Assembly: GCF_000517545.1 (NCBI RefSeq)
Contig: NZ_BAIV01000025.1
Location: 1 to 64,000, forward strand
DNA length: 64,000 nucleotides
From: Bacteroides reticulotermitis JCM 10512
GTDB lineage: Bacteria; Bacteroidota; Bacteroidia; Bacteroidales; Bacteroidaceae
Reading direction: 5' to 3'
Shown here piece by piece: positions 1-64,000 of this stretch. Under the pieces are notes generated by a model. That model was given only the letters and a program-made list of their open reading frames with translations, was not told the origin of the DNA and did no database searches. Within the stretch, counting starts at the first letter, position 1; every line of letters begins with the position of its first letter. The position numbers and the translations under genes were made by a program.

Positions 1-85
1 CTAATAAATCCCCCCCCCTTCTTAATAATTAAATTTGTAACGCGTGTGTACGCGCGCGAGAGGAAATCACATGCAAACGTATATA

Positions 86-131
86 AAGCAAGCAAGCATC
101 CGGAAGATATTTCCGAATGCTTGCTTACTTT
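86..131 (-). terminator. Rho-independent terminator after tRNA-Thr
   Basis: A long inverted repeat (arms around AGCAAGCATCCGGAA and TTCCGAATGCTTGCT with a four- to five-base loop) lies just past the 3' end of the minus-strand tRNA and is followed on that strand by a T-rich stretch. It most likely ends the SRP RNA/tRNA-Thr transcript. Positions 1-85 hold only low-complexity sequence, including a run of nine C, and no gene that I can see. Confidence 0.75.
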
Positions 132-133
132 TG

Positions 134-207
134 AGCCTCTTGTCGGATTCGAACCAACGACCCCGAGATTACAAATCACGTGCTCTGGCCAACTGAGCTA
201 AAGAGGC
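134..207 (-). tRNA. tRNA-Thr (anticodon TGT)
   Basis: The minus strand folds into a full 74-nt cloverleaf. The acceptor stem GCCTCTT/AAGAGGC is perfect, the T-arm is GTTGG-TTCGAAT-CCGAC, and the seven-base anticodon loop is TTTGTAA with anticodon TGT (threonine). There is one T-T mismatch in the anticodon stem. CCA is not encoded. It lies three bases downstream of the SRP RNA on the same strand, so the two are probably co-transcribed from the promoter at 320-349. Confidence 0.95.
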
Positions 208-210
208 GGG

Positions 211-308
211 TGGGTAAGCTTACTACATCGCGCCGCTACAACCGACTACCTTTGCTGCGATCAAGCCCTGGAGGATTTGAAGGGAGCTAGCCGTATAGGA
301 CTTACCCA
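211..308 (-). ncRNA. ffs: Small bacterial SRP RNA (4.5S-like)
   Basis: The ends pair perfectly (TGGGTAAG with CTTACCCA), giving a hairpin of about 98 nt. The apical part carries the SRP helix-8 signature, AGG on one side and AGCA on the other, capped by what reads as a six-base loop TTGATC closed by GC pairs instead of the usual GGAA tetraloop. SRP RNA binds Ffh and directs ribosomes making membrane proteins to FtsY. A strong Bacteroides promoter lies directly upstream and tRNA-Thr directly downstream. The call rests on fold and motif, not on a covariance model. Confidence 0.75.
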
Positions 309-319
309 TTTTGCGGTTG

Positions 320-349
320 CAAAGGTAGACATTTTTATCTATCCTGCAA
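320..349 (-). promoter_or_regulatory. Bacteroides-type promoter of the SRP RNA/tRNA-Thr unit
   Basis: Reading the minus strand, TTG is followed after 19 bases by TACCTTTG, which matches the Bacteroides -33/-7 consensus (TTTG, 19-21 bases, TAnnTTTG). It sits about 12 bases before the SRP RNA 5' end. Confidence 0.8.
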
Positions 350-494
350 TAGCTAATGCTTACTTTTTTGTATCAATAAGAAGTAAGACTCTACATTTCA
401 ACTGATTAAAGTTTAAAAAAAAGATTCAGAATGTAATAAAAAACACTTTATTAACTTTAACTAAGAGATTTTCTATACGAATAGATATTATTTG

Positions 495-502
495 TACCTT
501 TG
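495..502 (+). promoter_or_regulatory. -7 box TACCTTTG upstream of the DUF4199 gene
   Basis: A perfect TAnnTTTG box 20 bases before the ATG at 523. It overlaps the upstream in-frame TTG and so favours the ATG as the start. Confidence 0.6.
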
Positions 503-522
503 TGCTCTATTTATTAACAAAG

Positions 523-1074
523 ATGACAGCAAACAGAAGCTATTTACAGAAATACGCGATGCACTTTGGCACGTACATGGGAGCCTATTGGATATTGAAG
601 TTCATTTTATTTCCATTAGGATTTCACATACCTTTCTTTTCACTACTATTCGTAATACTCACGTTGGCTGTGCCCTTCATCGGGTATTATTACACAAAAA
701 TGTACCGCGATAAGATATGCGGAGGACGCATCCGTTTCTCACACGCTGTTGTCTTTTCCATATTCATGTATATGTTCGCTTCCCTGCTGGTCGCAGTAGC
801 GCATTATGTGTACTTCCAATTCATCGATCATGGCTTTATCATCAATTCGTATATCACACTATGGAATGAGCTAATGACTACGACTCCCGCCCTGATGGAA
901 AATAAAGAAATTATAAAAGAAACAATAGATACGGTTCGTTCACTCTCTGCAATCGACATTACCATGCAGATTTTGTCTTGGGATGTTTTTTGGGGAAGTA
1001 TCTTATCCATACCTACCGCGCTGATGGTGATGAAAAACACCAAACCGGTGAGTAACAAACCGTCTCAGCCATAA
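523..1074 (+). CDS. DUF4199 family membrane protein
   Basis: 183 aa. Several hydrophobic segments (roughly residues 20-50, 65-90 and a final one near 155-175) indicate an integral inner-membrane protein. The pattern matches the DUF4199 family of Bacteroidetes, whose function is unknown. I chose the ATG at 523 because an upstream TTG lies inside the promoter box. The gene is followed 28 bases later by a GT2 glycosyltransferase on the same strand. DUF4199 and GT2 genes are commonly neighbours in Bacteroides, so a shared role in envelope lipid glycosylation is plausible but only inferred from position. Confidence 0.85.
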   Translation: MTANRSYLQKYAMHFGTYMGAYWILKFILFPLGFHIPFFSLLFVILTLAVPFIGYYYTKMYRDKICGGRIRFSHAVVFSIFMYMFASLLVAVAHYVYFQFIDHGFIINSYITLWNELMTTTPALMENKEIIKETIDTVRSLSAIDITMQILSWDVFWGSILSIPTALMVMKNTKPVSNKPSQP

Positions 1075-1102
1075 TTTATCATTCAACATTTCTATAAAAA
1101 AG

Positions 1103-2053
1103 ATGAATATATCAGTAGTAGTCCCCTTGTTTAACGAAGAAGAATCACTCCCTGAATTATATGCGTGGATTGAGCGAGTAATGAACGCCCACCAACTTTC
1201 TTTTGAGGTAATCTTCGTTAACGACGGAAGCACAGACCATTCGTGGCAAGTTATCGAAAAGTTGAAAGCTCAATCACCCTATGTCAAAGGGATCAAGTTT
1301 CGCCGTAACTATGGCAAATCACCAGCTCTCTTCTGTGGATTCGAAGAAGCTCAAGGAGAGGTTGTCATCACCATGGATGCCGACTTACAGGACAGCCCGG
1401 AAGAAATCCCGGAACTCTATCAAATGATAACCGAAGAGGGATACGACCTGGTGTCGGGATGGAAACAGAAAAGATACGACCCGCTATCGAAAACTCTCCC
1501 CACCAAACTATTCAATGCAACAGCTCGTAAGGTGTCGGGCATAAAGAATCTGCACGACTTCAACTGCGGGCTCAAAGCCTATCGGCTGGAAGTGGTAAAA
1601 AATATCGAAGTATATGGTGAAATGCACCGATATATCCCCTACTTGGCCAAAAACGCCGGTTTCAAAAAGATTGGCGAGAAGATCGTCCAACATCAGGCAC
1701 GCAAATATGGAACGACCAAATTTGGTCTGAGCCGTTTTTTCAACGGATACCTCGATCTATTGTCGCTCTGGTTCCTCTCACGCTTCGGCATTAAACCGAT
1801 GCACTTCTTTGGCCTACTCGGATCATTGATGTTTATCCTAGGCTTAATCTCAGTTATTGTGGTAGGAGCGAACAAGATGTACGCCGTGTATAGCGGTCAT
1901 ACGTATCGGCTGGTTACGGAATCTCCCTATTTCTATTTATCACTGACAGCTATGATTATCGGTACGCAGTTATTTTTGGCCGGTTTTCTGGGCGAATTGA
2001 TCTCGCGCAACGCTCCGGAACGTAATAATTACCAGATAGAAAAGAAAATCTGA
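1103..2053 (+). CDS. Family 2 glycosyltransferase (polyprenyl-phosphate glycosyltransferase type)
   Basis: 316 aa. The N-terminal GT-A domain shows VVPLFNEEESLP, NDGSTD and the metal-binding MDADLQD. Two hydrophobic helices follow near residues 230-260 and 270-300. This is the layout of GtrB/ArnC/DPM1-like enzymes, which transfer a sugar from a nucleotide donor to undecaprenyl phosphate at the inner membrane. It lies between the DUF4199 gene and a lipoprotein gene on the same strand. The sugar cannot be told from sequence. Confidence 0.9.
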   Translation: MNISVVVPLFNEEESLPELYAWIERVMNAHQLSFEVIFVNDGSTDHSWQVIEKLKAQSPYVKGIKFRRNYGKSPALFCGFEEAQGEVVITMDADLQDSPEEIPELYQMITEEGYDLVSGWKQKRYDPLSKTLPTKLFNATARKVSGIKNLHDFNCGLKAYRLEVVKNIEVYGEMHRYIPYLAKNAGFKKIGEKIVQHQARKYGTTKFGLSRFFNGYLDLLSLWFLSRFGIKPMHFFGLLGSLMFILGLISVIVVGANKMYAVYSGHTYRLVTESPYFYLSLTAMIIGTQLFLAGFLGELISRNAPERNNYQIEKKI

Positions 2054-2084
2054 GAGTTTGATAAATGTTTTAACTAAATTAATT

Positions 2085-2633
2085 ATGAAGAATCTAGTTC
2101 GTTTATTCCTAATATTGCTCATTACGGGTGGTGCTATCAGCATCGGCAGTTCCTGTTCTGACGACAGCAATTGTTCGATGGCCGGACGCCCGATGATGTA
2201 CTGCACAATCTCCACCATCGACCCGGACACAAGAGTAGTACGCAACGACACACTCGACTCGCTGACTATCACAGCCTTGGGAACAGACTCCATCATTCTG
2301 AACAATGAAAAGAAGGTACATAAACTGATGTTACCTCTGCGATACACCAGCGATTCTACAGTTTTGATATTCAAATATGATCCGGTACGCCAACCTAGAC
2401 ATACCGATACCTTGTACATCATTCATAAGAACACACCCTATTTCCAATCCATGGACTGTGGCTATTTGATGAAACAAAACATTGTAAAGACTCATATCGG
2501 TAAGCATGGCAGCAATTTACAGGCAGAAAAGCTGGATTCCATTTATATAAAAAATAAAGAAGCCAATAGTAATGAAATACAGAATTTGCAAATATTCTAT
2601 GTATACCGCGACCGCACACCTGCTGAAGATTAG
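2085..2633 (+). CDS. DUF6452 family lipoprotein
   Basis: 182 aa. It starts at the ATG at 2085 with a lipoprotein signal (MKNLVRLFLILLITGGAI then SIGSSC, the Cys being the likely lipidation site). The body looks like a beta-rich extracytoplasmic domain and contains paired cysteines (DCGY region). Function unknown. Its last 62 bases overlap the start of the next gene, DUF6048, and the two families normally occur together in Bacteroidales, suggesting one envelope unit. An upstream ATG at 2058 is in frame but would precede the signal peptide. Confidence 0.8.
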   Translation: MKNLVRLFLILLITGGAISIGSSCSDDSNCSMAGRPMMYCTISTIDPDTRVVRNDTLDSLTITALGTDSIILNNEKKVHKLMLPLRYTSDSTVLIFKYDPVRQPRHTDTLYIIHKNTPYFQSMDCGYLMKQNIVKTHIGKHGSNLQAEKLDSIYIKNKEANSNEIQNLQIFYVYRDRTPAED

Positions 2634-3366
2634 CAGCCTGCTCTTGCTTCTTTGCTTTGGACTTCCGCTGTTGGCGCAGCAAAAACGACCGGCGCCAACA
2701 CCAAAGAGAGACCAGAAAAAGAAAGAAGCCGTTGTCGACACAATTCCTTTTTACAACGGAACGTATGTCGGCTTGGACCTGTATGGCATGGGGAGCAAGC
2801 TATTGGGAGGCGACTTCATGAGTACGGAAGTCAGCGTTGCCGTGAATCTGAAGAACCGTTTCATCCCAACGATCGAACTAGGTATGGGTGGCACGGATGA
2901 ATGGAACGAGACGGGTGTACACTACAAGAGTAAAGCTGCTCCTTATTTCCGCATCGGTGTAGACTATAACACGATGGCCAAGAAAGTAGAAAAGAACAGT
3001 TATTTATATGTTGGTCTGCGCTATGGACTTACTTCTTTCAAATATGATGTGTCAACTATGCCGGCAGAAGACCCGCTTTGGGGAGACGGTATCGGCAATC
3101 CAAGTCTGGGAGATGATGTATGGGGAGGCAGCGTCCCTTTCAACCATCAGGGAATGAAAGGTTCCATGCAGTGGTTCGAACTTGTATTCGGAGTTAAAGT
3201 CCGCATCTACAAAAACTTCAACATGGGCTGGACCTTGCGAATGAAATACAAAACCAGCGCATCCATCGGAGAATATGGCGATCCTTGGTATGTACCGGGC
3301 TACGGTAAATATAAATCAAACAATATGGGGATTACGTATTCCCTAATCTATAAACTACCTCTGTAA
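2572..3366 (+). CDS. DUF6048 family outer-membrane beta-barrel-like protein
   Basis: Up to 264 aa, with a hydrophobic signal peptide ending near LLAQQ. A short basic proline-rich linker (KRPAPTPKRDQKKK) follows, then alternating aromatic/glycine strands ending in YSLIYKLPL, typical of a small outer-membrane barrel. The start is uncertain: the ATG at 2572 overlaps DUF6452 by 62 bases, and an ATG at 2599 would also keep the signal peptide. Function unknown; paired with DUF6452 and followed three bases later by mntP. Confidence 0.8.
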   Translation: MKYRICKYSMYTATAHLLKISSLLLLLCFGLPLLAQQKRPAPTPKRDQKKKEAVVDTIPFYNGTYVGLDLYGMGSKLLGGDFMSTEVSVAVNLKNRFIPTIELGMGGTDEWNETGVHYKSKAAPYFRIGVDYNTMAKKVEKNSYLYVGLRYGLTSFKYDVSTMPAEDPLWGDGIGNPSLGDDVWGGSVPFNHQGMKGSMQWFELVFGVKVRIYKNFNMGWTLRMKYKTSASIGEYGDPWYVPGYGKYKSNNMGITYSLIYKLPL

Positions 3367-3368
3367 CA

Positions 3369-3953
3369 ATGACAGGATTGGAGATTTGGCTTCTTGCAAT
3401 AGGCTTAGCGATGGATTGCCTCGCTGTTTCCATTGCAAGTGGCATCATGCTGAAACGTATCGAGTGGAGATCCATGCTTACGATGGCTTTCGCTTTTGGT
3501 TTTTTCCAGGCGCTGATGCCTTTTGCCGGTTGGATGGGTGCAAATACCTTCAGCCACCTTATTGAAAGCGTAGACCACTGGATTGCTTTCGCCATTCTTT
3601 CTTTTTTAGGCGTACGAATGATTCTCGAAGCGTTTAAAGATGAAGAGTTCAAGAACGAATTTAATCCCTCCAGCCTCAAAGTTGTACTTGCCATGGCAGT
3701 AGCAACAAGCATAGACGCCCTAGCAGTAGGCGTCTCTTTTGCTTTTTTGGGGATCAAAAATTATGCTACTATCCTCTCTCCGATCGCAATCATCGGCCTA
3801 GTATCGTTTACAGTTTCCATACTGGGACTGATATTCGGTGCGCGTTGTGGATGCGGATGCGCCCGGAAGTTAAAAGTTGAGCTGTGGGGCGGAATTATTC
3901 TAATCATCATCGGAACAAAGATATTGATCGAACACCTATTTTTTCAACCATAA
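3369..3953 (+). CDS. mntP: Manganese efflux pump MntP
   Basis: 194 aa with six predicted membrane helices. The family's conserved aspartate-containing helices are visible: AIGLAMDCLAVSIASG near residue 10 and VATSIDALAVGVSF near residue 117. MntP exports Mn2+ and is of usual length (about 190 aa). It starts three bases after DUF6048 and is followed six to twelve bases later by apbE, so it sits inside a five-gene plus-strand run. No riboswitch is apparent in the short gap. Confidence 0.93.
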   Translation: MTGLEIWLLAIGLAMDCLAVSIASGIMLKRIEWRSMLTMAFAFGFFQALMPFAGWMGANTFSHLIESVDHWIAFAILSFLGVRMILEAFKDEEFKNEFNPSSLKVVLAMAVATSIDALAVGVSFAFLGIKNYATILSPIAIIGLVSFTVSILGLIFGARCGCGCARKLKVELWGGIILIIIGTKILIEHLFFQP

Positions 3954-3965
3954 AGCAGTTTGCGT

Positions 3966-4979
3966 ATGAAGTCAAAGAAAAGTTTTTTATGGCTCGCTTT
4001 TCTCTTGCTAGCAACCATCTGGATTTTAGCAAAAAGGAATAACCAACCGCCTTACCAACAAGCCAACGGATTGATTTTCGGAACGGTATATACCATAACT
4101 TACCAGCACAACGGTGACTTAAAGCCGGAAATCGAAGAAGAACTGAAACGATTTGACTTTTCGCTGTCGCCTTTCAACGACAGCTCGGTTATTAGCCGGG
4201 TAAACCGAAACGAAGTAATTGTAACAGATAGCTTCTTCCAACGATGTTTCAACCGCTCCATGGAAGTATCGAGAGAGACAGACGGAGCTTTCGACATCAC
4301 GATTGCGCCTCTTGCCAATGCCTGGGGATTTGGATTCAAGAAAGGGGCTTTCCCCGACTCAAAGATGGTTGACAGTCTGCTTCAAATCACCGGATACGAA
4401 AAAGTCCGTATGGTGGATGGACAGGTTATCAAACAAGATCCCCGCATTATGCTTAGTTGCAGCGCTATAGCCAAGGGATATTCGGTGGACGTAATCGCTC
4501 ACCTGCTGGAGCGTAAAGGTGTACAAAACTTCATGGTCAACATTGGAGGGGAGGTCGTGGTCAAAGGTAAAAATCCGGAAAAACAGTTATGGCATATCGG
4601 AGTCAACAAACCTGTTGACGACTCCCTGGCTCTAAAACAAGACTTACAAGCTATACTTACTTTATCGGATGTAGGGATGGCTACATCAGGCAATTACCGT
4701 AACTATTACTATAAAGATGGCAAGAAATATGCGCATACCATTGATCCGAAGACGGGTTATCCGGTACAGCACAGCATTCTCTCGGCAACAGTCATTGCCA
4801 AAGATTGCATGACGGCGGACGCATTCGCCACCGCCTTTATGGTGATGGGGCTAGAGAAAGCGGAAGTTTATTGCAAAGCGCATCCGACAATTGACGTATT
4901 CTTTATCTATAGCGACGAAAAAGGAGAACTTAAAACGTTTGCAACCGAAGGGGTACAAAAGCGTATGTTAAACCAATGA
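3966..4979 (+). CDS. apbE: FAD:protein FMN transferase (ApbE)
   Basis: 337 aa. A single N-terminal membrane anchor or signal (residues 5-21) precedes the ApbE domain. Family marks are GAFDITIAPLANAWGFG, SCSAIAKGYSVD, NIGGEVVVKGKNP, the HTIDPKTGYPV motif and the C-terminal DCMTADAFATAFMVMG, which carries the Mg2+/FAD-binding Asp. It covalently attaches FMN to Thr of exported flavoproteins such as the Rnf and Nqr subunits. The ATG at 3966 is preferred over an in-frame TTG six bases upstream. Confidence 0.95.
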   Translation: MKSKKSFLWLAFLLLATIWILAKRNNQPPYQQANGLIFGTVYTITYQHNGDLKPEIEEELKRFDFSLSPFNDSSVISRVNRNEVIVTDSFFQRCFNRSMEVSRETDGAFDITIAPLANAWGFGFKKGAFPDSKMVDSLLQITGYEKVRMVDGQVIKQDPRIMLSCSAIAKGYSVDVIAHLLERKGVQNFMVNIGGEVVVKGKNPEKQLWHIGVNKPVDDSLALKQDLQAILTLSDVGMATSGNYRNYYYKDGKKYAHTIDPKTGYPVQHSILSATVIAKDCMTADAFATAFMVMGLEKAEVYCKAHPTIDVFFIYSDEKGELKTFATEGVQKRMLNQ

Positions 4980-5001
4980 TGGAATCTGTGCCAAAGTTCC
5001 G

Positions 5002-5370
5002 TCATTTCATAAATACAAAATAGACAGCGGCTATCAGGCAAACGAATGCAGCCAAATGATTCCAATGAAGCGATTCTCCTTTGAATAGTACAGTGCTGAA
5101 CACTGTAAAAATCAACAAGGTGATAACTTCTTGGATTACTTTCAGTTGCATCAACGTAAAGGGGCCACCATTTCCCTGAAAGCCCATCCGATTGGCCGGC
5201 ACCTGGCAGGCGTACTCGGCCAGAGCAATAAACCAGGAAAACAAAATAACGCCATAGAGAGGCCAGTTGTTTATCACCTTCATCTCCTGCAATTTGAGAT
5301 GTCCGTACCAGGCAAAAGTCATAAAAACGTTGGATACGATCAATAAAAAGATAGTATAGGTTCCTTTCAT
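5002..5370 (-). CDS. DMT-superfamily DUF486 membrane protein
   Basis: 122 aa, four hydrophobic helices. The sequence has the DUF486 signature AEYACQVPANRMG, conserved in this small drug/metabolite-transporter-like family; substrate unknown. It is convergent with apbE (22-base gap) and lies 16 bases downstream of the TtcA-like gene on the minus strand, so the two are probably co-transcribed. Confidence 0.88.
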   Translation of the reverse strand: MKGTYTIFLLIVSNVFMTFAWYGHLKLQEMKVINNWPLYGVILFSWFIALAEYACQVPANRMGFQGNGGPFTLMQLKVIQEVITLLIFTVFSTVLFKGESLHWNHLAAFVCLIAAVYFVFMK

Positions 5371-5386
5371 AATACAACAAATAATT

Positions 5387-6142
5387 TTATTTGAATTCAG
5401 TTATCTGACTTGGCAACGATTCGGTCTGTACATTCGCCATACTTCCCCAAAGACTATAACGCGCTTCCGGATTCATCGACTCCAACTGACGCAAAACGCC
5501 CTTCATATCGCTACGGCTCGATTGCGATTCATAAGGGCAGTTCTTCACTTGTTTCCGATAGCCGCGTAGTGCAGCCAGCTCCAAAAGATCAGCCTCATGC
5601 ACCAAACACATGGGGCGTATAATCACCATATCGAATTTATTCATGACCAACCGGGGCGGCATCGTACTAAAAGCTCCCTGATAGGTGATGTTCATCAGCA
5701 AAGTCTCCAGAATATCATCCATGTGATGACCCAAAGCAATCTTGTTACAGTCTTGTTCCTTAGCAACAGTGAACAGAGCCTTTCGCCGGTTCCACGAACA
5801 AAGAAAACAAGGCGACTTGCGGGTGTCGGTCGAAGACTCGAACGAGGTTTTGAATAGGACAAAGGGGATTCCAAATGCCTCGCAATGAGTACGCAAATAG
5901 TCGGTATCGCTCTGATAAGGTATGTTCTCCATCACGATATGCGCAGCCACTACTGTAAATCGAGGTTTATGCTGCTGCATTCGCCGACCCAGCAACTCAA
6001 CCAATGCCAACGAATCTTTTCCTCCCGAAAGTCCGATCAGGATTCTATCTCCTTCTGCAATCAGTCCGTATTGCATTACTCCCTTACCAAACCGCTTCTG
6101 AATGCGGCGGGTACACTTCTCTTCTTCCTTATATTGTGCCAT
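5387..6142 (-). CDS. TtcA-like tRNA 2-thiocytidine biosynthesis ATPase
   Basis: 251 aa. The PP-loop GLSGGKDSLAL (near residue 33) binds ATP for adenylation of the target base. A CFLCSWNRRKALF motif around residue 115 supplies the Cys-x-x-Cys that in TtcA holds a 4Fe-4S cluster. TtcA thiolates C32 of certain tRNAs. The protein is a little shorter than E. coli TtcA (311 aa), so it is best described as a TtcA/TtuA-family member. It has its own -7 box at 6160-6167. Confidence 0.85.
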   Translation of the reverse strand: MAQYKEEEKCTRRIQKRFGKGVMQYGLIAEGDRILIGLSGGKDSLALVELLGRRMQQHKPRFTVVAAHIVMENIPYQSDTDYLRTHCEAFGIPFVLFKTSFESSTDTRKSPCFLCSWNRRKALFTVAKEQDCNKIALGHHMDDILETLLMNITYQGAFSTMPPRLVMNKFDMVIIRPMCLVHEADLLELAALRGYRKQVKNCPYESQSSRSDMKGVLRQLESMNPEARYSLWGSMANVQTESLPSQITEFK

Positions 6143-6159
6143 AAATTTAAAATCGGCTG

Positions 6160-6167
6160 CAAAAGTA
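6160..6167 (-). promoter_or_regulatory. -7 box TACTTTTG for the TtcA-like gene
   Basis: It matches TAnnTTTG on the minus strand, 18 bases upstream of the start codon at 6142. Confidence 0.5.
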
Positions 6168-6241
6168 AACGAAAAGATTGATTTAAAGAAGAATTAACAT
6201 ATATAGAAGTTGTGAAAAAGGGTTTATTTGCAATTAATTTG

Positions 6242-6249
6242 TATTTTTG
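6242..6249 (+). promoter_or_regulatory. -7 box TATTTTTG for the TPR/PD40 gene
   Basis: It matches TAnnTTTG and lies 36 bases before the ATG at 6285, diverging from the TtcA-like promoter. Confidence 0.5.
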
Positions 6250-6284
6250 AACAATAGAATTTGAATGTGCAAGTAAAGACATAT

Positions 6285-7710
6285 ATGAAGAAAAAGTATA
6301 TTTTGTTTTTTTTATGTAGCTTTCTCCTATCGGGCTTTCTGCCCAAACACTGGAACAGGCTAGAACTATGTTTTCCAAAGGCCAATATCAAGAGGCCAAA
6401 CCTATATTTAAAAAACAGGTTCAATCTCAACCCGGCAATGCGAATTATAGTTTCTGGTATGGGGTATGTTGCCAGCAGACAGGCGAATCGGATGAAGCGG
6501 TCAAGTATCTGGAAGTAGCGGTTAAGAAACGCGTAGCAGGCGCACAGCTTTACCTGGGACAAGCCTATAATGATACGTATCGTTATGAAGATGCAGTGGG
6601 TTGCTACGAGGAATACATAGCCGAACTCAGCCGGAGAAAGAGACCGACCGAGGAGGTTGAGAAGTTATTGGAAAAAAGTAAAGCTAACCTCCGGATGGTG
6701 AAAGGCGTGGAGGAAGTATGTGTAATAGACTCGTTCGTAGTCAATAAGAATGATTTTCTCAGTACTTACAAACTAAGCGAGGAATCGGGTAGCCTGTTTA
6801 GCTACAACGCCTATTTTCAAACCGAAGGTAAGCACCCCGGTTCGGTATATGAAACCGAAATTGGAAATAAAATCTATTACGGCGAAGCGAATGCAGGGGG
6901 AAAGTTGAGGATTATGTCCAGCAACAAACAACTGAATGAGTGGAGTGCAGGACGCCCTTTACCGGAGAACATCAATGCAGCGGGCAATGTCAACTATCCG
7001 TATGTATTGACGGATGGAGTCACCATTTACTACGCTACAGACAGTGAAGGCTTGGGTGGATATGATATTTTCGTAACCCGTTACAATACAAATACCGATA
7101 CGTATCTTACGCCGGAGAATGTAGGAATGCCATTTAACTCGCCTTTCAATGACTATATGTATGTAATCGACGAGTATAACAATTTAGGATGGTTCGCTTC
7201 CGATCGCTATCAACCGAAGGGAAAGTATGTGTTTACGTATTTATCCCGAACAGTTCGAAGCAAACTTATAACTATGAAGCCATCGATCCGCAGAAAATGA
7301 TTCGATTAGCTAAATTGCATGCCCTGCGGGAGACTTGGAAGAATAAGAATGAGGTGGCCGAAGCTCAACAGCGTTTGGCGGAAGCTATCAATCACAAACC
7401 GCAAGAGCGTAAGAGTGTAGACTTTGAATTTGTGATTGACGATCGTACCACTTACAACTTCTTACAAGACTTCAAATCCAAGGAAGCTAGACTATTATTC
7501 CAGAAATACCAACAGAACCGGAAAGACTTTGAACAACAAAAAGACCGACTGGAAGAGTTACGCAACTCATACATCAAGGCCAATAAAGCCGAAAAAGACC
7601 GAATCGCTCCTACTATCTTAGAAATCGAAAAACAGATGCTACAAATGAATGAGAATCTGGATACTCTCGAAATAAATGTACGTAACTTAGAGAAAACAAA
7701 TTCAAAATAA
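6285..7710 (+). pseudogene. TPR and PD40 (WD40-like) envelope protein, interrupted by two apparent 1-base deletions
   Basis: Read as one protein it has a signal peptide (MKKKYILFFLCSFLLS), then TLEQARTMFSKGQYQEAKP with TPR-like helices. PD40/WD40-like propeller blades follow (YPYVLTDGVTIYYATDSE; GGYDIFVTRYN), then a long coiled coil rich in K/E/Q. The frame changes twice, each time by loss of one base. Near 6329-6340 a TCGGGCTT would be in frame as TCGGGGCTT (LLSGLSAQ). Near 7214-7222 CCGAAGG would be in frame as CCGGAAGG (QPEGKVCVYVFIPN). Both fit shortening of a G run. Similar Bacteroides proteins are single periplasmic or OmpA-partner polypeptides of unknown function. Sequence error is as likely as real decay. 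Confidence 0.75.
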
Positions 7711-7720
7711 CCAAACGATT

Positions 7721-8191
7721 ATGGATATATTGATTATCACAGTACTGATCATTGCCGCTGTTATCCTCTTTCTGGTGGAACTCTTCATCATTCCGGGTAT
7801 TAGCCTGGCAGGTATCTCAGCACTAGCTTGCATTATATATGCTAATTATTATGCCTTTGCCAACTTGGGAACAGGTGCCGGTTTTATCACACTGACCATA
7901 TCGGTAGTCACATGTATAGGCTCGCTCGTCTGGTTTATGCGTTCAAAGATGTTGGACGATCTTGCCCTGAAAAAGAATCTAGAATCCACGGTAGACAACA
8001 GTGCCGAAAGGCGAGTGAAAGTAGGCGATACTGGCATCAGCACCACACGTCTGGCACAAATAGGATATGCCGAAATAGATGGCAACATTGTGGAGGTGAG
8101 GTCAATTGAAGGCTTTCTCGACGAGAAAACTCCGATTATCGTTACCCGCATCAGCAACGGAACAATCCTCGTAGAAAAAATAAAACAATAA
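7721..8191 (+). CDS. NfeD-like membrane protein
   Basis: 156 aa. Three hydrophobic helices (about residues 3-70) are followed by a C-terminal OB-fold NfeD domain (residues 95-155, including GDTGISTTRLAQIGYAEIDG). NfeD proteins are partners of flotillin/stomatin proteins and organise membrane microdomains. The floA gene follows 23 bases downstream, the classic pairing, supporting a two-gene operon. Confidence 0.9.
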   Translation: MDILIITVLIIAAVILFLVELFIIPGISLAGISALACIIYANYYAFANLGTGAGFITLTISVVTCIGSLVWFMRSKMLDDLALKKNLESTVDNSAERRVKVGDTGISTTRLAQIGYAEIDGNIVEVRSIEGFLDEKTPIIVTRISNGTILVEKIKQ

Positions 8192-8214
8192 TATTTACTT
8201 AATATAAACTATAA

Positions 8215-9213
8215 ATGGATATATCTATGTATTTACCTATTATTCTGATAGTTGGAGGTATTATCTTCTTGATATTATTCTTCCATTACGTGCCGTTCTT
8301 CCTATGGTTGTCGGCCAAAGTATCAGGAGTGAACATCTCACTGGTGCAGTTATTTCTGATGCGCATCCGTAATGTGCCTCCCTACATCATCGTTCCGGGC
8401 TTGATCGAAGCTCATAAAGCTGGCTTGAAAGATGTCAACCGTGATGAAATGGAAGCTCACTATCTGGCTGGAGGACATGTAGAACGAGTGGTGCACGCAC
8501 TGGTATCAGCATCTAAGGCAAATATCGAACTGTCATTCCAGATGGCTACAGCTATCGACTTGGCGGGACGTGATGTATTTGAAGCTGTCCAAATGTCTGT
8601 TAACCCGAAGGTTATCGACACACCTCCGGTTACCGCCGTAGCTAAAGATGGTATTCAGTTAATCGCCAAGGCTCGTGTAACTGTACGTGCCAGCATCCGC
8701 CAATTAGTGGGTGGTGCAGGCGAAGACACTATTCTGGCTCGTGTAGGCGAAGGTATCGTATCTTCCATCGGTTCTTCAGTGAATCATAAGTCTGTACTCG
8801 AGAATCCGGATTCCATCTCTAAACTGGTACTTCGCAAAGGATTGGATGCCGGAACAGCTTTTGAAATTCTATCCATCGATATCGCTGATATTGATATAGG
8901 TAAGAATATCGGTGCTACCTTGCAGATCGATCAGGCAAATGCGGATAAGAACATTGCTCAGGCTAAGGCTGAAGAGCGTCGTGCGATGGCCGTTGCTACC
9001 GAGCAGGAAATGAAAGCGAAGGCACAGGAAGCTCGCGCCAAAGTAATCGAAGCGGAAGCAGAAGTTCCTAAAGCGATGGCTGAAGCATTCCGTAACGGTA
9101 ATTTAGGTATCATGGACTATTATCGGATGAAGAATATAGAAGCTGATACTTCCATGCGCGAAACAATTGCTAAACCTGCCGGTAATACAAGCAATCAGCC
9201 GCTAAGCAAATAA
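8215..9213 (+). CDS. floA: Flotillin-like protein FloA
   Basis: 332 aa, the usual FloA length (about 330). An N-terminal membrane hairpin (residues 6-30) is followed by the SPFH/UPF0365 region ([39 protein letters not shown]). The C-terminal helix is rich in Ala/Glu/Lys (residues 230-290) and drives oligomerisation. FloA scaffolds functional membrane microdomains. The gene lies directly downstream of nfeD. Confidence 0.95.
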
Positions 9214-9245
9214 AGCCTCTCGCATAAAGGGACAAAGTTACGCTT

Positions 9246-9359
9246 GCTAACGAAAAACTTTTGAAGGGTTTTATTTGTTAGCATAGAAGATAACTTTAAT
9301 AAAAACATAAATCAAAGTCCTCTTCACGCCCCTCTCCTAGCGAGAGGGTTGGGAAGAGG
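9246..9359. other. Intergenic region with two hairpins
   Basis: Two inverted repeats lie between floA and the phosphorylase gene. GCTAAC/GTTAGC (9246-9282) has a loop of about 25 bases. A nested one has outer arms CCTCTTC/GAAGAGG and inner arms CCCTCTC/GAGAGGG (9319-9359), ending 12 bases before the next start codon. The second could be a dispersed intergenic repeat or an RNA control element; nothing here decides it. Confidence 0.4.
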
Positions 9360-9371
9360 CTAAACATTAAC

Positions 9372-10250
9372 ATGAAAAAATATTTCCCATCCTCAGAACT
9401 TATTATCAATGAAGACGGATCGGTGTTTCATCTTCATGTAAAACCCGAGTGGCTTGCCGATAAAGTAATTCTTGTAGGCGACCCCGGACGTGTGGCACTT
9501 GTAGCTTCTCATTTCGAAAACAAAGAGTGCGAAGTGGAAAGCCGTGAGTTTAAAACCATTACCGGCACATACAAGGGAAAGCGAATCACAGTCGTTTCTA
9601 CCGGAATAGGTTGCGATAACATCGATATTGTGATGAATGAGTTGGATGCTCTGGCCAATATCGACTTCAACACCCGTGAAGAGAAAGAAGAGTTCCGCCA
9701 ACTGGAACTGGTACGTATCGGTACTTGCGGTGGTCTCCAACCCAATACGCCTGTTGGTACATTCGTTTGCTCACAGAAGTCCATGGGCTTCGATGGCTTA
9801 TTGAATTTCTATGCCGGACGTAATTCGGTCTGCGACCTACCTTTCGAACGGGCTTTCCTTAACCACATGGGATGGTCGGGCAATATGTGTGCCCCTGCTC
9901 CCTACGTTATTGATGCCAGCGAGGAACTGATCGACCGCATTGCCCAAAAGGACATGGTACGTGGTGTTACGATTGCCGCAGGTGGTTTCTTCGGACCGCA
10001 AGGCCGGGAACTTCGTGTTCCGTTAGCCGATCCCAAACAAAATGAAAAGATTGAAGCATTCGAGTACAATGGTCACCGAATAACCAACTTTGAAATGGAA
10101 AGTTCGGCACTCGCAGGCCTTAGCCGACTCATGGGACACAAAGCAATGACAGTTTGTATGGTCATAGCCAACCGACTCATTAAAGAGGCGAATACCGGAT
10201 ATAAGAACACCATCGACACACTTATCAAAACAGTGCTCGATCGGATCTAA
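9372..10250 (+). CDS. Nucleoside phosphorylase (PNP/UDP family)
   Basis: 292 aa. It contains the phosphate-binding VGDPGRV near residue 37, VVSTGIGCDNIDIV, the RIGTCGGLQP block near residue 116, and NFEMESSALAGLSRLMGH near residue 234, where the Met-Glu-Ser contacts the ribose. These are hallmarks of the hexameric PNP/uridine phosphorylase superfamily, which splits nucleosides with phosphate in salvage. Whether the base is uridine or a purine cannot be decided by eye. A terminator follows at 10279-10316. Confidence 0.9.
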   Translation: MKKYFPSSELIINEDGSVFHLHVKPEWLADKVILVGDPGRVALVASHFENKECEVESREFKTITGTYKGKRITVVSTGIGCDNIDIVMNELDALANIDFNTREEKEEFRQLELVRIGTCGGLQPNTPVGTFVCSQKSMGFDGLLNFYAGRNSVCDLPFERAFLNHMGWSGNMCAPAPYVIDASEELIDRIAQKDMVRGVTIAAGGFFGPQGRELRVPLADPKQNEKIEAFEYNGHRITNFEMESSALAGLSRLMGHKAMTVCMVIANRLIKEANTGYKNTIDTLIKTVLDRI

Positions 10251-10278
10251 GCTTATGCTCCTGTTAAAATAATCAATA

Positions 10279-10316
10279 GGCTCCTGTCAGCACAATCTGC
10301 GACAGGGGCTTTTATT
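10279..10316 (+). terminator. Rho-independent terminator after the nucleoside phosphorylase
   Basis: GGCTCCTGTC pairs with GACAGGGGCT (one G-U pair) across a 12-base loop and is followed by TTTATTTTGT. Confidence 0.8.
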
Positions 10317-10384
10317 TTGTAGAAAGATATGTGAATAAAACAAACTACCTGTCCGCACGTTTCTCTTTTTCGACAGGAAAGCGT

Positions 10385-10392
10385 TATCTTTG
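10385..10392 (+). promoter_or_regulatory. -7 box TATCTTTG for mnmE
   Basis: It matches TAnnTTTG and lies 21 bases before the ATG at 10414. Confidence 0.6.
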
Positions 10393-10413
10393 CCAATCAA
10401 AAAGAACATCAAG

Positions 10414-11814
10414 ATGAATCAAGATACAATTTGTGCCATTGCAACAGCCCAGGGCGGTGCTATCGGAACCATTCGTGTTTCCGGTCCGGAAGCTATATCC
10501 ATAACCTCTCGCATCTTCAAACCCGCTCGGGAAAGCAAGTCACTCAGCGAGCAAAAGCCCTACACACTAACGTTCGGCCGTATCTATGACGAAGAAGAAA
10601 TCATCGACGAAGTATTGGTAAGCCTCTTTCGGGCTCCGCACTCCTATACCGGAGAAGACAGCACGGAAATCGCTTGTCACGGCTCATCTTACATCCTTCA
10701 GCAAGTGATGCAACTACTCATCAAGCATGGTTGTCGCATGGCACAACCAGGTGAGTACACCCAACGCGCCTTTTTAAACGGCAAGATGGATCTAAGTCAG
10801 GCAGAAGCCGTTGCCGACCTCATTGCCTCAACTTCTGCCGCTACTCATCGATTAGCAATAAGTCAGATGCGTGGAGGTTTCAGCAAAGAGCTGACCGAGT
10901 TACGCAACAAACTCCTAAACTTTACATCCATGATCGAGCTGGAGCTTGACTTCAGCGAAGAAGATGTCGAGTTTGCCGACCGTTCCGCCTTACGCAAGCT
11001 AGCTGATGAAATAGAGCGAGTTATTTCCCGCCTTGTCCATTCATTTAGTATAGGCAATGCCATTAAGAACGGAGTACCCGTAGCCATCATCGGTGAAACC
11101 AACGCAGGCAAATCCACCCTTCTAAACGTGCTATTAAACGAAGATAAAGCTATTGTCAGCGACATACACGGCACAACGCGTGATGTAATCGAAGATACGA
11201 TCAACCTAGGCGGCATCACCTTCCGTTTCATTGATACGGCAGGCATCAGGGAGACCGACGACACCATCGAGAGCCTCGGTATCGAACGTACCTTCCAGAA
11301 ACTAGATCAGGCAGAGATTGTACTTTGGATGATCGATGCTTCCGAAGCCTCTTCCCAAGTCTCTCAACTTGCCGGTAAGATACTCCCCCGTTGTGTAGGC
11401 AAACACCTGATCGCCGTATTCAATAAGTCCGACCTCATAGAAACGTCCCAATGTCAATCAATTGAACATCTTTTTGCACAAGAGTTTCCTCAGGAGCATA
11501 CCGATCTAATCTTCATCTCAGCCAAGCAAAAGGTACAAACCGACGAGCTAGAGCAAAAGTTGATCAGTGCCGCTCATCTTCCCACAGTGACTCAGAACGA
11601 CATCATCGTTACCAACGTACGTCATTACGAAGCACTCACCAAAGCGCTCGAAGCCATACACCGTGTACAGTCCGGACTCGACTCCCATATATCCGGTGAT
11701 TTCCTTTCACAAGATATTCGCGAATGTATCTTCTTCATCTCCGATATTGCCGGCGAAGTAACGAACGATATGGTGCTTCAAAATATCTTCGAGCATTTTT
11801 GCATCGGGAAATAA
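10414..11814 (+). CDS. mnmE: tRNA uridine-5-carboxymethylaminomethyl modification GTPase MnmE (TrmE)
   Basis: 466 aa. The N-terminal tetrahydrofolate-binding domain (residues 1-120) contains TICAIATAQGGAIGTIRVSG. A helical domain holds the inserted G domain, with P-loop GETNAGKST (near residue 232), DTAG and NKSD. The C-terminus ends in FCIGK, the conserved Cys motif needed for activity. With MnmG it modifies wobble U34 of tRNAs. The ATG at 10414 follows the -7 box; the upstream in-frame ATG at 10390 overlaps the box. The last five codons are also the core of an element attachment site (see 11800-11814), and the gene is kept intact by the insertion. Confidence 0.97.
   Translation: MNQDTICAIATAQGGAIGTIRVSGPEAISITSRIFKPARESKSLSEQKPYTLTFGRIYDEEEIIDEVLVSLFRAPHSYTGEDSTEIACHGSSYILQQVMQLLIKHGCRMAQPGEYTQRAFLNGKMDLSQAEAVADLIASTSAATHRLAISQMRGGFSKELTELRNKLLNFTSMIELELDFSEEDVEFADRSALRKLADEIERVISRLVHSFSIGNAIKNGVPVAIIGETNAGKSTLLNVLLNEDKAIVSDIHGTTRDVIEDTINLGGITFRFIDTAGIRETDDTIESLGIERTFQKLDQAEIVLWMIDASEASSQVSQLAGKILPRCVGKHLIAVFNKSDLIETSQCQSIEHLFAQEFPQEHTDLIFISAKQKVQTDELEQKLISAAHLPTVTQNDIIVTNVRHYEALTKALEAIHRVQSGLDSHISGDFLSQDIRECIFFISDIAGEVTNDMVLQNIFEHFCIGK
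11800..11814 (+). other. attL: 15-bp core at the mnmE 3' end
   Basis: TGCATCGGGAAATAA is the end of mnmE (Cys-Ile-Gly-Lys-stop) and recurs exactly at 26266-26280. Between the copies lies a tyrosine-integrase element, so this is read as the left attachment site. Confidence 0.75.
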
Positions 11815-11855
11815 TGGCTTAGAATTAACAGTAAACAACTGTAATCAATTAGCAA

Positions 11856-11886
11856 GAAGTCTCTCATTTTGAGGGACTTTCTTTGT
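11856..11886 (+). terminator. Rho-independent terminator just inside attL
   Basis: AAGTCTCTC pairs with GAGGGACTT around a short loop and is followed by TCTTTGTTTT. It would end the mnmE transcript and insulate the element. Confidence 0.75.
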
Positions 11887-11999
11887 TTTAACACTTACCC
11901 ATCACTTTTTGTTAGTACCCGTTTTTCATCCTATTTTCGTACCGTATTTCTACCGCGAAACAATTTTGCGGTGAAGCCAAATGTCACAATGACGCATTA

Positions 12000-12036
12000 G
12001 TTGACATGTGTTGACAATGGTCTACGTAGGTTGACA
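12000..12036 (+). promoter_or_regulatory. Three GTTGACA repeats upstream of the HTH gene
   Basis: GTTGACA occurs at 12000, 12010 and 12030, about 30 bases before the start at 12068 and about 200 bases from attL. Such clusters are typical of integrase arm-type or Xis sites, or of an operator for the neighbouring HTH protein. Function is inferred from position. Confidence 0.4.
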
Positions 12037-12067
12037 AAAAGGAGGCGAAATTAAAACGAATAATAGT

Positions 12068-12952
12068 ATGGAAGTGAAGCGAACTTGTAAATGGTGTGGC
12101 AAAGTATTTATTGCCCAAAAGACGACTACCCAATATTGTAGTCTTCAATGCGCACAACGTGGATATAAACAACGTGTCCGCGAGAAAAGAGATGAACTAA
12201 AAAAGAGTCAAGAACTCTTACGTCCTACTGCTTCCCTAGAGGGTCAAGACTACTTAACCTTTTCCAAAGTAGCAAGTTTGATGGGAACCAGTAGGCAATA
12301 CATCTACAAATTGGTAAAGCAAGGCAAACTGCGCGCATCCAGATTGAGTGAAAGGATGTCTTTCATTCGCAGGGCGGACATTGAGCTAATGCTAAAATCT
12401 AAGCCATACGAGCGCATTATGCCTAAAGAAGAGATAAACATTGCTGAATACTACACAGCCGAGGAGATTTCAGAAAAGTATAAAGTCAATGCTAAATGGG
12501 TCTGGACTTTTACCAGACAGAACAAGATACCAAAAATGCGTATTCGGAAGTTAAATTACTACAGCAAGAAGCATATTGATACAGCTTTTGCAAAATACGA
12601 AGTTGATACAGAACTATCTGAATGGTATACTCCGGAAGAGATTGTTGAAAAATATGGTATGGCCCGCATTGCTATTCGAAGCCAAGTTTACCGGAATAAT
12701 ATTCCCTCCAAAAAAGAACATGGGAAGATATTCTATTCTAAATACCATTTCGATTTATCTAAATCGGAAGGTCTACGGAAAGAGGTATATTACTATACCG
12801 TCCAAGAGGCTATGGCAAAATTTCATTTGACAAGAGATGCCGTTTATGGAACTCTACGTTTCCATGGCATTGAGAGAGTAAAAATCGGGAAGTTCGTTAA
12901 GTTTCTCAAAGTTGATTTTGACAAGATCATGGGCGAAGTTCAAAAGAGATAA
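12068..12952 (+). CDS. Helix-turn-helix (excisionase-type) DNA-binding protein with N-terminal zinc-ribbon-like motif
   Basis: 294 aa. The first 40 residues contain CKWCGKVF and YCSLQCAQRGY, four Cys in zinc-finger spacing. Four similar MerR/HTH_17-like modules follow (for example LTFSKVASLMGTSRQYIYKL, YTAEEISEKYKVNAKWVWTF, YTPEEIVEKYGMARIAIR and YTVQEAMAKFHLTRDAVYGT). It lies between attL and the integrase gene, the usual place for a Bacteroides element's excision/integration regulator. Role as Xis or regulator is inferred from position. Confidence 0.75.
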   Translation: MEVKRTCKWCGKVFIAQKTTTQYCSLQCAQRGYKQRVREKRDELKKSQELLRPTASLEGQDYLTFSKVASLMGTSRQYIYKLVKQGKLRASRLSERMSFIRRADIELMLKSKPYERIMPKEEINIAEYYTAEEISEKYKVNAKWVWTFTRQNKIPKMRIRKLNYYSKKHIDTAFAKYEVDTELSEWYTPEEIVEKYGMARIAIRSQVYRNNIPSKKEHGKIFYSKYHFDLSKSEGLRKEVYYYTVQEAMAKFHLTRDAVYGTLRFHGIERVKIGKFVKFLKVDFDKIMGEVQKR

Positions 12953-13062
12953 AGCCTATTTGAAATGATATAGAACTTACTTCCAAATGACTATTTTCAG
13001 CAAAACATCATTCAAAACCTTTGCAATAACTATCAAGTACTAACTATAAAAATCAAGAAATC

Positions 13063-14178
13063 ATGTTCGAATGTAAAACCGTAACACTTAGAACTCGTCC
13101 CATCAAACATGGGCAATTGTCTTTCTATCTGGACTATTATCCAGGCTACAGAGATAAGGAAACAATGAAAGTAATCCGTCATGAATCTTTAGGCATTTAC
13201 ATCTATGAGAAACCGAAGAATCGCAGGGAACGTGAATTTAACGAACAAATGACCGAAAAGGCAGAGGCTATTCGTTGTCGCCGATTCGATGCAATAGTCA
13301 ACGAGCGATATGACTTTCTCGACAAGAGTAAACTTAAAGGTGACTTTTTAGAATACTATCGTCACCAGCTACGTAAGCATGACCAGAAGTGGAAATTTGT
13401 CTATACCCACTTCAGTAATTTTGTGGGTGGTAAATGTATCTTTGAGGAAATAGACATCGACCTTTGCAATAAATTCCGAGAATACCTGCTTACCGCCAAA
13501 AAGCTGAAGAGCAACAAAGATAGGATTTCCCAAAATTCCGCTGCCGGTTATTGGTCCACATTTCGGGGATTTCTACAAGACTTGTATCGTGCCAAACTGA
13601 TACGCAATAACATTAACGACTTCTTGGATAAAATAGAAACAGAAGATATTGACAAGGATTTCCTTACCCAACAAGAATTATGCAAATTGGCTGAAACGCC
13701 ATGCGATATACCCGTTTTAAAAACCGCTTCGCTATTTGCGTGTCTTACCAGTCTGCGTATCAGTGATATTTTGGCTTTACGATGGGAAAATATTCAGGAC
13801 TACTATGATGGTGGCAAGTTTGTGAAGCTTATCACGCAGAAAACGAAATCCATTGATACTATCCCTATCAGCAAGGAAGCATTGGAACTAATCGGTAACA
13901 CTGGTGAAGGGATTATTTTCAAAGGACTTAAACGTAGTATGACACAAGCGCCAATGAAGAAATGGATAAAGTCTGCTGGAATTACCAAAAACATTACGTT
14001 CCATAGCTACCGTAGAACTTTTGCGACTTTACAAGCAGCAGCCGGAACGGATATTATCACCATAGCCAGTATTATGACACACAAAAGTATTTCTACCACG
14101 CAACTTTATACAAAAACCGTTGATGCCAACAAGCGTAAAGCCTCTTCGAAGATTACGCTCAAACGAAAAGAAGAGTAG
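13063..14178 (+). CDS. int: Tyrosine recombinase/integrase
   Basis: 371 aa. A SAM-like N-terminal core-binding domain (about residues 85-185) precedes the catalytic domain. The catalytic set is visible: Arg232 (SLRISDILALRW), His314 and Arg317 (HSYRRTF), His340 (MTHKSI) and the Tyr349 nucleophile (TQLYTKT). Length matches Bacteroides element integrases. It lies 1.2 kb from attL and is the likely enzyme for recombination at the mnmE site. Confidence 0.93.
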   Translation: MFECKTVTLRTRPIKHGQLSFYLDYYPGYRDKETMKVIRHESLGIYIYEKPKNRREREFNEQMTEKAEAIRCRRFDAIVNERYDFLDKSKLKGDFLEYYRHQLRKHDQKWKFVYTHFSNFVGGKCIFEEIDIDLCNKFREYLLTAKKLKSNKDRISQNSAAGYWSTFRGFLQDLYRAKLIRNNINDFLDKIETEDIDKDFLTQQELCKLAETPCDIPVLKTASLFACLTSLRISDILALRWENIQDYYDGGKFVKLITQKTKSIDTIPISKEALELIGNTGEGIIFKGLKRSMTQAPMKKWIKSAGITKNITFHSYRRTFATLQAAAGTDIITIASIMTHKSISTTQLYTKTVDANKRKASSKITLKRKEE

Positions 14179-14347
14179 TGAATATTAAACAGCTTTAATA
14201 GGTGTTTTGAGTATGATTTAAGGTCTGATTTATAGGAAATCTTTTAATTAGTATAAAGATTCTGTTGTTATCGAGAAGTAATAAGCAATAATTGGAAGTA
14301 TGCAGATAATTTTGTCTGACCATTTTACAATCCAGTTACTTACAATT

Positions 14348-15118
14348 ATGAATATTAAGACAATAGAGCTCGTACTACTCTGGCTCATGCCGGGCATTAT
14401 ATTTTTAGCGATCGCTTCTTTAGTAGCTTATCAAATAGGCACTGATTTCAACAATCATTGGATAGTGGAATCAGTTGCCTTTTTTGTTGTGTTCGTACTG
14501 CTACAGACTCTTTATGGACTGTTACAAGCCATATTGTTAGAGATTTTCTTTTCGAAAGCAAACCATTTGTCTATTCCTGTCGACAATATTACATCTAACG
14601 TAACCTTACCTACCAATAGCACTGTCAGTACCTGTCTAGATAAATCAACCTTAATACAAAATGAAAAACGAAAGAAAGCAGAATTGGATAAACAACGAAG
14701 AACCCAGATTCTTGTGGAATATGCCAATGTCGTTTTAAGTTATCACATGAATAAAAATCATTTGGAAACCATTCTGAAAAATGTCGAGCTATTTACCACA
14801 TCACCCGAAGTTGATTTTACTTCTGCTGAGACCGATGGCTCTCTTGGAACTGCCGATCTTCGGCACTTTGCATGGAACATTGGTAAGAGATTGGGCTATG
14901 ACCGGATGACACAAGCCAAATTCATCAAACAATGTTTTCCAAAGGAATTTATGAACTGCGAACTGCCTACTATCATCCGTAACCTGTCGGATGAGGTCAC
15001 ATCCATTATAAAAATAGACAAACCGGACAAAGGAAGCTATGACTTTCATTGGAAAGCAATAGGACTTGTCAATCCGTTGGACATAACATCTAAAAACCTT
15101 TCAAAGGAGGCTGTCTGA
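14348..15118 (+). CDS. Element-encoded membrane-anchored protein of unknown function
   Basis: 256 aa from the ATG at 14348. Two hydrophobic helices (residues 8-28 and 38-65) precede a cytoplasmic part with a charged helix (NEKRKKAELDKQRR) and a folded C-terminal domain (residues 140-250). The ending (HFAWNIGKRLGYDRMTQAKFIKQCFP) resembles accessory proteins found on other Bacteroides elements. An in-frame ATG at 14300 would add 16 residues. I do not recognise a function. Confidence 0.65.
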   Translation: MNIKTIELVLLWLMPGIIFLAIASLVAYQIGTDFNNHWIVESVAFFVVFVLLQTLYGLLQAILLEIFFSKANHLSIPVDNITSNVTLPTNSTVSTCLDKSTLIQNEKRKKAELDKQRRTQILVEYANVVLSYHMNKNHLETILKNVELFTTSPEVDFTSAETDGSLGTADLRHFAWNIGKRLGYDRMTQAKFIKQCFPKEFMNCELPTIIRNLSDEVTSIIKIDKPDKGSYDFHWKAIGLVNPLDITSKNLSKEAV

Positions 15119-15212
15119 ACTTACTTGGAAATGATTCCATACTTATTCTAATCCTCTGAAATCAGCATAAGGTCATTGGATTCCTTTGCAGCGCTTACAA
15201 AAAATAAAATTT

Positions 15213-15587
15213 ATGAAGAACGAATTAACATTCAACGACCTTCCAATGGTTGTAAAGGAACTCTGCAACAAGGTTGAGAGTCTAGAAGAGACGCTACTAA
15301 AACAAGTAACAAGCCGACCTGTTCCTGTGTATGAAAATTACCACACTCCAATGACTTCAGAAGAAGCTCGCGAGTATTTAAAGATGCCGAAATCTACTTT
15401 TTACTTCAAAGTAGGTAATGGTGAAATACCAGCCATCAAGCAAGGTAAACGCTACTACCTCTACAAAGACGAACTGGATCATTGGCTGGAAACCGGAAGA
15501 AAGAATGCTCCTGCACTCTCTGTCGAAGAGATGAATGCCGCAATCTTGGCTTCTCACAAACGGAAACCTAACTCTACAAACTATTGA
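15213..15587 (+). CDS. HTH_17 (excisionase-family) DNA-binding protein
   Basis: 124 aa. A coiled N-terminus (VVKELCNKVESLEETLLKQ) is followed by MTSEEAREYLKMPKSTFYFKV and the wing IPAIKQGKRYYLYKDELDHWL, the standard HTH_17 excisionase fold. Its stop overlaps the start of the ATPase gene (TGATG), so the two are translationally coupled. In Bacteroides mobilizable elements this pair controls excision or replication; that role is inferred. Confidence 0.8.
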   Translation: MKNELTFNDLPMVVKELCNKVESLEETLLKQVTSRPVPVYENYHTPMTSEEAREYLKMPKSTFYFKVGNGEIPAIKQGKRYYLYKDELDHWLETGRKNAPALSVEEMNAAILASHKRKPNSTNY

Positions 15588-16669
15588 TGTGTATGGAATA
15601 CGGAAGAGAGAGGAGCCCGATAAAACGAGAAGAGGCCTGGCAGCTGTGGCAACAGTCCATTCTTAGCATTACGGGTAATTATGAAAAGGCTCCCGAAGTA
15701 TTCAAGATTGACGATACAGTAATCGGCACATTAGGTAATTTCAGTGCATCTATTGGCAAAGCTAAAAGCAAAAAGACATTCAATGTATCAGCAATTGTAG
15801 CTGCCGCCTTAAAAAATGGTAAGGTACTGAATTATTCAGCCTCGTTTCCTTCCGACAAATCGACTATCATCTATATAGATACAGAGCAAAGCCCCTATCA
15901 CTGCCTGAAAGTGATGAAACGAATATTTCAATTGGCAGGGCTCTCTACAGAAGCCAACCATCCCTGTTTTAAGTTTCTAGCATTACGCAAAAACACACCG
16001 GAAGAACGAATAGCCATCATAAATGAAGCAATTTATGGAACAGATAATGTAGGTTTAGTTGTCATAGACGGCATTAGAGATTTAGTTTACGACATAAACG
16101 GTCCAAGCGAATCAACCTACATTATTTCCAAGCTCATGCAATGGACTGATGAAAAACAGATTCATCTTCATACCATCCTCCATCAGAATAAAGGAGATGA
16201 GAATGCACGAGGGCATATTGGCACGGAACTAAGCAACAAGGCGGAAACCATTCTCCAAGTAGAGAAAGACAAGGCGGACTCAAACATCAGTAAAGTCGAA
16301 GCAGTTCACATTCGAGCAATGGATTTCAAACCGTTTGCTTTCCGCATCAACGAGCAGGCGTTACCTGAAATTGTAGAGGACTATGTAGTGGAGGAATCGA
16401 AACCTGGTCGTCCGCCCAAAGAACCATTCGACCCATATAAGGAGATTAAGGTAGAGCAGCATGAGAAGGCTTTAAGGTTTGTATTTGCGAAGAAGGGAGT
16501 TTATGGCTATGAAGAATTACAAGAAGCTTTGGTTGAAGCATACAATGAAGTGGGCTGCCCTATCGGTCGTAATAAAGTCACCAAGGTTATCACATTCCTC
16601 AGGAATAAGCGAATGATTCTACAAGAAAATGGTAAGAAGTATTCACTCAATCCAGACAGGCATTACTAA
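15587..16669 (+). CDS. RepA-like AAA ATPase/helicase of a mobile element
   Basis: 360 aa. It has a variant Walker A (ASIGKAKSKKTF), STIIYIDTEQSPYHC as a RecA-like motif, VGLVVIDGIRDLV as Walker B, and LHTILHQNKGDENARGHIGTEL. These mark the RepA/RecA-like hexameric helicase family used in plasmid and element replication. A winged-helix tail (residues 290-355) ends the protein. The start overlaps the preceding stop codon. In related elements a primase/toprim and mob genes follow; here they are missing. Confidence 0.8.
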   Translation: MCMEYGRERSPIKREEAWQLWQQSILSITGNYEKAPEVFKIDDTVIGTLGNFSASIGKAKSKKTFNVSAIVAAALKNGKVLNYSASFPSDKSTIIYIDTEQSPYHCLKVMKRIFQLAGLSTEANHPCFKFLALRKNTPEERIAIINEAIYGTDNVGLVVIDGIRDLVYDINGPSESTYIISKLMQWTDEKQIHLHTILHQNKGDENARGHIGTELSNKAETILQVEKDKADSNISKVEAVHIRAMDFKPFAFRINEQALPEIVEDYVVEESKPGRPPKEPFDPYKEIKVEQHEKALRFVFAKKGVYGYEELQEALVEAYNEVGCPIGRNKVTKVITFLRNKRMILQENGKKYSLNPDRHY

Positions 16670-16738
16670 TGCTCAATCACTTTACTTTATTCTCAATGCC
16701 TATATATTGAGATTATTTAAAACACTATCTTTAAATAT

Positions 16739-16784
16739 GGATGGAGTTCTCAATTTGGGAACTTCATCCATAGGCTTTTTAAGC
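16739..16784 (+). terminator. Rho-independent terminator after the RepA-like gene
   Basis: GGATGGAGTTCT pairs with the GGGAACTTCATCC arm around a short loop. The T run (CTTTTT) starts a few bases after the stem. Confidence 0.65.
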
Positions 16785-16799
16785 TAACTATATACACAG

Positions 16800-16960
16800 C
16801 TTGCTGCCACTTTAGTGCCTTTTCCCATTGCAAATTTTGCAAATGGGGTATTAGGCTACCCCACTGATAAATCAGTGTGCCATTGGGCAAGCCCAATATG
16901 TTTCACTTGACCGTCTGAAATGTCATTCCCCATTACACTACTTAATATGATAATTGTACC
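16800..16960. other. Hairpin cluster resembling an element oriT region
   Basis: Three inverted repeats stand in a row: CCCATTGCAAA/TTTGCAAATGGG (16824-16847), CACTGAT/ATCAGTG (16862-16877) and TTGGGC/GCCCAA (16883-16896). This layout, with GGGGTATTAGGCTACCCC between the first two, resembles the region upstream of mob genes in Bacteroides mobilizable elements. No mob gene follows. The call as an origin of transfer is an inference. Confidence 0.35.
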
Positions 16961-17014
16961 TTAACGCCATATTTACAAAGGATGTATTAATAAAATTCTA
17001 AAAACAAAAATAAT

Positions 17015-17626
17015 ATGATCTACGGGTACATTAGAGTAAGCAGCGACAAACAAACTGTCGAGAATCAACGCTTTGAGATTAACAACTTCTGCGAACGTGA
17101 AAATATGAATATTGATGGCTGGATAGAAGAAACTATCAGTGGTACTAAATCGTATAATAAACGAGAACTCGGCAAACTGCTTAACAAAGTACAGAAGGAC
17201 GACCTTATCATTTGTGCCGAACTTTCACGCCTTGGGCGTAATCTTTTCATGATTATGGAAATTCTTAATATTTGCATGACCAAAGAGTGCCGTGTGTGGA
17301 CCATAAAAGATAACTATCGATTGGGAGAAGACATTCAAAGTAAAGTTTTAGCTTTTGCTTTTGGCCTATCGGCAGAAATAGAACGTAATCTTATCAGTCA
17401 AAGAACTAAAGAAGCTTTGGCAAGAAAAAAAGCCAATGGTATTGTATTAGGAAGGCCAAAAGGGAAAAGAACTTCACCTGAAAAACATAAACTATTCCCC
17501 AAAAAGACACTCATTATCGGACTGCTTAAAGAAAAAATATCCAAGCGGCAAATTGCTAAAATTTGTAAGGTAAACAGAAACACGCTAGCACGTTATATCG
17601 CAGAAGTAATTGAAGTCGAAAAATGA
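17015..17626 (+). CDS. Mpi-family serine recombinase (DNA invertase)
   Basis: 203 aa. It starts MIYGYIRVSSDKQTVENQR, with the catalytic Ser in RVSS, then ELSRLGRN, AFGLSAEIERNLISQRTKEAL, a GRPKG hinge and an HTH_7 end (ISKRQIAKICKVNRNTLARYI). This is the Hin/Mpi family; Mpi inverts promoters in B. fragilis. Its 3' end overlaps the convergent MTase gene by 34 bases, and the junction looks recombinant. I found no clear pair of inverted crossover sites next to it. Confidence 0.88.
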   Translation: MIYGYIRVSSDKQTVENQRFEINNFCERENMNIDGWIEETISGTKSYNKRELGKLLNKVQKDDLIICAELSRLGRNLFMIMEILNICMTKECRVWTIKDNYRLGEDIQSKVLAFAFGLSAEIERNLISQRTKEALARKKANGIVLGRPKGKRTSPEKHKLFPKKTLIIGLLKEKISKRQIAKICKVNRNTLARYIAEVIEVEK

Positions 17627-20259
17627 GCCGTTTTAGTACGCTCGTCCTCCGATTGACAGTTGGCAAGAATCTCATCACGCTTTTCTGTGGAAATTATGAA
17701 TGCTTCATTATAACCCGTGAGCACTCCGCGATAGATGTTTATATCCCAATCTTTAAGTGGAGTTCCAACCGCTTCAATCTTCTGCTTGATGCTCTGTTCA
17801 ATGGGAGACAATATCACCCACGGGGCAGAGCCTGCAAAATCGCACTCCACGCCTTGTTGCTGCACGAAAACGCTCAAATTCTTTATGCTATTTTTAGCCT
17901 GCTTATTTGTGACTGCGCAAATTGTTTTGTACTCATTTTTTGATTTGCTAAACAATAATATATTGCTATCTACAGTTGCATTCTCGAAAATTTTCACACC
18001 AGAAAAATCTATCAGTAATTTTGGATCTGTCTTTTTAGCAAAGAAAGCTCGAGTTTTTTCTCCATACCCAGCACGCATCCATTTATTAGAAGTAATATAA
18101 CACAAATGACCATTCGGTTTCAGCAATTGCCAACCACGTTCGTAAAAAAGACAATAAATGTCACCAGTACGAGCAAATACCTCGAAGTTGCTGTTTTCAT
18201 AAAGAGCTGCAATCTCGCCTCCATTATTCTGTAACTGTATATATGGCGGATTGCCAATGACAATATCAAAACCATTGCAATCATTCGGTTGATTGAAAAC
18301 ATCACTAAAATAAGTATGCCAAAGGAAGAACTTATCATTAGGTATATTAAGATTATCAACAGCTTCAACAACAGATGGAATATAGCCTGAGCAAATTTTG
18401 ATATGCTCTTTTACAGCATATTCAATATTCTTCCTAATCTTTGCTTTTGCAGAATGATCGCTTTCACTAAAATATTGCTTTAAGTAAAGTTGAATATTTC
18501 TCTTTGTATCAGTTTCGTCAAACATTAGTGATACTTGTCCTCTATTTTTCTTCGCTATGGTTTGCGCACTTTCTGTCAATGTAGAAAGGTCGTACCCCAT
18601 AAAGCTTTCAAGCAAAGAATTCCCCTGCATAATCTTATAATCCAGATTTGGCAATGAGTGTGGGATTTCTTCTTCGACTATCAGCGACAGCCAAAAGCGT
18701 AGACGCGCAATGTCTACCGCACCTCGCTCTATATCTACACCGTATATATTGTGTTGAATGATATGACGTTTTATGTCTGCCGCATCACCAAAACATTCTA
18801 TTGCACCACGACACAAGAACAGCTCTTTGAGCAAGCCCATGGGGAACGCACCTGAACCAATGGCCGGGTCGCATATCTTCACATTTTTCAACCTATTATC
18901 CAGCATCATAGCTAGTTCAGAATCAGCTCCACCAATTTCTGCTACATCGTATGTATTCACAAATTTGTCGATAGCAGTCTTAGTTTGTTCATCCGTTATA
19001 TCTGTTTGCAGATAAGCAGTGAGCGATTGACGACACATATACTGTACAATCTCTTTCGGCGTGTAGAAGGCTCCTTTATCTTTGTTATCCTCCAACAAGT
19101 TCTCAAAGATACGTCCCAGCATCTCTGGGTCTACACCCACTTGTGCGTCATTAGGGTCATTTTCGTCTATAGTAAAATTATACTGATAGAAAAACTCAAA
19201 TAAATCTGCAAAATACTTTGCTGGGAATTGTGATGTAGGCTCATCAAGCAAATCACGTTCGAACAGACCGCCATTGAGATAAGGGATCTTCACCACTGAA
19301 CCATATTCAAAAGAGACACCTGTATCAAACAAGTATTTGTTGTCTTTGCGATCACTGTCAAGCGCATCAGTAAAGAGAGGCTCTAATACTTCGTCAAGAA
19401 AGTTTGCTTTTTGTTCATTACTTGACTTTTCAAACAGATGTTTCATGAAGTTAGTATCTCCCTCACCCCATTGTTTGTTTTTAGGTACTCCCATCCAACC
19501 TTTCTTTTGCAAGAAATGCAAGAACACTATGCGCCCCAGTAGTTTCTTTACATAGTCACGGATAGGCTTTTCCTCACGATCTCTGATTATCTCGTCAGCC
19601 ATTCCGCTTTTGTCGAAAGAAGTATCAATAAAGTCCTGGCGCATTCCGTTTGAATCGTCACACATATAGTCTACAAAACGCTGGTAATGTTGCTTGTATT
19701 TTCCAAAGAATTCCTTAGACAGAGCTTCCACATCAAATGCAGCCTCTATATCTTTCAATTCTATGTCGCCATGCTTTTGCAGAAGTTTTCCAAAATTCTC
19801 TGACGCAGTGCGACATGATTGATTAGGACCAAGCAAGAACGTATAACGTTTAGAATCGGTAGTTTCATCGTTGCTTCCACGTTTACTGCAAAATGTAAAA
19901 CGCCAGTCCCAACTCAGTGTATCCTCATAATGGAATATCATAAATGCACTAGAATAAGTATTCATTATACGTCGTACCAACTGCTGAATAGCTACGCGAT
20001 TACGCACCATCTGCACATGACCAGTAACAGTTATATCATAAATGTCTATAGGGTTAAACTCCACCTGTATAGTACCTACACGGCATACTGACGTTATACC
20101 CGTACTCGCTGCTACAGCTGCCAGTTCTGAATTCTCTTCGAGCAACGAAGCATTGAAGCCGTCATCGAAGTTGTCTTGCCCAAAAATAGGAAACACCACT
20201 TCTTGCAGAAATGATTCGCCACCCTGATATGGCTTCTGAAAATATTCTTTGAATTCCAT
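17593..20259 (-). CDS. Eco57I/TaqI-type adenine-specific DNA methyltransferase, C-terminally truncated
   Basis: 888 aa. A long N-terminal region (1-380) precedes the methylase domain with GAFYTPKEIVQYM (397-409), motif I DPAIGSGAF (464-472), GVDIERGAVDIARLR and catalytic NPPY (670-673), the N6-adenine signature. Relatives continue past RGVLTGYNEAFII and the ERTKTA segment into a TaqI-like specificity domain. Here that is replaced by a ten-residue foreign tail (HFSTSITSAI) read from the 3' end of the invertase gene. Target recognition is therefore probably lost. It lies 18 bases downstream of the PLD-helicase gene and is the last gene of the cargo operon. Confidence 0.88.
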   Translation of the reverse strand: MEFKEYFQKPYQGGESFLQEVVFPIFGQDNFDDGFNASLLEENSELAAVAASTGITSVCRVGTIQVEFNPIDIYDITVTGHVQMVRNRVAIQQLVRRIMNTYSSAFMIFHYEDTLSWDWRFTFCSKRGSNDETTDSKRYTFLLGPNQSCRTASENFGKLLQKHGDIELKDIEAAFDVEALSKEFFGKYKQHYQRFVDYMCDDSNGMRQDFIDTSFDKSGMADEIIRDREEKPIRDYVKKLLGRIVFLHFLQKKGWMGVPKNKQWGEGDTNFMKHLFEKSSNEQKANFLDEVLEPLFTDALDSDRKDNKYLFDTGVSFEYGSVVKIPYLNGGLFERDLLDEPTSQFPAKYFADLFEFFYQYNFTIDENDPNDAQVGVDPEMLGRIFENLLEDNKDKGAFYTPKEIVQYMCRQSLTAYLQTDITDEQTKTAIDKFVNTYDVAEIGGADSELAMMLDNRLKNVKICDPAIGSGAFPMGLLKELFLCRGAIECFGDAADIKRHIIQHNIYGVDIERGAVDIARLRFWLSLIVEEEIPHSLPNLDYKIMQGNSLLESFMGYDLSTLTESAQTIAKKNRGQVSLMFDETDTKRNIQLYLKQYFSESDHSAKAKIRKNIEYAVKEHIKICSGYIPSVVEAVDNLNIPNDKFFLWHTYFSDVFNQPNDCNGFDIVIGNPPYIQLQNNGGEIAALYENSNFEVFARTGDIYCLFYERGWQLLKPNGHLCYITSNKWMRAGYGEKTRAFFAKKTDPKLLIDFSGVKIFENATVDSNILLFSKSKNEYKTICAVTNKQAKNSIKNLSVFVQQQGVECDFAGSAPWVILSPIEQSIKQKIEAVGTPLKDWDINIYRGVLTGYNEAFIISTEKRDEILANCQSEDERTKTAHFSTSITSAI

Positions 20260-20277
20260 AGTTGATATTGTTTTTTG

Positions 20278-23200
20278 TTATTTACTCAGTGCCATATATG
20301 TTATGGCTTTACCATAACGCATCTGTACATTAGCTACTATTTTTTGTATTTCTTGATTCAACACATTGTCAAATTCTTCTTGGCTAAATTCAAAGAGTGT
20401 GCCACCGCTTTGAGTACGAAGATCATCAAGTGCAATTATCTTTTTGATGATGTCATAATTGCCTTTATTCACTAACATGAATGCAGATGATAAAAGGCTA
20501 CGCGACTCCTTAGACATCGTGATAGTGTCTTTCATTTTAATGATTATCTCTTTGGCTTTTGTAGCCTTTTGCGAATTCTTTGCATGAATATTCATCTTAG
20601 CCAGTGCTTGATTTACGGATAATTCGGCTTTTGATTTACGTTGTTCCCAGTCTGCTGGAAGACTGACTGATGGCACATCATCATCGGTACGGAATGCTTT
20701 GTAAGCGTCGATACCGGAAAGAATACTACTTTTAAGTTCAGCATCCACTTTTACAAATAGTCCGGAAGTCTGCTTATTGCGAACAAGGAAATAGCTACTT
20801 CCATCTGTTGGTGCAATTGCTAATTCCAGTCCATCTCCCATTGCCGCTATTTGTTCAAAGCGTTCAGGATGAGTACGTTTATATTCTTTCAGTTCAAATA
20901 CGTATTTTTCCATTGGAGACTCCTCGCCATTTATCTGCTTATTTAAATCATAATGCATTACTTCCTCATTCCCAGTGAATATCTGACTGTCTTCACCAAA
21001 CAAAGTATGGAATGATTGTAGCTTGGTATAAGCCTTTTGTACGAGCCTTATTTGTTCATCACCTTGCAAACTCGGCATAAAATTATAGACATACACATGT
21101 GATGCAATGGAACCAATGCGGTTCACGCGCCCTATACGCTGCATCAGCCGAGTGGAATTCCAAGGAGTATCATAGTTCAGTACACAATTAGCACGATGTA
21201 AATTTACACCTTCTGCCAAAACCTCAGTAGTCACGATTACCTGATAATCATTACTCCATTCACCCTTATAATTGGCATCAAAGTTCTCAGCAATAATCTT
21301 TTCGTTCTCATCTCTGTTTTTTGCAGTTATTACAAGTACCTTCAGAGAGTTATCAGTGGTTTCTATAGCAAGTTTTATAGCCTTCACTGTATCTATCGCC
21401 TCACTAAATATAACCAATTTTTGTGCTATATTGCGTTGTTTATCAAAGAGTGTACTTCGTAACTGCTTTTTGAATTCTTCCAGTTTCGGATCGTTACTGT
21501 AAGCATTCCATCGTTTACAGAGAAATTCTATTAGCTGTAAATCTTTACGCAACAATTCTATATACTCTTGCATAAAATCATCACGAGTAAGTTCACGGTT
21601 ACGTTCCTTCTCATTTTTACCTTTTTTATTAAGTTTCTCTATACGGGAGCGTATATCATTGGCGCATTCGGAAAATGAATACAACTTGCCAGTACGTTCA
21701 TAGTCCTTTTCTCGATCAAGTTCCTCATTTACGTTAATGTCAGGACACACAAAAATGGTATTATGTTCCCACATATCGATCATATTTTGAGTATAGCGAC
21801 GCAAATTCTCAAGTGAAGATTTGAATGCAGAGAAACTGCTTTCTATTCTTTTCACCAAATTAATCTGCATAATTTTAGCCAACTGTTGTGAGAAACGGTC
21901 TGCATCCATATTTTTCCCCTTATACAGAGCCTTCACTTCGGGAGACTTGATGAATTCTATAGCACGATAACGGTAGTAGCATAGATAATTACTGTTATCG
22001 AAGCGAAAATCTTCGGTAGGTGCAATCAGATTCATTGTATCAGCAAAAAGTTTTGCTAATCCACTCTCCATCTGATATTCAATGGAGTGAGGGCCACTAA
22101 TCTTTGGAAAAATGATTCCTTGTTTACCGATGTCATCCTTATAATATTTCTGCACATCAGTACGTGTACGGCGCACCAAAACATCTTGAAGCACACAGTC
22201 ACGTATCTCACCTGATAAACGTTTAAGTTCCGCTCTGCATTCTTCGGGAGTCATATCATCGTTAGGCATATCACCATCATTCATTTGTCCAGATGATTTT
22301 ATCACTTGTACGAATCGACGGTTAATGTCGGAAAAGAAACCTTCAAGGTTTCCACCATTAGCCTTTTTCAAGGTGCTATCGGCGTGGTTTCGCTCAAACA
22401 AATATATCTGGTTTTGTATATCAGATGGACGATTGTTTTGTGGTGTAGCTGAGAGCAATCCTATATATGGATAAGCACCTGTACTAGCTCCTATCTGTGT
22501 TATCAAATCATCCAGTGCTTTATACATTGCAGTACTACTATTGCGAAACTTGTGACTTTCATCTATGATGATTAAACCATAATCTTTATACTCGAAAGCA
22601 GAAGAAAAATCACTGGAATCAATATCGTCAAAATCAACTTCATCCATATAATCAACAAGCTTGCCTATACTTCCTGTTGTAATGTAATCGATAGCCGAAT
22701 CCATTTTATCTGCTTTGTCTGCGTCAAACAGTTTTACAGTTTCTTTCCATCCTGACTGAATGGCAGGAGGAGTTATAATGAGTACCTTACGCTCACGACC
22801 ATCATCATCAGGCATTCCCAGAAAATGTTTTATTATAAGCGTACCTACAATGGTCTTACCTAATCCCACAACATCTGCCAACATAAAACCACCGTGTTCT
22901 TTCATGATGAAGAAACACTGTTTCACCGCTTCTATCTGATAAGCCAACGGATCAAAGCTTTTGGGAAGATAGCTCTCTATCAACTGCTGCTGGTTCATAT
23001 CAACAATGCTACCGAACTTATATTGTAGGAGCTTAATGTACAATTCATAAGGTGTCAACTTTACGACCTCTTTCGCAGCCTCTTCTGCTTTCATTGTTAC
23101 AGGTGAGCCTCTCAATATTTCTTCAAGGAATGTTTTATTCCAAGGCATTGATAAATTCCATTTCTCATCAAACCAACATTTATGTCCCTTTGTATATGAA

Positions 23201-23769
23201 TACTCATTCGGTACGGCTGTGACTCGACTCGTATCAGTTTCCAAATAATTCAATTCCGAATTGCCTTCTAACCCCTTTTGAGTAAAATTACTACTGCCAA
23301 TAATGCCTACAGCATAATTCTGTCCGCAAAAAACATAACATTTTGCATGAAAGAATTGAGCATCACCATCTTCATTCTTTTTGTAAATACGGATTTGAAA
23401 TCTGCTTTCATCCTCCTTTTCCTTACAATATTTTTGAAGCAAGCACACAACCTCTACATATTTGTCAATCACTTCAAGTTGTTGTATATCCCTCTTGATA
23501 TAATCTTGTGGAAATTTCGCATCTTTACAAATAGGATTAGCCAATTGATTTTGACGCACAATTGGATCAGCCCCTATCAATAGCTGAAAAGTTGCCCCCT
23601 CTTTTTCTAGAAAATCTTTCAACTCACTATAAATCAAAAAAGTGCCAGGAATATCCCAATATCCTGTTGCTATTTTTATAGCCTTACAATTGGCATTGGT
23701 TATACACTCTTTGATAGTGTTGACTAACCTCAAGCATTCATCTGAATTATCAATAAGAGTATTTGTCAT
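20278..23769 (-). CDS. SNF2-type helicase with N-terminal phospholipase-D nuclease domain
   Basis: 1163 aa. Residues 1-190 form a PLD-like nuclease domain with FFHAKCYVF (His141, Lys143) and GSSNFTQKGL (158 on), an HxK...SSN active site. The SNF2 helicase core shows Walker A VVGLGKT (301-307), DESH (403-406), LLSATPQNN, and motifs V/VI (VLAEGVNL; MQRIGRVNRIGS). Residues 640-760 hold a charged coiled insert. PLD and SNF2 modules with an Eco57I methylase occur in DISARM-like and other restriction systems, so a role in DNA restriction is likely. It appears intact, unlike its methylase partner. Confidence 0.9.
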   Translation of the reverse strand: MTNTLIDNSDECLRLVNTIKECITNANCKAIKIATGYWDIPGTFLIYSELKDFLEKEGATFQLLIGADPIVRQNQLANPICKDAKFPQDYIKRDIQQLEVIDKYVEVVCLLQKYCKEKEDESRFQIRIYKKNEDGDAQFFHAKCYVFCGQNYAVGIIGSSNFTQKGLEGNSELNYLETDTSRVTAVPNEYSYTKGHKCWFDEKWNLSMPWNKTFLEEILRGSPVTMKAEEAAKEVVKLTPYELYIKLLQYKFGSIVDMNQQQLIESYLPKSFDPLAYQIEAVKQCFFIMKEHGGFMLADVVGLGKTIVGTLIIKHFLGMPDDDGRERKVLIITPPAIQSGWKETVKLFDADKADKMDSAIDYITTGSIGKLVDYMDEVDFDDIDSSDFSSAFEYKDYGLIIIDESHKFRNSSTAMYKALDDLITQIGASTGAYPYIGLLSATPQNNRPSDIQNQIYLFERNHADSTLKKANGGNLEGFFSDINRRFVQVIKSSGQMNDGDMPNDDMTPEECRAELKRLSGEIRDCVLQDVLVRRTRTDVQKYYKDDIGKQGIIFPKISGPHSIEYQMESGLAKLFADTMNLIAPTEDFRFDNSNYLCYYRYRAIEFIKSPEVKALYKGKNMDADRFSQQLAKIMQINLVKRIESSFSAFKSSLENLRRYTQNMIDMWEHNTIFVCPDINVNEELDREKDYERTGKLYSFSECANDIRSRIEKLNKKGKNEKERNRELTRDDFMQEYIELLRKDLQLIEFLCKRWNAYSNDPKLEEFKKQLRSTLFDKQRNIAQKLVIFSEAIDTVKAIKLAIETTDNSLKVLVITAKNRDENEKIIAENFDANYKGEWSNDYQVIVTTEVLAEGVNLHRANCVLNYDTPWNSTRLMQRIGRVNRIGSIASHVYVYNFMPSLQGDEQIRLVQKAYTKLQSFHTLFGEDSQIFTGNEEVMHYDLNKQINGEESPMEKYVFELKEYKRTHPERFEQIAAMGDGLELAIAPTDGSSYFLVRNKQTSGLFVKVDAELKSSILSGIDAYKAFRTDDDVPSVSLPADWEQRKSKAELSVNQALAKMNIHAKNSQKATKAKEIIIKMKDTITMSKESRSLLSSAFMLVNKGNYDIIKKIIALDDLRTQSGGTLFEFSQEEFDNVLNQEIQKIVANVQMRYGKAITYMALSK

Positions 23770-23802
23770 AACATTTTCGCTTCGTTAGGTTTTACATATT
23801 CA

Positions 23803-24806
23803 CTAAGAATGAAACATTCTTTCAAGTTCCTTCATTTGTGCTATGAGAGATTCAAACGTAGGAGCTTCTCCATAAATCATCGTAAGACGCATATCGTTAT
23901 AGTCTTGTTCCCAAATATCCACCAAAGATTTGTTTGGAATAAGACAGATACGTCTACGGATGTCAGGGGTATAATCAACACCATTCACATGAGTAAAGCA
24001 TTCACGATGATGGTGAATGGTCGCCCATAATTCATCATTAGAAACAGCATTTAATGCTATTTCAGTTTTCATCATCATTGCCAAGTCATAAAGATGACGC
24101 GACTTTCTATTGGCATCACTCATGGAGGTTGCGAGAATAACTCATGTAACAAGAAAGCCTTTTCCAAAAATGTCTTTTCAGCAAGAGCTGTCGGTATTGC
24201 TACCGACTGAATGATTGTTTCAATCGGAAGATATTGCTCTACAATACTCTTTACTTCTACTTTAGAGGTCGGTTCTAATAAAGAACGGGAGCCAATTTCC
24301 AACTTGACTTCTGAATGTAAGTATGGTAGTTCGGTTTCGAATAAAGAATAGTAACGAATATGTATGACACGTGGTTCTGGGTGGGTATTGTCACCCTCCC
24401 CGTCAGGATCAACTTCTATCGATAACCATTTATCCAAACCTTTTTCCATGATTGCTGATTTCAAAGATTGGCACAATTCATCACGAACAAATATGGATGA
24501 ACACTTCCTGAGACGTTTGATTTGCTTCTTTGTCAAATCACCTTTAAATCCCCAGATAGACGGATCTATAGCCAAATCTATATCTTCGGAAAAGCGTTGA
24601 ATAACGTTCCACACTTTACTCAAGGAAGTACCGCCTTTAAACACCAAATGTTCTGCCATGGGCAAAGAGAATATAATTTGAAGCATCGCTGTTACCCACA
24701 GGTCTTTTTCGATGGCTTGCACTGGAAGCCCAGTTCTATTGGCAGCTTGCGTAATGACCATTATTTGTTGGTCAGTGGTAAGCGAAAAGTAGTTATTCAT
24801 AGGCAT
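23803..24806 (-). pseudogene. AbiEii/AbiGii-type nucleotidyltransferase, split by an apparent 1-base deletion
   Basis: The first part (24120-24806, 228 aa) has the AbiEii domain with FKGGTSLSKVW and RFSEDIDLAI, which hold the nucleotidyltransferase GG...S and DxD-like residues. It stops at LLHELFSQPP. The second part (23803-24123) begins MSDANRKSRHLYDLAMMM, a segment that normally continues the same protein. Adding one A at 24121-24123 (CCATGAG to CCAATGAG) joins them as ...SQPPMSDANRKSRHLYDL, about 334 aa. Alternatively it is two genes coupled by an ATGA overlap; I favour one gene. AbiEii is the toxin of type IV toxin-antitoxin/abortive infection pairs. Confidence 0.7.
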
Positions 24807-25398
24807 TTTTTATGATAGTTCTTATCCAAGCAGGCATCAATGATGCATCCGCCATCACTTTTTCTTTTGATTCTTTCGCTAATATCTGTTTAAGTTGGGT
24901 TATCTGCGGCTCTGTTATCTTACCTTGCCCCAGTTCTTTTAAGGCAAAGGTAACAAGCATCGCCAATTTATTCGTAAAAGCTAAATTCTTGGGCGATGTA
25001 AATCGGAATTGAATGGATTTGCCATTTCCAATATTTATCTTCCGCCTTGTTCCATCAGTCAGATAAACAAAATTCATGGGTATTTGAGTGGAAAGCCCCA
25101 ACTTATTGAGCGCATGAATTCCCGTAGGTACTATTCTCGCCTTATCACGCCGAGCAATACTATCGGCTATTTCTTCGATGGAAGGATAAAGTACCCCCAA
25201 TCCCATTATTTTATCTTGCTTAGGATAATAATAGATACCTCTTGCCAAACGAAGAATCAGGCCTTTTTCAGTCAATCGTTCTAAGGCTTTGCCTATGCTC
25301 TTGGGTTCGCCAAAGTCAATAAAATCATTTGGGAAAAAGATATATCCTTCTCCTTCGATTCCTATCACTTCCATAATTTTATCCTCGATACTTACCAT
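24793..25398 (-). CDS. AbiEi-like regulator/antitoxin (DUF6088 family)
   Basis: 201 aa. An N-terminal winged helix (residues 5-60, with SIGKALERLTEKGLILRLARGIYYYP) is followed by an AbiEi-like middle region (ARIVPTGIHALNKLGLSTQIP) and a C-terminal helical part. Such proteins repress their own operon and counter the adjacent nucleotidyltransferase. The gene overlaps the next one by 14 bases and heads the cargo operon. A palindromic sequence upstream (25411-25437) is a likely operator. Confidence 0.85.
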   Translation of the reverse strand: MVSIEDKIMEVIGIEGEGYIFFPNDFIDFGEPKSIGKALERLTEKGLILRLARGIYYYPKQDKIMGLGVLYPSIEEIADSIARRDKARIVPTGIHALNKLGLSTQIPMNFVYLTDGTRRKINIGNGKSIQFRFTSPKNLAFTNKLAMLVTFALKELGQGKITEPQITQLKQILAKESKEKVMADASLMPAWIRTIIKNAYE

Positions 25399-25410
25399 AC
25401 TACTCGTTTT

Positions 25411-25437
25411 GTCGCAAAAATATGTTATTTTTACGAC
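25411..25437 (-). promoter_or_regulatory. Promoter/operator of the AbiEi-headed operon
   Basis: GTCG and CGAC bound an imperfect AT-rich palindrome. On the minus strand it contains TATTTTTG, a -7 box, 13 bases before the start codon at 25398. Overlap of palindrome and promoter suggests repression by the AbiEi-like protein. A second copy lies at 25930-25957. Confidence 0.55.
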
Positions 25438-25532
25438 TTACAATTATTTCTTGAAGTATTTTTGCTACTAATCTAAATTATTAGTCATTCTACTCTATAT
25501 TGTGACCTCAGATTCCCCATTCTAATAAAATC

Positions 25533-25566
25533 GGCTCTACTTTATTGTCGTACTCTATATATGAAG
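25533..25566. repeat. First copy of the TACTTTATTGTCGTA sequence
   Basis: CTACTTTATTGTCGTACTCTA here recurs with few changes at 25980-26000, and each copy lies downstream of a copy of the GTCG/CGAC palindrome. Together they form a duplicated upstream region. Confidence 0.5.
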
Positions 25567-25698
25567 AACAGAAGGGGGATTTGTGATTGTAACATTCAAG
25601 AGGCCCGCAAAGGATTCAAGTACAGCGCAAGTTGAAGTTAACTTTTCACCAGCTTTTCACTAACTTATCATACCAAATTAAAGTGTTGATAATGTAAT

Positions 25699-25917
25699 TC
25701 AAAAAACACAGAAAAAGCTATTTCTGGACTTCAAAAAACGATTAACTTGTCACCAAAGAGCAGGCGCTTATTCAAGGAACAATATATTGATCAAGCATTG
25801 GAACAAGGACTGATTACAATGACGCATCCCGAATCTCCACGTCACCCTCAACAAAAATATAAGTTGACGGAGAAAGGAATTATCGTCTTAAACACTATAT
25901 CTGAAGAGAGTGTCTAA
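25699..25917 (+). pseudogene. C-terminal remnant of an ATP-binding/AlbA_2-type or Fic-like regulator
   Basis: An open stretch with no start of its own ends with a winged-helix tail: SPKSRRLFKEQYIDQAL, then ITMTHPESPRHPQQKYKLTEKG. This tail is typical of the C-terminus of AlbA_2/RecG-like or Fic regulators in Bacteroides. The N-terminal domains are missing, so it is a remnant. Confidence 0.55.
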
Positions 25918-25929
25918 CTCATTCATTTT

Positions 25930-25957
25930 GTCGCAAAAGTAACACATTTTTTTCGAC
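25930..25957. repeat. Second copy of the GTCG/CGAC palindromic operator
   Basis: It repeats the operator at 25411-25437 with small changes (GTCGCAAAAGTA at one end, TTTTTTTCGAC at the other). No intact gene starts beside it, so it may be the leftover control region of a lost gene or a second binding site. Confidence 0.5.
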
Positions 25958-25979
25958 TAACACAAAAAAAGCATGTTCA

Positions 25980-26026
25980 CTTTACTTTATTGTCGTATTC
26001 TATGAATACGTTATAATAAAGTAAAG
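25980..26026. repeat. Inverted repeat CTTTACTTTATT/AATAAAGTAAAG
   Basis: Perfect 12-bp arms with a 23-base spacer, 240 bases inside attR. It overlaps the second copy of the duplicated sequence. It may be an operator or a recombinase site; nothing decides. Confidence 0.45.
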
Positions 26027-26068
26027 GTAGGGAAGAAAGACAAAGAATTGTTTCTTTCCCCTACCTTT
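26024..26068. terminator. Hairpin, probable terminator near attR
   Basis: AAGGTAGGGAAGAAA pairs with TTTCTTTCCCCTACCTT around a 12-base loop, with one bulged base. It lacks a long T run, so the strand is unclear. Confidence 0.5.
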
Positions 26069-26265
26069 AAAACCAAAGTCTTTCGAAGCATAAATATATG
26101 CGTGATAACATCGACTACCTAAGCGATATTAGTGGAGAGATACCAATCCATTAATGAAAGATAAAAACGTTAAAAGTGAACGTTTTAACACACTGGAACA
26201 AGGGCATTTTCTAACTTCCTATCTTTTAAAGGCTAAATCAGTGAGTACTAATTGTCTATGCATGC

Positions 26266-26280
26266 TGCATCGGGAAATAA
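26266..26280 (+). other. attR: second copy of the 15-bp mnmE core
   Basis: TGCATCGGGAAATAA is identical to 11800-11814. The flanking bases differ on both sides, as expected for the two ends of an integrated element. Confidence 0.75.
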
Positions 26281-26351
26281 AGGAGTCCATAGCGATGTAA
26301 CAACATCAACCATCCAACATCAGCGAAGTCGGTCTTGTGACCGGGTAGTTT
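26280..26351 (-). pseudogene. IS110-family transposase fragment abutting attR
   Basis: The minus strand encodes KLPGHKTDFADVGWLMLLHR followed by YGLL. This matches the conserved 'G(H/R)KTD..DA.WLA.L...GLL' segment of the DEDD domain of IS110/IS1111 transposases. Only about 24 residues match and they end exactly at the att core, so the rest was removed. Too short to restore the element. Confidence 0.6.
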
Positions 26352-26466
26352 TTGAGAGGACCGGTACTTTATCGGGGGCTTACATTTAATAAGGATATCC
26401 AGTAAACAAAAGAAGGATTTCCACTGCAAATTATAACATCTTTGAATACACAAATTAATTCATAGA

Positions 26467-26548
26467 ACTATAGTGTTTCTTTCATGGGACTATAGTTCTT
26501 TGAAAGAAACACTATAGTCAATCTTTCGTAGGACTATAGTCCTACGAA
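26467..26548. repeat. Cluster of CTATAG-centred inverted repeats
   Basis: An 18-bp arm (ACTATAGTGTTTCTTTCA, 26467-26484) is repeated inverted and perfect at 26501-26518. A perfect 24-bp palindrome follows at 26525-26548. ACTATAG-type cores occur four times in 82 bases. It could be a strong cruciform, an operator array or the end of a small repeat element. Confidence 0.65.
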
Positions 26549-26603
26549 TAAATTCAGGCAAAGCAGCCCATTGTTTTTTGAATAACTAGAAAATAACTAT
26601 AAC

Positions 26604-26771
26604 ATGAGTATCCATTACGATTATCACAACAGAAGTAATCCACTCAAGAGAGAAAAGCAACAGCCGCTTCACGCCCGCATCATTCCATTAGGGATTATTG
26701 TCACCAAGGAATTTATCATAAGCATTCGGAAAAAAATCTTCGCAACTAAATGGGGCAATTCAGCAATATAA
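26604..26771 (+). pseudogene. Truncated HU-like DNA-binding protein
   Basis: 55 codons: MSIHYDYHNRSNPLKREKQ then LHARIIPLGIIVTKEF. This opening is that of Bacteroides HU-like proteins (MSI.YD....NP....K...HAR), which normally run to 120-200 aa. It ends early at TAA after losing similarity, so I take it as a broken copy. Confidence 0.55.
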
Positions 26772-26810
26772 AAATCATCCCAACTAGAACCAACAATTGC
26801 TTTCAGTGGG

Positions 26811-26963
26811 TTCGATTTTTACAAAAGTTACCAGAAAAGCTTCCAAATTAGCGAACAGGGGAAACTCTACCAAGCCATTCTATCTACTTCCCTGGCTCAC
26901 TTTCTTGGTTTGAAAGAGGCGAAGAAAGGCCGTGCATCCTACTTTGGGTTATTCAGTAAATAG
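26811..26963 (+). pseudogene. Transposase N-terminal remnant
   Basis: FDFYKSYQKSFQISEQGKLY, then LAHFLGLKEAKKGRASYFGL and a stop. This resembles the N-terminus of DDE transposases of the IS1182/IS5 kind that begin 'F..Y.......LA..FGLKE...GR.SYF'. There is no start codon of its own and no catalytic part, so it is a relic. The family is a tentative call. Confidence 0.4.
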
Positions 26964-26974
26964 AATAAAATAAG

Positions 26975-27047
26975 AGATGCCTTTCTGAGACATCTTTTAC
27001 TATTAAATGATATTAATTTTTATCCCAAAGGAAAGCTTGAATTATTA
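26975..27047 (+). repeat. Direct repeat, copy 1 (partner at 30477-30551)
   Basis: From AGATGCCTTTCTGAGACATC through TACTATTAAATGATATTA this matches 30477-30551 at most positions. AGATG/CATCT followed by TTTT makes a weak terminator-like hairpin. The two copies flank the IS256 element and the genes to its right. Confidence 0.6.
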
Positions 27048-27051
27048 TTAT

Positions 27052-28404
27052 GGGACTATCCCATATTTTGTGTAAACGTTAAAACTTACAGGTAATCGGA
27101 TTAGGGTTTATACCTTAATTCGATTTTCAAATATAGTCAAAAACTGGTTAAATATCATTCCCCAGTTCCAAATTGGTTTATACCATTTCTTCTCAATCTC
27201 TGCTATAGCTAGGTAGACTGACTTCTTCAACGCATCATCATTAGGGAAAGAAAGTTTGTTTTTGGTGTATTTTCTAATTTTACCATTCAGATTTTCAATC
27301 AAATTGGTGGTATAAATTATCTTCCTGATTTCTACAGGAAAATCATAAAAGGAGGTTAATTCGTCCCAATTGTTTCTCCATGACCGGATAGCATAAGGAT
27401 ATTTAGCTCCCCATTTTTTCTCGAAGAGGTCAAGTTCTGCACCAGCAGCTTCTTTAGTGGGAGCATTGTAGATATTCTTCAGATCTGCAGAGAACTCCTT
27501 TTTTTCCTTCCATACCACATAGCGACAAGAGTTCCTGATTTGATGAACTACACAAATTTGTGTAGTAGACTCAGGGAAGACGCTTTTTATAGTATCCGTA
27601 AATCCGTTCAGATTATCGGTTACAGTTATGAGAATATCTTCTACTCCACGAGCTCTTAAATCTGTTAGAACACCCATCCAGAAGGAAGCACTTTCGGCTT
27701 TACCAACCCACATACCCAGAACTTCTTTCAAACCGTCCTTATTTAAACCCACACATAGGTAAACTGTTTTATTAATCACTTTACCATTCTCACGGACTTT
27801 GAAAACAATCCCGTCCATCCAGACAATCATATAAAGACTCTCTAAAGGACGATTTTGCCATTCTAAAGCAGCCTGAGAAACCTTGCTCGTAATCACAGAG
27901 ATGGCAGAAGTAGAGAGGCTAATCTTATAAATCTCAGCCATCTCAGACTCAATGTCAGACACACTCATACCCTTGGCGTATAAGGAGATAACCAGTCGCT
28001 CAATTGACATGCCACGACTTTGGTGTTTAGGTATAATCACAGGGGCAAAGCTACCTTCACGATCACGGGGAATATCAATCACAGACTCACCGTGTTCCCT
28101 CTGGATCTTCTTGGGATATTTACCGTTACGGGAATTACCACTATTATTACCAGAAGCAGCATGCTTCTCATAGCCCAGGTGAACATCAAGCTCACCTTCA
28201 AGCATTTGTTCGTACAAACGGGAATGAAGGTCACGAAGGAAACCATCAACATCGTCAGCGTTCTTGAACTGACTAACGAATTCTTTACTTAAAAATTCTT
28301 TGGGAATGTCCATAATAAAACTTTTATCAAAGTTATACATAAATAAAAAACTGCAAATCATATAACCTGCAGTTTTACATTTACACAATATTATGGACAG
28401 TGCC
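27052..28404 (-). mobile_element. IS256-family insertion sequence
   Basis: About 1.35 kb. Imperfect terminal inverted repeats are visible: left GGGACTATCCCATATTTTGT and right (inverted) GGCACTGTCCATAATATTGT, both followed by GTAAA. One transposase gene fills the element. I see no clear 8-9-bp target duplication, so either the ends are off by a few bases or the flanks have rearranged. Confidence 0.85.
27108..28313 (-). CDS. IS256 family (Mutator-type) transposase
   Basis: 401 aa from the ATG at 28313 (MDIPKEFLSKEFVSQF). The catalytic DDE region is intact: WMDGIVFKVRENGKV (first Asp), LITVTDNLNGFTDTI (second Asp), and the later TTNLIENLNGKIRKYTKNK with the third acidic residue. VFPESTTQICVVHQIRN is the family's signature. 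An in-frame ATG 93 bases upstream lies outside the conserved start and close to the terminal repeat. It appears functional. Confidence 0.93.
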   Translation of the reverse strand: MDIPKEFLSKEFVSQFKNADDVDGFLRDLHSRLYEQMLEGELDVHLGYEKHAASGNNSGNSRNGKYPKKIQREHGESVIDIPRDREGSFAPVIIPKHQSRGMSIERLVISLYAKGMSVSDIESEMAEIYKISLSTSAISVITSKVSQAALEWQNRPLESLYMIVWMDGIVFKVRENGKVINKTVYLCVGLNKDGLKEVLGMWVGKAESASFWMGVLTDLRARGVEDILITVTDNLNGFTDTIKSVFPESTTQICVVHQIRNSCRYVVWKEKKEFSADLKNIYNAPTKEAAGAELDLFEKKWGAKYPYAIRSWRNNWDELTSFYDFPVEIRKIIYTTNLIENLNGKIRKYTKNKLSFPNDDALKKSVYLAIAEIEKKWYKPIWNWGMIFNQFLTIFENRIKV

Positions 28405-28452
28405 AAAAGTTAGTTCGAAAATTTTCCGGCTCTAACCTTTTTGTGATTTATG

Positions 28453-29241
28453 TTAAAAAGGTATTTCTGTTAAGTTCTGAAAGTCTTGTCCATTTCTGAG
28501 AATTTGAGTTATTTTCCCGTTGCTTCCCTTTATTAATATATTACGAGGAGTTATTCTTATTAACTCTCCAAGTTCTACATGTTCGCTGTTTCTATCTATA
28601 TATAAGACGTCTCCAACATCAACATTCTCGCCATTAGGAAGACGAATAGAAGTATACTTGGTATTATTTGATATAAGTTCAAATTTATTACTCAACTCTT
28701 CTATTGCATTTAATATCATACTTGAATCTTGTGATAAAGTAACTTTTTCAGGGAGAGTAGCAGGTTTTTCAATAGACAATAACTGTAACAACGAATTTAC
28801 ATCTTTATCATCAGCTTCAAATGTTTCAGTTATACATTTGGCTATTTCAGGGACAGTTTTCTTTACTTCATCAATTCTTAAATTTTCATTGTAAGTTAAA
28901 GTTCTGATACCAGATATATCAAATGGCATAGTCGTTTTTATATCTTTAATAAGAATTGTTTTCTTGTTAAAAGCCTGCCTAAATCCTAACTCATAAAATA
29001 CATTTGGATTTCTCGAACTCAAGTCACATATAGCCATATCACATTCAAGTATCTTTTGAAGGATATCAACCATTATCATGTTTGCCTTTGATGTATCATC
29101 TGCACGGATAGGTTCAAACCCTGCTTGTTCACATCCTGGTTTTATTAAATGTTCATATACTCTATTGAAGTGTCCTTTATCGTATCCTTCTGTATCACTA
29201 ATAGGCATAATAACAAAACACTTTTTCCTTTCCTGTTCCAT
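28453..29241 (-). CDS. Nucleoside 2-deoxyribosyltransferase-fold protein with unknown C-terminal domain
   Basis: 262 aa. Residues 8-115 hold CFVIMPISDT, GFEPIRADD, ILECDMAICDLSSRNPNVFYELGFR and KKTILIKD, the pattern of the nucleoside 2-deoxyribosyltransferase/TIR-like superfamily with the NPNV(F/Y)YELG acidic motif. The C-terminal half contains a small beta domain (residues 200-255). Related proteins occur in anti-phage contexts as nucleotide-binding or NAD-processing effectors; here it stands alone beside an IS256 element. It has its own -7 box at 29267-29274. Enzymatic role unproven. Confidence 0.7.
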   Translation of the reverse strand: MEQERKKCFVIMPISDTEGYDKGHFNRVYEHLIKPGCEQAGFEPIRADDTSKANMIMVDILQKILECDMAICDLSSRNPNVFYELGFRQAFNKKTILIKDIKTTMPFDISGIRTLTYNENLRIDEVKKTVPEIAKCITETFEADDKDVNSLLQLLSIEKPATLPEKVTLSQDSSMILNAIEELSNKFELISNNTKYTSIRLPNGENVDVGDVLYIDRNSEHVELGELIRITPRNILIKGSNGKITQILRNGQDFQNLTEIPF

Positions 29242-29266
29242 AACGTTGAACCATTTTATTTATTGG

Positions 29267-29274
29267 CAAATATA
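29267..29274 (-). promoter_or_regulatory. -7 box TATATTTG for the deoxyribosyltransferase-fold gene
   Basis: It matches TAnnTTTG on the minus strand, 26 bases upstream of the start at 29241. Confidence 0.55.
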
Positions 29275-29476
29275 GCTGTTTTAGAAAACAAAGCCAATAT
29301 ATACAGCTATTAATTCATAAGATAGATACAGATTATCCACTATCACGTTATATATTCAATATTAATCATTAAAATTACTGAGTATGAAATTAGATGAAAA
29401 TATTTTGAGGACTTGTAATGAACTGTAATTGTACGGCTCTCATTCTTAGCATTATGGAGAGTGCCTTATATTCCTC

Positions 29477-29665
29477 GTGAATGATGTACACCTTAAAACT
29501 CGTGAATGTCGATTTAACAAAGTATGTGATACACAGAACATCACCATTCTTTTATTGAATGTCAGTCAAAATTTTGCTTATGGTATGACAAGACAAACCC
29601 TACTTGAACGTACCCAATCTATCCAAAAGGAGGATTTCAAATTTGGGATTGACGATTATATGTAG
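29477..29665 (+). other. Short ORF, possible decayed response-regulator fragment
   Basis: 62 codons ending QKEDFKFGIDDYM. The ending recalls the '..ED...G...GADDYI' segment of receiver domains, with nothing before or after it. Codon choice is poor and there is no promoter. Likely a relic or chance. The following short ORF (29689-29871) matches nothing I know. Confidence 0.2.
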
Positions 29666-29831
29666 ATTACAAAAGTGGATTTAAACAGATGAGATTATGG
29701 AAAGAGACAAAATTCCATTCACAAATAGTTGCTAATAATGAAATTAAAAACTATCGCAAACAGCATAAAATTTCAGAGAAAGAAGCCTTATTGAAGAATC
29801 CACCAAAGTTTCATAAAAAAAGCGATCAAAA

Positions 29832-30014
29832 CTATTCATCAGATTTTTCATTCTTAGAATTTAAAATCTGAGGTTTTGGTATTTCTTGCAAATATATTAC
29901 AAATTTTCCTTTGCATTTAGAGCATTGAACATACGTACCTATTAATTGGATGACTTCTTGTTCCTTTTGACATATTGGACAATACCAATATAAAGGTTTC
30001 TTTTCTTCTTCCAT
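29832..30014 (-). CDS. Small zinc-ribbon protein
   Basis: 60 aa. WYCPICQKEQEV and YVQCSKCKGKFVIY give two CxxC knuckles in rubredoxin/zinc-ribbon spacing. The rest is charged. No membrane segment or signal. It lies in a remnant-rich region, and upstream only a weak box (CTATCTTAG) is seen. It could be a genuine small protein; the target is unknown. Confidence 0.5.
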   Translation of the reverse strand: MEEEKKPLYWYCPICQKEQEVIQLIGTYVQCSKCKGKFVIYLQEIPKPQILNSKNEKSDE

Positions 30015-30546
30015 AATATAAATCTTTTAAAATTGGCTCTAAGATAGGGGAATAATTATATTTGCGAAAGCCTTTCAGCCAAAACATTGTTGAAAATTTA
30101 AGGAAGTGCCTTATACTCGTTGAAATCGCCAAATTATCAAAGAAGTATATACAAGGCGCAGAAGATAACTCATATCAAGTGGAGTGCCTTCTGTGCGCAT
30201 ATACAGGTATTTGGCGATATCTAACAAGTATTCACAGGAAGAGCAGCCCACTTTTTTATAACGTAATTTGCACATCACTTCGCATAGAGAAAAAGTTATA
30301 TCTATTGCAGTCATAATTCAAAATACACTTTCCACAGAATACTCTCAATGCAAGCAAACGGCATATTTCGCACAATACCTTTCCAAGAAACAGACAATAC
30401 GATAAATAAGGTCTTAAGTCAGGGACAGAGATTTCTTTATGTAAACAAAGTACTCTATTATTCTTACGAAATAAACAGATGCTTTTCTGAGACACCTCTT
30501 ACTATTAAATGATATTATTTTTCTTATCCAGAAAGAAGGATTCGAG
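30015..30546. other. Gene-poor stretch with hairpin and repeat
   Basis: No convincing gene. GCGCAGAAG (30152-30160) pairs with CTTCTGTGCGC (30189-30199). The sequence AGCAGCCCACTTTTTT (30243 on) echoes AGCAGCCCATTGTTTTTT at 26565, which precedes the HU-like remnant. This suggests the stretch is the trace of a second, more decayed copy of the same gene block. Confidence 0.4.
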
Positions 30547-30551
30547 CTATT
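30477..30551 (+). repeat. Direct repeat, copy 2 (partner at 26975-27047)
   Basis: AGATGCTTTTCTGAGACACC through ACTATTAAATGATATTAT is a diverged copy of 26975-27047. It ends at the 3' end of the XRE regulator gene. Confidence 0.6.
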
Positions 30552-30957
30552 TATTTTCGTTATCCTTTTCTTTATTGTATTTCTCTCTTTCTATTTTCAA
30601 AAGTTCTTCAAATAGCTTCACGGCTTGATCCATTGAAAAATGATTGATATTCTCTAGGTTCGAAATAGTGCCGATATTGGTAGCAGTAGCATTTGAGTTT
30701 TCGTAAAAGTTATTTGTATAATATAAAACATTATCCTCGGTAAACTTCTTCAGTCCCTCTTCTGTAACTCCAAGAGCATCAGCGACCTTCACAATACGAT
30801 CATCCTCAAGCTTTTCTATTTGCTCCATTTTAGAAACTGCTTGTTTTGTTATACCTAACAAATTACCTAAGTCAGTTTGAGTCATTCCTCGCAAACGCCG
30901 TATTCTCTCTATCTTTCGCCCCATGTGCAGAGCATTGGTATAAGTTTCAGGTTTCAT
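30547..30957 (-). CDS. XRE-family HTH regulator
   Basis: 136 aa. Residues 10-65 form an HTH_3 domain (RIRRLRGMTQTDLGNLLGIT, then KQAVSKMEQIEKL). A middle region (TNNFYENSNATATNIGTISN) and a C-terminal helix (MDQAVKLFEELLKIEREKYN) follow. It is a paralogue of the gene directly upstream, with the same three-part layout, and is 26 bases from it, so they form a small operon. Target unknown. Confidence 0.85.
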   Translation of the reverse strand: MKPETYTNALHMGRKIERIRRLRGMTQTDLGNLLGITKQAVSKMEQIEKLEDDRIVKVADALGVTEEGLKKFTEDNVLYYTNNFYENSNATATNIGTISNLENINHFSMDQAVKLFEELLKIEREKYNKEKDNENK

Positions 30958-30983
30958 AATAATGGTTTTCTGTTAAATTACAT

Positions 30984-31397
30984 CTATTCTGTTTTATTCG
31001 CATTTTTCAAAATTTCAACTTTTTCCCTTTCGCTCTGCAATAGACGCTCATACAGCTCTACAATTTTATCAATAGGATTAATTTGTTGTGTGCCAGCATA
31101 TACAGTTGTTGTTGCTCCTGGAGAAATCGTAGCATCTTTATAACTATTGATATTATAAATAGCCCTCTCCACATCAAAGTCTTTAATGACTTCAGCTGAT
31201 ACGCCTAAGACAGTAGCAATCTGCGTTAGCAGTCCATCTTCTATCTCGTCTTGCCTCTCTATCTTTGAAATCTCTTGCTGACTAACACCTAGATCTGTTG
31301 CTAGTGCTTCTTGCTTCATACCTAAATAAACACGAATCTTCTGCAAATTGCGCCCGACGTGCCTACGGTTTGTCTTCTCTTTTATTTCAACATCCAT
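30984..31397 (-). CDS. XRE-family HTH regulator (paralogue of the downstream gene)
   Basis: 137 aa from the ATG at 31397. The HTH domain is NLQKIRVYLGMKQEALATDL followed by GVSQQEISKIERQ. A repeat-like stretch (ATISPGATTTVYAGTQQ) and a C-terminal helix (KIVELYERLLQSEREKVEIL) follow. An in-frame ATG at 31427 lies within the -7 box at 31425-31432, so the later ATG is chosen. Tandem paired regulators of this kind are common in Bacteroides accessory DNA; their role is unknown. Confidence 0.85.
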   Translation of the reverse strand: MDVEIKEKTNRRHVGRNLQKIRVYLGMKQEALATDLGVSQQEISKIERQDEIEDGLLTQIATVLGVSAEVIKDFDVERAIYNINSYKDATISPGATTTVYAGTQQINPIDKIVELYERLLQSEREKVEILKNANKTE

Positions 31398-31424
31398 ATC
31401 ATTGTTTTTATGTGGTACGTTTGA

Positions 31425-31432
31425 CAAAGATA
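31425..31432 (-). promoter_or_regulatory. -7 box TATCTTTG for the XRE pair
   Basis: It matches TAnnTTTG on the minus strand, 27 bases before the ATG at 31397. Confidence 0.55.
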
Positions 31433-31714
31433 GTAAGAATCAACTTAATTCAAATAAAAGTCAACTTTATTTTTTTCCGTACAAAAGACGTGTTGTCTAT
31501 TTTTGTCTAATCAATTCAATTGAGCTGATTATCGATCGCGACGTCACATTAAATACAACAGTAAACATTTGATTACTCAGTTAACAAGTAATCACCTTCA
31601 ACCCATAAAAACCTACACAGCCTATGAGATAAAAGATAGTTATCAAAATCAATACATAGTTTTATGTAACTATTCAAGAAGTTTATTAATAACCTTATTA
31701 TTTAAACCAACAAC

Positions 31715-34700
31715 ATGAATTCATATTCAGATAAAAACAACATGGGGCGGAATGCTGCCCTTAAAACAATTTATGCGCTGAGATTTTGCCTCTGCTTATT
31801 AATTGCAGGCACTATCTCGGCATTCAGCACCACACAGGCTTACAGCCAACAAGCTAAGAGTATCTCGGGCGTGGTAAGAAATACTCAAGGAGAGTCGATT
31901 ATTGGAGCCAATATTATTGAGAAAGGGACAAAGAACGGAGCGATTACGGATCTAGACGGAACGTTCAAGCTGAATGTATCACCAAAAGCTGTCGTCTTGG
32001 TATCTTATATAGGATATGTGGAGCAGGAAATCAGCATAGGAAATAAGAACAGGCTGGAAATCATATTGGCAGAAGATACTAAACTGATTGACGAAGTGGT
32101 GGTAATAGGTTACGGATCAGTGAAAAAGCGAGACTTGACGGGAGCTGTAACTTCAATTAAAAGTGCAGATGTACTGGCCGCTCCAACCAATAATGTGATG
32201 GAAGCTCTGCAAGGAAAGATTCCCGGTATGGATATCACGAAAACATCGGGACAAGTAGGTGGGGATGTTAGCATCTTGTTACGCGGCTCGCGATCCATAT
32301 ACGGAAGTAATGAACCTCTATTCATTATAGACGGAATTCCCGGTAGTTATAACCAAATCAGCCCGTCCGACATTGAAAGCGTTGACGTATTGAAAGATGC
32401 CTCGTCTACTGCTATCTACGGTTCGGCAGGTGCGAATGGTGTCGTAATCATCACAACGAAAAGAGGGAAAGAGGGCAAAGCTACTGTCAACTTTGACGCA
32501 TATTACGGATTCAGTGGCTCACCGAATTATAAACATGGAATGACCGGTGATGAATGGGTTACCTACCAGAAAGAAGCGTATCGTTATAAAAATGGCGATT
32601 ACCCTTCGGACATCTCAGCATTATTGGGTAATCAGGACTTTACTGATGCATACAATGCCGGCAAGTGGATTGACTGGGTAGACCAAGTATCGGGGCAGAC
32701 AGCTACAACCCAGAAGTATAGCCTTTCGGTCAGCAGTGGAACCGAAAAGACAAAAGTGTTTGCTTCTACATCTTATAATCGCGAAGAAGGACTACTCAGC
32801 AATGAGAAGTTAGATAAATACTCGCTACGGCTTAATCTCGATCAGCAGCTTTCTCCATGGGCTAAGTTAGGCTTTACATCCAATCTGGTCTATCAGGACC
32901 TGGATGCCGGAGTGAAGAATACATTTACTCGCGCCCTCTCTTCTTTTCCATTGGGAGATGCTTATGCAAAAGACGGAACTGTTAACCATGAATACATCAC
33001 GGGGCAATATTCACCAATGGGTGATTTCATAAAAGACCAATATGTAGATAATCGACGATCCACTTACTTAAATGTAAACGGTTACATCGAGCTGACTCCT
33101 ATTAAAGATATTACTTTTACTAGCCGGATCAATGGGACATTAAACCACTCCCGCCAAGGTCAATACTGGGGAGACCAATGCAATGCCAACCGTCCAAGTT
33201 ACGCCGGTTCGCCTCATGCTTCTATTACAAACAACAATAGTTGGAGTTATACGTGGGAAAACATTCTGGCATACAACACAACGATAGCCAAGGCGCATAA
33301 TCTGGGAGGTTCGTTAATTACATCATGGAATAAGAATCAATCCGAGAGTAGTATGGCCGCCGCTAGCGGACAAATGGTGGATCGCTGGTCATTCTGGCGA
33401 CTGGCTTCGGGAACTTCACAGCACGTAGAATCGGATTTCGCACAAACACAAAAGATGTCTTTTGCTTTCCGCCTCAACTATTCGTACAAAGGCAAGTATC
33501 TATTCAATTTCTCCAACCGTTGGGATGGTGTTTCGCAATTCTCTACCGGCCACCAATGGGATTCTTTTCCGGCGGGAGCTTGGCATGGAGAATATCCGAT
33601 GAACCGTTTATGGAGAACGCTCAAAGTTGGCTGGATAATTTAAAACTAAGAATCAGCTACGGGATTACAGGTAATGCCGGAGGGACGAGTGCGTATAGCA
33701 CAACTACACAAGCCTATGTATATACGGCAAACGGAATCTCTATAAATGGGAAGATTGTTCCATTCACACAATACACAGGAACTTACGGTAGTTCGGATCT
33801 TGGATGGGAAAAGTCGTATAACTGGAATATAGGTTTGGATTTCGGGATACTGAACAATCGGATCGATGGGTCGATAGAATGGTTCAAAACGAAGACAGAC
33901 GGTTTGTTGTTTAAACGCATATTACCAATCAGCAGTGGATTAACCGGATGGGGATCACCTTTATCAATCTGGCAGAATATAGCCGAAACAAGCAATCAAG
34001 GTGTAGAAGCAATCTTCAACTCACGCAACATACAACGGAAGGATTTTACATGGAGCACTACCCTATCTGTCACCTGGAGTAAAGAAAAGATAGAAAGTCT
34101 GCCCGATGGCGATTTAATATCCGAGAATCTCTTCGTCGGACAACCGATCAATGCTATTTACGGATATAAGTATCAGGGACTCTGGGGAAGTGACACTCCA
34201 CAGGAGACGTTGGATGCCTATGGGGTAAGTCCCGGATTTATCAAGATTGAAACATTGGATAAAAATGGGGATGGCGGAGTACATAAATACAACACGGATG
34301 ACAGACAGATTCTGGGACATACAAATCCGGATTGGATTATCGGTTTGAACAACAGCTTTACGTATAAGAATCTGGATTTATCGGTGTTTGCCATGGCACG
34401 CTACGGACAAACAATCAATAGTGACCTGATCGGTTATTATACCGCTGAACAGAGTGTAACCAAAAATCAGTTGGCAGGAATCGATTACTGGACAGAGAAT
34501 AATCAGGGAGCCTACTTCCCACGCCCGGGAACAGGTACAGAACAAGGCACTGTATATCCATCACTGAGAGTGCGCGACGGGTCTTTTATTAAAATAAAGA
34601 ACATAACGCTGGGGTATACTCTCCCCACTAAGATATCTCGCAAAGCGTTGATGGAGAAATGTCGCATTTATGCCACCGCGTACAATCCCTTCATCTATGT

Positions 34701-34800
34701 AAAAGACAAACAGCTGAAAGGTACCGACCCGGAAATGAACGGTTCCGATGCTTTTCCCACTTACAAACAGTTTGTGTTTGGTGTTAATCTGACATTTTAA
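31715..34800 (+). pseudogene. SusC-like TonB-dependent outer-membrane transporter, interrupted by an apparent 1-base deletion
   Basis: About 1028 aa when joined. A signal peptide ends near AYSQQ. A carboxypeptidase-like N-terminal domain (SISGVVRNTQGESIIGANI), TonB-box-like LIDEVVVIGYG and the plug (LQGKIPGMDI; RGSRSIYGSNEPLFIIDG) follow, then the 22-strand barrel ending GVNLTF. The frame shifts at 33574-33577: GCGGGAGC reads in frame as GCGGGGAGC (FPAGSLAWRISDEPF). A lost G in a G run is likely an assembly error. SusC imports glycans with SusD; the partner follows 15 bases downstream. No polysaccharide lyase or glycoside hydrolase is adjacent, so the substrate is not predictable. The 287 bases upstream hold no other gene. 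Confidence 0.88.
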
Positions 34801-34815
34801 TTTAAAAGAAACAGA

Positions 34816-36648
34816 ATGAAAAGTTTATATAAGAAAATAGCCTGTTGCTTTCTCCTATCAGCCGCATTGCTTATGCAATCTTGCTCGCTGGAAGAAAGCA
34901 ATCCCGCCGGTTTTAACAAAGAAAATCTGGCGACTTCTACCGAAGGATATGAAACGTTGATCAATCAGTGTTATTTTGCTTTGGAAAGATACTTCTATGG
35001 TGCCTCTGACTGGATGTCTTTGACGGAAGGAGATACAGATCTCTGGACATACAAAGCCAATCAATCGACAAGTTACACGGAATGGTTCTGGTTTTTTGCC
35101 GGTACATCGCCAAACACTACTTATACGAATAACTGGTGGAATGGAACGTATGACGGAATCGGCTCGTGCAATGAAGCAATTGCGTTGGGAGATCTTCCAC
35201 CCTATCCGACAGAGGAGGAACGGAACTCTCGAATAGCCGAAGCACGCTTTCTGAGAGCTATTTATTATTTCAATGCCGTAGAGCAATTCGGAGGAGTAAC
35301 TATGCTTACCAAACCTGAAACGACAGTTAATTTCTCTCCCACACGTACCGATCCGATGACCATTTATAAAGAAGTGATTTTACCGGATTTGAGATTCGCC
35401 GCCGAATGGTTGACGGTAGGGACACATGCAACAACCACTACACCCACTAAAAAAGCTGCTCTCGGTTTTCTGGCAAAGGCTTGTCTGCAAACTTATGAGT
35501 ATGAAAGTACCGAATACCTGCAAGAGGCATTGGACACGGCTCTCAAACTTATAACCGATAGCGAATCGGGAGGAGGAAAGTACAACACCTATATGTATCC
35601 TTCGTATAGCGAAGTGTTCGAGGAAAGTAATAATTGGGAAAACAAAGAGGCTCTCTGGAAACACCGTTGGTATGCGGGAACAGACGGACATGGATCGAGT
35701 AACGGCAATTATAAACTGAACCGGAATGATGAATGCTTCCTCTGTGATATCAATAAATTCGGAGCTCGAGAAGATAATCAGGAAACACGCCTTACTTGGG
35801 AGGGCTGTGTTAGCGGCAACTTCATGCCTACGCAACATTTATTGAGTTTGTATGTACAGAATGACGGGACATTAGATCCTCGCTTTCATCAGTCTTTCAC
35901 AACACAGTGGGATGCGAACAAGAACTACAGTTGGGACGAAAGTGCCGTGCATATGTACGACAAGCATGAATCGGTAATAGGTAAGGCCGTGAATAAGGGT
36001 GATTTGGCTATCCGATTCATAATGCCTCAGGACGAAGATTATGAATCGGAGAAGCAAAACGAGCACAACTCCGGTTATCTGTTGGTTGATTATAAACAAG
36101 TATACAATAACGAAAAGAAGCACGTAAGCATGAACTACTCATATACAAATACCGTTGGGAATTATAAAGACGATGGCACAAACGAGAACCTGTTCCGTTA
36201 CTATTATCCGGCATTAAATAAGCATAACAGCAGTCGATATTATGTAGCGAATGCTTCTAAGAAAAGGAATGGTAATTTGAATGCCACGTTTATGATGCGC
36301 ATGTCGGAAGTGTATCTGATTGCCGCAGAAGCCGACATCTACGTGAATGGAGGAGCTAATGCACTAAAGTATATCAATAAGGTTCGCACCCGCGCGGAGG
36401 CAAATCCACTAACAGGTAGCGTAACCATCCGCGACGTATTGGATGAGAGAGGGCGTGAGTTATGCGGTGAGTATTGTCGTTTCTATGATTTAAAACGAAC
36501 CGGAATGTTTAAGAACTCCGACTATCTAACGAATACGCATCCTGACTTAGCACGTTTTTTCAATCCTAATTATGCCTTGCGCCCCATATCGACAACCTTC
36601 ACAGCCACTATTATTAACGGCAGTGAATATCAGAATCCGGGCTACTAA
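34816..36648 (+). CDS. SusD/RagB-like glycan-binding lipoprotein
   Basis: 610 aa. Lipoprotein signal with Cys in LLMQSCSLEESNP (about residue 23). The SusD fold shows ARFLRAIYYFNAVEQFGGV (TPR helices) and a C-terminal RGRELCGEYCRFYDLKRTGM region with LRPIST near the end, all family marks. It binds glycans on the cell surface and caps the SusC barrel. It directly follows the SusC-like gene and a strong terminator follows it. Confidence 0.95.
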   Translation: MKSLYKKIACCFLLSAALLMQSCSLEESNPAGFNKENLATSTEGYETLINQCYFALERYFYGASDWMSLTEGDTDLWTYKANQSTSYTEWFWFFAGTSPNTTYTNNWWNGTYDGIGSCNEAIALGDLPPYPTEEERNSRIAEARFLRAIYYFNAVEQFGGVTMLTKPETTVNFSPTRTDPMTIYKEVILPDLRFAAEWLTVGTHATTTTPTKKAALGFLAKACLQTYEYESTEYLQEALDTALKLITDSESGGGKYNTYMYPSYSEVFEESNNWENKEALWKHRWYAGTDGHGSSNGNYKLNRNDECFLCDINKFGAREDNQETRLTWEGCVSGNFMPTQHLLSLYVQNDGTLDPRFHQSFTTQWDANKNYSWDESAVHMYDKHESVIGKAVNKGDLAIRFIMPQDEDYESEKQNEHNSGYLLVDYKQVYNNEKKHVSMNYSYTNTVGNYKDDGTNENLFRYYYPALNKHNSSRYYVANASKKRNGNLNATFMMRMSEVYLIAAEADIYVNGGANALKYINKVRTRAEANPLTGSVTIRDVLDERGRELCGEYCRFYDLKRTGMFKNSDYLTNTHPDLARFFNPNYALRPISTTFTATIINGSEYQNPGY

Positions 36649-36654
36649 ATAATA

Positions 36655-36693
36655 AACTAGTTGCTGTCCAGGAGGATCGGACAGCAACTAGTT
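36655..36693. terminator. Bidirectional terminator between susD and the AraC gene
   Basis: AACTAGTTGCTGTCC pairs perfectly with GGACAGCAACTAGTT around a nine-base loop. It serves convergent genes on both sides. Confidence 0.85.
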
Positions 36694-36756
36694 GTTATAG
36701 CTGTTGCTTACTGCGTCAAATCACAGCAAGGTATGCAATTCCATATCTGAGCTAAT

Positions 36757-37620
36757 CTAATTATTTCTATACTCTTTCGGCGAGACACCAACCAATCTCT
36801 TGAAGTATTTGCCGAAGAAGGACTGATTCGCAAAATTAAATTCGTCGCCGATTTGCTGAATTGTCATGTTAGTAGATTTCAAAAGAGCTTTCGCCTCCAA
36901 TATAATGTACCGGTCAATCCACTCTCCTGCCGATATGCCACTAGCTTGTTTAACAACCGAAGACATATATTTCGGTGTAAGGCATAGTTTATCTGCATAA
37001 AAGTCCAGCCCACGTTGCTCTTTGTAGTTAGTCCTGACAAGCTTAAGAAAGTCTTCCAAAAGCATCTCGCTCCTATTGGTCGGTTTTTCAGATAGATTGT
37101 GCAAAGAAGGACCAATACCGTAGAAGAATGCTATTGTCAGATGCTTGGCTATTTCAAACCGATTTATATTAGACACAGCTCTTATGACACGCTGCAACAT
37201 TGTATAATAGCTTAACATCGCATCCATTTCTCTTTCGTTAAGCGGAGTGTAGGGCTGTTTTGTCACAGAGAGGTAAGCCGAGAAGTTCTCTTTGATTTCC
37301 AGACTGGAAAGAAATTGTTTGGACATAACAATTACATAACCATCAAAATCTTCGCTGACATATTCATATTCGAGAATCTGTTCGGGCAGCATAAGGATCA
37401 TACAAGGAGCTTCGGCCGTATACGGTTTTAGATTTATCTTGCCTCTTGTCACCCCCTTCGTACAAATAAGGGCAGAAAGCACATTGATCTTAAAAGGGTA
37501 ATTCGGCAGCGGAGATAAGAAAGGCTTATCTAAAAGGAAGACATCATCTCCGATATGGTCCACGCCGGCTAACTCTTCCACTTGCTTTTTCCAATCGAAC
37601 TTCTTAATAACATTTGCCAT
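36757..37620 (-). CDS. AraC-family transcriptional regulator
   Basis: 287 aa from the ATG at 37620. An N-terminal cupin-like sensor (residues 1-170) is followed by two C-terminal HTHs (LDFYADKLCLTPKYMSSVVK; MTIQQIGDEFNFANQSFFGK) and the ending GVSPKEYRN. It is divergent from the outer-membrane gene at 37770 and convergent with susD, so it most likely controls the former. Two earlier in-frame ATGs (37653, 37629) lie at or before the -7 box or very close to it. Confidence 0.9.
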   Translation of the reverse strand: MANVIKKFDWKKQVEELAGVDHIGDDVFLLDKPFLSPLPNYPFKINVLSALICTKGVTRGKINLKPYTAEAPCMILMLPEQILEYEYVSEDFDGYVIVMSKQFLSSLEIKENFSAYLSVTKQPYTPLNEREMDAMLSYYTMLQRVIRAVSNINRFEIAKHLTIAFFYGIGPSLHNLSEKPTNRSEMLLEDFLKLVRTNYKEQRGLDFYADKLCLTPKYMSSVVKQASGISAGEWIDRYIILEAKALLKSTNMTIQQIGDEFNFANQSFFGKYFKRLVGVSPKEYRNN

Positions 37621-37639
37621 ACTGAACATATTTATCCAA

Positions 37640-37647
37640 CAAATATA
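37640..37647 (-). promoter_or_regulatory. -7 box TATATTTG for the AraC gene
   Basis: It matches TAnnTTTG on the minus strand, 20 bases before the chosen start. Confidence 0.5.
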
Positions 37648-37734
37648 GATCAATAAGTCCTATTATTAAAGCCCAATAAGAGTAAACGGCTAAGATTTTA
37701 TCCGTTTGACCTTTTTTAGCCCTAATGAGGCCAA

Positions 37735-37742
37735 TACCTTTG
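37735..37742 (+). promoter_or_regulatory. -7 box TACCTTTG for the outer-membrane protein gene
   Basis: It matches TAnnTTTG, 28 bases before the ATG at 37770, in the divergent region shared with the AraC gene. Confidence 0.6.
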
Positions 37743-37769
37743 CGCCATCATAAACAGAAGAATTAAAAG

Positions 37770-38759
37770 ATGAAAAAGATCACATTTCTATTGATAATCG
37801 TATGGATGAGTCAGGCATCAACCCTGATAGCTCAAGTATCAAAACCTGATACACTCGTTCAGGAAATTAGAAGTTATGTAGCCCGCAACTTCTCCCAAGC
37901 CCGTACATTCAATTTATATTGGGAAACAGGTCCTTCTCACGATTATACGCTCAAACGGAACGGGCAGGAGATCGAAAACGGAAAGATGCGAGATATGCAC
38001 ACGATCAAGTTTAGTGTGAATGTTCCGATACTCTTACTCAAGAATTTTTCGCTATACACAAACGGGCAAGCTAACTTTTACAAGTTTGAAGCACGTAATA
38101 ACGCCACAGGAGAAATCTCGTCCTTATATTCTGAAAATGAGGGAGCCTACAATTACTATAAAGGAGGACTAAGCGCAACCTATCGCACGAAAATTGCAGG
38201 GAAACCACTTATTCTAAACGCAAACATATCGGGTGACGGATGGAATGAAGGCTTTGAGAAAATAGAAGGATCATTCTCGGCCATCGTAATGTTAAAGAAC
38301 ACGTCGACAAGCCGCTTCAGCATCGGACTATATGGTATGACTCTCTACAATCAAGTACCTGCACTACCAATTATTTCTTATTGGCACCAATTCAACCCTC
38401 AACTGAGTGTCGACATTACTTTGCCAAGCCAAGTGCATTTGCGCTACCAGTTCAACAGCAATCACCGCCTTTCTTTAGGCGCACAAATGGAAAGCGAACG
38501 TTTCTACATAAAGCCAGCTATAGAAGACTTATCGCAAACGTATCTCCACAGTACAGCAACCATCAAACCGGAAATAGTCTATGAATTTATCATCAACAAA
38601 CATTTCTACCTGATTGCCCGTGGAGGAGGATCAGCCTTACTTCAAAGCGGCTTATATAAAACCAATCGAAAAGGTATAGATGGCGACCCTTTAGTCGAGT
38701 TTAACCGCTCCATACAACCGTTCTTCAATCTAGGATTCTCATACAATCTGTTCAAATGA
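37770..38759 (+). CDS. Putative outer-membrane beta-barrel protein (DUF6268-like)
   Basis: 329 aa. Signal peptide ends around TLIAQ (residue 22). The body is made of alternating hydrophobic/polar strands with many aromatic and Gly residues and ends in LGFSYNLFK with terminal Phe-Lys, typical of an outer-membrane barrel. Family assignment to DUF6268 is tentative. It is divergent from the AraC regulator. Substrate unknown. Confidence 0.65.
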   Translation: MKKITFLLIIVWMSQASTLIAQVSKPDTLVQEIRSYVARNFSQARTFNLYWETGPSHDYTLKRNGQEIENGKMRDMHTIKFSVNVPILLLKNFSLYTNGQANFYKFEARNNATGEISSLYSENEGAYNYYKGGLSATYRTKIAGKPLILNANISGDGWNEGFEKIEGSFSAIVMLKNTSTSRFSIGLYGMTLYNQVPALPIISYWHQFNPQLSVDITLPSQVHLRYQFNSNHRLSLGAQMESERFYIKPAIEDLSQTYLHSTATIKPEIVYEFIINKHFYLIARGGGSALLQSGLYKTNRKGIDGDPLVEFNRSIQPFFNLGFSYNLFK

Positions 38760-38979
38760 TCAATTAGCTTCAATAGTGTATGAGAGAGTTCTCTAAATAG
38801 TAGAAAGACCAAAGGCTTACCGAAACGATGCATAAGCACAGTCTGAACTGCGCCCTTGCTAAAATAATTATTATGAAATTTGGCGATATTGATTAGTTCT
38901 ATTATCTTGCGTCGGATTTCAGAATCACGTGCATAATCGTAATGAAGTCTTTTATAACATAATACTAAATCAAAGAAGT

Positions 38980-39138
38980 ATGTCTTTAATTAGAGTTCTT
39001 CTCTCTATCATCTTCCCTCCCCTTGCCGTATTTGACAAAGGTTGCGGTTCAATAATCATCGTGCTTATTCTCACGTTAGCCGGATGGATTCCGGGTGTAA
39101 TCGCCGCATTAATTATATTGAATAACACGAACAAGTAA
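38980..39138 (+). CDS. YqaE/Pmp3 family small membrane protein
   Basis: 52 aa. Two membrane helices separated by a short turn, with the signature IFPPLAVFDKGCG and LAGWIPGVIAALIIL. The family is linked to membrane potential and salt stress. The ATG at 38980 is preferred to an earlier in-frame ATG at 38929, which would add 17 polar residues. 38760-38979 holds no other gene. Confidence 0.85.
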   Translation: MSLIRVLLSIIFPPLAVFDKGCGSIIIVLILTLAGWIPGVIAALIILNNTNK

Positions 39139-39220
39139 CTCGTCATCCCAATGGCTCTCTATAATGTTCGTTTCATAAACTGAAACCATCGGAAGAGTAA
39201 TAAGCTATCGCAGAAATCAC

Positions 39221-39228
39221 TATATTTG
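39221..39228 (+). promoter_or_regulatory. -7 box TATATTTG four bases before a start codon
   Basis: It matches TAnnTTTG. The ATG at 39233 follows four bases later, so the transcript would be leaderless or nearly so. Confidence 0.6.
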
Positions 39229-39232
39229 CAGC

Positions 39233-39565
39233 ATGAAACATTTATCTCTCATATTAGCTATGGGCGTATTACTACTATCAGTAATGCCTTGTTGCCTTGA
39301 AGATAAATGTCTGTCTACCCACATAAGCGCTTTGAGTACGGGAGACGACGACGCATGTAATAGTTGTGATGACTGTGCCGATAACGGCTACGATTGCTGT
39401 TCGCCCTTTCTGCATTGCAATACGTGCACCGGATTTCCGGAAGCTCGTTTCTATAATCCCATAACAGTAATAGTAGGTTCAGTATCTGATTGCATTACAG
39501 CCTATGTAGTGAAAGGTAATCTCCCTGCTTTCATCTCTTCAATCTGGCAGCCGCCACAAGCATAA
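39233..39565 (+). CDS. DUF6660 family cysteine-rich exported protein
   Basis: 110 aa. Signal peptide (residues 1-20), then many cysteines in pairs: PCCLEDKC, CNSCDDCADNGYDCC and FLHCNTCTGF. The arrangement suggests metal binding or disulphides in the periplasm. DUF6660 genes are found upstream of TonB receptors, as here (115-base gap), and often with metal uptake. The TATATTTG box sits four bases before the start codon. Confidence 0.8.
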   Translation: MKHLSLILAMGVLLLSVMPCCLEDKCLSTHISALSTGDDDACNSCDDCADNGYDCCSPFLHCNTCTGFPEARFYNPITVIVGSVSDCITAYVVKGNLPAFISSIWQPPQA

Positions 39566-39679
39566 ACACCTATTCCTTTACAGACCAAACAGGATCTGTA
39601 TTTTGTTACGATGATGCATGCTTTGCATTGTCGCAACCTTTATGCTATTTCTTATGGAAGATTTAAAACATTGATCAGA

Positions 39680-41857
39680 ATGAAAATGAAATATATACTG
39701 ACGCTATTCTTAGCCTTCAGCGGCTCTGTTATTCTTGCACAAAACACGCTGAGAGTCAAATTAATAGATTGCGAGACAGGAGAGCCGCTAATCGGTGCGA
39801 ATGTGGTACTGCAAAATACCTCAAACGGAACATCCTCTAATACGGAAGGTTTAGCGATACTTGCTAATATGCCCAATGGCAAACAGAAAGTTCAAATTAC
39901 TTATACGGGGTATGAGAAGACAATTAAGCAGTTCGTATTCCCGCTGGAATCGGATGAGCCTATTGTTATCAAAGTCGAGCCTAACGAAGAGGCATTGCAG
40001 GAAGTAGTGATAGCTTCCACACGAGGTACCCGGACCTTTAAAGATATTCCAAGCCGTATTGAGTTTATAAATGACGAAGAGTTAGGCGAGAAGGGAGTCA
40101 TGAAACCCGGCGATATCCGCATGCTTCTCAATGAAAGCACAGGTATTATGACGCAACAGACATCAGCGATATCGGGCAACTCGTCCATTCGTATTCAGGG
40201 TTTGGACGGTAGATATACCCAGATTTTAAAAGACGGTTTCCCCGTATTCTCGGGTGCGGCAAGCGGATTAGGCTTGTTGCAGACTCCACCTCTCGACTTA
40301 AAGCAAGTTGAAATAATAAAAGGCTCATCTTCCACGTTATACGGTGGAGGTGCCATTGCGGGGCTGGTAAACCTTATTTCGAAAACGCCCGAAGAAAAGA
40401 GGGACTTTTCGATACATCTGAATGGTACCACCGGCAAGGGACTTGACGTGAACAGTTTCTTCGGTCAGAAGTTCCAGAAGATAGGTACTACCGTGTTTGC
40501 ATCTTACAACCGGAATTGGGCATACGACCCGTCGGATGTGGGCTTTACCGCAATTCCTAAGTTCGATCGGTTTGTACTCAATCCGAAGTTATTCGTATAC
40601 CTGTCCGACCAGACCGATTTTAATATCGGTATAAACTCGATGATCGAAAACCGTCTGGGTGGTGATATGAAGTATGTAGAAGGTAAAGCTGACGAGGCGC
40701 ATTCGTATTTTGAGCGCAATAAGACACAGAGACATTCAAGCCAAATGACATTTGAACATCGCTTTGATGAACATAACAAATTGGATGTGAAGAACAGTCT
40801 AACTTACTTCAGCCGTAAGATCGAGATTCCCGAATTCAAGTTTGACGGCAAACAGTTCTCGTCTTTCTCGGAAGTATCGTATACACATACGCAAGAGCGA
40901 ACAGAATGGGTAACGGGTGCGAATGTCTGGACAGATAAGTTTACCGAAAAGAAGCTGACCGATTTCCCGCTTCGTAACTACAACATGACCACGCTCGGGC
41001 TGTTTGTACAAAACAACACTAAAGTAACCGATTGGATGAATCTCGAAAGTGGATTGCGAACCGACTACATCATCGATTATGGGGTAGCAGTATTACCCCG
41101 CATATCGTCTCTCTTCAAGATAACAGATCAATTCTCGTCTCGCGTCGGTGGCGGATTCGGTTATAAAGCGCCTACCATCTTCTCGGAGGATAGCGAACGC
41201 AGACAGTTCCAAAACGTGTTACCCATTAATGACAACCAGAACAAGCTGGAGAAAAGCTATGGAGCGAATATCGACTTCACCTACAAAACCGGTTTGTTCA
41301 ACGATCAGATCTTCCTGAGCATAAACCAATTGTTCTTTTATACCTACCTGAAAAACCCGCTTGAGCTGCAAGCTGCGGATAACGACCGTTGGCAGTTTAC
41401 TAACATCGACGGTCATGTGGACAGTAAAGGCGCTGAGACGAATATGAAGTTAACCTACAAGGACTTCGGCTTCTTCCTCGGATACACCTATACAGACGCA
41501 AAGGTTACGGACAATGGTAAAACTTATCAGAAGACACTAACCCCGAAGCACAAGATCAATTCAGTCTTGATGTATGAGGTAGAAGACAAATGGAAGATCG
41601 GACTGGAAGCCTATTACACGGCGAAGCAGAACTTGAATGATGGGCAGACAGGCAAGAGTTATCTTATTTGCGGACTAATGGTGCAGCGGATTTGGGAGAA
41701 GTTCTCTCTATACACAAACTTCGAGAACTTTACCGACCGAAGACAAACCCGGTTCGATACCATTCATACGGGATCGATGACCAAACCCGAGTTTCGGGAT
41801 ATTTACGCGCCACTGGACGGCTTTGTACTAAATGCCGGTATCATCATCAAACTGTAG
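39680..41857 (+). CDS. TonB-dependent receptor
   Basis: 725 aa from the ATG at 39680. Signal peptide ends at VILAQ. A carboxypeptidase-like domain (LIDCETGEPLIGANVVLQNT), TonB-box-like LQEVVIASTRGTRTFKDIPS, the plug (IRIQGLDGRYTQILKDGFPV; GSSSTLYGGGAIAGLVNLIS) and the barrel ending VLNAGIIIKL follow. The length and single short N-terminal domain fit the BtuB/CirA-type group instead of SusC. With the upstream DUF6660 Cys-rich protein, a metal or metal-complex substrate is plausible, not proven. An ORF start at 39611 lacks a signal peptide. Confidence 0.9.
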   Translation: MKMKYILTLFLAFSGSVILAQNTLRVKLIDCETGEPLIGANVVLQNTSNGTSSNTEGLAILANMPNGKQKVQITYTGYEKTIKQFVFPLESDEPIVIKVEPNEEALQEVVIASTRGTRTFKDIPSRIEFINDEELGEKGVMKPGDIRMLLNESTGIMTQQTSAISGNSSIRIQGLDGRYTQILKDGFPVFSGAASGLGLLQTPPLDLKQVEIIKGSSSTLYGGGAIAGLVNLISKTPEEKRDFSIHLNGTTGKGLDVNSFFGQKFQKIGTTVFASYNRNWAYDPSDVGFTAIPKFDRFVLNPKLFVYLSDQTDFNIGINSMIENRLGGDMKYVEGKADEAHSYFERNKTQRHSSQMTFEHRFDEHNKLDVKNSLTYFSRKIEIPEFKFDGKQFSSFSEVSYTHTQERTEWVTGANVWTDKFTEKKLTDFPLRNYNMTTLGLFVQNNTKVTDWMNLESGLRTDYIIDYGVAVLPRISSLFKITDQFSSRVGGGFGYKAPTIFSEDSERRQFQNVLPINDNQNKLEKSYGANIDFTYKTGLFNDQIFLSINQLFFYTYLKNPLELQAADNDRWQFTNIDGHVDSKGAETNMKLTYKDFGFFLGYTYTDAKVTDNGKTYQKTLTPKHKINSVLMYEVEDKWKIGLEAYYTAKQNLNDGQTGKSYLICGLMVQRIWEKFSLYTNFENFTDRRQTRFDTIHTGSMTKPEFRDIYAPLDGFVLNAGIIIKL

Positions 41858-41890
41858 AAAGAGAATGATCTCTTTTAATGTATAAAACAG

Positions 41891-41936
41891 ATCGTTTCAT
41901 CCGGGTGAGGGATTCGCCTCATCCGGACGAAACGAT
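41891..41936. terminator. Bidirectional terminator between the TonB receptor and a small gene
   Basis: ATCGTTTCATCCGGGTGAGG pairs with the complementary arm CTCATCCGGACGAAACGAT across a short loop, with a few mismatches. It separates convergent genes. Confidence 0.8.
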
Positions 41937-41939
41937 TTA

Positions 41940-42122
41940 TCACTCTTCTCCTTTATGTTTCCGTTTACGGGTATAAAGTTTCTTCGACTGATGCACACGG
42001 CTAACGGAATGAAATCCCGGGCCAAGCAGTTCTTGCTCACCAAGTCGGTTACCCTTTCTGGCAGCCTTTATATAATCATCCATCGACAGGCTTTTCTGGT
42101 TTTGTTTCTTACGTACTTTCAT
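41940..42122 (-). CDS. Small basic conserved Bacteroides protein
   Basis: 60 aa: very basic, MKVRKKQNQKSLSMDDYIKA then ARKGNRLGEQELLG, ending in a Lys/Arg-rich tail (KKLYTRKRKHKGEE). No known domain. The start at 42122 is chosen because a -7 box lies at 42173-42180; the longer reading frame to 42272 would run through that promoter. Might bind nucleic acid by charge. Confidence 0.6.
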   Translation of the reverse strand: MKVRKKQNQKSLSMDDYIKAARKGNRLGEQELLGPGFHSVSRVHQSKKLYTRKRKHKGEE

Positions 42123-42172
42123 CGTTCTTCTTTCTAATCGGATATCCAAATACTCTCTTTTATTTTGCCTAG

Positions 42173-42180
42173 CAAAGATA
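42173..42180 (-). promoter_or_regulatory. -7 box TATCTTTG for the small basic protein
   Basis: It matches TAnnTTTG on the minus strand, about 50 bases upstream of the start at 42122. Confidence 0.5.
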
Positions 42181-42285
42181 ATAGAAGAATAGATAACAGA
42201 CAAGTTTCTCACCACACGGTCTATCTTTCGAGCGTTGGGGTAAGCAAGCGATAACAAAGCATGCAACAGCAATCAGGCTGCCACA

Positions 42286-44540
42286 CTAGGCAAGTTGCAA
42301 CATCGTACGCACCTTTTCTCTTTCGCCTACCACCCAGACCAAATCATTCAGTTCGAAGGTTGTGTCCTTACTTAAAGAGATTAATTCATCATTACGTTCG
42401 ATGGCTACCACCAGACTGTTGAATTTCTCACCAATCTGCGAAGCAATGACTGTTTTTCCCAGGAAGGGGAAACTATCATCCACCGTAAACGAATGGAGAT
42501 CGACCTCTTTAGACGATTCTGTCTTTTGCTGTCCGGCAGGAACCACTTCCATTTGTTCACGGAACCGGGCCAACTGATCGTCCGTACCCACAGCCACCAC
42601 TTGATCTTGCGGATAGAAGCATTCGTCCCCGCTCGGTATCTGAATCTTCACATCTCCACGGATGATCTTGACAATGTTAATCCCAAACTTCTCACGCAGA
42701 GCAAGTGTAGACAACGGTTTGCCGACCAATTGCGAATAAGGTGAAACCTCAATGGGAAGCAGGTGAATATCTTTTTCACTAAACTCATCGTGGAAACTCG
42801 ACTTTAACGGCGAACGTTTTCTCATGGCCGTCTCCCGTTCATTCAGGTTAGTCAGGAAATGAGATTCAATCTTAGAGTACTGATTCAGATTGCTCCGGAA
42901 AAGCAAAATGAATATCAGAACAGCCACCGCGATTATAATCCCCACCCCATAATTCAACTGGAGATAGTAGATCAGGACGGCAGATACAAACACAATGGCA
43001 ATCGTGATACGCGACAAAACCAAAGCGACCAAACGACCGCGGTTATACTTACTATCCTTCCAAAGACTCATAAACAGATTGGGCGAATTGTATTTGTTGG
43101 ATATCAACGCCCACAAGAAAGGCGCCATTAGCAGCAGCGTTCCTACGCTGACTCCCACCCTTCCCCAGAAAGAGATAGAATCGACCCTGTTTTGAATCAT
43201 CGGATAGACAACGTGAATAGAAAGCAGCAAGATAGCGGTCAGCAATACCGTATAGATTACTCCCTTCCCGAGATGAGCCTTAAATAGCTTCTTCCAGTCG
43301 CTATCGTGATTCACCGTTTTCTTTCCCGAAGTATAACTTGCCAGAAAATCTTTCGCCCGAGGCGGAAGAACCTTATAAAGCCATTCGCTGAACGGTTCCG
43401 CCAAGCGAATAAAGTAAGGAGTCGTAAACGTGGTGATAACCGATACCGCTACGATAATCGGATACACATAATCGTCGAGTACCTTTAAAGAGACACCTAA
43501 CGCAGCGATAATAAAGGCGAACTCACCAATCTGCGCCAAGCTGAAGCCGGACTTAATAGAAGTCTTCAACGGCTGCCCGGACAGCAAAACCCCAAACGTG
43601 GAGAAAGTCGCCTTACCGAATATAGTGACCAACGTGATAATGATGATCGGCCAGGAATAGTCTATCAACACAGCCGGATTAACCAACATACCGACCGACA
43701 CAAAGAAGATCGCACCAAATAAATCCTTAACAGGCTGAATGATGTGTTCGATATGTTCCGCCTCTACGGTTTCGGCCAGAATAGAACCCATAATGAACGC
43801 TCCCAGAGCAGCCGAGAAGCCTGTTTTAGTTGCCAGAACGACCATTCCCAAACAAAGTCCCAAAGCAATGATAAGCAAAGTCTCATTATTCATCAGCTTC
43901 CTCGTTTTCTTCAGGAAAGCCGGTATTAAAAATATTCCGATCAGGAACCAGAGAATAAGGAAGAACCCCACTTTCAGGATGCTCATAAACAACTCCTCGC
44001 CTACAAACTCCTGACTAACTGCCATCGTAGAGAGAAGAACCATCATCAAGATGGCAATTAAATCCTCGACTACCAGCGTACCGAACACAATGGTCGTAAA
44101 GTGTTGTTTCCTTAGTCCTAAATCATCGAACGCCTTAATGATGATCGTTGTAGACGACATCGACAGCATTCCTCCAAGGAAGATCGAGTCCATCACCGAC
44201 CAAGAGAGTAAACGCCCCACCAGAAAACCGACAATCAACATGGTGATGACCTCGGTTATAGCCGTTATAAAGGCGGAAGAGCTACATTGACCAATTTCTT
44301 AAAACTAAATTCCAGTCCGAGGGCAAAGAGTAGAAAGACAACTCCGATTTCGGCCCAGATGTTGACACTCTCCATGTCTACCACCGTCGGGAAGATGTTG
44401 ATATAAGGTCCGGCCAGTAGTCCGGCTACAATATACCCCAGCACCAGGGGCTGTTTTAACCATTTAAAAATTAAAGTTATTACTCCTGCCGATATCAAAA
44501 TCAGCGCAAGATCTGTTATAAGAGTTGGTAAATGAGACAT
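42286..44540 (-). pseudogene. CPA2 (KefB/C-type) cation:proton antiporter with TrkA-C domain, one apparent 1-base deletion
   Basis: About 751 aa when joined. Twelve or more helices include VLGYIVAGLLAGPY, GVVFLLFALGLEFS, SSTTIIIKAFDDLGL and AFIMGSILAET. A cytoplasmic TrkA-C region follows (VGKPLSTLALREKFGINIV; ending VWVVGEREKVRTMLQLA). The frame is lost at 44278-44284: minus-strand GTAGCTCT reads in frame as GTAGGCTCT (VNVGSSAFITAITEVITML). A G dropped from a GG pair fits the pattern elsewhere. It exchanges K+ or Na+ for H+. Start at 44540 (MSHLPTLITDLAL) and -7 box at 44573. Confidence 0.85.
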
Positions 44541-44572
44541 GCAATTTATGTTTATTAGTAATTGGGAATACA

Positions 44573-44580
44573 CAAAGATA
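44573..44580 (-). promoter_or_regulatory. -7 box TATCTTTG for the antiporter
   Basis: It matches TAnnTTTG on the minus strand, 33 bases before the start at 44540. Confidence 0.55.
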
Positions 44581-44782
44581 GGAAACCACCCTTGGAGAAC
44601 TAATTTAACTTATTATTAAATAAAGTTTTTTATTATTTATTTAATGCTTTTCTTCCCTCTTTTGTTCAAAATAGAACTTTTAATAAAGTTTACACTTCGG
44701 TTTATTACATTTATCAGCCTATTTCTTTGTACTTCTTAAACTTCAGCTTATTTTTGTTGTATCCTAAATAAAAGAAAAAACT

Positions 44783-45217
44783 ATGCTTTCAGATTTCAAT
44801 TATCAATCCGTGCCTTATGGCTTTAGTCATTGCCTCAACGGACAATGCAAACACGCAACCGAGTGTCTGCACTATCAAGTAGCACTCCATGTACCTACCG
44901 AATGCCGGTCTTTCACACTGATCAATCCGGCCTACACAACTTCGGACAACGGAGACTGCCCGTGCTTCACTTCCGACCAACCCCTGCGTTTTGCCCGGGG
45001 AATTACTCATTTACTGGATAACATGACTCACAGCAACGCCCTCGCGGTGAAGCAAAAGATGCTTGCCCACTTCGGGAGGAACACATTCTACCGTATCAAC
45101 CGGAAAGAGCGTGCCATCAGTCCGAGCGAACAGCAGTACATCCGTCAGATATTCAAAGACAAAGGCCTCGACACAGAGCCTGTATACGATGAATACATCA
45201 AAGGATATGACTGGTAA
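44783..45217 (+). CDS. DUF6078 family protein
   Basis: 144 aa. Cysteine and histidine pattern C-x5-C-x4-C near the N-terminus (FSHCLNGQCKHATECLHYQ) and a conserved GDCPCF site (near residue 55) suggest metal binding. The C-terminal half is helical and basic. The family is common in Bacteroides and of unknown function. No signal peptide, so probably cytoplasmic. Confidence 0.8.
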   Translation: MLSDFNYQSVPYGFSHCLNGQCKHATECLHYQVALHVPTECRSFTLINPAYTTSDNGDCPCFTSDQPLRFARGITHLLDNMTHSNALAVKQKMLAHFGRNTFYRINRKERAISPSEQQYIRQIFKDKGLDTEPVYDEYIKGYDW

Positions 45218-45241
45218 GCTCCGGGGAAAGGAGTTGTTTCA

Positions 45242-45315
45242 TCAGCATGAAACTTTTTTCTCCTAGTGATGAGAATTTTTTCTCACCGGCATGAAACTTT
45301 TTTCTCACCCCTATG
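45242..45315 (+). repeat. Tandem repeat with a 23-base period
   Basis: Units share ATGAAACTTTTTTCTC (or ATGAGAATTTTTTCTC) and are spaced 23 bases apart: 45242, 45265, 45288 and a partial fourth at 45311. It lies between DUF6078 and the beta-lactamase. It is not a CRISPR: there are no distinct spacers. Confidence 0.7.
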
Positions 45316-45404
45316 AAACAAAAGAAACTCCCGCATCTAACAGAAGACAACTCCGGTTGTATCAGTCAAAAACTCCCTAGTTCACACCAACTTCATTCGT
45401 AACC

Positions 45405-46330
45405 ATGAAAAGATTCATCAATAACAAATCAATGTTCGTCTCGCTACTTTGCCTTCTCCTACCCATAGGGCTACACGCCCGCCATTCCGAACTCAACACC
45501 CGACTTGCGCAAGCTATCGAAGGAAGAAAGCAGAAGTCGGCATCGCTGTAATCATCGACGGGAAAGATACAATCGCCCTGAATAACGAAACGCGCTACCC
45601 AACCATGAGCGTATACAAGTTTCATCAGGCATTGGCACTGGCTAACTATATGGAACAGCGGAATCTGCCCTTTGAAACGATACTGGGCATTACCCAATCG
45701 GATTTGAAGCCCGACACATACAGTCCGCTACGTGACCAATACCCCAACGGCGGAATCAACATGAGCGTTGCCGAATTATTGAAGTACACACTCCAGCAGA
45801 GCGACAACAATGCCTGCGATATTCTCTTCCGCTATCAAGGCGGTACGGGAGCGGTGAACCGTTACATCCATTCGCTGGGTATTACCGATTGCCTGATTAG
45901 TGCTACCGAAGAGGAGATGCACCAAGATCTCGAACGATGTTACCAGAACTGGACAACTCCCGTTGCCGCCGCCGGATTGGTGGATCTGTTTCTCCGCAAA
46001 CCGTTGTTCGGAGCGGCTTACAAAGACTTTATCTACCAGACGATGGTGGAGTGTCAGACCGGAAAAGACCGTTTGCCGGCTCCGTTGACTGACAAAGGAG
46101 TCATTATCGGACATAAAACAGGGACCGGCGGTCTCAATGCCCAAGGACAACTGATCGGTACGAACGACATCGGTTTCATTCTGCTGCCCAACGGACACCG
46201 GTACAGCATCGCCGTCTTGATAAAAGACTCCGAAGAGAATCCGCAGGCAACGAGCGGCCTTATCGGAGAGATTTCACGCATCGTATACGAATATGTATTG
46301 AAACTCACCTCTGCACCGACTCAACTCTAA
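45405..46330 (+). pseudogene. CepA-like class A beta-lactamase, one apparent 1-base deletion
   Basis: About 308 aa when joined. Signal peptide (MKRFINNKSMFVSLLCLLL). The active-site Ser-x-x-Lys lies in YPTMSVYKFHQALAL. The SDN motif is QQSDNNACDILF, the omega-loop glutamates are in EEEMHQD, and GHKTGTGG is the KTG box. The run AEVGIAVIIDGKDTIALNN and EISRIVYEYV place it near CepA/CblA of Bacteroides. The frame shifts at 45527-45531: AGAAAGCAG becomes in frame as AGAAAAGCAG. Such enzymes hydrolyse cephalosporins in the periplasm. It is chromosomal here, with no adjacent IS. Confidence 0.85.
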
Positions 46331-46512
46331 CATTCGGACGTACGAACCAAAGAGTTTGTTTTTGCATTTTGTAGAAGTAATTCTTTGGTAAGAGATTATT
46401 AATCCTTATTTTTATCGAAAATATAGACTATACGCCGCATAACTACTCCCCGAAAGTCAAGTTATGCCGCAAGTAATGTATAGAACGAACGCTTTAGAAA
46501 TACTAAACCAGC

Positions 46513-46992
46513 ATGCAGAAACGATTCAACCTACAACCGGGAGCCATTGCCGACCTCCCTCGGATGCAACAAACGTTTGAAGCCAGTGTGCGTCAGATGT
46601 GCAACCGGGATTATACGGAAGCGCAACTCGATGCCTGGATCGGACGGGCAACTCCGTCTCGTTGGGAAGAATTGCTGACCGGTGACTTGCAGTTTCTCCT
46701 TGCCGAAGAAGAAGCAACCAAAGCCTTGGCCGGATTCACGTCAATCAATACCCAAGGATATCTGCACAGCATGTTCGTTCATCCCGATTATCAACGTCAG
46801 GGAGTAGCCACGCTCCTACTCAACGCCGCCGAAGCGTTTGCCCGTAAGCATGATGCGCCTTCCGTGCATTCGGAGGTGAGTCTGACCGCCCAACCGTTTT
46901 TTACGGCAAAGGGCTATCACATTATAAAAGAACAAACCGTAAACATCCATCCCGAGAGCCTTCAAAATGCCGTGATGGAAAAGCAACTCTAA
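46513..46992 (+). CDS. GNAT family N-acetyltransferase
   Basis: 159 aa. The acetyl-CoA-binding motif A is MFVHPDYQRQGVATLLLN (residues 78-96), and the fold begins LQPGAIADLPRMQ. A typical stand-alone GNAT. The substrate is unknown. It is followed ten bases later by the triple-domain protein, so both may be one operon. The 180 bases upstream contain an imperfect inverted repeat (CGCATAACT/AGTTATGCCG) near 46435-46473. Confidence 0.85.
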   Translation: MQKRFNLQPGAIADLPRMQQTFEASVRQMCNRDYTEAQLDAWIGRATPSRWEELLTGDLQFLLAEEEATKALAGFTSINTQGYLHSMFVHPDYQRQGVATLLLNAAEAFARKHDAPSVHSEVSLTAQPFFTAKGYHIIKEQTVNIHPESLQNAVMEKQL

Positions 46993-47002
46993 CAAATTCA
47001 TT

Positions 47003-48340
47003 ATGAGATTACATCACATTGCTATATGGACTTTCCGTCTGGAAGAGATGAAAGAATTCTATGTTCGTTACTTTCACGGAGAAAGTAACGAGAAGTATAT
47101 CAATCCCCGTAAGAAGTTCGAATCGTACTTCATCTCTTTCGAGAATGGAATATCCATCGAATTGATGAGCCGTGCCGACGTGCAAAACACGCCGATAGAA
47201 GAGAACAGACTCGGCCTGACTCATTTTGCCTTTACGTTCTCCAGTCCGGAGCAGGTTCTGCAATTCACCGAACAGATGCGTTCCGCAGGTTACCCCATAG
47301 TAGGCGAGCCACGGACATCGGGCGACGGCTATTTTGAAAGCGTTGTCCTCGATCCCGACGGCAATCGCATCGAATGTGTCTATTCGCCGGTCACGATACC
47401 GAACAAAGAGATAGACACCGAACGCCTCTTATTGCGTCCGTTTCGCGATAGTGACGCAGAAGCTTTCTTCGCTTGCTGCCGGAATCCGAAGTTAGGAGAT
47501 AATGCCGGATGGAAACCGCACGAGACTTTGGAAGAGTCGCGGGAGATTCTTCATTCCGTATTCATTGGGTACAACGCTTGGGCTATCATTCTAAAAGAGA
47601 CAGACGAACTGGTGGGTTGTGTCGGACTTGTTCCGGACCCGAAACGGGAGAATCCACAGGTGAATATGTTGGGGTATTGGCTCAACGAACCCTATTGGGG
47701 CAAAGGATATATGAGTGAAGCCGTGCAAGCTGTCAGCCGATACGGCTTCGAGGAATTGGGTCTCAGCCTCATCACCGCCAATTGTTACCCTCACAACGAA
47801 CGTTCGCAACATGTGTTGAAACGGAACGGTTTCCTATACGAAGGAGTTCTCCGACAGGCGGAAATCACGTATGACGGACACATCTACGATCATCAGTGTT
47901 ATTATCTTCTGCCGGTAACCCAACCGACTGCGGAAGATCATGAAGAGATACTTCAATTGTGGGAAGCGTCTGTACGCCATACGCATCATTTCCTGACCGA
48001 AGAGGATATTCAGTTCTACAAACCGCTGATACAAAACCAATATCTGAAGTCGGTCGACCTCTATGTTTGCAAAGATATTCACGGACGGATAGCCGCTTTT
48101 ATGGGGCTTAGTGACGAACTCATTGAAATGTTGTTTGTACATCCCGACCAGCAAACCCAAGGGTACGGCAAGCGGTTGGTAGAGTATGCGGGCAAAGAGA
48201 AGTCGATCCGTCAGGTGGACGTCAACGAGCAGAATGAGAAAGCGCTTCAATTCTATCTTCACCTCGGATTCCATGTTGTCGGAAGAGACGACACGGACGG
48301 TGCAGGTAAACCATTTCCGATTTTACACCTCAAACGATAA
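47003..48340 (+). CDS. VOC-GNAT-GNAT triple-domain fusion protein
   Basis: 445 aa. Residues 1-130 are a glyoxalase/VOC domain (LHHIAIWTFRLEEMKEFYV; SVVLDPDGNRIECVY). Residues 135-300 are a RimJ/RimL-type acetyltransferase (TERLLLRPFRDSDAEAFF; PYWGKGYMSEAV). Residues 305-445 are a second GNAT (LFVHPDQQTQGYGKRLVEYA). The three are usually separate genes. Linkers are continuous and in frame, and no homopolymer error would easily explain the joins, so the fusion looks real. Function could be resistance or detoxification; unproven. Confidence 0.8.
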   Translation: MRLHHIAIWTFRLEEMKEFYVRYFHGESNEKYINPRKKFESYFISFENGISIELMSRADVQNTPIEENRLGLTHFAFTFSSPEQVLQFTEQMRSAGYPIVGEPRTSGDGYFESVVLDPDGNRIECVYSPVTIPNKEIDTERLLLRPFRDSDAEAFFACCRNPKLGDNAGWKPHETLEESREILHSVFIGYNAWAIILKETDELVGCVGLVPDPKRENPQVNMLGYWLNEPYWGKGYMSEAVQAVSRYGFEELGLSLITANCYPHNERSQHVLKRNGFLYEGVLRQAEITYDGHIYDHQCYYLLPVTQPTAEDHEEILQLWEASVRHTHHFLTEEDIQFYKPLIQNQYLKSVDLYVCKDIHGRIAAFMGLSDELIEMLFVHPDQQTQGYGKRLVEYAGKEKSIRQVDVNEQNEKALQFYLHLGFHVVGRDDTDGAGKPFPILHLKR

Positions 48341-48361
48341 GCAACTAGCAACTACCCGACT

Positions 48362-48847
48362 ATGGATCTGCGAACCAAACTGTCCGAACGCATACATATC
48401 AAAGATATTCTGGTAACTCTTCATCAGGTGCAAGAGAATACGCTACTGCGTGAAGAGCTTTACCGGCTTATCTTCGATAAAGAAGATACCATCTCTTATC
48501 AGGCTTTGTGGATGTGCACGCATTTCCGGGAAGCGGAAATAGCCTGGCTTTCCGGGAAGCAGAACGAACTGATTGACGCGGCACTCGTTTGCTCACATAC
48601 GGGGAAACGGCGGTTGATCTTGAGTTTGATTTATCAACAGCCCGCAAGTGATCCTCCGCGAGTGGATTTTCTGGACTTTTGCATGGAGCACATGATGTCT
48701 CGGGAAGAACCTCCCGCCATACAAGCGCTCTGCATCAAGTTGTGTTATGAATTAACACGTAACATTCCCGAACTCCAACAGGAGTTGCGCCTCCTGTTGG
48801 AAATGCTGGAGCCGGACATGGTATCTCCTGCTCAAGCTCCGCATTGA
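48362..48847 (+). CDS. Helical (HEAT-like) protein of unknown function
   Basis: 161 aa, all helical by composition. It begins MDLRTKLSERIHIKDILVTL and has paired helices such as EELYRLIFDKEDTISYQALW and EPPAIQALCIKLCYELTR, similar in spacing to HEAT-like repeats. No catalytic motif. It sits between acetyltransferase genes (about 20 bases after the triple fusion). Confidence 0.6.
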   Translation: MDLRTKLSERIHIKDILVTLHQVQENTLLREELYRLIFDKEDTISYQALWMCTHFREAEIAWLSGKQNELIDAALVCSHTGKRRLILSLIYQQPASDPPRVDFLDFCMEHMMSREEPPAIQALCIKLCYELTRNIPELQQELRLLLEMLEPDMVSPAQAPH

Positions 48848-48897
48848 GAAACACCTTGAAAGCGATAAAAGTAGAAACTTCTAAAAGAAAAGAACAG

Positions 48898-49413
48898 ATG
48901 ATTATCATACAACAAGAAACATACACCTTGCGTACTTGGGAACCAGCAGACGCACCTTCCCTTGCCCAACAACTCAACAACAAAAAGCTCTGGGATAACT
49001 GTCGGGATGGGTTGCCTTTTCCGTATTCACAAGAGGATGGCGACTTTTTCATTCAACTGGTTAAGCAAAAAGATGGTGTACACGATTTCTGTATCGAGGT
49101 TGAAGGAAAAGCGGTCGGGAATATCGGGTTTGTACCCGGCAATGACGTCGAACGATTCAGCGCCGAAGTGGGTTATATACTCGGAGAATCGTATTGGAAC
49201 CGGGGGATCATGACCGATGCGTTACGGGAAGCCATCAGCTACTATTTCGAAACGACTGACATCGTCAGGCTCTTCGCGTTCATATTCGAATACAATCCCG
49301 CCTCGATGAGAGTGTTGGAGAAAGTCGGTTTCTCAAAGGTCGGAATCATGCATCGGGCTGTTTATAAGAATGATCAGTTCTGGGACGGACATTACTACGA
49401 ACTACTCAAATAG
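48898..49413 (+). CDS. RimJ/RimL-type GNAT N-acetyltransferase
   Basis: 171 aa from the ATG at 48898. The family signature starts with TYTLRTWEPADAPSLAQQLN and ends with FSKVGIMHRAVYKNDQFWDG, preceded by NPASMRVLEKVGF and an acetyl-CoA motif (GESYWNRGIMTDALREAI). An in-frame TTG at 48844 would add 18 residues without similarity. It ends the run of GNAT genes. Confidence 0.85.
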   Translation: MIIIQQETYTLRTWEPADAPSLAQQLNNKKLWDNCRDGLPFPYSQEDGDFFIQLVKQKDGVHDFCIEVEGKAVGNIGFVPGNDVERFSAEVGYILGESYWNRGIMTDALREAISYYFETTDIVRLFAFIFEYNPASMRVLEKVGFSKVGIMHRAVYKNDQFWDGHYYELLK

Positions 49414-49585
49414 CCTGTTGCCCGAAAGTAGGAGTTGCCTAAAACCCAGCCCTGCCCCTTTTAAGCCTTACAGCCTATAAAAATGAATCGCAAAGAGGCC
49501 TTCATAAACCTCCGGCTCCATTCCACGTTCCTTGTGAACAGGGGTAATTCATTCCGTAAACGTCTAAGCCGTATACCAATAGCAA

Positions 49586-49616
49586 GGGCTGTCCCCATTT
49601 GGCGGACAGCCCCTAT
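49586..49616 (+). terminator. Rho-independent terminator downstream of the GNAT genes
   Basis: GGGCTGTCC pairs perfectly with GGACAGCCC around a nine-base loop, followed by CCTATTTAT. The 280 bases 49414-49692 hold nothing else that I can identify. Confidence 0.8.
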
Positions 49617-49692
49617 TTATCTCATAATCTGTAAGTGCTGATTATATGTCAACAGAGTAATCGATGGTTTTCATCCGGCAAATCCCCGGTAA

Positions 49693-50156
49693 TTATTCAA
49701 AATAATATAAGAATACGGCGATGCCGTCAAGTGCTTTCTTTGGTTGGTCTTTTATCTCAATAGCAAACTTGATCTCAGCTTTTGCCACACCGCGCAGGTT
49801 TGTCAGCGAGTGAAGAGAAGCTACCAGCCGAATACTTTGTCCGGACAATACAGCCTGTCCGAATTTCATCTTATCGATACCGTAGTTAATCATCATCTTC
49901 AAGTTGTTCACTTCAATAATTTGGTTCCACAGGTAAGGAAGCATAGACAGAGTCAGGTAACCATGCGCAATCGTGCTCTGGTAAGGGGTGTCTGTCTTGG
50001 CGCGTTCTACATCTACATGAATCCATTGATGGTCCAGTGTTGCGTCGGCAAACAAATTAATGCGTTCCTGCGAAAGCTCTACGTAGTCGGATACACCAAT
50101 CTGTTGTCCAACCATTTTCTCAAATTCTTCGTATGATTGATAATAACTTTATTCAT
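49693..50156 (-). pseudogene. MaoC-family dehydratase, one apparent 1-base deletion near the start
   Basis: From the ATG at 50156 (MNKVIIN) the frame breaks at 50135-50138. Minus-strand ATCAATCATACG reads on as ATCAATTCATACG, giving MNKVIINSYEEFEKMVGQQI. The open frame after it (from 50115) holds the full hot-dog fold: YVELSQERINLFADATLDHQ and the catalytic Asp/His in DHQWIHVD...IAHGYLTLSM. Length of about 154 aa fits MaoC enoyl-CoA hydratases. The first ATG of the intact frame, at 50115, would cut the N-terminal helix. Probably intact in reality. Confidence 0.8.
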
Positions 50157-50196
50157 CGTTCCACTATTTTATGGGGGTTATACATCTAATGGGGAG

Positions 50197-50204
50197 CAAA
50201 AATA
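50197..50204 (-). promoter_or_regulatory. -7 box TATTTTTG for maoC
   Basis: It matches TAnnTTTG on the minus strand, 41 bases before the ATG at 50156, supporting that longer start. Confidence 0.5.
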
Positions 50205-50310
50205 GAGAAAAAAACAAGATGTCCCCATTTTACTCAACAAAATAAAGGTATCTTACCCTTTTCCCGCTAACTCCGGGTGCGAAGAAGGGGCAAGTTTCAG
50301 AGATTTACCC

Positions 50311-50318
50311 TATTTTTG
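50311..50318 (+). promoter_or_regulatory. -7 box TATTTTTG for the RluA-family gene
   Basis: It matches TAnnTTTG, 27 bases before the ATG at 50345. Confidence 0.55.
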
Positions 50319-50344
50319 CATCACAATCAATCCGTGTCTAATTC

Positions 50345-51985
50345 ATGTTGCATTTATTAAAAGAGCCCGTTCCACAGATTCCGCTACCGGAGAAGTTTAC
50401 ATATCCTTTTCACTATACGCCGCATCCGCTTTGCGTGGAGGCTGCTGAAGAGGTAAAAGCCTACATCGCCAAGCAGGAAGAATGGAAGGAAGAACTGGCT
50501 TCAGGCAAAATGTTCGGTGTATTGATTGTGCAAACGCCGCAAAGTCCCACAGGTATCGGCTATCTGGCAGCGTTCTCCGGCAACCTCGCCGGGAAGAATT
50601 TACATCCTTTCTTCGTTCCGCCCATCTATGACCTGCTACAGCCCGACGGTTTCTTTCGGGTAGAGGAGGAACAGATTTCCGCTATAAACAGTCGCATTAC
50701 CGCCTTGGAGCATACCGAGCGGTATCTCGAACTTAACAATCAGCTCAAAGCCGCAACCAAGCAGGCTTGCCAGGAACTTGCGAGTGCTAAAGCGGAACTT
50801 AAAGAAGCGAAAGAGAACCGGGAACTCCGACGTCGCTCCGACGAACAGCTTTCCGAAGAAGAACAGGCAGCCCTCATCCGGGAAAGTCAATTCCAGAAAG
50901 CGGAGTTCAAACGGCTGGAACGTGCATGGAAGCAACAGATTGAAACACTTGAAACCGAACTTAGTAAATATCGGACGGAGATAAGCGCACTGAAAAAAGA
51001 ACGCAAAACTCGTTCGGCCGCTTTGCAACAGAAGTTGTTCGAACAATTTCGGATGCTGAACGCCAAGGGAGAAGTGAACGATCTCTGTTCCATCTTCGAG
51101 CGGACTGTTCATAAAACTCCTCCAAGCGGAGCGGGCGAATGTGCGCTACCCAAACTCTTACAATATGCTTTTCTTCACCAACTCAAACCGTTGGCTATGG
51201 CGGAGTTCTGGTGGGGCGACTCTCCAAAGAACGAAATACGCACGCATGGTTACTACTACCCTTCCTGTAAAGGTAAGTGCGAACCGATCTTGCAACATAT
51301 GCTTCAAGGGCTGGAAGTAGATGCGAATCCGCTCTCCGAAAATATACATAAGGACACGGATATAGAGATTGTTTTTGAAGATGAATGGTTGGTGGTTATT
51401 AATAAACCGCCCGGTATGCTATCCGTTCCGGGCAAAGAAGATCAGATCGACTCGGTCTACCAAAGACTAAGGGAACAATATCCACTAGCTACCGGCCCCA
51501 TGATTGTTCACCGATTGGATATGGCGACTTCCGGTTTGTTACTTATAGCCAAGAGCAAGGAGGTGCATCAGGAGTTACAGGCGCAGTTTGAAAATCGAAG
51601 TATAAAGAAACGTTATGTAGCTTTGCTCGATGGAAAGATAAGCCGAGTCGGAAAGAGTGGAAAGATTGAGTTGCCCATTTGCCCCAATCCGCTTGATCGG
51701 CCCCGGCAAATGGTTAGCGAGGTTTACGGTAAACCGGCCGTTACCGAATATCGTATACTGGAAACTTCTGCGGAGCGAACCCGCATCGCTTTTTATCCGC
51801 TAACGGGGCGTACACACCAACTACGCGTACATGCCGCCCATTCACAAGGATTAGCCTGCCCCATCGTAGGAGACGAACTTTACGGTCGAAGAGCGGATCG
51901 GCTTTATCTGCATGCCGAGTTTCTGGAGTTCCGTCATCCGGTTCACAAGCATCTCGTCTGCGTGCAAAAGGAAGCGGACTTCTGA
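50345..51985 (+). CDS. RluA-family pseudouridine synthase with long N-terminal coiled-coil extension
   Basis: 546 aa. Residues 1-110 are a separate N-terminal domain, 110-250 a coiled coil rich in Glu/Lys/Arg, and 335-540 the RluA synthase. The catalytic Asp lies in MIVHRLDMATSGLLL, with LVVINKPPGMLSVPGK before it and PLTGRTHQLRVHAAH after it. It isomerises uridines in rRNA or tRNA. RluA proteins are often only 220-320 aa; this long form is a known Bacteroides arrangement. Confidence 0.92.
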   Translation: MLHLLKEPVPQIPLPEKFTYPFHYTPHPLCVEAAEEVKAYIAKQEEWKEELASGKMFGVLIVQTPQSPTGIGYLAAFSGNLAGKNLHPFFVPPIYDLLQPDGFFRVEEEQISAINSRITALEHTERYLELNNQLKAATKQACQELASAKAELKEAKENRELRRRSDEQLSEEEQAALIRESQFQKAEFKRLERAWKQQIETLETELSKYRTEISALKKERKTRSAALQQKLFEQFRMLNAKGEVNDLCSIFERTVHKTPPSGAGECALPKLLQYAFLHQLKPLAMAEFWWGDSPKNEIRTHGYYYPSCKGKCEPILQHMLQGLEVDANPLSENIHKDTDIEIVFEDEWLVVINKPPGMLSVPGKEDQIDSVYQRLREQYPLATGPMIVHRLDMATSGLLLIAKSKEVHQELQAQFENRSIKKRYVALLDGKISRVGKSGKIELPICPNPLDRPRQMVSEVYGKPAVTEYRILETSAERTRIAFYPLTGRTHQLRVHAAHSQGLACPIVGDELYGRRADRLYLHAEFLEFRHPVHKHLVCVQKEADF

Positions 51986-52062
51986 GTAAAATGAGTTAGC
52001 TTACCAAGCAATCGTTCTTTTAAGGAAAGCGAATCAAAAGCTGTCGGTATGCTGTCAACCGT

Positions 52063-52269
52063 TTATCGCTGCATCAGCCTTTTGGGAGAGCCATGCCAGG
52101 AGCACCCTAAGCAATAGACATCTGTCAGGTCGAAGCCTTCTGTAGAAGCCTCGGGATCTTTAGCCACGACTTCACCATTCTCTAAAACATAAACCAAGAG
52201 CCGGTCGCCTTGCTCATTCTTAACGTACATAGCAGCTATTTTACACTGCGGACATAATAACTTTCTCAT
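52063..52269 (-). CDS. Small zinc-ribbon-like protein
   Basis: 68 aa from the ATG at 52269. Two CxxC knuckles bracket the protein: LLCPQCK at residue 4 and VYCLGCSWHG near residue 55, the usual layout of a zinc ribbon. Unknown function, common in Bacteroides. A preceding in-frame GTG would add one residue. Its -7 box is at 52304-52311. Confidence 0.65.
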   Translation of the reverse strand: MRKLLCPQCKIAAMYVKNEQGDRLLVYVLENGEVVAKDPEASTEGFDLTDVYCLGCSWHGSPKRLMQR

Positions 52270-52303
52270 CACTTAATTCACCTGTATTCGTAATAATCGG
52301 CGT

Positions 52304-52311
52304 CAAAGATA
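52304..52311 (-). promoter_or_regulatory. -7 box TATCTTTG for the zinc-ribbon gene
   Basis: It matches TAnnTTTG on the minus strand, 35 bases before the start. Confidence 0.5.
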
Positions 52312-52343
52312 CTGTTTCATTCCGGATTTATCCACAATCTTCT

Positions 52344-52351
52344 TATCTTTG
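52344..52351 (+). promoter_or_regulatory. -7 box TATCTTTG for the YgbA-like gene
   Basis: It matches TAnnTTTG, 20 bases before the ATG at 52371. Confidence 0.55.
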
Positions 52352-52370
52352 TGCCCGTCAGAAACTAAAG

Positions 52371-52670
52371 ATGAAGAAATCGCGCCTAGCACAAGAAAAG
52401 GAAACGGTAGAGTTGATGATCCGCCTCTATTGCCGGAAAAAGGAAAAGAATAAAACTCTTTGCCCCGATTGCGAAGAACTGCTTCTTTACGCTCAGACAC
52501 GCCTCGACCGTTGTCCGTTTGGAGCTGGGAAACACGCCTGCCAGCAATGCCCCGTACATTGTTATAAGCCTGCCATGCGAGAACGAATGCGACAAGTGAT
52601 GCGCTTCTCCGGTCCCCGAATGCTACTTTATGCTCCCTGGAAAGCCATCTGCCACCTATTCCACCGATGA
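52371..52670 (+). CDS. Nitrous-oxide-stimulated promoter family protein (YgbA-like)
   Basis: 99 aa. A Cys-rich pattern with TLCPDCEELLLYAQTRLDRCPFG then KHACQQCPVHCYKPAMRERM and FSGPRMLLYAPWKAI is the signature of PF11756 (YgbA_NO). E. coli ygbA is induced by NO through NsrR and aids recovery from nitrosative stress. Cysteines are likely metal or iron-sulphur ligands. Convergent with the next gene on the minus strand. Confidence 0.85.
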   Translation: MKKSRLAQEKETVELMIRLYCRKKEKNKTLCPDCEELLLYAQTRLDRCPFGAGKHACQQCPVHCYKPAMRERMRQVMRFSGPRMLLYAPWKAICHLFHR

Positions 52671-52693
52671 GAACTGAAAACCGGTTGCGGTTT

Positions 52694-53989
52694 TCAAAGT
52701 AAGGCATGCTGCACAGCCTCTTGAATTAAGCGTCCGGCGGACTCTATCCCGATAGCATCACTGTGAATCGCAAGGTGGTAGTTCTTCACATTCCCCCAAG
52801 TCTCTCCCGTATAATATTTATAATGAAGCGCTCTTGCCCGATTGATTCGTTTGAGTTCAGCCCCCGCTTGTTCGGTTGGTACACCATAGGCATGGGTGAT
52901 ACGCTGCATCATGTGCTCCGTGTCGGAATGAATGAAAACGTTGAAACAAAGAGGATAATCCCGCAGAATATAATCGGCACAGCGTCCGACAATAACGCAC
53001 GGTCCTTGCGAAGCGATTCGGCGAACGACCCGGCTTTGTGCTACGAACAGGCGATCGGAAGGTGACAGACGTCCTTCGATTGGAGCGGTAAAGTCCTGCA
53101 TGATCAATCCCCACAGCAAATTATTGGAGATATTTTGTTCATGTTCTTCCACATAGTTGGCAGCCAGTCCACTCTCTGCCGCTTCCAACTCGATCAACTC
53201 CTTATCATAAAAAGGAATACCCAAATCGCTCGCTATCTGCTGCCCAATCGCTCGTCCTCCACTCCCATACTCACGGGCAATGGTGATAATGATTCCGGTA
53301 TTAGCAACGGCAACGCTTTCTTCACCATCAACCTCTCGCGGAGAAAGACGACTCAACAACTGTCCCACGAAAGCAAACTTACGGTTGAAGAAACGGGCGA
53401 AAAGCCCCACAACCAACGCGGCAATGACAGTCCCCTCACGTACTCCGACAATACTTCCGAGTAGAATCAAGGATACCGCACACGCCAAAAGTGCCAAAGA
53501 GGTATCAAAGCAGATCTTCACTACGCCGAACTCTTTACCCGTACGCAAAGAGATAGCCTGTACAAAGGCCTCACCGGAAAGCATCACCACATTGGCGATG
53601 ACTTCCATACTGATTCCCAACCCTAGCACCATGCACCCCGCAAGCAAGGACAAGATCTGCATACTGTAGGTTCCGGGAACAAAACCTCCCAGAAGAGCCA
53701 TGGACCAATCGATAAATATACTGAAAAGAACGGAAACGGGAAGTTGCAGCAGTTGCTGCTTCTGAAAATCTTTCTTCAGAAACCACATCTGTCCGGCAAT
53801 CAACAGCATGTTCAACAGGAAGGTAAACTGCCCTAAAGTGACCGGATACTTCAAACTCAATGTATAAGGAAGACTCGATATAGGAGACGAACCTAAGTTG
53901 GCTTTAATAATCAAACTAATACCGAATGCGTTCACAAACAACCCGGCAATGAAAAGCAGATAACGAGCTGTTGTTTCTTTCTTTGTCAT
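52694..53989 (-). CDS. Membrane (DUF6198/YczE-like) domain fused to a cytidylate-kinase-like domain
   Basis: 431 aa. Residues 1-205 hold six hydrophobic helices with GISLIIKANLGSSPISSLPY and GLGISMEVIANVVMLSGEAF, as in the DUF6198/YczE group. Residues 230-430 form a cytidylate-kinase-like domain: IITIAREYGSGGRAIGQQI (P-loop variant with GSGG) and VIVGRCADYILRD, ending near LIQEAVQHALL. The kinase-like domain is common alone in gut Firmicutes and Bacteroides. The fused form suggests a membrane-sited nucleotide kinase, function unknown. -7 box at 54033-54040. Confidence 0.85.
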   Translation of the reverse strand: MTKKETTARYLLFIAGLFVNAFGISLIIKANLGSSPISSLPYTLSLKYPVTLGQFTFLLNMLLIAGQMWFLKKDFQKQQLLQLPVSVLFSIFIDWSMALLGGFVPGTYSMQILSLLAGCMVLGLGISMEVIANVVMLSGEAFVQAISLRTGKEFGVVKICFDTSLALLACAVSLILLGSIVGVREGTVIAALVVGLFARFFNRKFAFVGQLLSRLSPREVDGEESVAVANTGIIITIAREYGSGGRAIGQQIASDLGIPFYDKELIELEAAESGLAANYVEEHEQNISNNLLWGLIMQDFTAPIEGRLSPSDRLFVAQSRVVRRIASQGPCVIVGRCADYILRDYPLCFNVFIHSDTEHMMQRITHAYGVPTEQAGAELKRINRARALHYKYYTGETWGNVKNYHLAIHSDAIGIESAGRLIQEAVQHALL

Positions 53990-54032
53990 ACTTCTTTTTA
54001 TCTTATGTATAGGCTATCTCGATAGCACGTTG

Positions 54033-54040
54033 CAAAGGTA
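54033..54040 (-). promoter_or_regulatory. -7 box TACCTTTG for the membrane/kinase-like gene
   Basis: It matches TAnnTTTG on the minus strand, 44 bases before the start at 53989. Confidence 0.55.
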
Positions 54041-54127
54041 CGGCTTCCTTCTCCCGATCTCCCGTTCAAAAGTCGAAGCAGATTGTTCAAAATGTGGCAT
54101 TTCTTTGCGGCGAAGCGGCATTAATAC

Positions 54128-54135
54128 TATCTTTG
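54128..54135 (+). promoter_or_regulatory. -7 box TATCTTTG for the AraC gene
   Basis: It matches TAnnTTTG, 53 bases before the ATG at 54188, divergent from the kinase-like gene's promoter. Confidence 0.55.
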
Positions 54136-54187
54136 TCCTACCAAATCAGCCAAGCATTCACATTTCCACAGCCAAGCATCGATTATC

Positions 54188-55015
54188 ATGAACGACGAAT
54201 ATCACTTGAATTTCTATCAGAAAGGCCAACTACCCGCCTACCCCTACCGGATGGAAACCGGTGAGTTCGTGTTTTGCCGGCAAGGAGAAGGCAGTCTTTA
54301 CATCAACCAACAACGATTCACGCTCTCTATGGGTAGCGTGATCCTTGTCTTTCCGGATCAGATCGTGCTTTACGCCGACGTCAGCAACGATATTGAGCTA
54401 ACTACCTTTTCTTTTTCTCGTCAGTTTCGCCATGAGATATTCTATTCACTCCCATCGGACAAGGTCTCTTTCCTGCGTGAGCATAACTATAGTTTATTTG
54501 AAGAGAAAGCGTGGAACGGAATACTCAATTATTTAGCTATACTGGAACAGAAATGTGCCGAGTCGTCAAACGTTTACCAACGCGAGCTCATAGTCTACTG
54601 CTGCCGGATGCTTTTCTACGAGATCTGCAATCAGACGGAACATCTCTATCGGCAGAGTCAAGCCAACCATCTCCGTTGGCGGATAAAAGATCAGTTCATC
54701 GCATTGGTCATTCAATCTTTCCGAGAAGAACGATCGGTCGATTACTATGCCGATAAACTCTGTATAACTCCCCGGCATCTAAGCAAAACGATTCGGCAAA
54801 CCATCGGTTGCACAGCTAAGGAGTGGATCGGCGATTACGTGATACTCGAAATCAAAGTTATTCTAAACTCCACGGCCTATTCCATTCAGGAAATAGCCAA
54901 TCAACTTAACTTCCCCGACCAATCGTACTTAGGCCGCTATTTTAAACATCACACCGGAGTGTCACCTACCACTTACCGCGAAATGAACCGGCTGGAAGCC
55001 TCGCCTACAAAATAG
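54188..55015 (+). CDS. AraC-family transcriptional regulator
   Basis: 275 aa. An N-terminal cupin sensor (EFVFCRQGEGSLYINQQRF) is followed by two HTHs at the C-terminus (VDYYADKLCITPRHLSKTIR; YSIQEIANQLNFPDQSYLGR) and the ending GVSPTTYREM. It resembles the regulator at 36757 in domain layout. It is divergent from the membrane/kinase-like gene and may control that gene or the SDR gene downstream. Confidence 0.9.
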   Translation: MNDEYHLNFYQKGQLPAYPYRMETGEFVFCRQGEGSLYINQQRFTLSMGSVILVFPDQIVLYADVSNDIELTTFSFSRQFRHEIFYSLPSDKVSFLREHNYSLFEEKAWNGILNYLAILEQKCAESSNVYQRELIVYCCRMLFYEICNQTEHLYRQSQANHLRWRIKDQFIALVIQSFREERSVDYYADKLCITPRHLSKTIRQTIGCTAKEWIGDYVILEIKVILNSTAYSIQEIANQLNFPDQSYLGRYFKHHTGVSPTTYREMNRLEASPTK

Positions 55016-55049
55016 TGGAGTTCTTTATTCAGCCTATCAAAGTTTTATC

Positions 55050-55057
55050 TATCTTTG
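55050..55057 (+). promoter_or_regulatory. -7 box TATCTTTG for the SDR gene
   Basis: It matches TAnnTTTG, 67 bases before the ATG at 55124. Confidence 0.55.
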
Positions 55058-55123
55058 CCCGAGTCGCATAAGACTATGGAGTTGTATGACGCTAACTATA
55101 CGCCAAACTAATCGCCGGACGAA

Positions 55124-55864
55124 ATGAAACGAGCTATTATAATAGGAGCCACTTCCGGCATTGGTCAGGAAGTAGCCAAGATTCTTTTAAAAGAGGGTTG
55201 GAAAATAGGAATTGCCGGGAGACGCGAAGCAGCTCTTGAAGCTTTTCAACGTACGGCTCCCAATCAGATAGAGATTCAAGCACTCGATGTGACTCAAGAA
55301 GACGCCGCCGAAAAGTTGCATACGCTCATCGAACGACTGGGCGGAATGGAGCTATTCTTGCTTAGTTCCGGTATCGGATTCCAAAACATGAACTTACGGG
55401 AAGATATTGAATTGAATACAGTACGTACCAACGTGGAAGGTTTTACGCGTGTGGTGGACTGTGCCTTCTCCTATTTCAAAGAGAAAGGTGGCGGACATCT
55501 GGCGGTTATCAGTTCCATTGCCGGAACTAAAGGGCTGGGAGTCGCTCCGGCTTATTCGGCTACCAAACGTTTTCAGAACACCTACATCGATGCGCTCGAA
55601 CAACTAGCCTATATGCAGAAGTTGGCGATTCACTTCACAGATATACGCCCGGGGTTCGTAGCAACCGATTTATTGAACGACGGCAAACATTATCCCATGC
55701 TCATGCGAGCGGACAAAGTGGCTTACGACATCGTACGTGCGCTGAAGCGTAAAAAACGGATTGCTGTTATCGACACTCGATATCGGGTATTGGTGTTCTT
55801 CTGGGGAATGATTCCCCGATGGATATGGAAGCGAATGCCGGTGAAGACTCCGGGAAAGACATAA
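55124..55864 (+). CDS. Short-chain dehydrogenase/reductase
   Basis: 246 aa. Rossmann GATSGIGQEVAKIL at the N-terminus (NAD(P)-binding TGxxxGIG), a catalytic Ser in LAVISSIAGTKGLG and YSATK (Tyr-x-x-x-Lys), then FTDIRPGFVATDL. These are classical SDR marks. The C-terminal part is hydrophobic (VLVFFWGMIPRWIW), suggesting membrane association. Substrate unknown. Confidence 0.92.
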   Translation: MKRAIIIGATSGIGQEVAKILLKEGWKIGIAGRREAALEAFQRTAPNQIEIQALDVTQEDAAEKLHTLIERLGGMELFLLSSGIGFQNMNLREDIELNTVRTNVEGFTRVVDCAFSYFKEKGGGHLAVISSIAGTKGLGVAPAYSATKRFQNTYIDALEQLAYMQKLAIHFTDIRPGFVATDLLNDGKHYPMLMRADKVAYDIVRALKRKKRIAVIDTRYRVLVFFWGMIPRWIWKRMPVKTPGKT

Positions 55865-55922
55865 AGAAGCCATGCGATGAACGCAATTGAGGACTTTATT
55901 TATTCAGTAATACAAATAGGAT

Positions 55923-56192
55923 ATGAAACAAAAGAATTGTCAAAGTTGTGCGATGCCGATAGACAGCTCCACATTTGGTAAAGAAGCAGACGGCAGTCTG
56001 AACGAAGACTATTGTCACTATTGCTATGCGAACGGACGTTTTACGTTGGAATGTACCATGGACGAAATGATTCTGCACAATGTAGAATACCTCGATGAGT
56101 TCAATAAAGATTCAGAGATAAAATATACCCGGGAAGAAGCGATTGAAGCGATGAGAAAGTTCTTTCCACAGCTAAAGCGGTGGCAACAGTAA
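55923..56192 (+). CDS. Zinc-ribbon domain protein (PF12674-like)
   Basis: 89 aa. QKNCQSCAMPIDSS and EDYCHYCYANGRF bring two Cys pairs together, then a helical tail (TREEAIEAMRKFFPQLKRW). This matches the putative zinc-ribbon family PF12674. Function unknown. Confidence 0.85.
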   Translation: MKQKNCQSCAMPIDSSTFGKEADGSLNEDYCHYCYANGRFTLECTMDEMILHNVEYLDEFNKDSEIKYTREEAIEAMRKFFPQLKRWQQ

Positions 56193-56269
56193 AAAAAACT
56201 CTTCTAACTTTCTGGCAACCTTGAAAGCTGCTCCTCTCAAAGAGAGGATACAGCTTATGGTATGTATGC

Positions 56270-56545
56270 TTATTCGGCAGCAGTGTTCATTTCAGGGTGC
56301 CGCTCAAGCCACGTCACCGCATAAGAGCAGGTTGCTTTCGGTATCATACCGTTAGCTATTGCATACGCATAAGCGGCTTTGACCAAAGCAGAAGCAATCC
56401 CTCGCCCCTCAATGGGTTTGGGAACAATGGTGTGAATAATATCGAAGTAGTTTCCCAACAAGCGGTATTGTACAAAAGCTGTACGACCGTCGACTTCTGT
56501 CTTGAACATATTTTGTTCGGGCTGATGAATGATCTTGTAATCCAT
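56270..56545 (-). CDS. YjdJ-type GNAT N-acetyltransferase
   Basis: 91 aa from the ATG at 56545. The short GNAT fold has YRLLGNYFDIIHTIVP, the pyrophosphate loop PIEGRGIASALVKAAYAYA and IPKATCSYAVTWLERHPE, typical of the GNAT_YJDJ domain. The start at 56545 is preferred over 56575, which overlaps the upstream gene's end. Likely co-transcribed with the upstream epimerase/lipocalin gene (17-base gap). Confidence 0.85.
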   Translation of the reverse strand: MDYKIIHQPEQNMFKTEVDGRTAFVQYRLLGNYFDIIHTIVPKPIEGRGIASALVKAAYAYAIANGMIPKATCSYAVTWLERHPEMNTAAE

Positions 56546-56562
56546 AATATTCCATTTTATCG

Positions 56563-57869
56563 TTATTGAATCCACTGCAAACGTGTCGTATCGTACCCAC
56601 GTCGATCAGCGATAGCTACTAATTTAGTTTTCACCTCTTCGGGCAACTGAGGGGTCCGACTCAATATCCAAAGATACTTATCCGAACTGCTTCCCACAAG
56701 AACATACGCATAATTCTCTCGATCCAACTCCATTATATAATAATCCGAGTAGAAGTTCAGAAAGAAAGAGACTTTCAGTTTACCCGGTTGTGCCGGATCG
56801 GGTATTTTGGCATGTCCCACCGCTGTTTTGCAGATGTCATAAGGAGTATGCGGCTTATATCCTTTATTCTCCACCCGAATACTCCCGTCGGAACGCAGGC
56901 TGTACGTAGCGGTTACGCCCATCAACCCTCGCTCAAATCGATGATCGAAGCGGGCTATTTCATACCACCTCCCCATATATCGCTGCAAATCAAGTTCGTC
57001 AATGGTGGAATTATCCAGGCCTTGAAAAAGATCGTTCAGGCTAGCGACTGAGAAATCAAACCCCGCTTCCAGCAAACGAGTCGGACGAACACGCTGCCCC
57101 GAAGTCAGGAAAGAAGAAGCTTCCCCGTAAATCAATCGGAAGACAGCCTGAGGCGCAATCAGAGTCATCCAAGCACCATACGCTTTTCCTAAAGCACGGG
57201 CAAAGTCATATTGCGTAACTTGTTGCGGAGCAACTAGGTTGAATACGCCCTGCAAAGCTTCGTTCTCGATAAACAATAACATAGCCCGGCAAAGATCCCG
57301 AATATCAATCCAGGGAAATACCTGTGTGCCCGGCCCTATAGCCACAGAAGCTTTGGTCATTTTCAGCGGACGGATCATTTGCCGCATGGCTCCTCCATCG
57401 GGCGAAAGTACTACCCCAAAGCGGGTAATAACAAGCCGTGTAGAGGACGGACAGCGTTTGGCTTCCTTTTCCCAGGCATAACAAAGATCGGATAAAAAGC
57501 CTTCCCCACGGGTTTGCGTATATTCATCCACCTCGCCAATGGTTGGATAATACCTACGGCAGAAGCGGAAATCAACAGTTTGGGTTTACGCGTAAGTGAA
57601 CTCAACGCCCGATTAAGCCGATTGGTTACTCCAATACGACTCTCGAACAATTGTCTTTTGTACGCTGCTGTCCAACACTTATTAATAGGAGCGCCTGCCA
57701 AATTGATCACAACCTCGCAATTAGCCAAAGTCTGACTCAAACGCCCGGACATCCCTTCACGAAACATGGAACGTCCCAAAGGGATAATCTGATGTCCACC
57801 CTTCTCTGACAGATAAGCGGACAGATGTTTGCCTATATATCCGGTAGCCCCGGTCATTCCAATATTCAT
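56563..57869 (-). pseudogene. TIGR01777-type epimerase fused to a lipocalin (Blc-like), one apparent 1-base deletion
   Basis: About 435 aa when joined. The N-terminal SDR domain begins MNIGMTGATGYIGKHLSAYL, then NLAGAPINKCWTAAYK, and after the shift ITRFGVVLSPDGGAMRQM, ending near residue 285. The C-terminal lipocalin runs from about 290: LQRYMGRWYEIARFDHRFER, then TATYSLRSDGSIRVENKGYK, the GxWYE motif of Blc. The frame is lost at 57548-57552, where minus-strand GTAGGTATTATCC fits as GTAGGTTATTATCC (ASAVGYYPTIGEVDEY). The fused layout is unusual. The enzyme may act on a lipid-linked substrate; not shown. Confidence 0.82.
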
Positions 57870-57949
57870 CTCTCTCTATTTTTCCTTTAAACTCTATTAG
57901 AAAAACATATAAAATGCAAGAAAAGTTCTTTGAAGAGTCAAAATGAAGT

Positions 57950-57957
57950 TATATTTG
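57950..57957 (+). promoter_or_regulatory. -7 box TATATTTG for the Fpg/Nei-like gene
   Basis: It matches TAnnTTTG, 38 bases before the ATG at 57995. Confidence 0.55.
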
Positions 57958-57994
57958 CAGAATTACAACATTCATAAACTTTATCTAGAAACAT

Positions 57995-58831
57995 ATGATT
58001 GAAGCTCCCGAAGCCCGTTATTTATGCGAGCAATTAAATAATACCGTCAAAGGAAAACTGATCACCAACGTATTTGCCTTATTCACTCCACACAAGTTTG
58101 CCTGGTTCTCCGACGATCCCGAAAAATACGCCGAATGGCTACTGGGAAAGACCATCGACAGTGCGCAGTCGCAGGGAGGAATGGTTGAAATAACCATAGC
58201 CGACCGGGTATTGGTTCTGACCGACGGAGTCAATCTGCGCTATTACGCACCCGGCGAAAAGCTGCCTGCCAAACACCAACTTCTCATCGGCTTTGAAGAT
58301 GAGAGTTGCCTCGTAGCTTCGATACGAATGTATGGCGGAATGATGTGTTATGAGAAAAATGCAATTAACGGTAAGCTCTCAGCGTATTACGAAGCAGCCA
58401 GAAGTAAACCGCAAGTGCTCTCGGATGCGTTTAGCAAGAAGCATTTTCTCCAACTCATTAACGATGAAAGCGCGCAAAAGAAATCAGCGAAAGCTTTTCT
58501 GGCTACAGAACAAAGGATTCCAGGATTAGGAAACGGAGTTCTGCAAGATATTCTTTATCATACGCATATCCATCCTAAAAAGAAAATAGCCGAACTGACT
58601 GAAGCGCAACGGGAACAGTTGTTCTATCAAGTCAAAGAAACGATGAGCGATATCTACCGGCAAGGCGGACGAAACACTGAAACAGATTTATTCGGTACCA
58701 GTGGCAAATACGAGGCCTGTTTGTCTAAAGATACCGCCGGCTCATCCTGCCCCCGTTGTGGAGAAGCAATCGTGAAGGAGAATTATCTTGGCGGCAGCAT
58801 TTACTATTGCAGAGGTTGCCAGGTTTTATAA
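57995..58831 (+). CDS. Fpg/Nei-family DNA glycosylase-like protein
   Basis: 278 aa. The H2TH region (EQRIPGLGNGVLQDILYHTH) and the C-terminal zinc finger (CPRCGEAIVKENYLGGSIYYCRGCQ) place it in the Fpg/Nei family of base-excision repair. The usual N-terminal Pro-Glu (MPE...) is replaced by MIEAPEA: the Pro2 nucleophile is absent, while Glu3 and the later Pro-Glu remain. A changed or lost lyase mechanism is possible. The ATG at 57995 fits the promoter spacing. Confidence 0.85.
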   Translation: MIEAPEARYLCEQLNNTVKGKLITNVFALFTPHKFAWFSDDPEKYAEWLLGKTIDSAQSQGGMVEITIADRVLVLTDGVNLRYYAPGEKLPAKHQLLIGFEDESCLVASIRMYGGMMCYEKNAINGKLSAYYEAARSKPQVLSDAFSKKHFLQLINDESAQKKSAKAFLATEQRIPGLGNGVLQDILYHTHIHPKKKIAELTEAQREQLFYQVKETMSDIYRQGGRNTETDLFGTSGKYEACLSKDTAGSSCPRCGEAIVKENYLGGSIYYCRGCQVL

Positions 58832-58908
58832 CCTTTGCCTCGCCCTCCTTCGAGGGAAATTATCAAAGCTATAAATTAGAGTAGTCATTTTTAAACGAAA
58901 ACAAAGTC

Positions 58909-59889
58909 ATGAAGAAGCTAAATCGATTCAACTATATCCTCACACTCATACTAGCCGTTTGCATCGGCGCCACGATCCCCATGCTGATAGGCAGCACACA
59001 AATACACGAGCCGCATACGGTTAAGTCAGAAGTTCCCTATTGTGTAGCTCCTCCAACTGTACCTTTGGAGGTCGTTTTCGATGGTGAGAAAGTCGATCTC
59101 CGCCGATACGATCGACGCGAACGTATGGACCGTGAAATGATGGCGTTCACCTATATGCACTCCACCACGATGTTACTAGTCAAACGTGCCAACCGCTTCT
59201 TCCCCGTGGTAGAACCTATACTCAAAGCAAACGGGATTCCGGATGACTTTAAGTATTTGATGGTCATCGAGAGCAGCCTCAACACTATTGCACGTTCTCC
59301 GTCAGGGGCCGCCGGTTTGTGGCAGTTTATGCCCGCTACCGGCCGTGAGTTCGGACTCGAAGTGAACGATAACGTAGACGAACGTTACCATATTGAGAAA
59401 GCGACTGTTGCCGCTTGCAAGTATTTCAAGCAGGCATATGCCAAATATGGAGACTGGATTTCCGTATCCGCTGCCTATAATGCAGGACAGGGGCGGATAA
59501 CTTCTCAATTAGATAAGCAGTTGGCCGATCACACCATGGATCTTTGGTTGGTAGAAGAGACTTCTCGCTATATGTTTCGCCTGTTAGCCGCCAAAGAGGT
59601 ACTCAGCAACCCGCAACGATACGGTTTTTTGCTAAAGAGTGAAGATTTATATCCGCCTATTCCGTGCAAAGATATCACAGTTACAACTCCGATCAGCAGC
59701 CTGGATGAGTACGCGCAACAGCAGGGAATTAACTACGCGCAACTTCGCGACATGAATCCTTGGTTGAGAGAGCATACACTCCAAAACAACAGCGGAAAGA
59801 CTTATGTACTGAGCATCCCGACCCAAGAGGGCATGAATTACGATCCTAAAAAGACGGTAGCATATAATAAGGAGTGGGTAACGGATTAA
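58909..59889 (+). CDS. Lytic transglycosylase (MltD-like)
   Basis: 326 aa. An N-terminal signal or anchor (residues 9-28) leads to the SLT domain: PDDFKYLMVIESSLNTIARS with the catalytic Glu, then PSGAAGLWQFMPATGREFGL and VSAAYNAGQGRI. The C-terminal 80 residues look like a divergent LysM (PISSLDEYAQQQGINYAQLR). It cleaves peptidoglycan glycan strands in the periplasm. Convergent with the next gene, overlapping by four bases. Confidence 0.92.
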   Translation: MKKLNRFNYILTLILAVCIGATIPMLIGSTQIHEPHTVKSEVPYCVAPPTVPLEVVFDGEKVDLRRYDRRERMDREMMAFTYMHSTTMLLVKRANRFFPVVEPILKANGIPDDFKYLMVIESSLNTIARSPSGAAGLWQFMPATGREFGLEVNDNVDERYHIEKATVAACKYFKQAYAKYGDWISVSAAYNAGQGRITSQLDKQLADHTMDLWLVEETSRYMFRLLAAKEVLSNPQRYGFLLKSEDLYPPIPCKDITVTTPISSLDEYAQQQGINYAQLRDMNPWLREHTLQNNSGKTYVLSIPTQEGMNYDPKKTVAYNKEWVTD

Positions 59890-60716
59890 TCAGTTCTTTG
59901 GGGTACCCCAACAAACATTCGATACGTAAGAGTAAAAGCAAGATCAGCCTGTTTCTCCGTTAAGTATTTCCAGTAACGGACGGGCATGTCTTGTTTGTGC
60001 TTGCGAGGGTTCGCACGCTCTTTAATGGATATTGCTTTAAAATAGGTCTTCCAGAGCTGTTGGAATAACTTCTCGTCCTCATCCATCAGGCTCTCATCGA
60101 GCATACCTGTGATGAGATGAGCCTCGCGGCTTCCATCCTCAAAAGAGATTTCAACCACTTCTTGCAGGTCATAATAAAAGCCGTAACGCCGCTTCATATC
60201 ATAAATAACCCACTTCTGATCGGCAAAGCGGTCTTTAAAATGTTCAATAGTAAGTGGCAACGCATTATACTGCGGATCGAAAACGGCGAAGAATGTTCCG
60301 TCGGCTGCTTTCTGGAAACGAACGAACTGCAACATACGCGTGCGCTCCCAATCTACCTTCTTCCAGATCTGAGCAAGTTCAAGTACGTCCGGATCGGCAA
60401 AGTTGGTTTCAATGGAACGAGGTGAATCAATGGCCTTCCGAATATAACGAAACAGAAGCATCCCCACTTCCGGGAGTTCCGACAGCCAACTCTGGGTCAG
60501 GCAATTCAATGCGGAGCGAGATATCTTTTTCTGTAATCCACGCCACACCCGCATTGCTTTCTCCTCATCGGTAATCACCGTATGGGTTTCACTGCAAAAT
60601 AAGGGCAAAGAATCTCCATCCGACAAAAGGGCATCGGGAAATGTTTTGCGGAAGTAGGCGTCGAAGACAGCCGTTAGCAAACCATCAAAAGTACGATCAT
60701 AGATAAAGACGGTCAT
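59886..60716 (-). CDS. TIGR03915-family putative DNA repair/metabolism protein
   Basis: 276 aa. It opens MTVFIYDRTFDGLLTAVFDA and contains a DUF4130-like C-terminal domain (FKDRFADQKWVIYDMKRRYG; NPRKHKQDMPVRYWKYLTEK). TIGR03915 proteins are always found next to the radical SAM protein TIGR03916, as here (17-base gap). The pair is proposed to act in DNA repair; activity unproven. Confidence 0.9.
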   Translation of the reverse strand: MTVFIYDRTFDGLLTAVFDAYFRKTFPDALLSDGDSLPLFCSETHTVITDEEKAMRVWRGLQKKISRSALNCLTQSWLSELPEVGMLLFRYIRKAIDSPRSIETNFADPDVLELAQIWKKVDWERTRMLQFVRFQKAADGTFFAVFDPQYNALPLTIEHFKDRFADQKWVIYDMKRRYGFYYDLQEVVEISFEDGSREAHLITGMLDESLMDEDEKLFQQLWKTYFKAISIKERANPRKHKQDMPVRYWKYLTEKQADLAFTLTYRMFVGVPQRTD

Positions 60717-60733
60717 ACGGAAGAGTTTACCGG

Positions 60734-61996
60734 TCAGTCGCCGAAGTTAAGAACTAATTGATTTTCATCAATCTTTTTATTCGGTTTGGGAAGTAGAAGA
60801 GTACGTACGCGTTGTGGAGATAACTCATGAAGAGTTTTCATGGGCAACTCATTGCACGTAATAAAGTATTGCGCTTTTTTCATTACCACGCCAATCTTCT
60901 TCAGTTCATACTGTCCCAGTCGAGAGAAGCGGCGCGAAGCGACAATGAGTTTAGCAGACTTTACACCGATGCCCGGAACACGCAAGATCAATTCATAGTC
61001 TGCTTTATTTATATCAATAGGGAATTGCTCGGGATGCCGCAAGGCCCACGAAAGCTTCGGATCGATCTCGAGATCTAAATCCGGATAAGCGTCGTCCACA
61101 ATCTCATCGACTTTAAACTGATAGAAACGCATCAGCCAGTCAGCCTGATAGAGTCGATTCTCCCGCACGAGCGGTGGTTGCTTCAATGCCGGCAGACGTT
61201 TGTCGTAGGTATTCACAGAGATGTATCCCGAGTAATAAACCCGTCGCATGGTGGGAGCCTGATACAATACGGACGACAAAGACAGAATGTCTTTATCCGT
61301 TTCAGGAGTAGCGCCTACAATCATCTGTGTACTCTGCCCGGCAGGTGCGAAGCGTGGAGCGTGTCGAAATTTCTGTCTCTCCTCTTTACTCTCCAGCACC
61401 CCCTGTTGAATGTACTTCATTGGAGCGAAGACGCTTTTATGATCCTTCTCAGGTGCGAGTTGCTTTAGATTCTCTTCTTTAGGGATTTCTACATTTACAC
61501 TCAGGCGGTCGGCATAGAGCCCCGCCTCATTAACAAGTTCGCGGCTGGCTCCGGGAATACTCTTCAAATGAATATACCCATTGAACCGATGCACTAAGCG
61601 CAGGTCTTTTACTACACGTACGAGCCTTTCCATTGTATAATCGGGGCTGCGAACAACACCGGAACTCAGGAAAAGTCCTTCGATATAATTCCGTCGATAG
61701 AACTCGATGGTTAATTCCACCAATTCAGAAACAGCAAAAGTAGCGCGTGGCAAATCATTACTACGGCGATTGATACAGTAAGCACAGTCGTATATACAAT
61801 AATTGGTTAGCATTATCTTAAGCAATGAAATGCAGCGTCCGTCTTCAGCAAAACTGTGACAGATCCCCCAACCTCCTACCGTATTACCCAATGTACCCTT
61901 TTTATTAGAGCGCACCGTACCGCTAGAAGAGCAAGAGACGTCATACTTAGCTGATTCAGCAAGAACCTTCAGTTTAGCAAGGACGTTTTCATTCAT
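60734..61996 (-). CDS. TIGR03916-family radical SAM protein, putative DNA modification/repair
   Basis: 420 aa. The radical SAM cluster motif is CIYDCAYCINRRS (Cys-x3-Cys-x2-Cys, about residue 73). A helix-hairpin-helix follows near the C-terminus (YELILRVPGIGVKSAKLIVA), which binds DNA. The radical SAM and HhH combination with the TIGR03915 partner defines this DNA-repair-like pair. -7 box at 62020-62027. Confidence 0.92.
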   Translation of the reverse strand: MNENVLAKLKVLAESAKYDVSCSSSGTVRSNKKGTLGNTVGGWGICHSFAEDGRCISLLKIMLTNYCIYDCAYCINRRSNDLPRATFAVSELVELTIEFYRRNYIEGLFLSSGVVRSPDYTMERLVRVVKDLRLVHRFNGYIHLKSIPGASRELVNEAGLYADRLSVNVEIPKEENLKQLAPEKDHKSVFAPMKYIQQGVLESKEERQKFRHAPRFAPAGQSTQMIVGATPETDKDILSLSSVLYQAPTMRRVYYSGYISVNTYDKRLPALKQPPLVRENRLYQADWLMRFYQFKVDEIVDDAYPDLDLEIDPKLSWALRHPEQFPIDINKADYELILRVPGIGVKSAKLIVASRRFSRLGQYELKKIGVVMKKAQYFITCNELPMKTLHELSPQRVRTLLLPKPNKKIDENQLVLNFGD

Positions 61997-62019
61997 GACT
62001 CAAGTAGAATTTAGAGTCG

Positions 62020-62027
62020 CAAATATA
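62020..62027 (-). promoter_or_regulatory. -7 box TATATTTG for the TIGR03916-TIGR03915 operon
   Basis: It matches TAnnTTTG on the minus strand, 24 bases before the start at 61996. Confidence 0.6.
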
Positions 62028-62134
62028 GTGTTTATTTCCGTTGGTAAATCATTCTGCTACCTTATTAAAATATAAAAAAGACTTTCAATAAAAGAACATG
62101 ACACACCACCGACATAAAAAGGTAAAAAAACACT

Positions 62135-62163
62135 AAGGGCTATCTTTAATAAAGATAGCCCTT
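62135..62163 (-). terminator. Rho-independent terminator after the histone-like gene
   Basis: AAGGGCTATCTTT pairs perfectly with AAAGATAGCCCTT around a three-base loop, followed on the minus strand by AGTGTTTTTTT. Confidence 0.85.
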
Positions 62164-62197
62164 GTTTTCTCTTAATATCTTAGTAGACTTCTAATTC

Positions 62198-62374
62198 TTA
62201 TTTTTTAGAAGCTTCCAAAGATGCTTTACGGAATTCTTTCATTGCTTTTTCAATTTCCAAAGAAGCTTTACGAGCACGAGTTCCTGCTGCTTTGTTACCG
62301 TTTTCAATCTGAGCGTTAGCATCTTTTGCGAAGTCAGCATAGAGAGCTGCTACTTTTTCTACCAATTCTTTCAT
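62198..62374 (-). CDS. Histone H1-like small protein (Bacteroidales type)
   Basis: 58 aa: MKELVEKVAALYADFAKDAN, then a basic, alanine-rich second half (AAGTRARKASLEIEKAMKEF). This is the Bacteroidales histone H1-like/Hc1 family, a nucleoid-associated helical protein. Start at 62374 follows the -7 box at 62409-62416. Likely very highly expressed. Confidence 0.9.
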   Translation of the reverse strand: MKELVEKVAALYADFAKDANAQIENGNKAAGTRARKASLEIEKAMKEFRKASLEASKK

Positions 62375-62408
62375 AATCCTTTTTATTTTTTCGTTAATAA
62401 TGATGGGC

Positions 62409-62416
62409 AAAAATAC
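62409..62416 (-). promoter_or_regulatory. -7 box TATTTTTG for the histone-like gene
   Basis: It matches TAnnTTTG on the minus strand, 35 bases before the start. Confidence 0.55.
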
Positions 62417-62509
62417 ATTCTTTCCTGAAATAAACAGTAAAAAACAACTTTTTTTTTTGAACTAATCTGCGAAAAATATTCAAAAAAAGACAGATTCGTG
62501 TTTTTTATC

Positions 62510-62517
62510 TACCTTTG
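62510..62517 (+). promoter_or_regulatory. -7 box TACCTTTG five bases before a start codon
   Basis: It matches TAnnTTTG. The next ATG is at 62523, so the predicted transcript start nearly coincides with the start codon. Confidence 0.6.
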
Positions 62518-62522
62518 TCGAC

Positions 62523-63170
62523 ATGAAACCGCTTACAGACGCTGATTACGTACATAGCCTGATTGCTGAAGGAGAGCACCAACAGCAAGATTTTAAATTT
62601 GAGATTTCCGATGCGCGAAAAATCGCACGAACACTTTCTGCCTTTTCAAATACCAACGGAGGCCGGCTACTTATTGGAGTTAAAGACAATGGAAAAATAG
62701 CCGGTGTACGTTCTGAAGAGGAAAAGTATATGATCGAAGCCGCTGCACAAATGTATTGTAGCCCGGAGGTGAATTATACCATGTATACGTATATTGTAGA
62801 GGGTAGACAGGTGTTGTTAGTCCAAATAGAAGAAAGCTTACAAAAACCCATCTATGCCAAAGACGAAAGCGGCAAGTTATTAGCTTATTTACGCATCCAT
62901 GATGAAAATATATTAGCTACGCCTGTCCATTTGCGGGTATGGCAACAAAGCGGTAGTTCTCGCGGAGAGCTCACCCATTATACCGAACGCGAACAACTAT
63001 TACTGGAATTGCTTAAACAAGGCCAATCCTTATCACTCAACCAATATTGCCGCCTAAGCAAAAGTTCACGCCGAGCCGCAGAGCATTTGCTCGCTAAATT
63101 TATCCGCTATGATATAATAGAGCCGGTATTCGAAAACCATAAATTTCAATTCAGAATAAAAAAGGAATAA
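62523..63170 (+). CDS. AlbA_2 (divergent AAA-4) domain DNA-binding protein
   Basis: 215 aa. Residues 8-125 form the AlbA_2 domain: AEGEHQQQDFKFEISDARKI, then FSNTNGGRLLIGVKDNGKIA. A winged-helix C-terminal part (ERQLL-like helix, LNQYCRLSKSSRRAAEHLLA) ends in FQFRIKK. Such proteins bind nucleic acid and are often regulators. The domain begins at once, so the ATG at 62523, five bases after the -7 box, must be the start. Confidence 0.88.
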   Translation: MKPLTDADYVHSLIAEGEHQQQDFKFEISDARKIARTLSAFSNTNGGRLLIGVKDNGKIAGVRSEEEKYMIEAAAQMYCSPEVNYTMYTYIVEGRQVLLVQIEESLQKPIYAKDESGKLLAYLRIHDENILATPVHLRVWQQSGSSRGELTHYTEREQLLLELLKQGQSLSLNQYCRLSKSSRRAAEHLLAKFIRYDIIEPVFENHKFQFRIKKE

Positions 63171-63222
63171 CTCCGCTCCAGCATATCCGTAATAAATTGT
63201 TGGTGAAAACCAACGTTTTTCG

Positions 63223-63230
63223 TACCTTTG
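63223..63230 (+). promoter_or_regulatory. -7 box TACCTTTG for the last gene of the window
   Basis: It matches TAnnTTTG, 90 bases before the ATG at 63321. Confidence 0.55.
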
Positions 63231-63320
63231 CAGCGATGAGAAACTGTGGAGTCTCGAAGATTCCATGTCCAATCCGTCAAAAGTATATCATTCGTAACTT
63301 ATAATACCGTAATTAATACA

Positions 63321-63953
63321 ATGGGTTTATTTGATTTATTCAAGAAAAAGACTGATGAAACTAAAGTCGGTAACGTAGAAGACTTCATATCATTGACTCG
63401 CGTTTACTTTCAATCAGTTATCGCAGCTAATCTGGGAATTACCAACATTCGCTTTTTACCGGATGTAGCCAACTTTAAGCGATTATTCAAGATACCGACA
63501 CAAGGTGGAAAGTTAGGACTAGCGGAAAAAGCCGCTTCGCGCAAAATGCTAATGCAAGACTACGGACTCAACGAGTCATTCTTCAAAGAGATCGATGCTT
63601 CCGTGAAACGCAATTGCCGCACACAAAACGATATCCAAACATACCTATTCATGTATCAAGGATTTTCCAACGATTTGATGATGCTGATGGGTAATCTGAT
63701 GCAGTGGAAGTTCCGTCTGCCTTCTATTTTCAAGAAAGCCCTGTATGGAATGACACAGAAAACGGTGCATGATGTTTGCACGAAGCTGGTATGGAAAGCA
63801 GATGATGTACATAAGACTGCGGCTGCCGTGCGCCAATATAAAGAACGGTTAGGCTACTCGGAACAATGGATGACGGACTACGTTTACCACATTATCATTC
63901 TTGCCAAAAAAGAACCCAAACGCAAGGACGCTGACACCGAACCGAAAAAATAA
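63321..63953 (+). CDS. Conserved Bacteroides protein of unknown function
   Basis: 210 aa from the ATG at 63321 (MGLFDLFKKKTDETKVGNVE). All-helical and basic, with no recognised domain or signal peptide. The ORF can be extended upstream to 63246, but that part lies in the promoter-proximal leader. The tail is charged (KEPKRKDADTEPKK). The last 47 bases of the window hold no gene. Confidence 0.7.
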   Translation: MGLFDLFKKKTDETKVGNVEDFISLTRVYFQSVIAANLGITNIRFLPDVANFKRLFKIPTQGGKLGLAEKAASRKMLMQDYGLNESFFKEIDASVKRNCRTQNDIQTYLFMYQGFSNDLMMLMGNLMQWKFRLPSIFKKALYGMTQKTVHDVCTKLVWKADDVHKTAAAVRQYKERLGYSEQWMTDYVYHIIILAKKEPKRKDADTEPKK

Positions 63954-64000
63954 CAGCGGTAGAATGTTATTTTAAAAGAAAGATTCGTAAAGAATTGCAT

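Follow-up and report, generated by a model that had tools for sequence, protein, structure and literature searches.

The Type I hsdS shufflons of Bacteroides fragilis NCTC 9343 alter target recognition by inversion between inverted repeats in the specificity genes, with the recombinase gene adjoining (PMC3090145). In Lactobacillus rhamnosus, a full and a partial copy of the BREX methylase PglX lie beside a site-specific integrase (PMC7513527). The master invertase Mpi of B. fragilis flips at least 13 regions at dispersed genomic positions, seven polysaccharide loci among them (PMC5903667). A serine invertase that swaps TaqI_C cassettes of a single-chain methylase was described by no paper among the literature matches listed, in a search that left most subscription papers outside its reach.

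The window, i.e., the whole stretch of 64,000 nucleotides from Bacteroides reticulotermitis JCM 10512 analysed here, harbors what is probably (with a probability of roughly three in four) the dead end of an invertible switch of methylase specificity, produced by recombination at the invertase-side copy of a short site termed site 1 (Table 1). Residues 1–878 of the methylase, through ERTKTA, are native, while residues 879–888 (HFSTSITSAI) are the antisense of the invertase gene end; the two reading frames lie tail to tail with 34 bp in common (17593–17626). A preliminary description had seen the family match end at ERTKTA and run into such a tail, and reading frame and translation agree with it. 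A Pfam search of the protein returned Eco57I (E 8.5e-42) and N6_Mtase, the PADLOC model REase_MTase_IIG matched at E 1.1e-127, and the catalytic domain is intact. TaqI_C, the specificity domain of Type IIG-like enzymes, was absent from the same Pfam search, and no nuclease family was among the matches.

Table 1. Features at the methylase–invertase junction and in the surrounding element (window coordinates).
Feature	Position	Strand	Basis
Serine DNA invertase of the Mpi family (203 aa; frame open; own C-terminus IEVEK)	17015..17626	+	Resolvase domain
Truncated Eco57I/N6-adenine methylase, 888 aa	17593..20259	-	ORF and translation
Deletion junction AGC	17626..17628	+	Sequence; comparison with L002
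Leftover stub of expressed cassette, segment a, type 'NIYRGVLTG'	17626..17875	-	
Intact recombination site 1, expressed side, GAGCGTTTTCGTGCAGCA	17858..17875	-	Site comparison across loci
PLD + SNF2 helicase, same operon, 1163 aa, open frame	20278..23769	-	
AbiEii-like gene, split by one-base frameshift relative to L002	23803..24806	-	
AbiEi-like gene (DUF6088)	24793..25398	-	
Stretch in common with L002 element	11806..25443	.	blastn, window 9001-34000 vs L002

The same element occurs in Bacteroides sp. 214 (locus L002) with a methylase of 1098 aa (91% identity to the window protein in the best segment), an inverted second C-terminus of 294 aa, and the same invertase, 99.5% identical and ending in IEVEK. 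The shared stretch falls into three main pieces (11806–14564, 14623–17637, and 17857–25443; 86–93% identity) and contains an HTH protein, a tyrosine integrase (13063–14178), accessory genes, the invertase, the methylase, the helicase, and the AbiE-like genes. Alignment with L002 fixes the break after residue 878. The window is 1980 bp shorter, and both TaqI_C specificity domains are among the missing DNA, since Pfam places TaqI_C at residues 883–1022 of the L002 homologue and again in its silent cassette. These comparisons uphold the earlier proposals that the lost part is the TaqI-like specificity domain and that a deletion fused two genes, which relatives carry in one locus; the suspicion that IEVEK is a foreign invertase end is refuted by the identical C-terminus in L002. 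The remaining stub DNA is almost identical to that of locus L040 along most of its length. Relatives ending at the same residue, which would have pointed to a natural C-terminus, did not turn up in the comparison: L002 runs on. The expressed frames of L070 and L102 stop soon past the break, 87 aa and 95 aa downstream of site 1, but the damage behind this is of another kind and lies elsewhere.

The idea that the missing half had been moved by recombination found no support: a profile built from 44 cassette C-termini and run against the organism's own genome (assembly 98.4% complete) matched only the stub, at profile positions 1–83 of 292, and relocation of the specificity domain was rejected as other cassette pieces are absent from the assembly. 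All 284 records of a plasmid search stayed below 60% identity. Scans of IMG/VR returned two loci with the cassette and three with the methylase, mostly on contigs already in the set. The junction string itself was found in one of the 158 genomes of the genus searched, the window's own, and in no IMG/VR contig, so that an allele shared with other genomes was rejected.

An expressed C-terminus, an inverted second C-terminus, and an adjoining invertase were found together in 26 loci on different contigs (L002 and 25 others). This layout suggests an active invertible specificity switch, and related loci with opposite expressed types occur; in the window, both the second cassette and the specificity domain are lacking. 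The window invertase scores 339.7 bits against NF009949 (cut-off 272), which places it in the Mpi family, and is predicted to invert DNA between its sites. Site 1 was recovered 26 times on the expressed and 26 times on the silent side, and its AGC is invariant in 52/52; the site table omits L013 and L016 (Treponema), whose sites could not be aligned to the motif. Palindromy over the 26 expressed copies indicates AG as the centre: it gives 5.5 of 12 matches there, and none of 15 further centres exceeded 4.15. A structure model of the cassette bears moderate likeness (TM by query 0.42–0.61) to M.BseCI, CamA, MmeI, BpuSI, and PglX structures.

The cassettes contain a second site-like sequence, site 2, 260 bp past site 1. 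The segment between the two sites (segment a) assorts freely with the specificity domain, and all four combinations are expressed, in different loci (22 loci with both types readable; L118, L164, and L046 dropped from pair counts as duplicates). There is about an even chance that intact loci switch their methylase among four states by way of two sites: a single invertase of the Mpi family would recombine two site pairs within the coding sequence that are incompatible with each other, with core AG at site 1 and core AC at site 2. A dimorphic segment of ~85 aa ('NIYRGVLTG' or 'QINYGIKTG') and the TaqI_C domain would then shuffle independently, and two cassettes would encode four different specificities of the methylase. 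Such switches would be present in Bacteroidota, Treponema, a Gastranaerophilales bin, and an archaeal bin. The window would in that case display the cost of such a switch: off-target joining deletes both domains and leaves the system locked off.

Somewhat short of even odds attach to the alternative that segment a and specificity domain are reassorted by homologous recombination in a conserved block, site 2 being only a protein-constrained motif (RPILRGR). Site 2 does encode a conserved motif; identity between loci is also raised there (14–20% identical 18-mers at offsets 246–252), and palindromy singles out no centre (3.84 at the expected one, up to 3.98 elsewhere). However, when 46 cassettes were scanned with the site 1 matrix, the top hit fell on site 2 in 32. 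The proline there is encoded by CCG in 39/45 cases vs 2/23 in control methylases, a comparison partly confounded because the controls mostly differ in amino acids at this place, a point that itself favors homologous recombination. At site 2, the expressed copy matches the silent one at all 18 bp in 9/16 loci, vs 2–5/16 at offsets 12–234; the 16 are loci with the commonest segment length, without L020, L023, L039, L060, and L080 (segment of another length, or site 2 motif absent) and L070, L095, and L102 (expressed copy broken or short). Aberrant junctions at the site 2 core also speak against a purely protein-constrained motif. In L163, a silent cassette has site 1 joined to site 2 with breaks within the cores, and in L102 the head of the specificity domain is inverted from the site 2 core. 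L120 and L070 agree less well, as only one end lies at, or within a base of, this core.

As for the deletion, the specificity domain of an intact locus would be exchanged when the methylase's site 1 recombines with the copy that precedes the silent cassette. In the window, the AGC core of the invertase-side site 1 would have been joined to methylase sequence, and since that sequence lay in direct orientation, ~2.0 kb would have been deleted instead of inverted, a loss that takes in both specificity domains if the ancestor resembled L002. The breakpoint on the invertase side falls within the AGC core of site 1; this AGC is common to the site and to the methylase (antisense), and the left half of the site is kept (GAAAAATGAGC). 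The intact site 1 on the expressed side has no complete partner at the window locus. The methylase-side partner is a weak match to the site matrix, built from 40 sites of 20 loci: it scores −2.7, the shared GAGC counted, whereas these 40 real sites span 16.8–31.3. Among windows that contain AGC, the right half of the partner comes within roughly the top 5% (48/1005 and 36/820); with the left half borrowed from L002, 15 positions match the best of three consensus 26-mers, which 2.0% of AGC windows reach. Off-target action of the invertase rather than random loss is, by a modest preference, the likelier origin of the deletion.

An ordinary illegitimate deletion, in which the 3-bp homology AGC let two breaks be joined with no part played by the invertase, the site at one end being coincidental or just a fragile spot, seems unlikely but deserves consideration. 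The three shared bp are compatible with such an event, the partner is a weak site match, the operon bears another lesion in its frameshifted AbiEii-like gene, and L162, broken away from the cores, shows that off-site breaks happen. A repeat search of window 11800–32000 gave no informative repeat at the junction among the longest families listed. Against an ordinary deletion, one end lies exactly in the 3-bp core that no copy of site 1 varies, and L163 and L102 are also broken at site cores. A reciprocal exchange at the same core is seen in L118, which is 99.4–99.9% identical to L124 apart from one inversion of ~1.3 kb; its junctions form a reciprocal pair and connect a true site with a non-site at AGC. 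The L118 partner matches at 13 positions in the 26-mer comparison (7.8% of AGC windows); the genome that carries this inversion (G030) now has no close invertase, the best reaching 30% identity.

A mis-join of invertible repeats during assembly, the real locus being intact, is improbable. Contigs do stop inside the repeat in L001, L173/L174, and L175/L176, which indicates that such loci disturb assemblies. Assemblers, however, require long overlaps and the join shares only 3 bp, and the cassette profile found no other piece in the nearly complete assembly. A natural, functional short form, working without TaqI_C or with a separate specificity protein, can hardly be credited despite its intact catalytic domain, as the close relative L002 continues to 1098 aa, which led to rejection of a natural short C-terminus, no other cassette was found in the genome, and the last ten residues come from the antisense strand of a different gene.

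Under the preferred reading of a dead-end switch, the truncated methylase would be unable to recognise its DNA target, so the operon may be inactive or altered. This is plausible given the loss of the specificity domain and the one-base frameshift, relative to L002, in the upstream AbiEii-like gene; the helicase remains 93–94% identical in L001 and L002. An odd gene fusion can in this way be understood as a recombination scar that narrows the invertase crossover to a few bases, and the locus as a concrete example of how programmed inversion loci die. If the two-site reading is true, a widespread defence-type locus of the gut would contain single-chain adenine methylases able to shuffle specificity combinatorially, like Type I HsdS, and phage resistance, DNA uptake, and methylome heterogeneity of gut bacteria would be affected.

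The locus shares features with several known systems. As in the BREX PglX locus, a single-chain adenine methylase of a defence locus is accompanied by a second, partial copy and a recombinase (PMC7513527). Unlike in BREX, a PLD-SNF2 helicase and AbiE-like genes flank the methylase, and the window copy reaches at best 81.6 bits, far short of the PglX cut-off of 500. SNF2 helicase and PLD domains recall DISARM DrmD and PLD-helicase defence proteins; scores of 127 bits (cut-off 610, DrmD) and 101.9 (cut-off 1100) separate the window protein from these models. Intact relatives resemble Type IIG/TaqI_C methylases such as M.BseCI, CamA, MmeI, and BpuSI in having a catalytic domain followed by a TaqI_C-like region, unlike the window copy, which lost its specificity domain. 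Methylases of this type are not known to carry an inverted spare cassette. The invertase belongs to the same family as Mpi (NCBIfam NF009949), although here it adjoins the methylase, with sites located in coding sequence, whereas the targets of Mpi are dispersed (PMC5903667). The hsdS shufflons likewise invert parts of specificity genes with a recombinase gene beside them. While these employ a separate HsdS subunit and a tyrosine integrase (PMC3090145), in the present locus the part concerned is the C-terminus of an Eco57I-type single-chain methylase and the recombinase is a serine invertase of the Mpi family.

The methylase of the window retains the Eco57I and N6_Mtase domains of Pfam and then breaks off. 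As the preliminary description had it, the tail following ERTKTA is antisense to the end of the invertase gene, from which the final ten residues are read, and a TaqI-like specificity domain is missing: Pfam finds no TaqI_C in this protein and places it at residues 883-1022 in the homologue from L002, a locus of Bacteroides sp. 214. On the forward strand the junction reads GAAAAATGAGC/CGTTTTAGTACG, where AGC at 17626-17628 is compatible with both sides. The junction string occurs in one of 158 genomes of the genus searched, namely the window's own, and in none of the IMG/VR contigs.

Features around the methylase-invertase junction
Feature	Coordinates	Strand	Remarks
Invertase gene	17015-17626	+	overlapped antisense by methylase tail
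Methylase ORF	17593-20259	-	888 codons; ends ERTKTA/HFSTSITSAI
Site 1 (putative recombination site at cassette start)	17858-17875	-	one complete copy left in the window
AbiEii-like gene	23803-24806	-	two frames; one-base deletion vs L002
ORF adjoining the next gene	27108-28406		presumably a transposase
TIR-effector-like protein gene	28453-29241	-	matches PADLOC TIR effector model, E 1.6e-10

A scan of genome contigs found 387 relatives, of which 80 loci were kept. L002 carries the same element as the window; the pieces 11806-14564, 14623-17637, and 17857-25443 are common to both at 86-93% identity, and the window is 1980 bp short. The L002 methylase has 1098 aa, a second C-terminus of 294 aa lies inverted, and the invertase stop overlaps the cassette start. 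This invertase is 99.5% identical to the window's and also ends in IEVEK, so the suspicion that these residues are foreign falls away. Nor is the truncation a natural C-terminus shared with relatives: the expressed ORFs of L070 and L102, which also end soon past the break point (87 and 95 aa beyond site 1), do so through other damage. In L001 (Bacteroides sp. GM023) the contig stops at residue 800, within the repeat; repeats that interrupt an assembly are expected to leave such ends. The idea that the specificity domain had moved elsewhere found no support, since in the own genome neither of the L002 C-termini matched anything beyond the window stub, and a profile built from 44 cassettes, with E values of up to 1 allowed, recovered that stub only (profile positions 1-83 of 292).

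A methylase, an inverted cassette sharing its start segment, and a serine invertase occur together in 26 loci, no two of them on one contig: 16 of the 80 loci from the scan (including L069, whose invertase matches in part only), three of 23 IMG/VR loci, and seven from fetched genomes (L121, L122, L123, L165, L168, L170, L172). The invertase is of the Mpi family. Among the record titles are Bacteroides, Hallella, Segatella, Treponema, Rufibacter, Mucilaginibacter, a Gastranaerophilales bin, and a Methanomicrobiaceae bin. Twenty of the 26 also have an SNF2 helicase related to that of the window, and seven have its PLD part; the helicase was not found in L065, L102, L122, L123, L165, and L172. 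Modelled with AlphaFold (mean pLDDT 79.3), the silent cassette of L002 shows moderate similarity to M.BseCI, CamA, MmeI, BpuSI, and PglX (TM by query 0.42-0.61). Two contig pairs (L173/L174 in G312, L175/L176 in G447) each end in the same repeat, the methylase being on one contig and the invertase on the other, a pattern that the coexistence of both orientations would produce. One IMG/VR contig, L106, has two invertase-like genes in tandem.

Alignment of 26 expressed and 26 silent cassette starts gave a site 1 motif of approximately GAGCGWTTTYGTGCAGCA, with AGC invariant in 52/52 copies. Right halves are alike between the two sets and left halves differ; among expressed copies palindromy is highest when centred on AG (5.5 of 12 positions match, against at most 4.15 for 15 other centres tried). 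The invertase-side site in the window consists of a left half only. We consider the deletion a product of off-target recombination by the invertase, with a probability of about 0.6. Such off-target events are seen elsewhere in the family. L118 and L124 come from two genomes and share 99.4-99.9% identity apart from one inversion of ~1.3 kb, both junctions of which are reciprocal between a true site (AATTTGAGC/GATTTCG) and a non-site (ACAATTCCAGC/CATAATAACC) that have AGC in common; the same non-site is unrearranged in L102, and L164 has the unrearranged order. In L163, the silent cassette has site 1 fused to site 2, a site-like sequence further on, and L102 carries an inversion of the head of its expressed specificity domain that starts at the site 2 core. 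In the window, the deletion shares its AGC core with the L118/L124 exchange, and the partner lies in direct orientation. This partner resembles the site little in absolute terms and ranks modestly, and the same holds for the L118 partner, which keeps our confidence at this level. The genome carrying the L118 inversion (G030) has no close invertase today (best match 30%). Since in G155 an intact locus (L165) coexists with a copy that has no invertase near it (L164), action in trans is possible.

Having lost the specificity domain, the methylase, judged from its domain architecture, most likely cannot choose its target. The helicase frame is open (1163 aa); the AbiEii-like frameshift is a second lesion in the operon. 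An inactive remnant is the likeliest state; a harmful unguided helicase-nuclease is possible, though selection would act against it. With a lone site 1 and no complete partner, the open-frame invertase seems left with nothing to flip at this locus. The cassette DNA left in the window (17640-17875) is nearly identical to 12350-12590 of L040, a different methylase locus (Bacteroides sp. GM023), while the methylase cores are 48% identical, and cassettes therefore seem to travel between loci.

Site 2 (approximately GACCGATTYTGCGNGGCA) codes for RPILRGR at the TaqI_C start. In 16 of the 20 loci where both copies were measured it lies 260 bp past site 1 (256 when counted from a point four bases on), and it is the top match of the site 1 matrix in 32/46 cassettes. 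Its proline codon is CCG in 39/45 cassettes and in 2/23 control methylases, which lack an invertase in the examined locus and mostly have other residues there. Over 18 bp, the expressed copy agrees fully with the silent one in 11/16 loci at site 1 and 9/16 at site 2, against 2-5/16 at offsets 12-234. The ~85-aa segment between the sites is of two types, NIYRGVLTG (R) and QINYGIKTG (K), in 28 cassettes each, and the two copies have opposite types in 18/22 loci (binomial p 0.002, loci treated as independent), the others being L017, L058, L060, and L121. Cross-locus pairs with specificity heads at least 80% identical number 69 of the same segment type and 76 of opposite type (10 and 7 at 90%): segment and domain are nearly unlinked. 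For the two large head classes (A, n=15; B, n=18), all four combinations are found in expressed position at different loci (R-A in L053, L123; K-B in L002, L017; K-A in L065, L096; R-B in L040, L170), and related methylase bodies have opposite expressed types (L053/L064, 93% identical; L013/L016, 87%). Such free assortment would result if two site pairs were used independently. The rival explanation is homologous recombination in a conserved block: identity at site 2 is elevated between loci as well (14-20%), and palindromy singles out no one centre. Serine recombinases generally need matching central dinucleotides; site 2 has AC where site 1 has AG in 45/45. A third site-like sequence (GAGGATTTTTCTAAGCCA, coding EDFSKP) occurs in L122, L123, L165, and L168 at cassette positions ~486-537, in some cassettes as the top match of the site 1 matrix; the same protein position seems to be where the L102 inversion ends.

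Among the matches listed in our literature search, which covered subscription papers in part and included PMC5608340, there was no description of this layout of methylase, inverted cassette, and serine invertase. Related arrangements are described in other papers: HsdS shufflons of B. fragilis use a tyrosine integrase (PMC3090145), Mpi inverts many B. fragilis regions (PMC5903667), invertons of gut bacteria overlap restriction S-subunit genes (PMC11892184), and PglX occurs as full and partial copies adjoining an integrase (PMC7513527).
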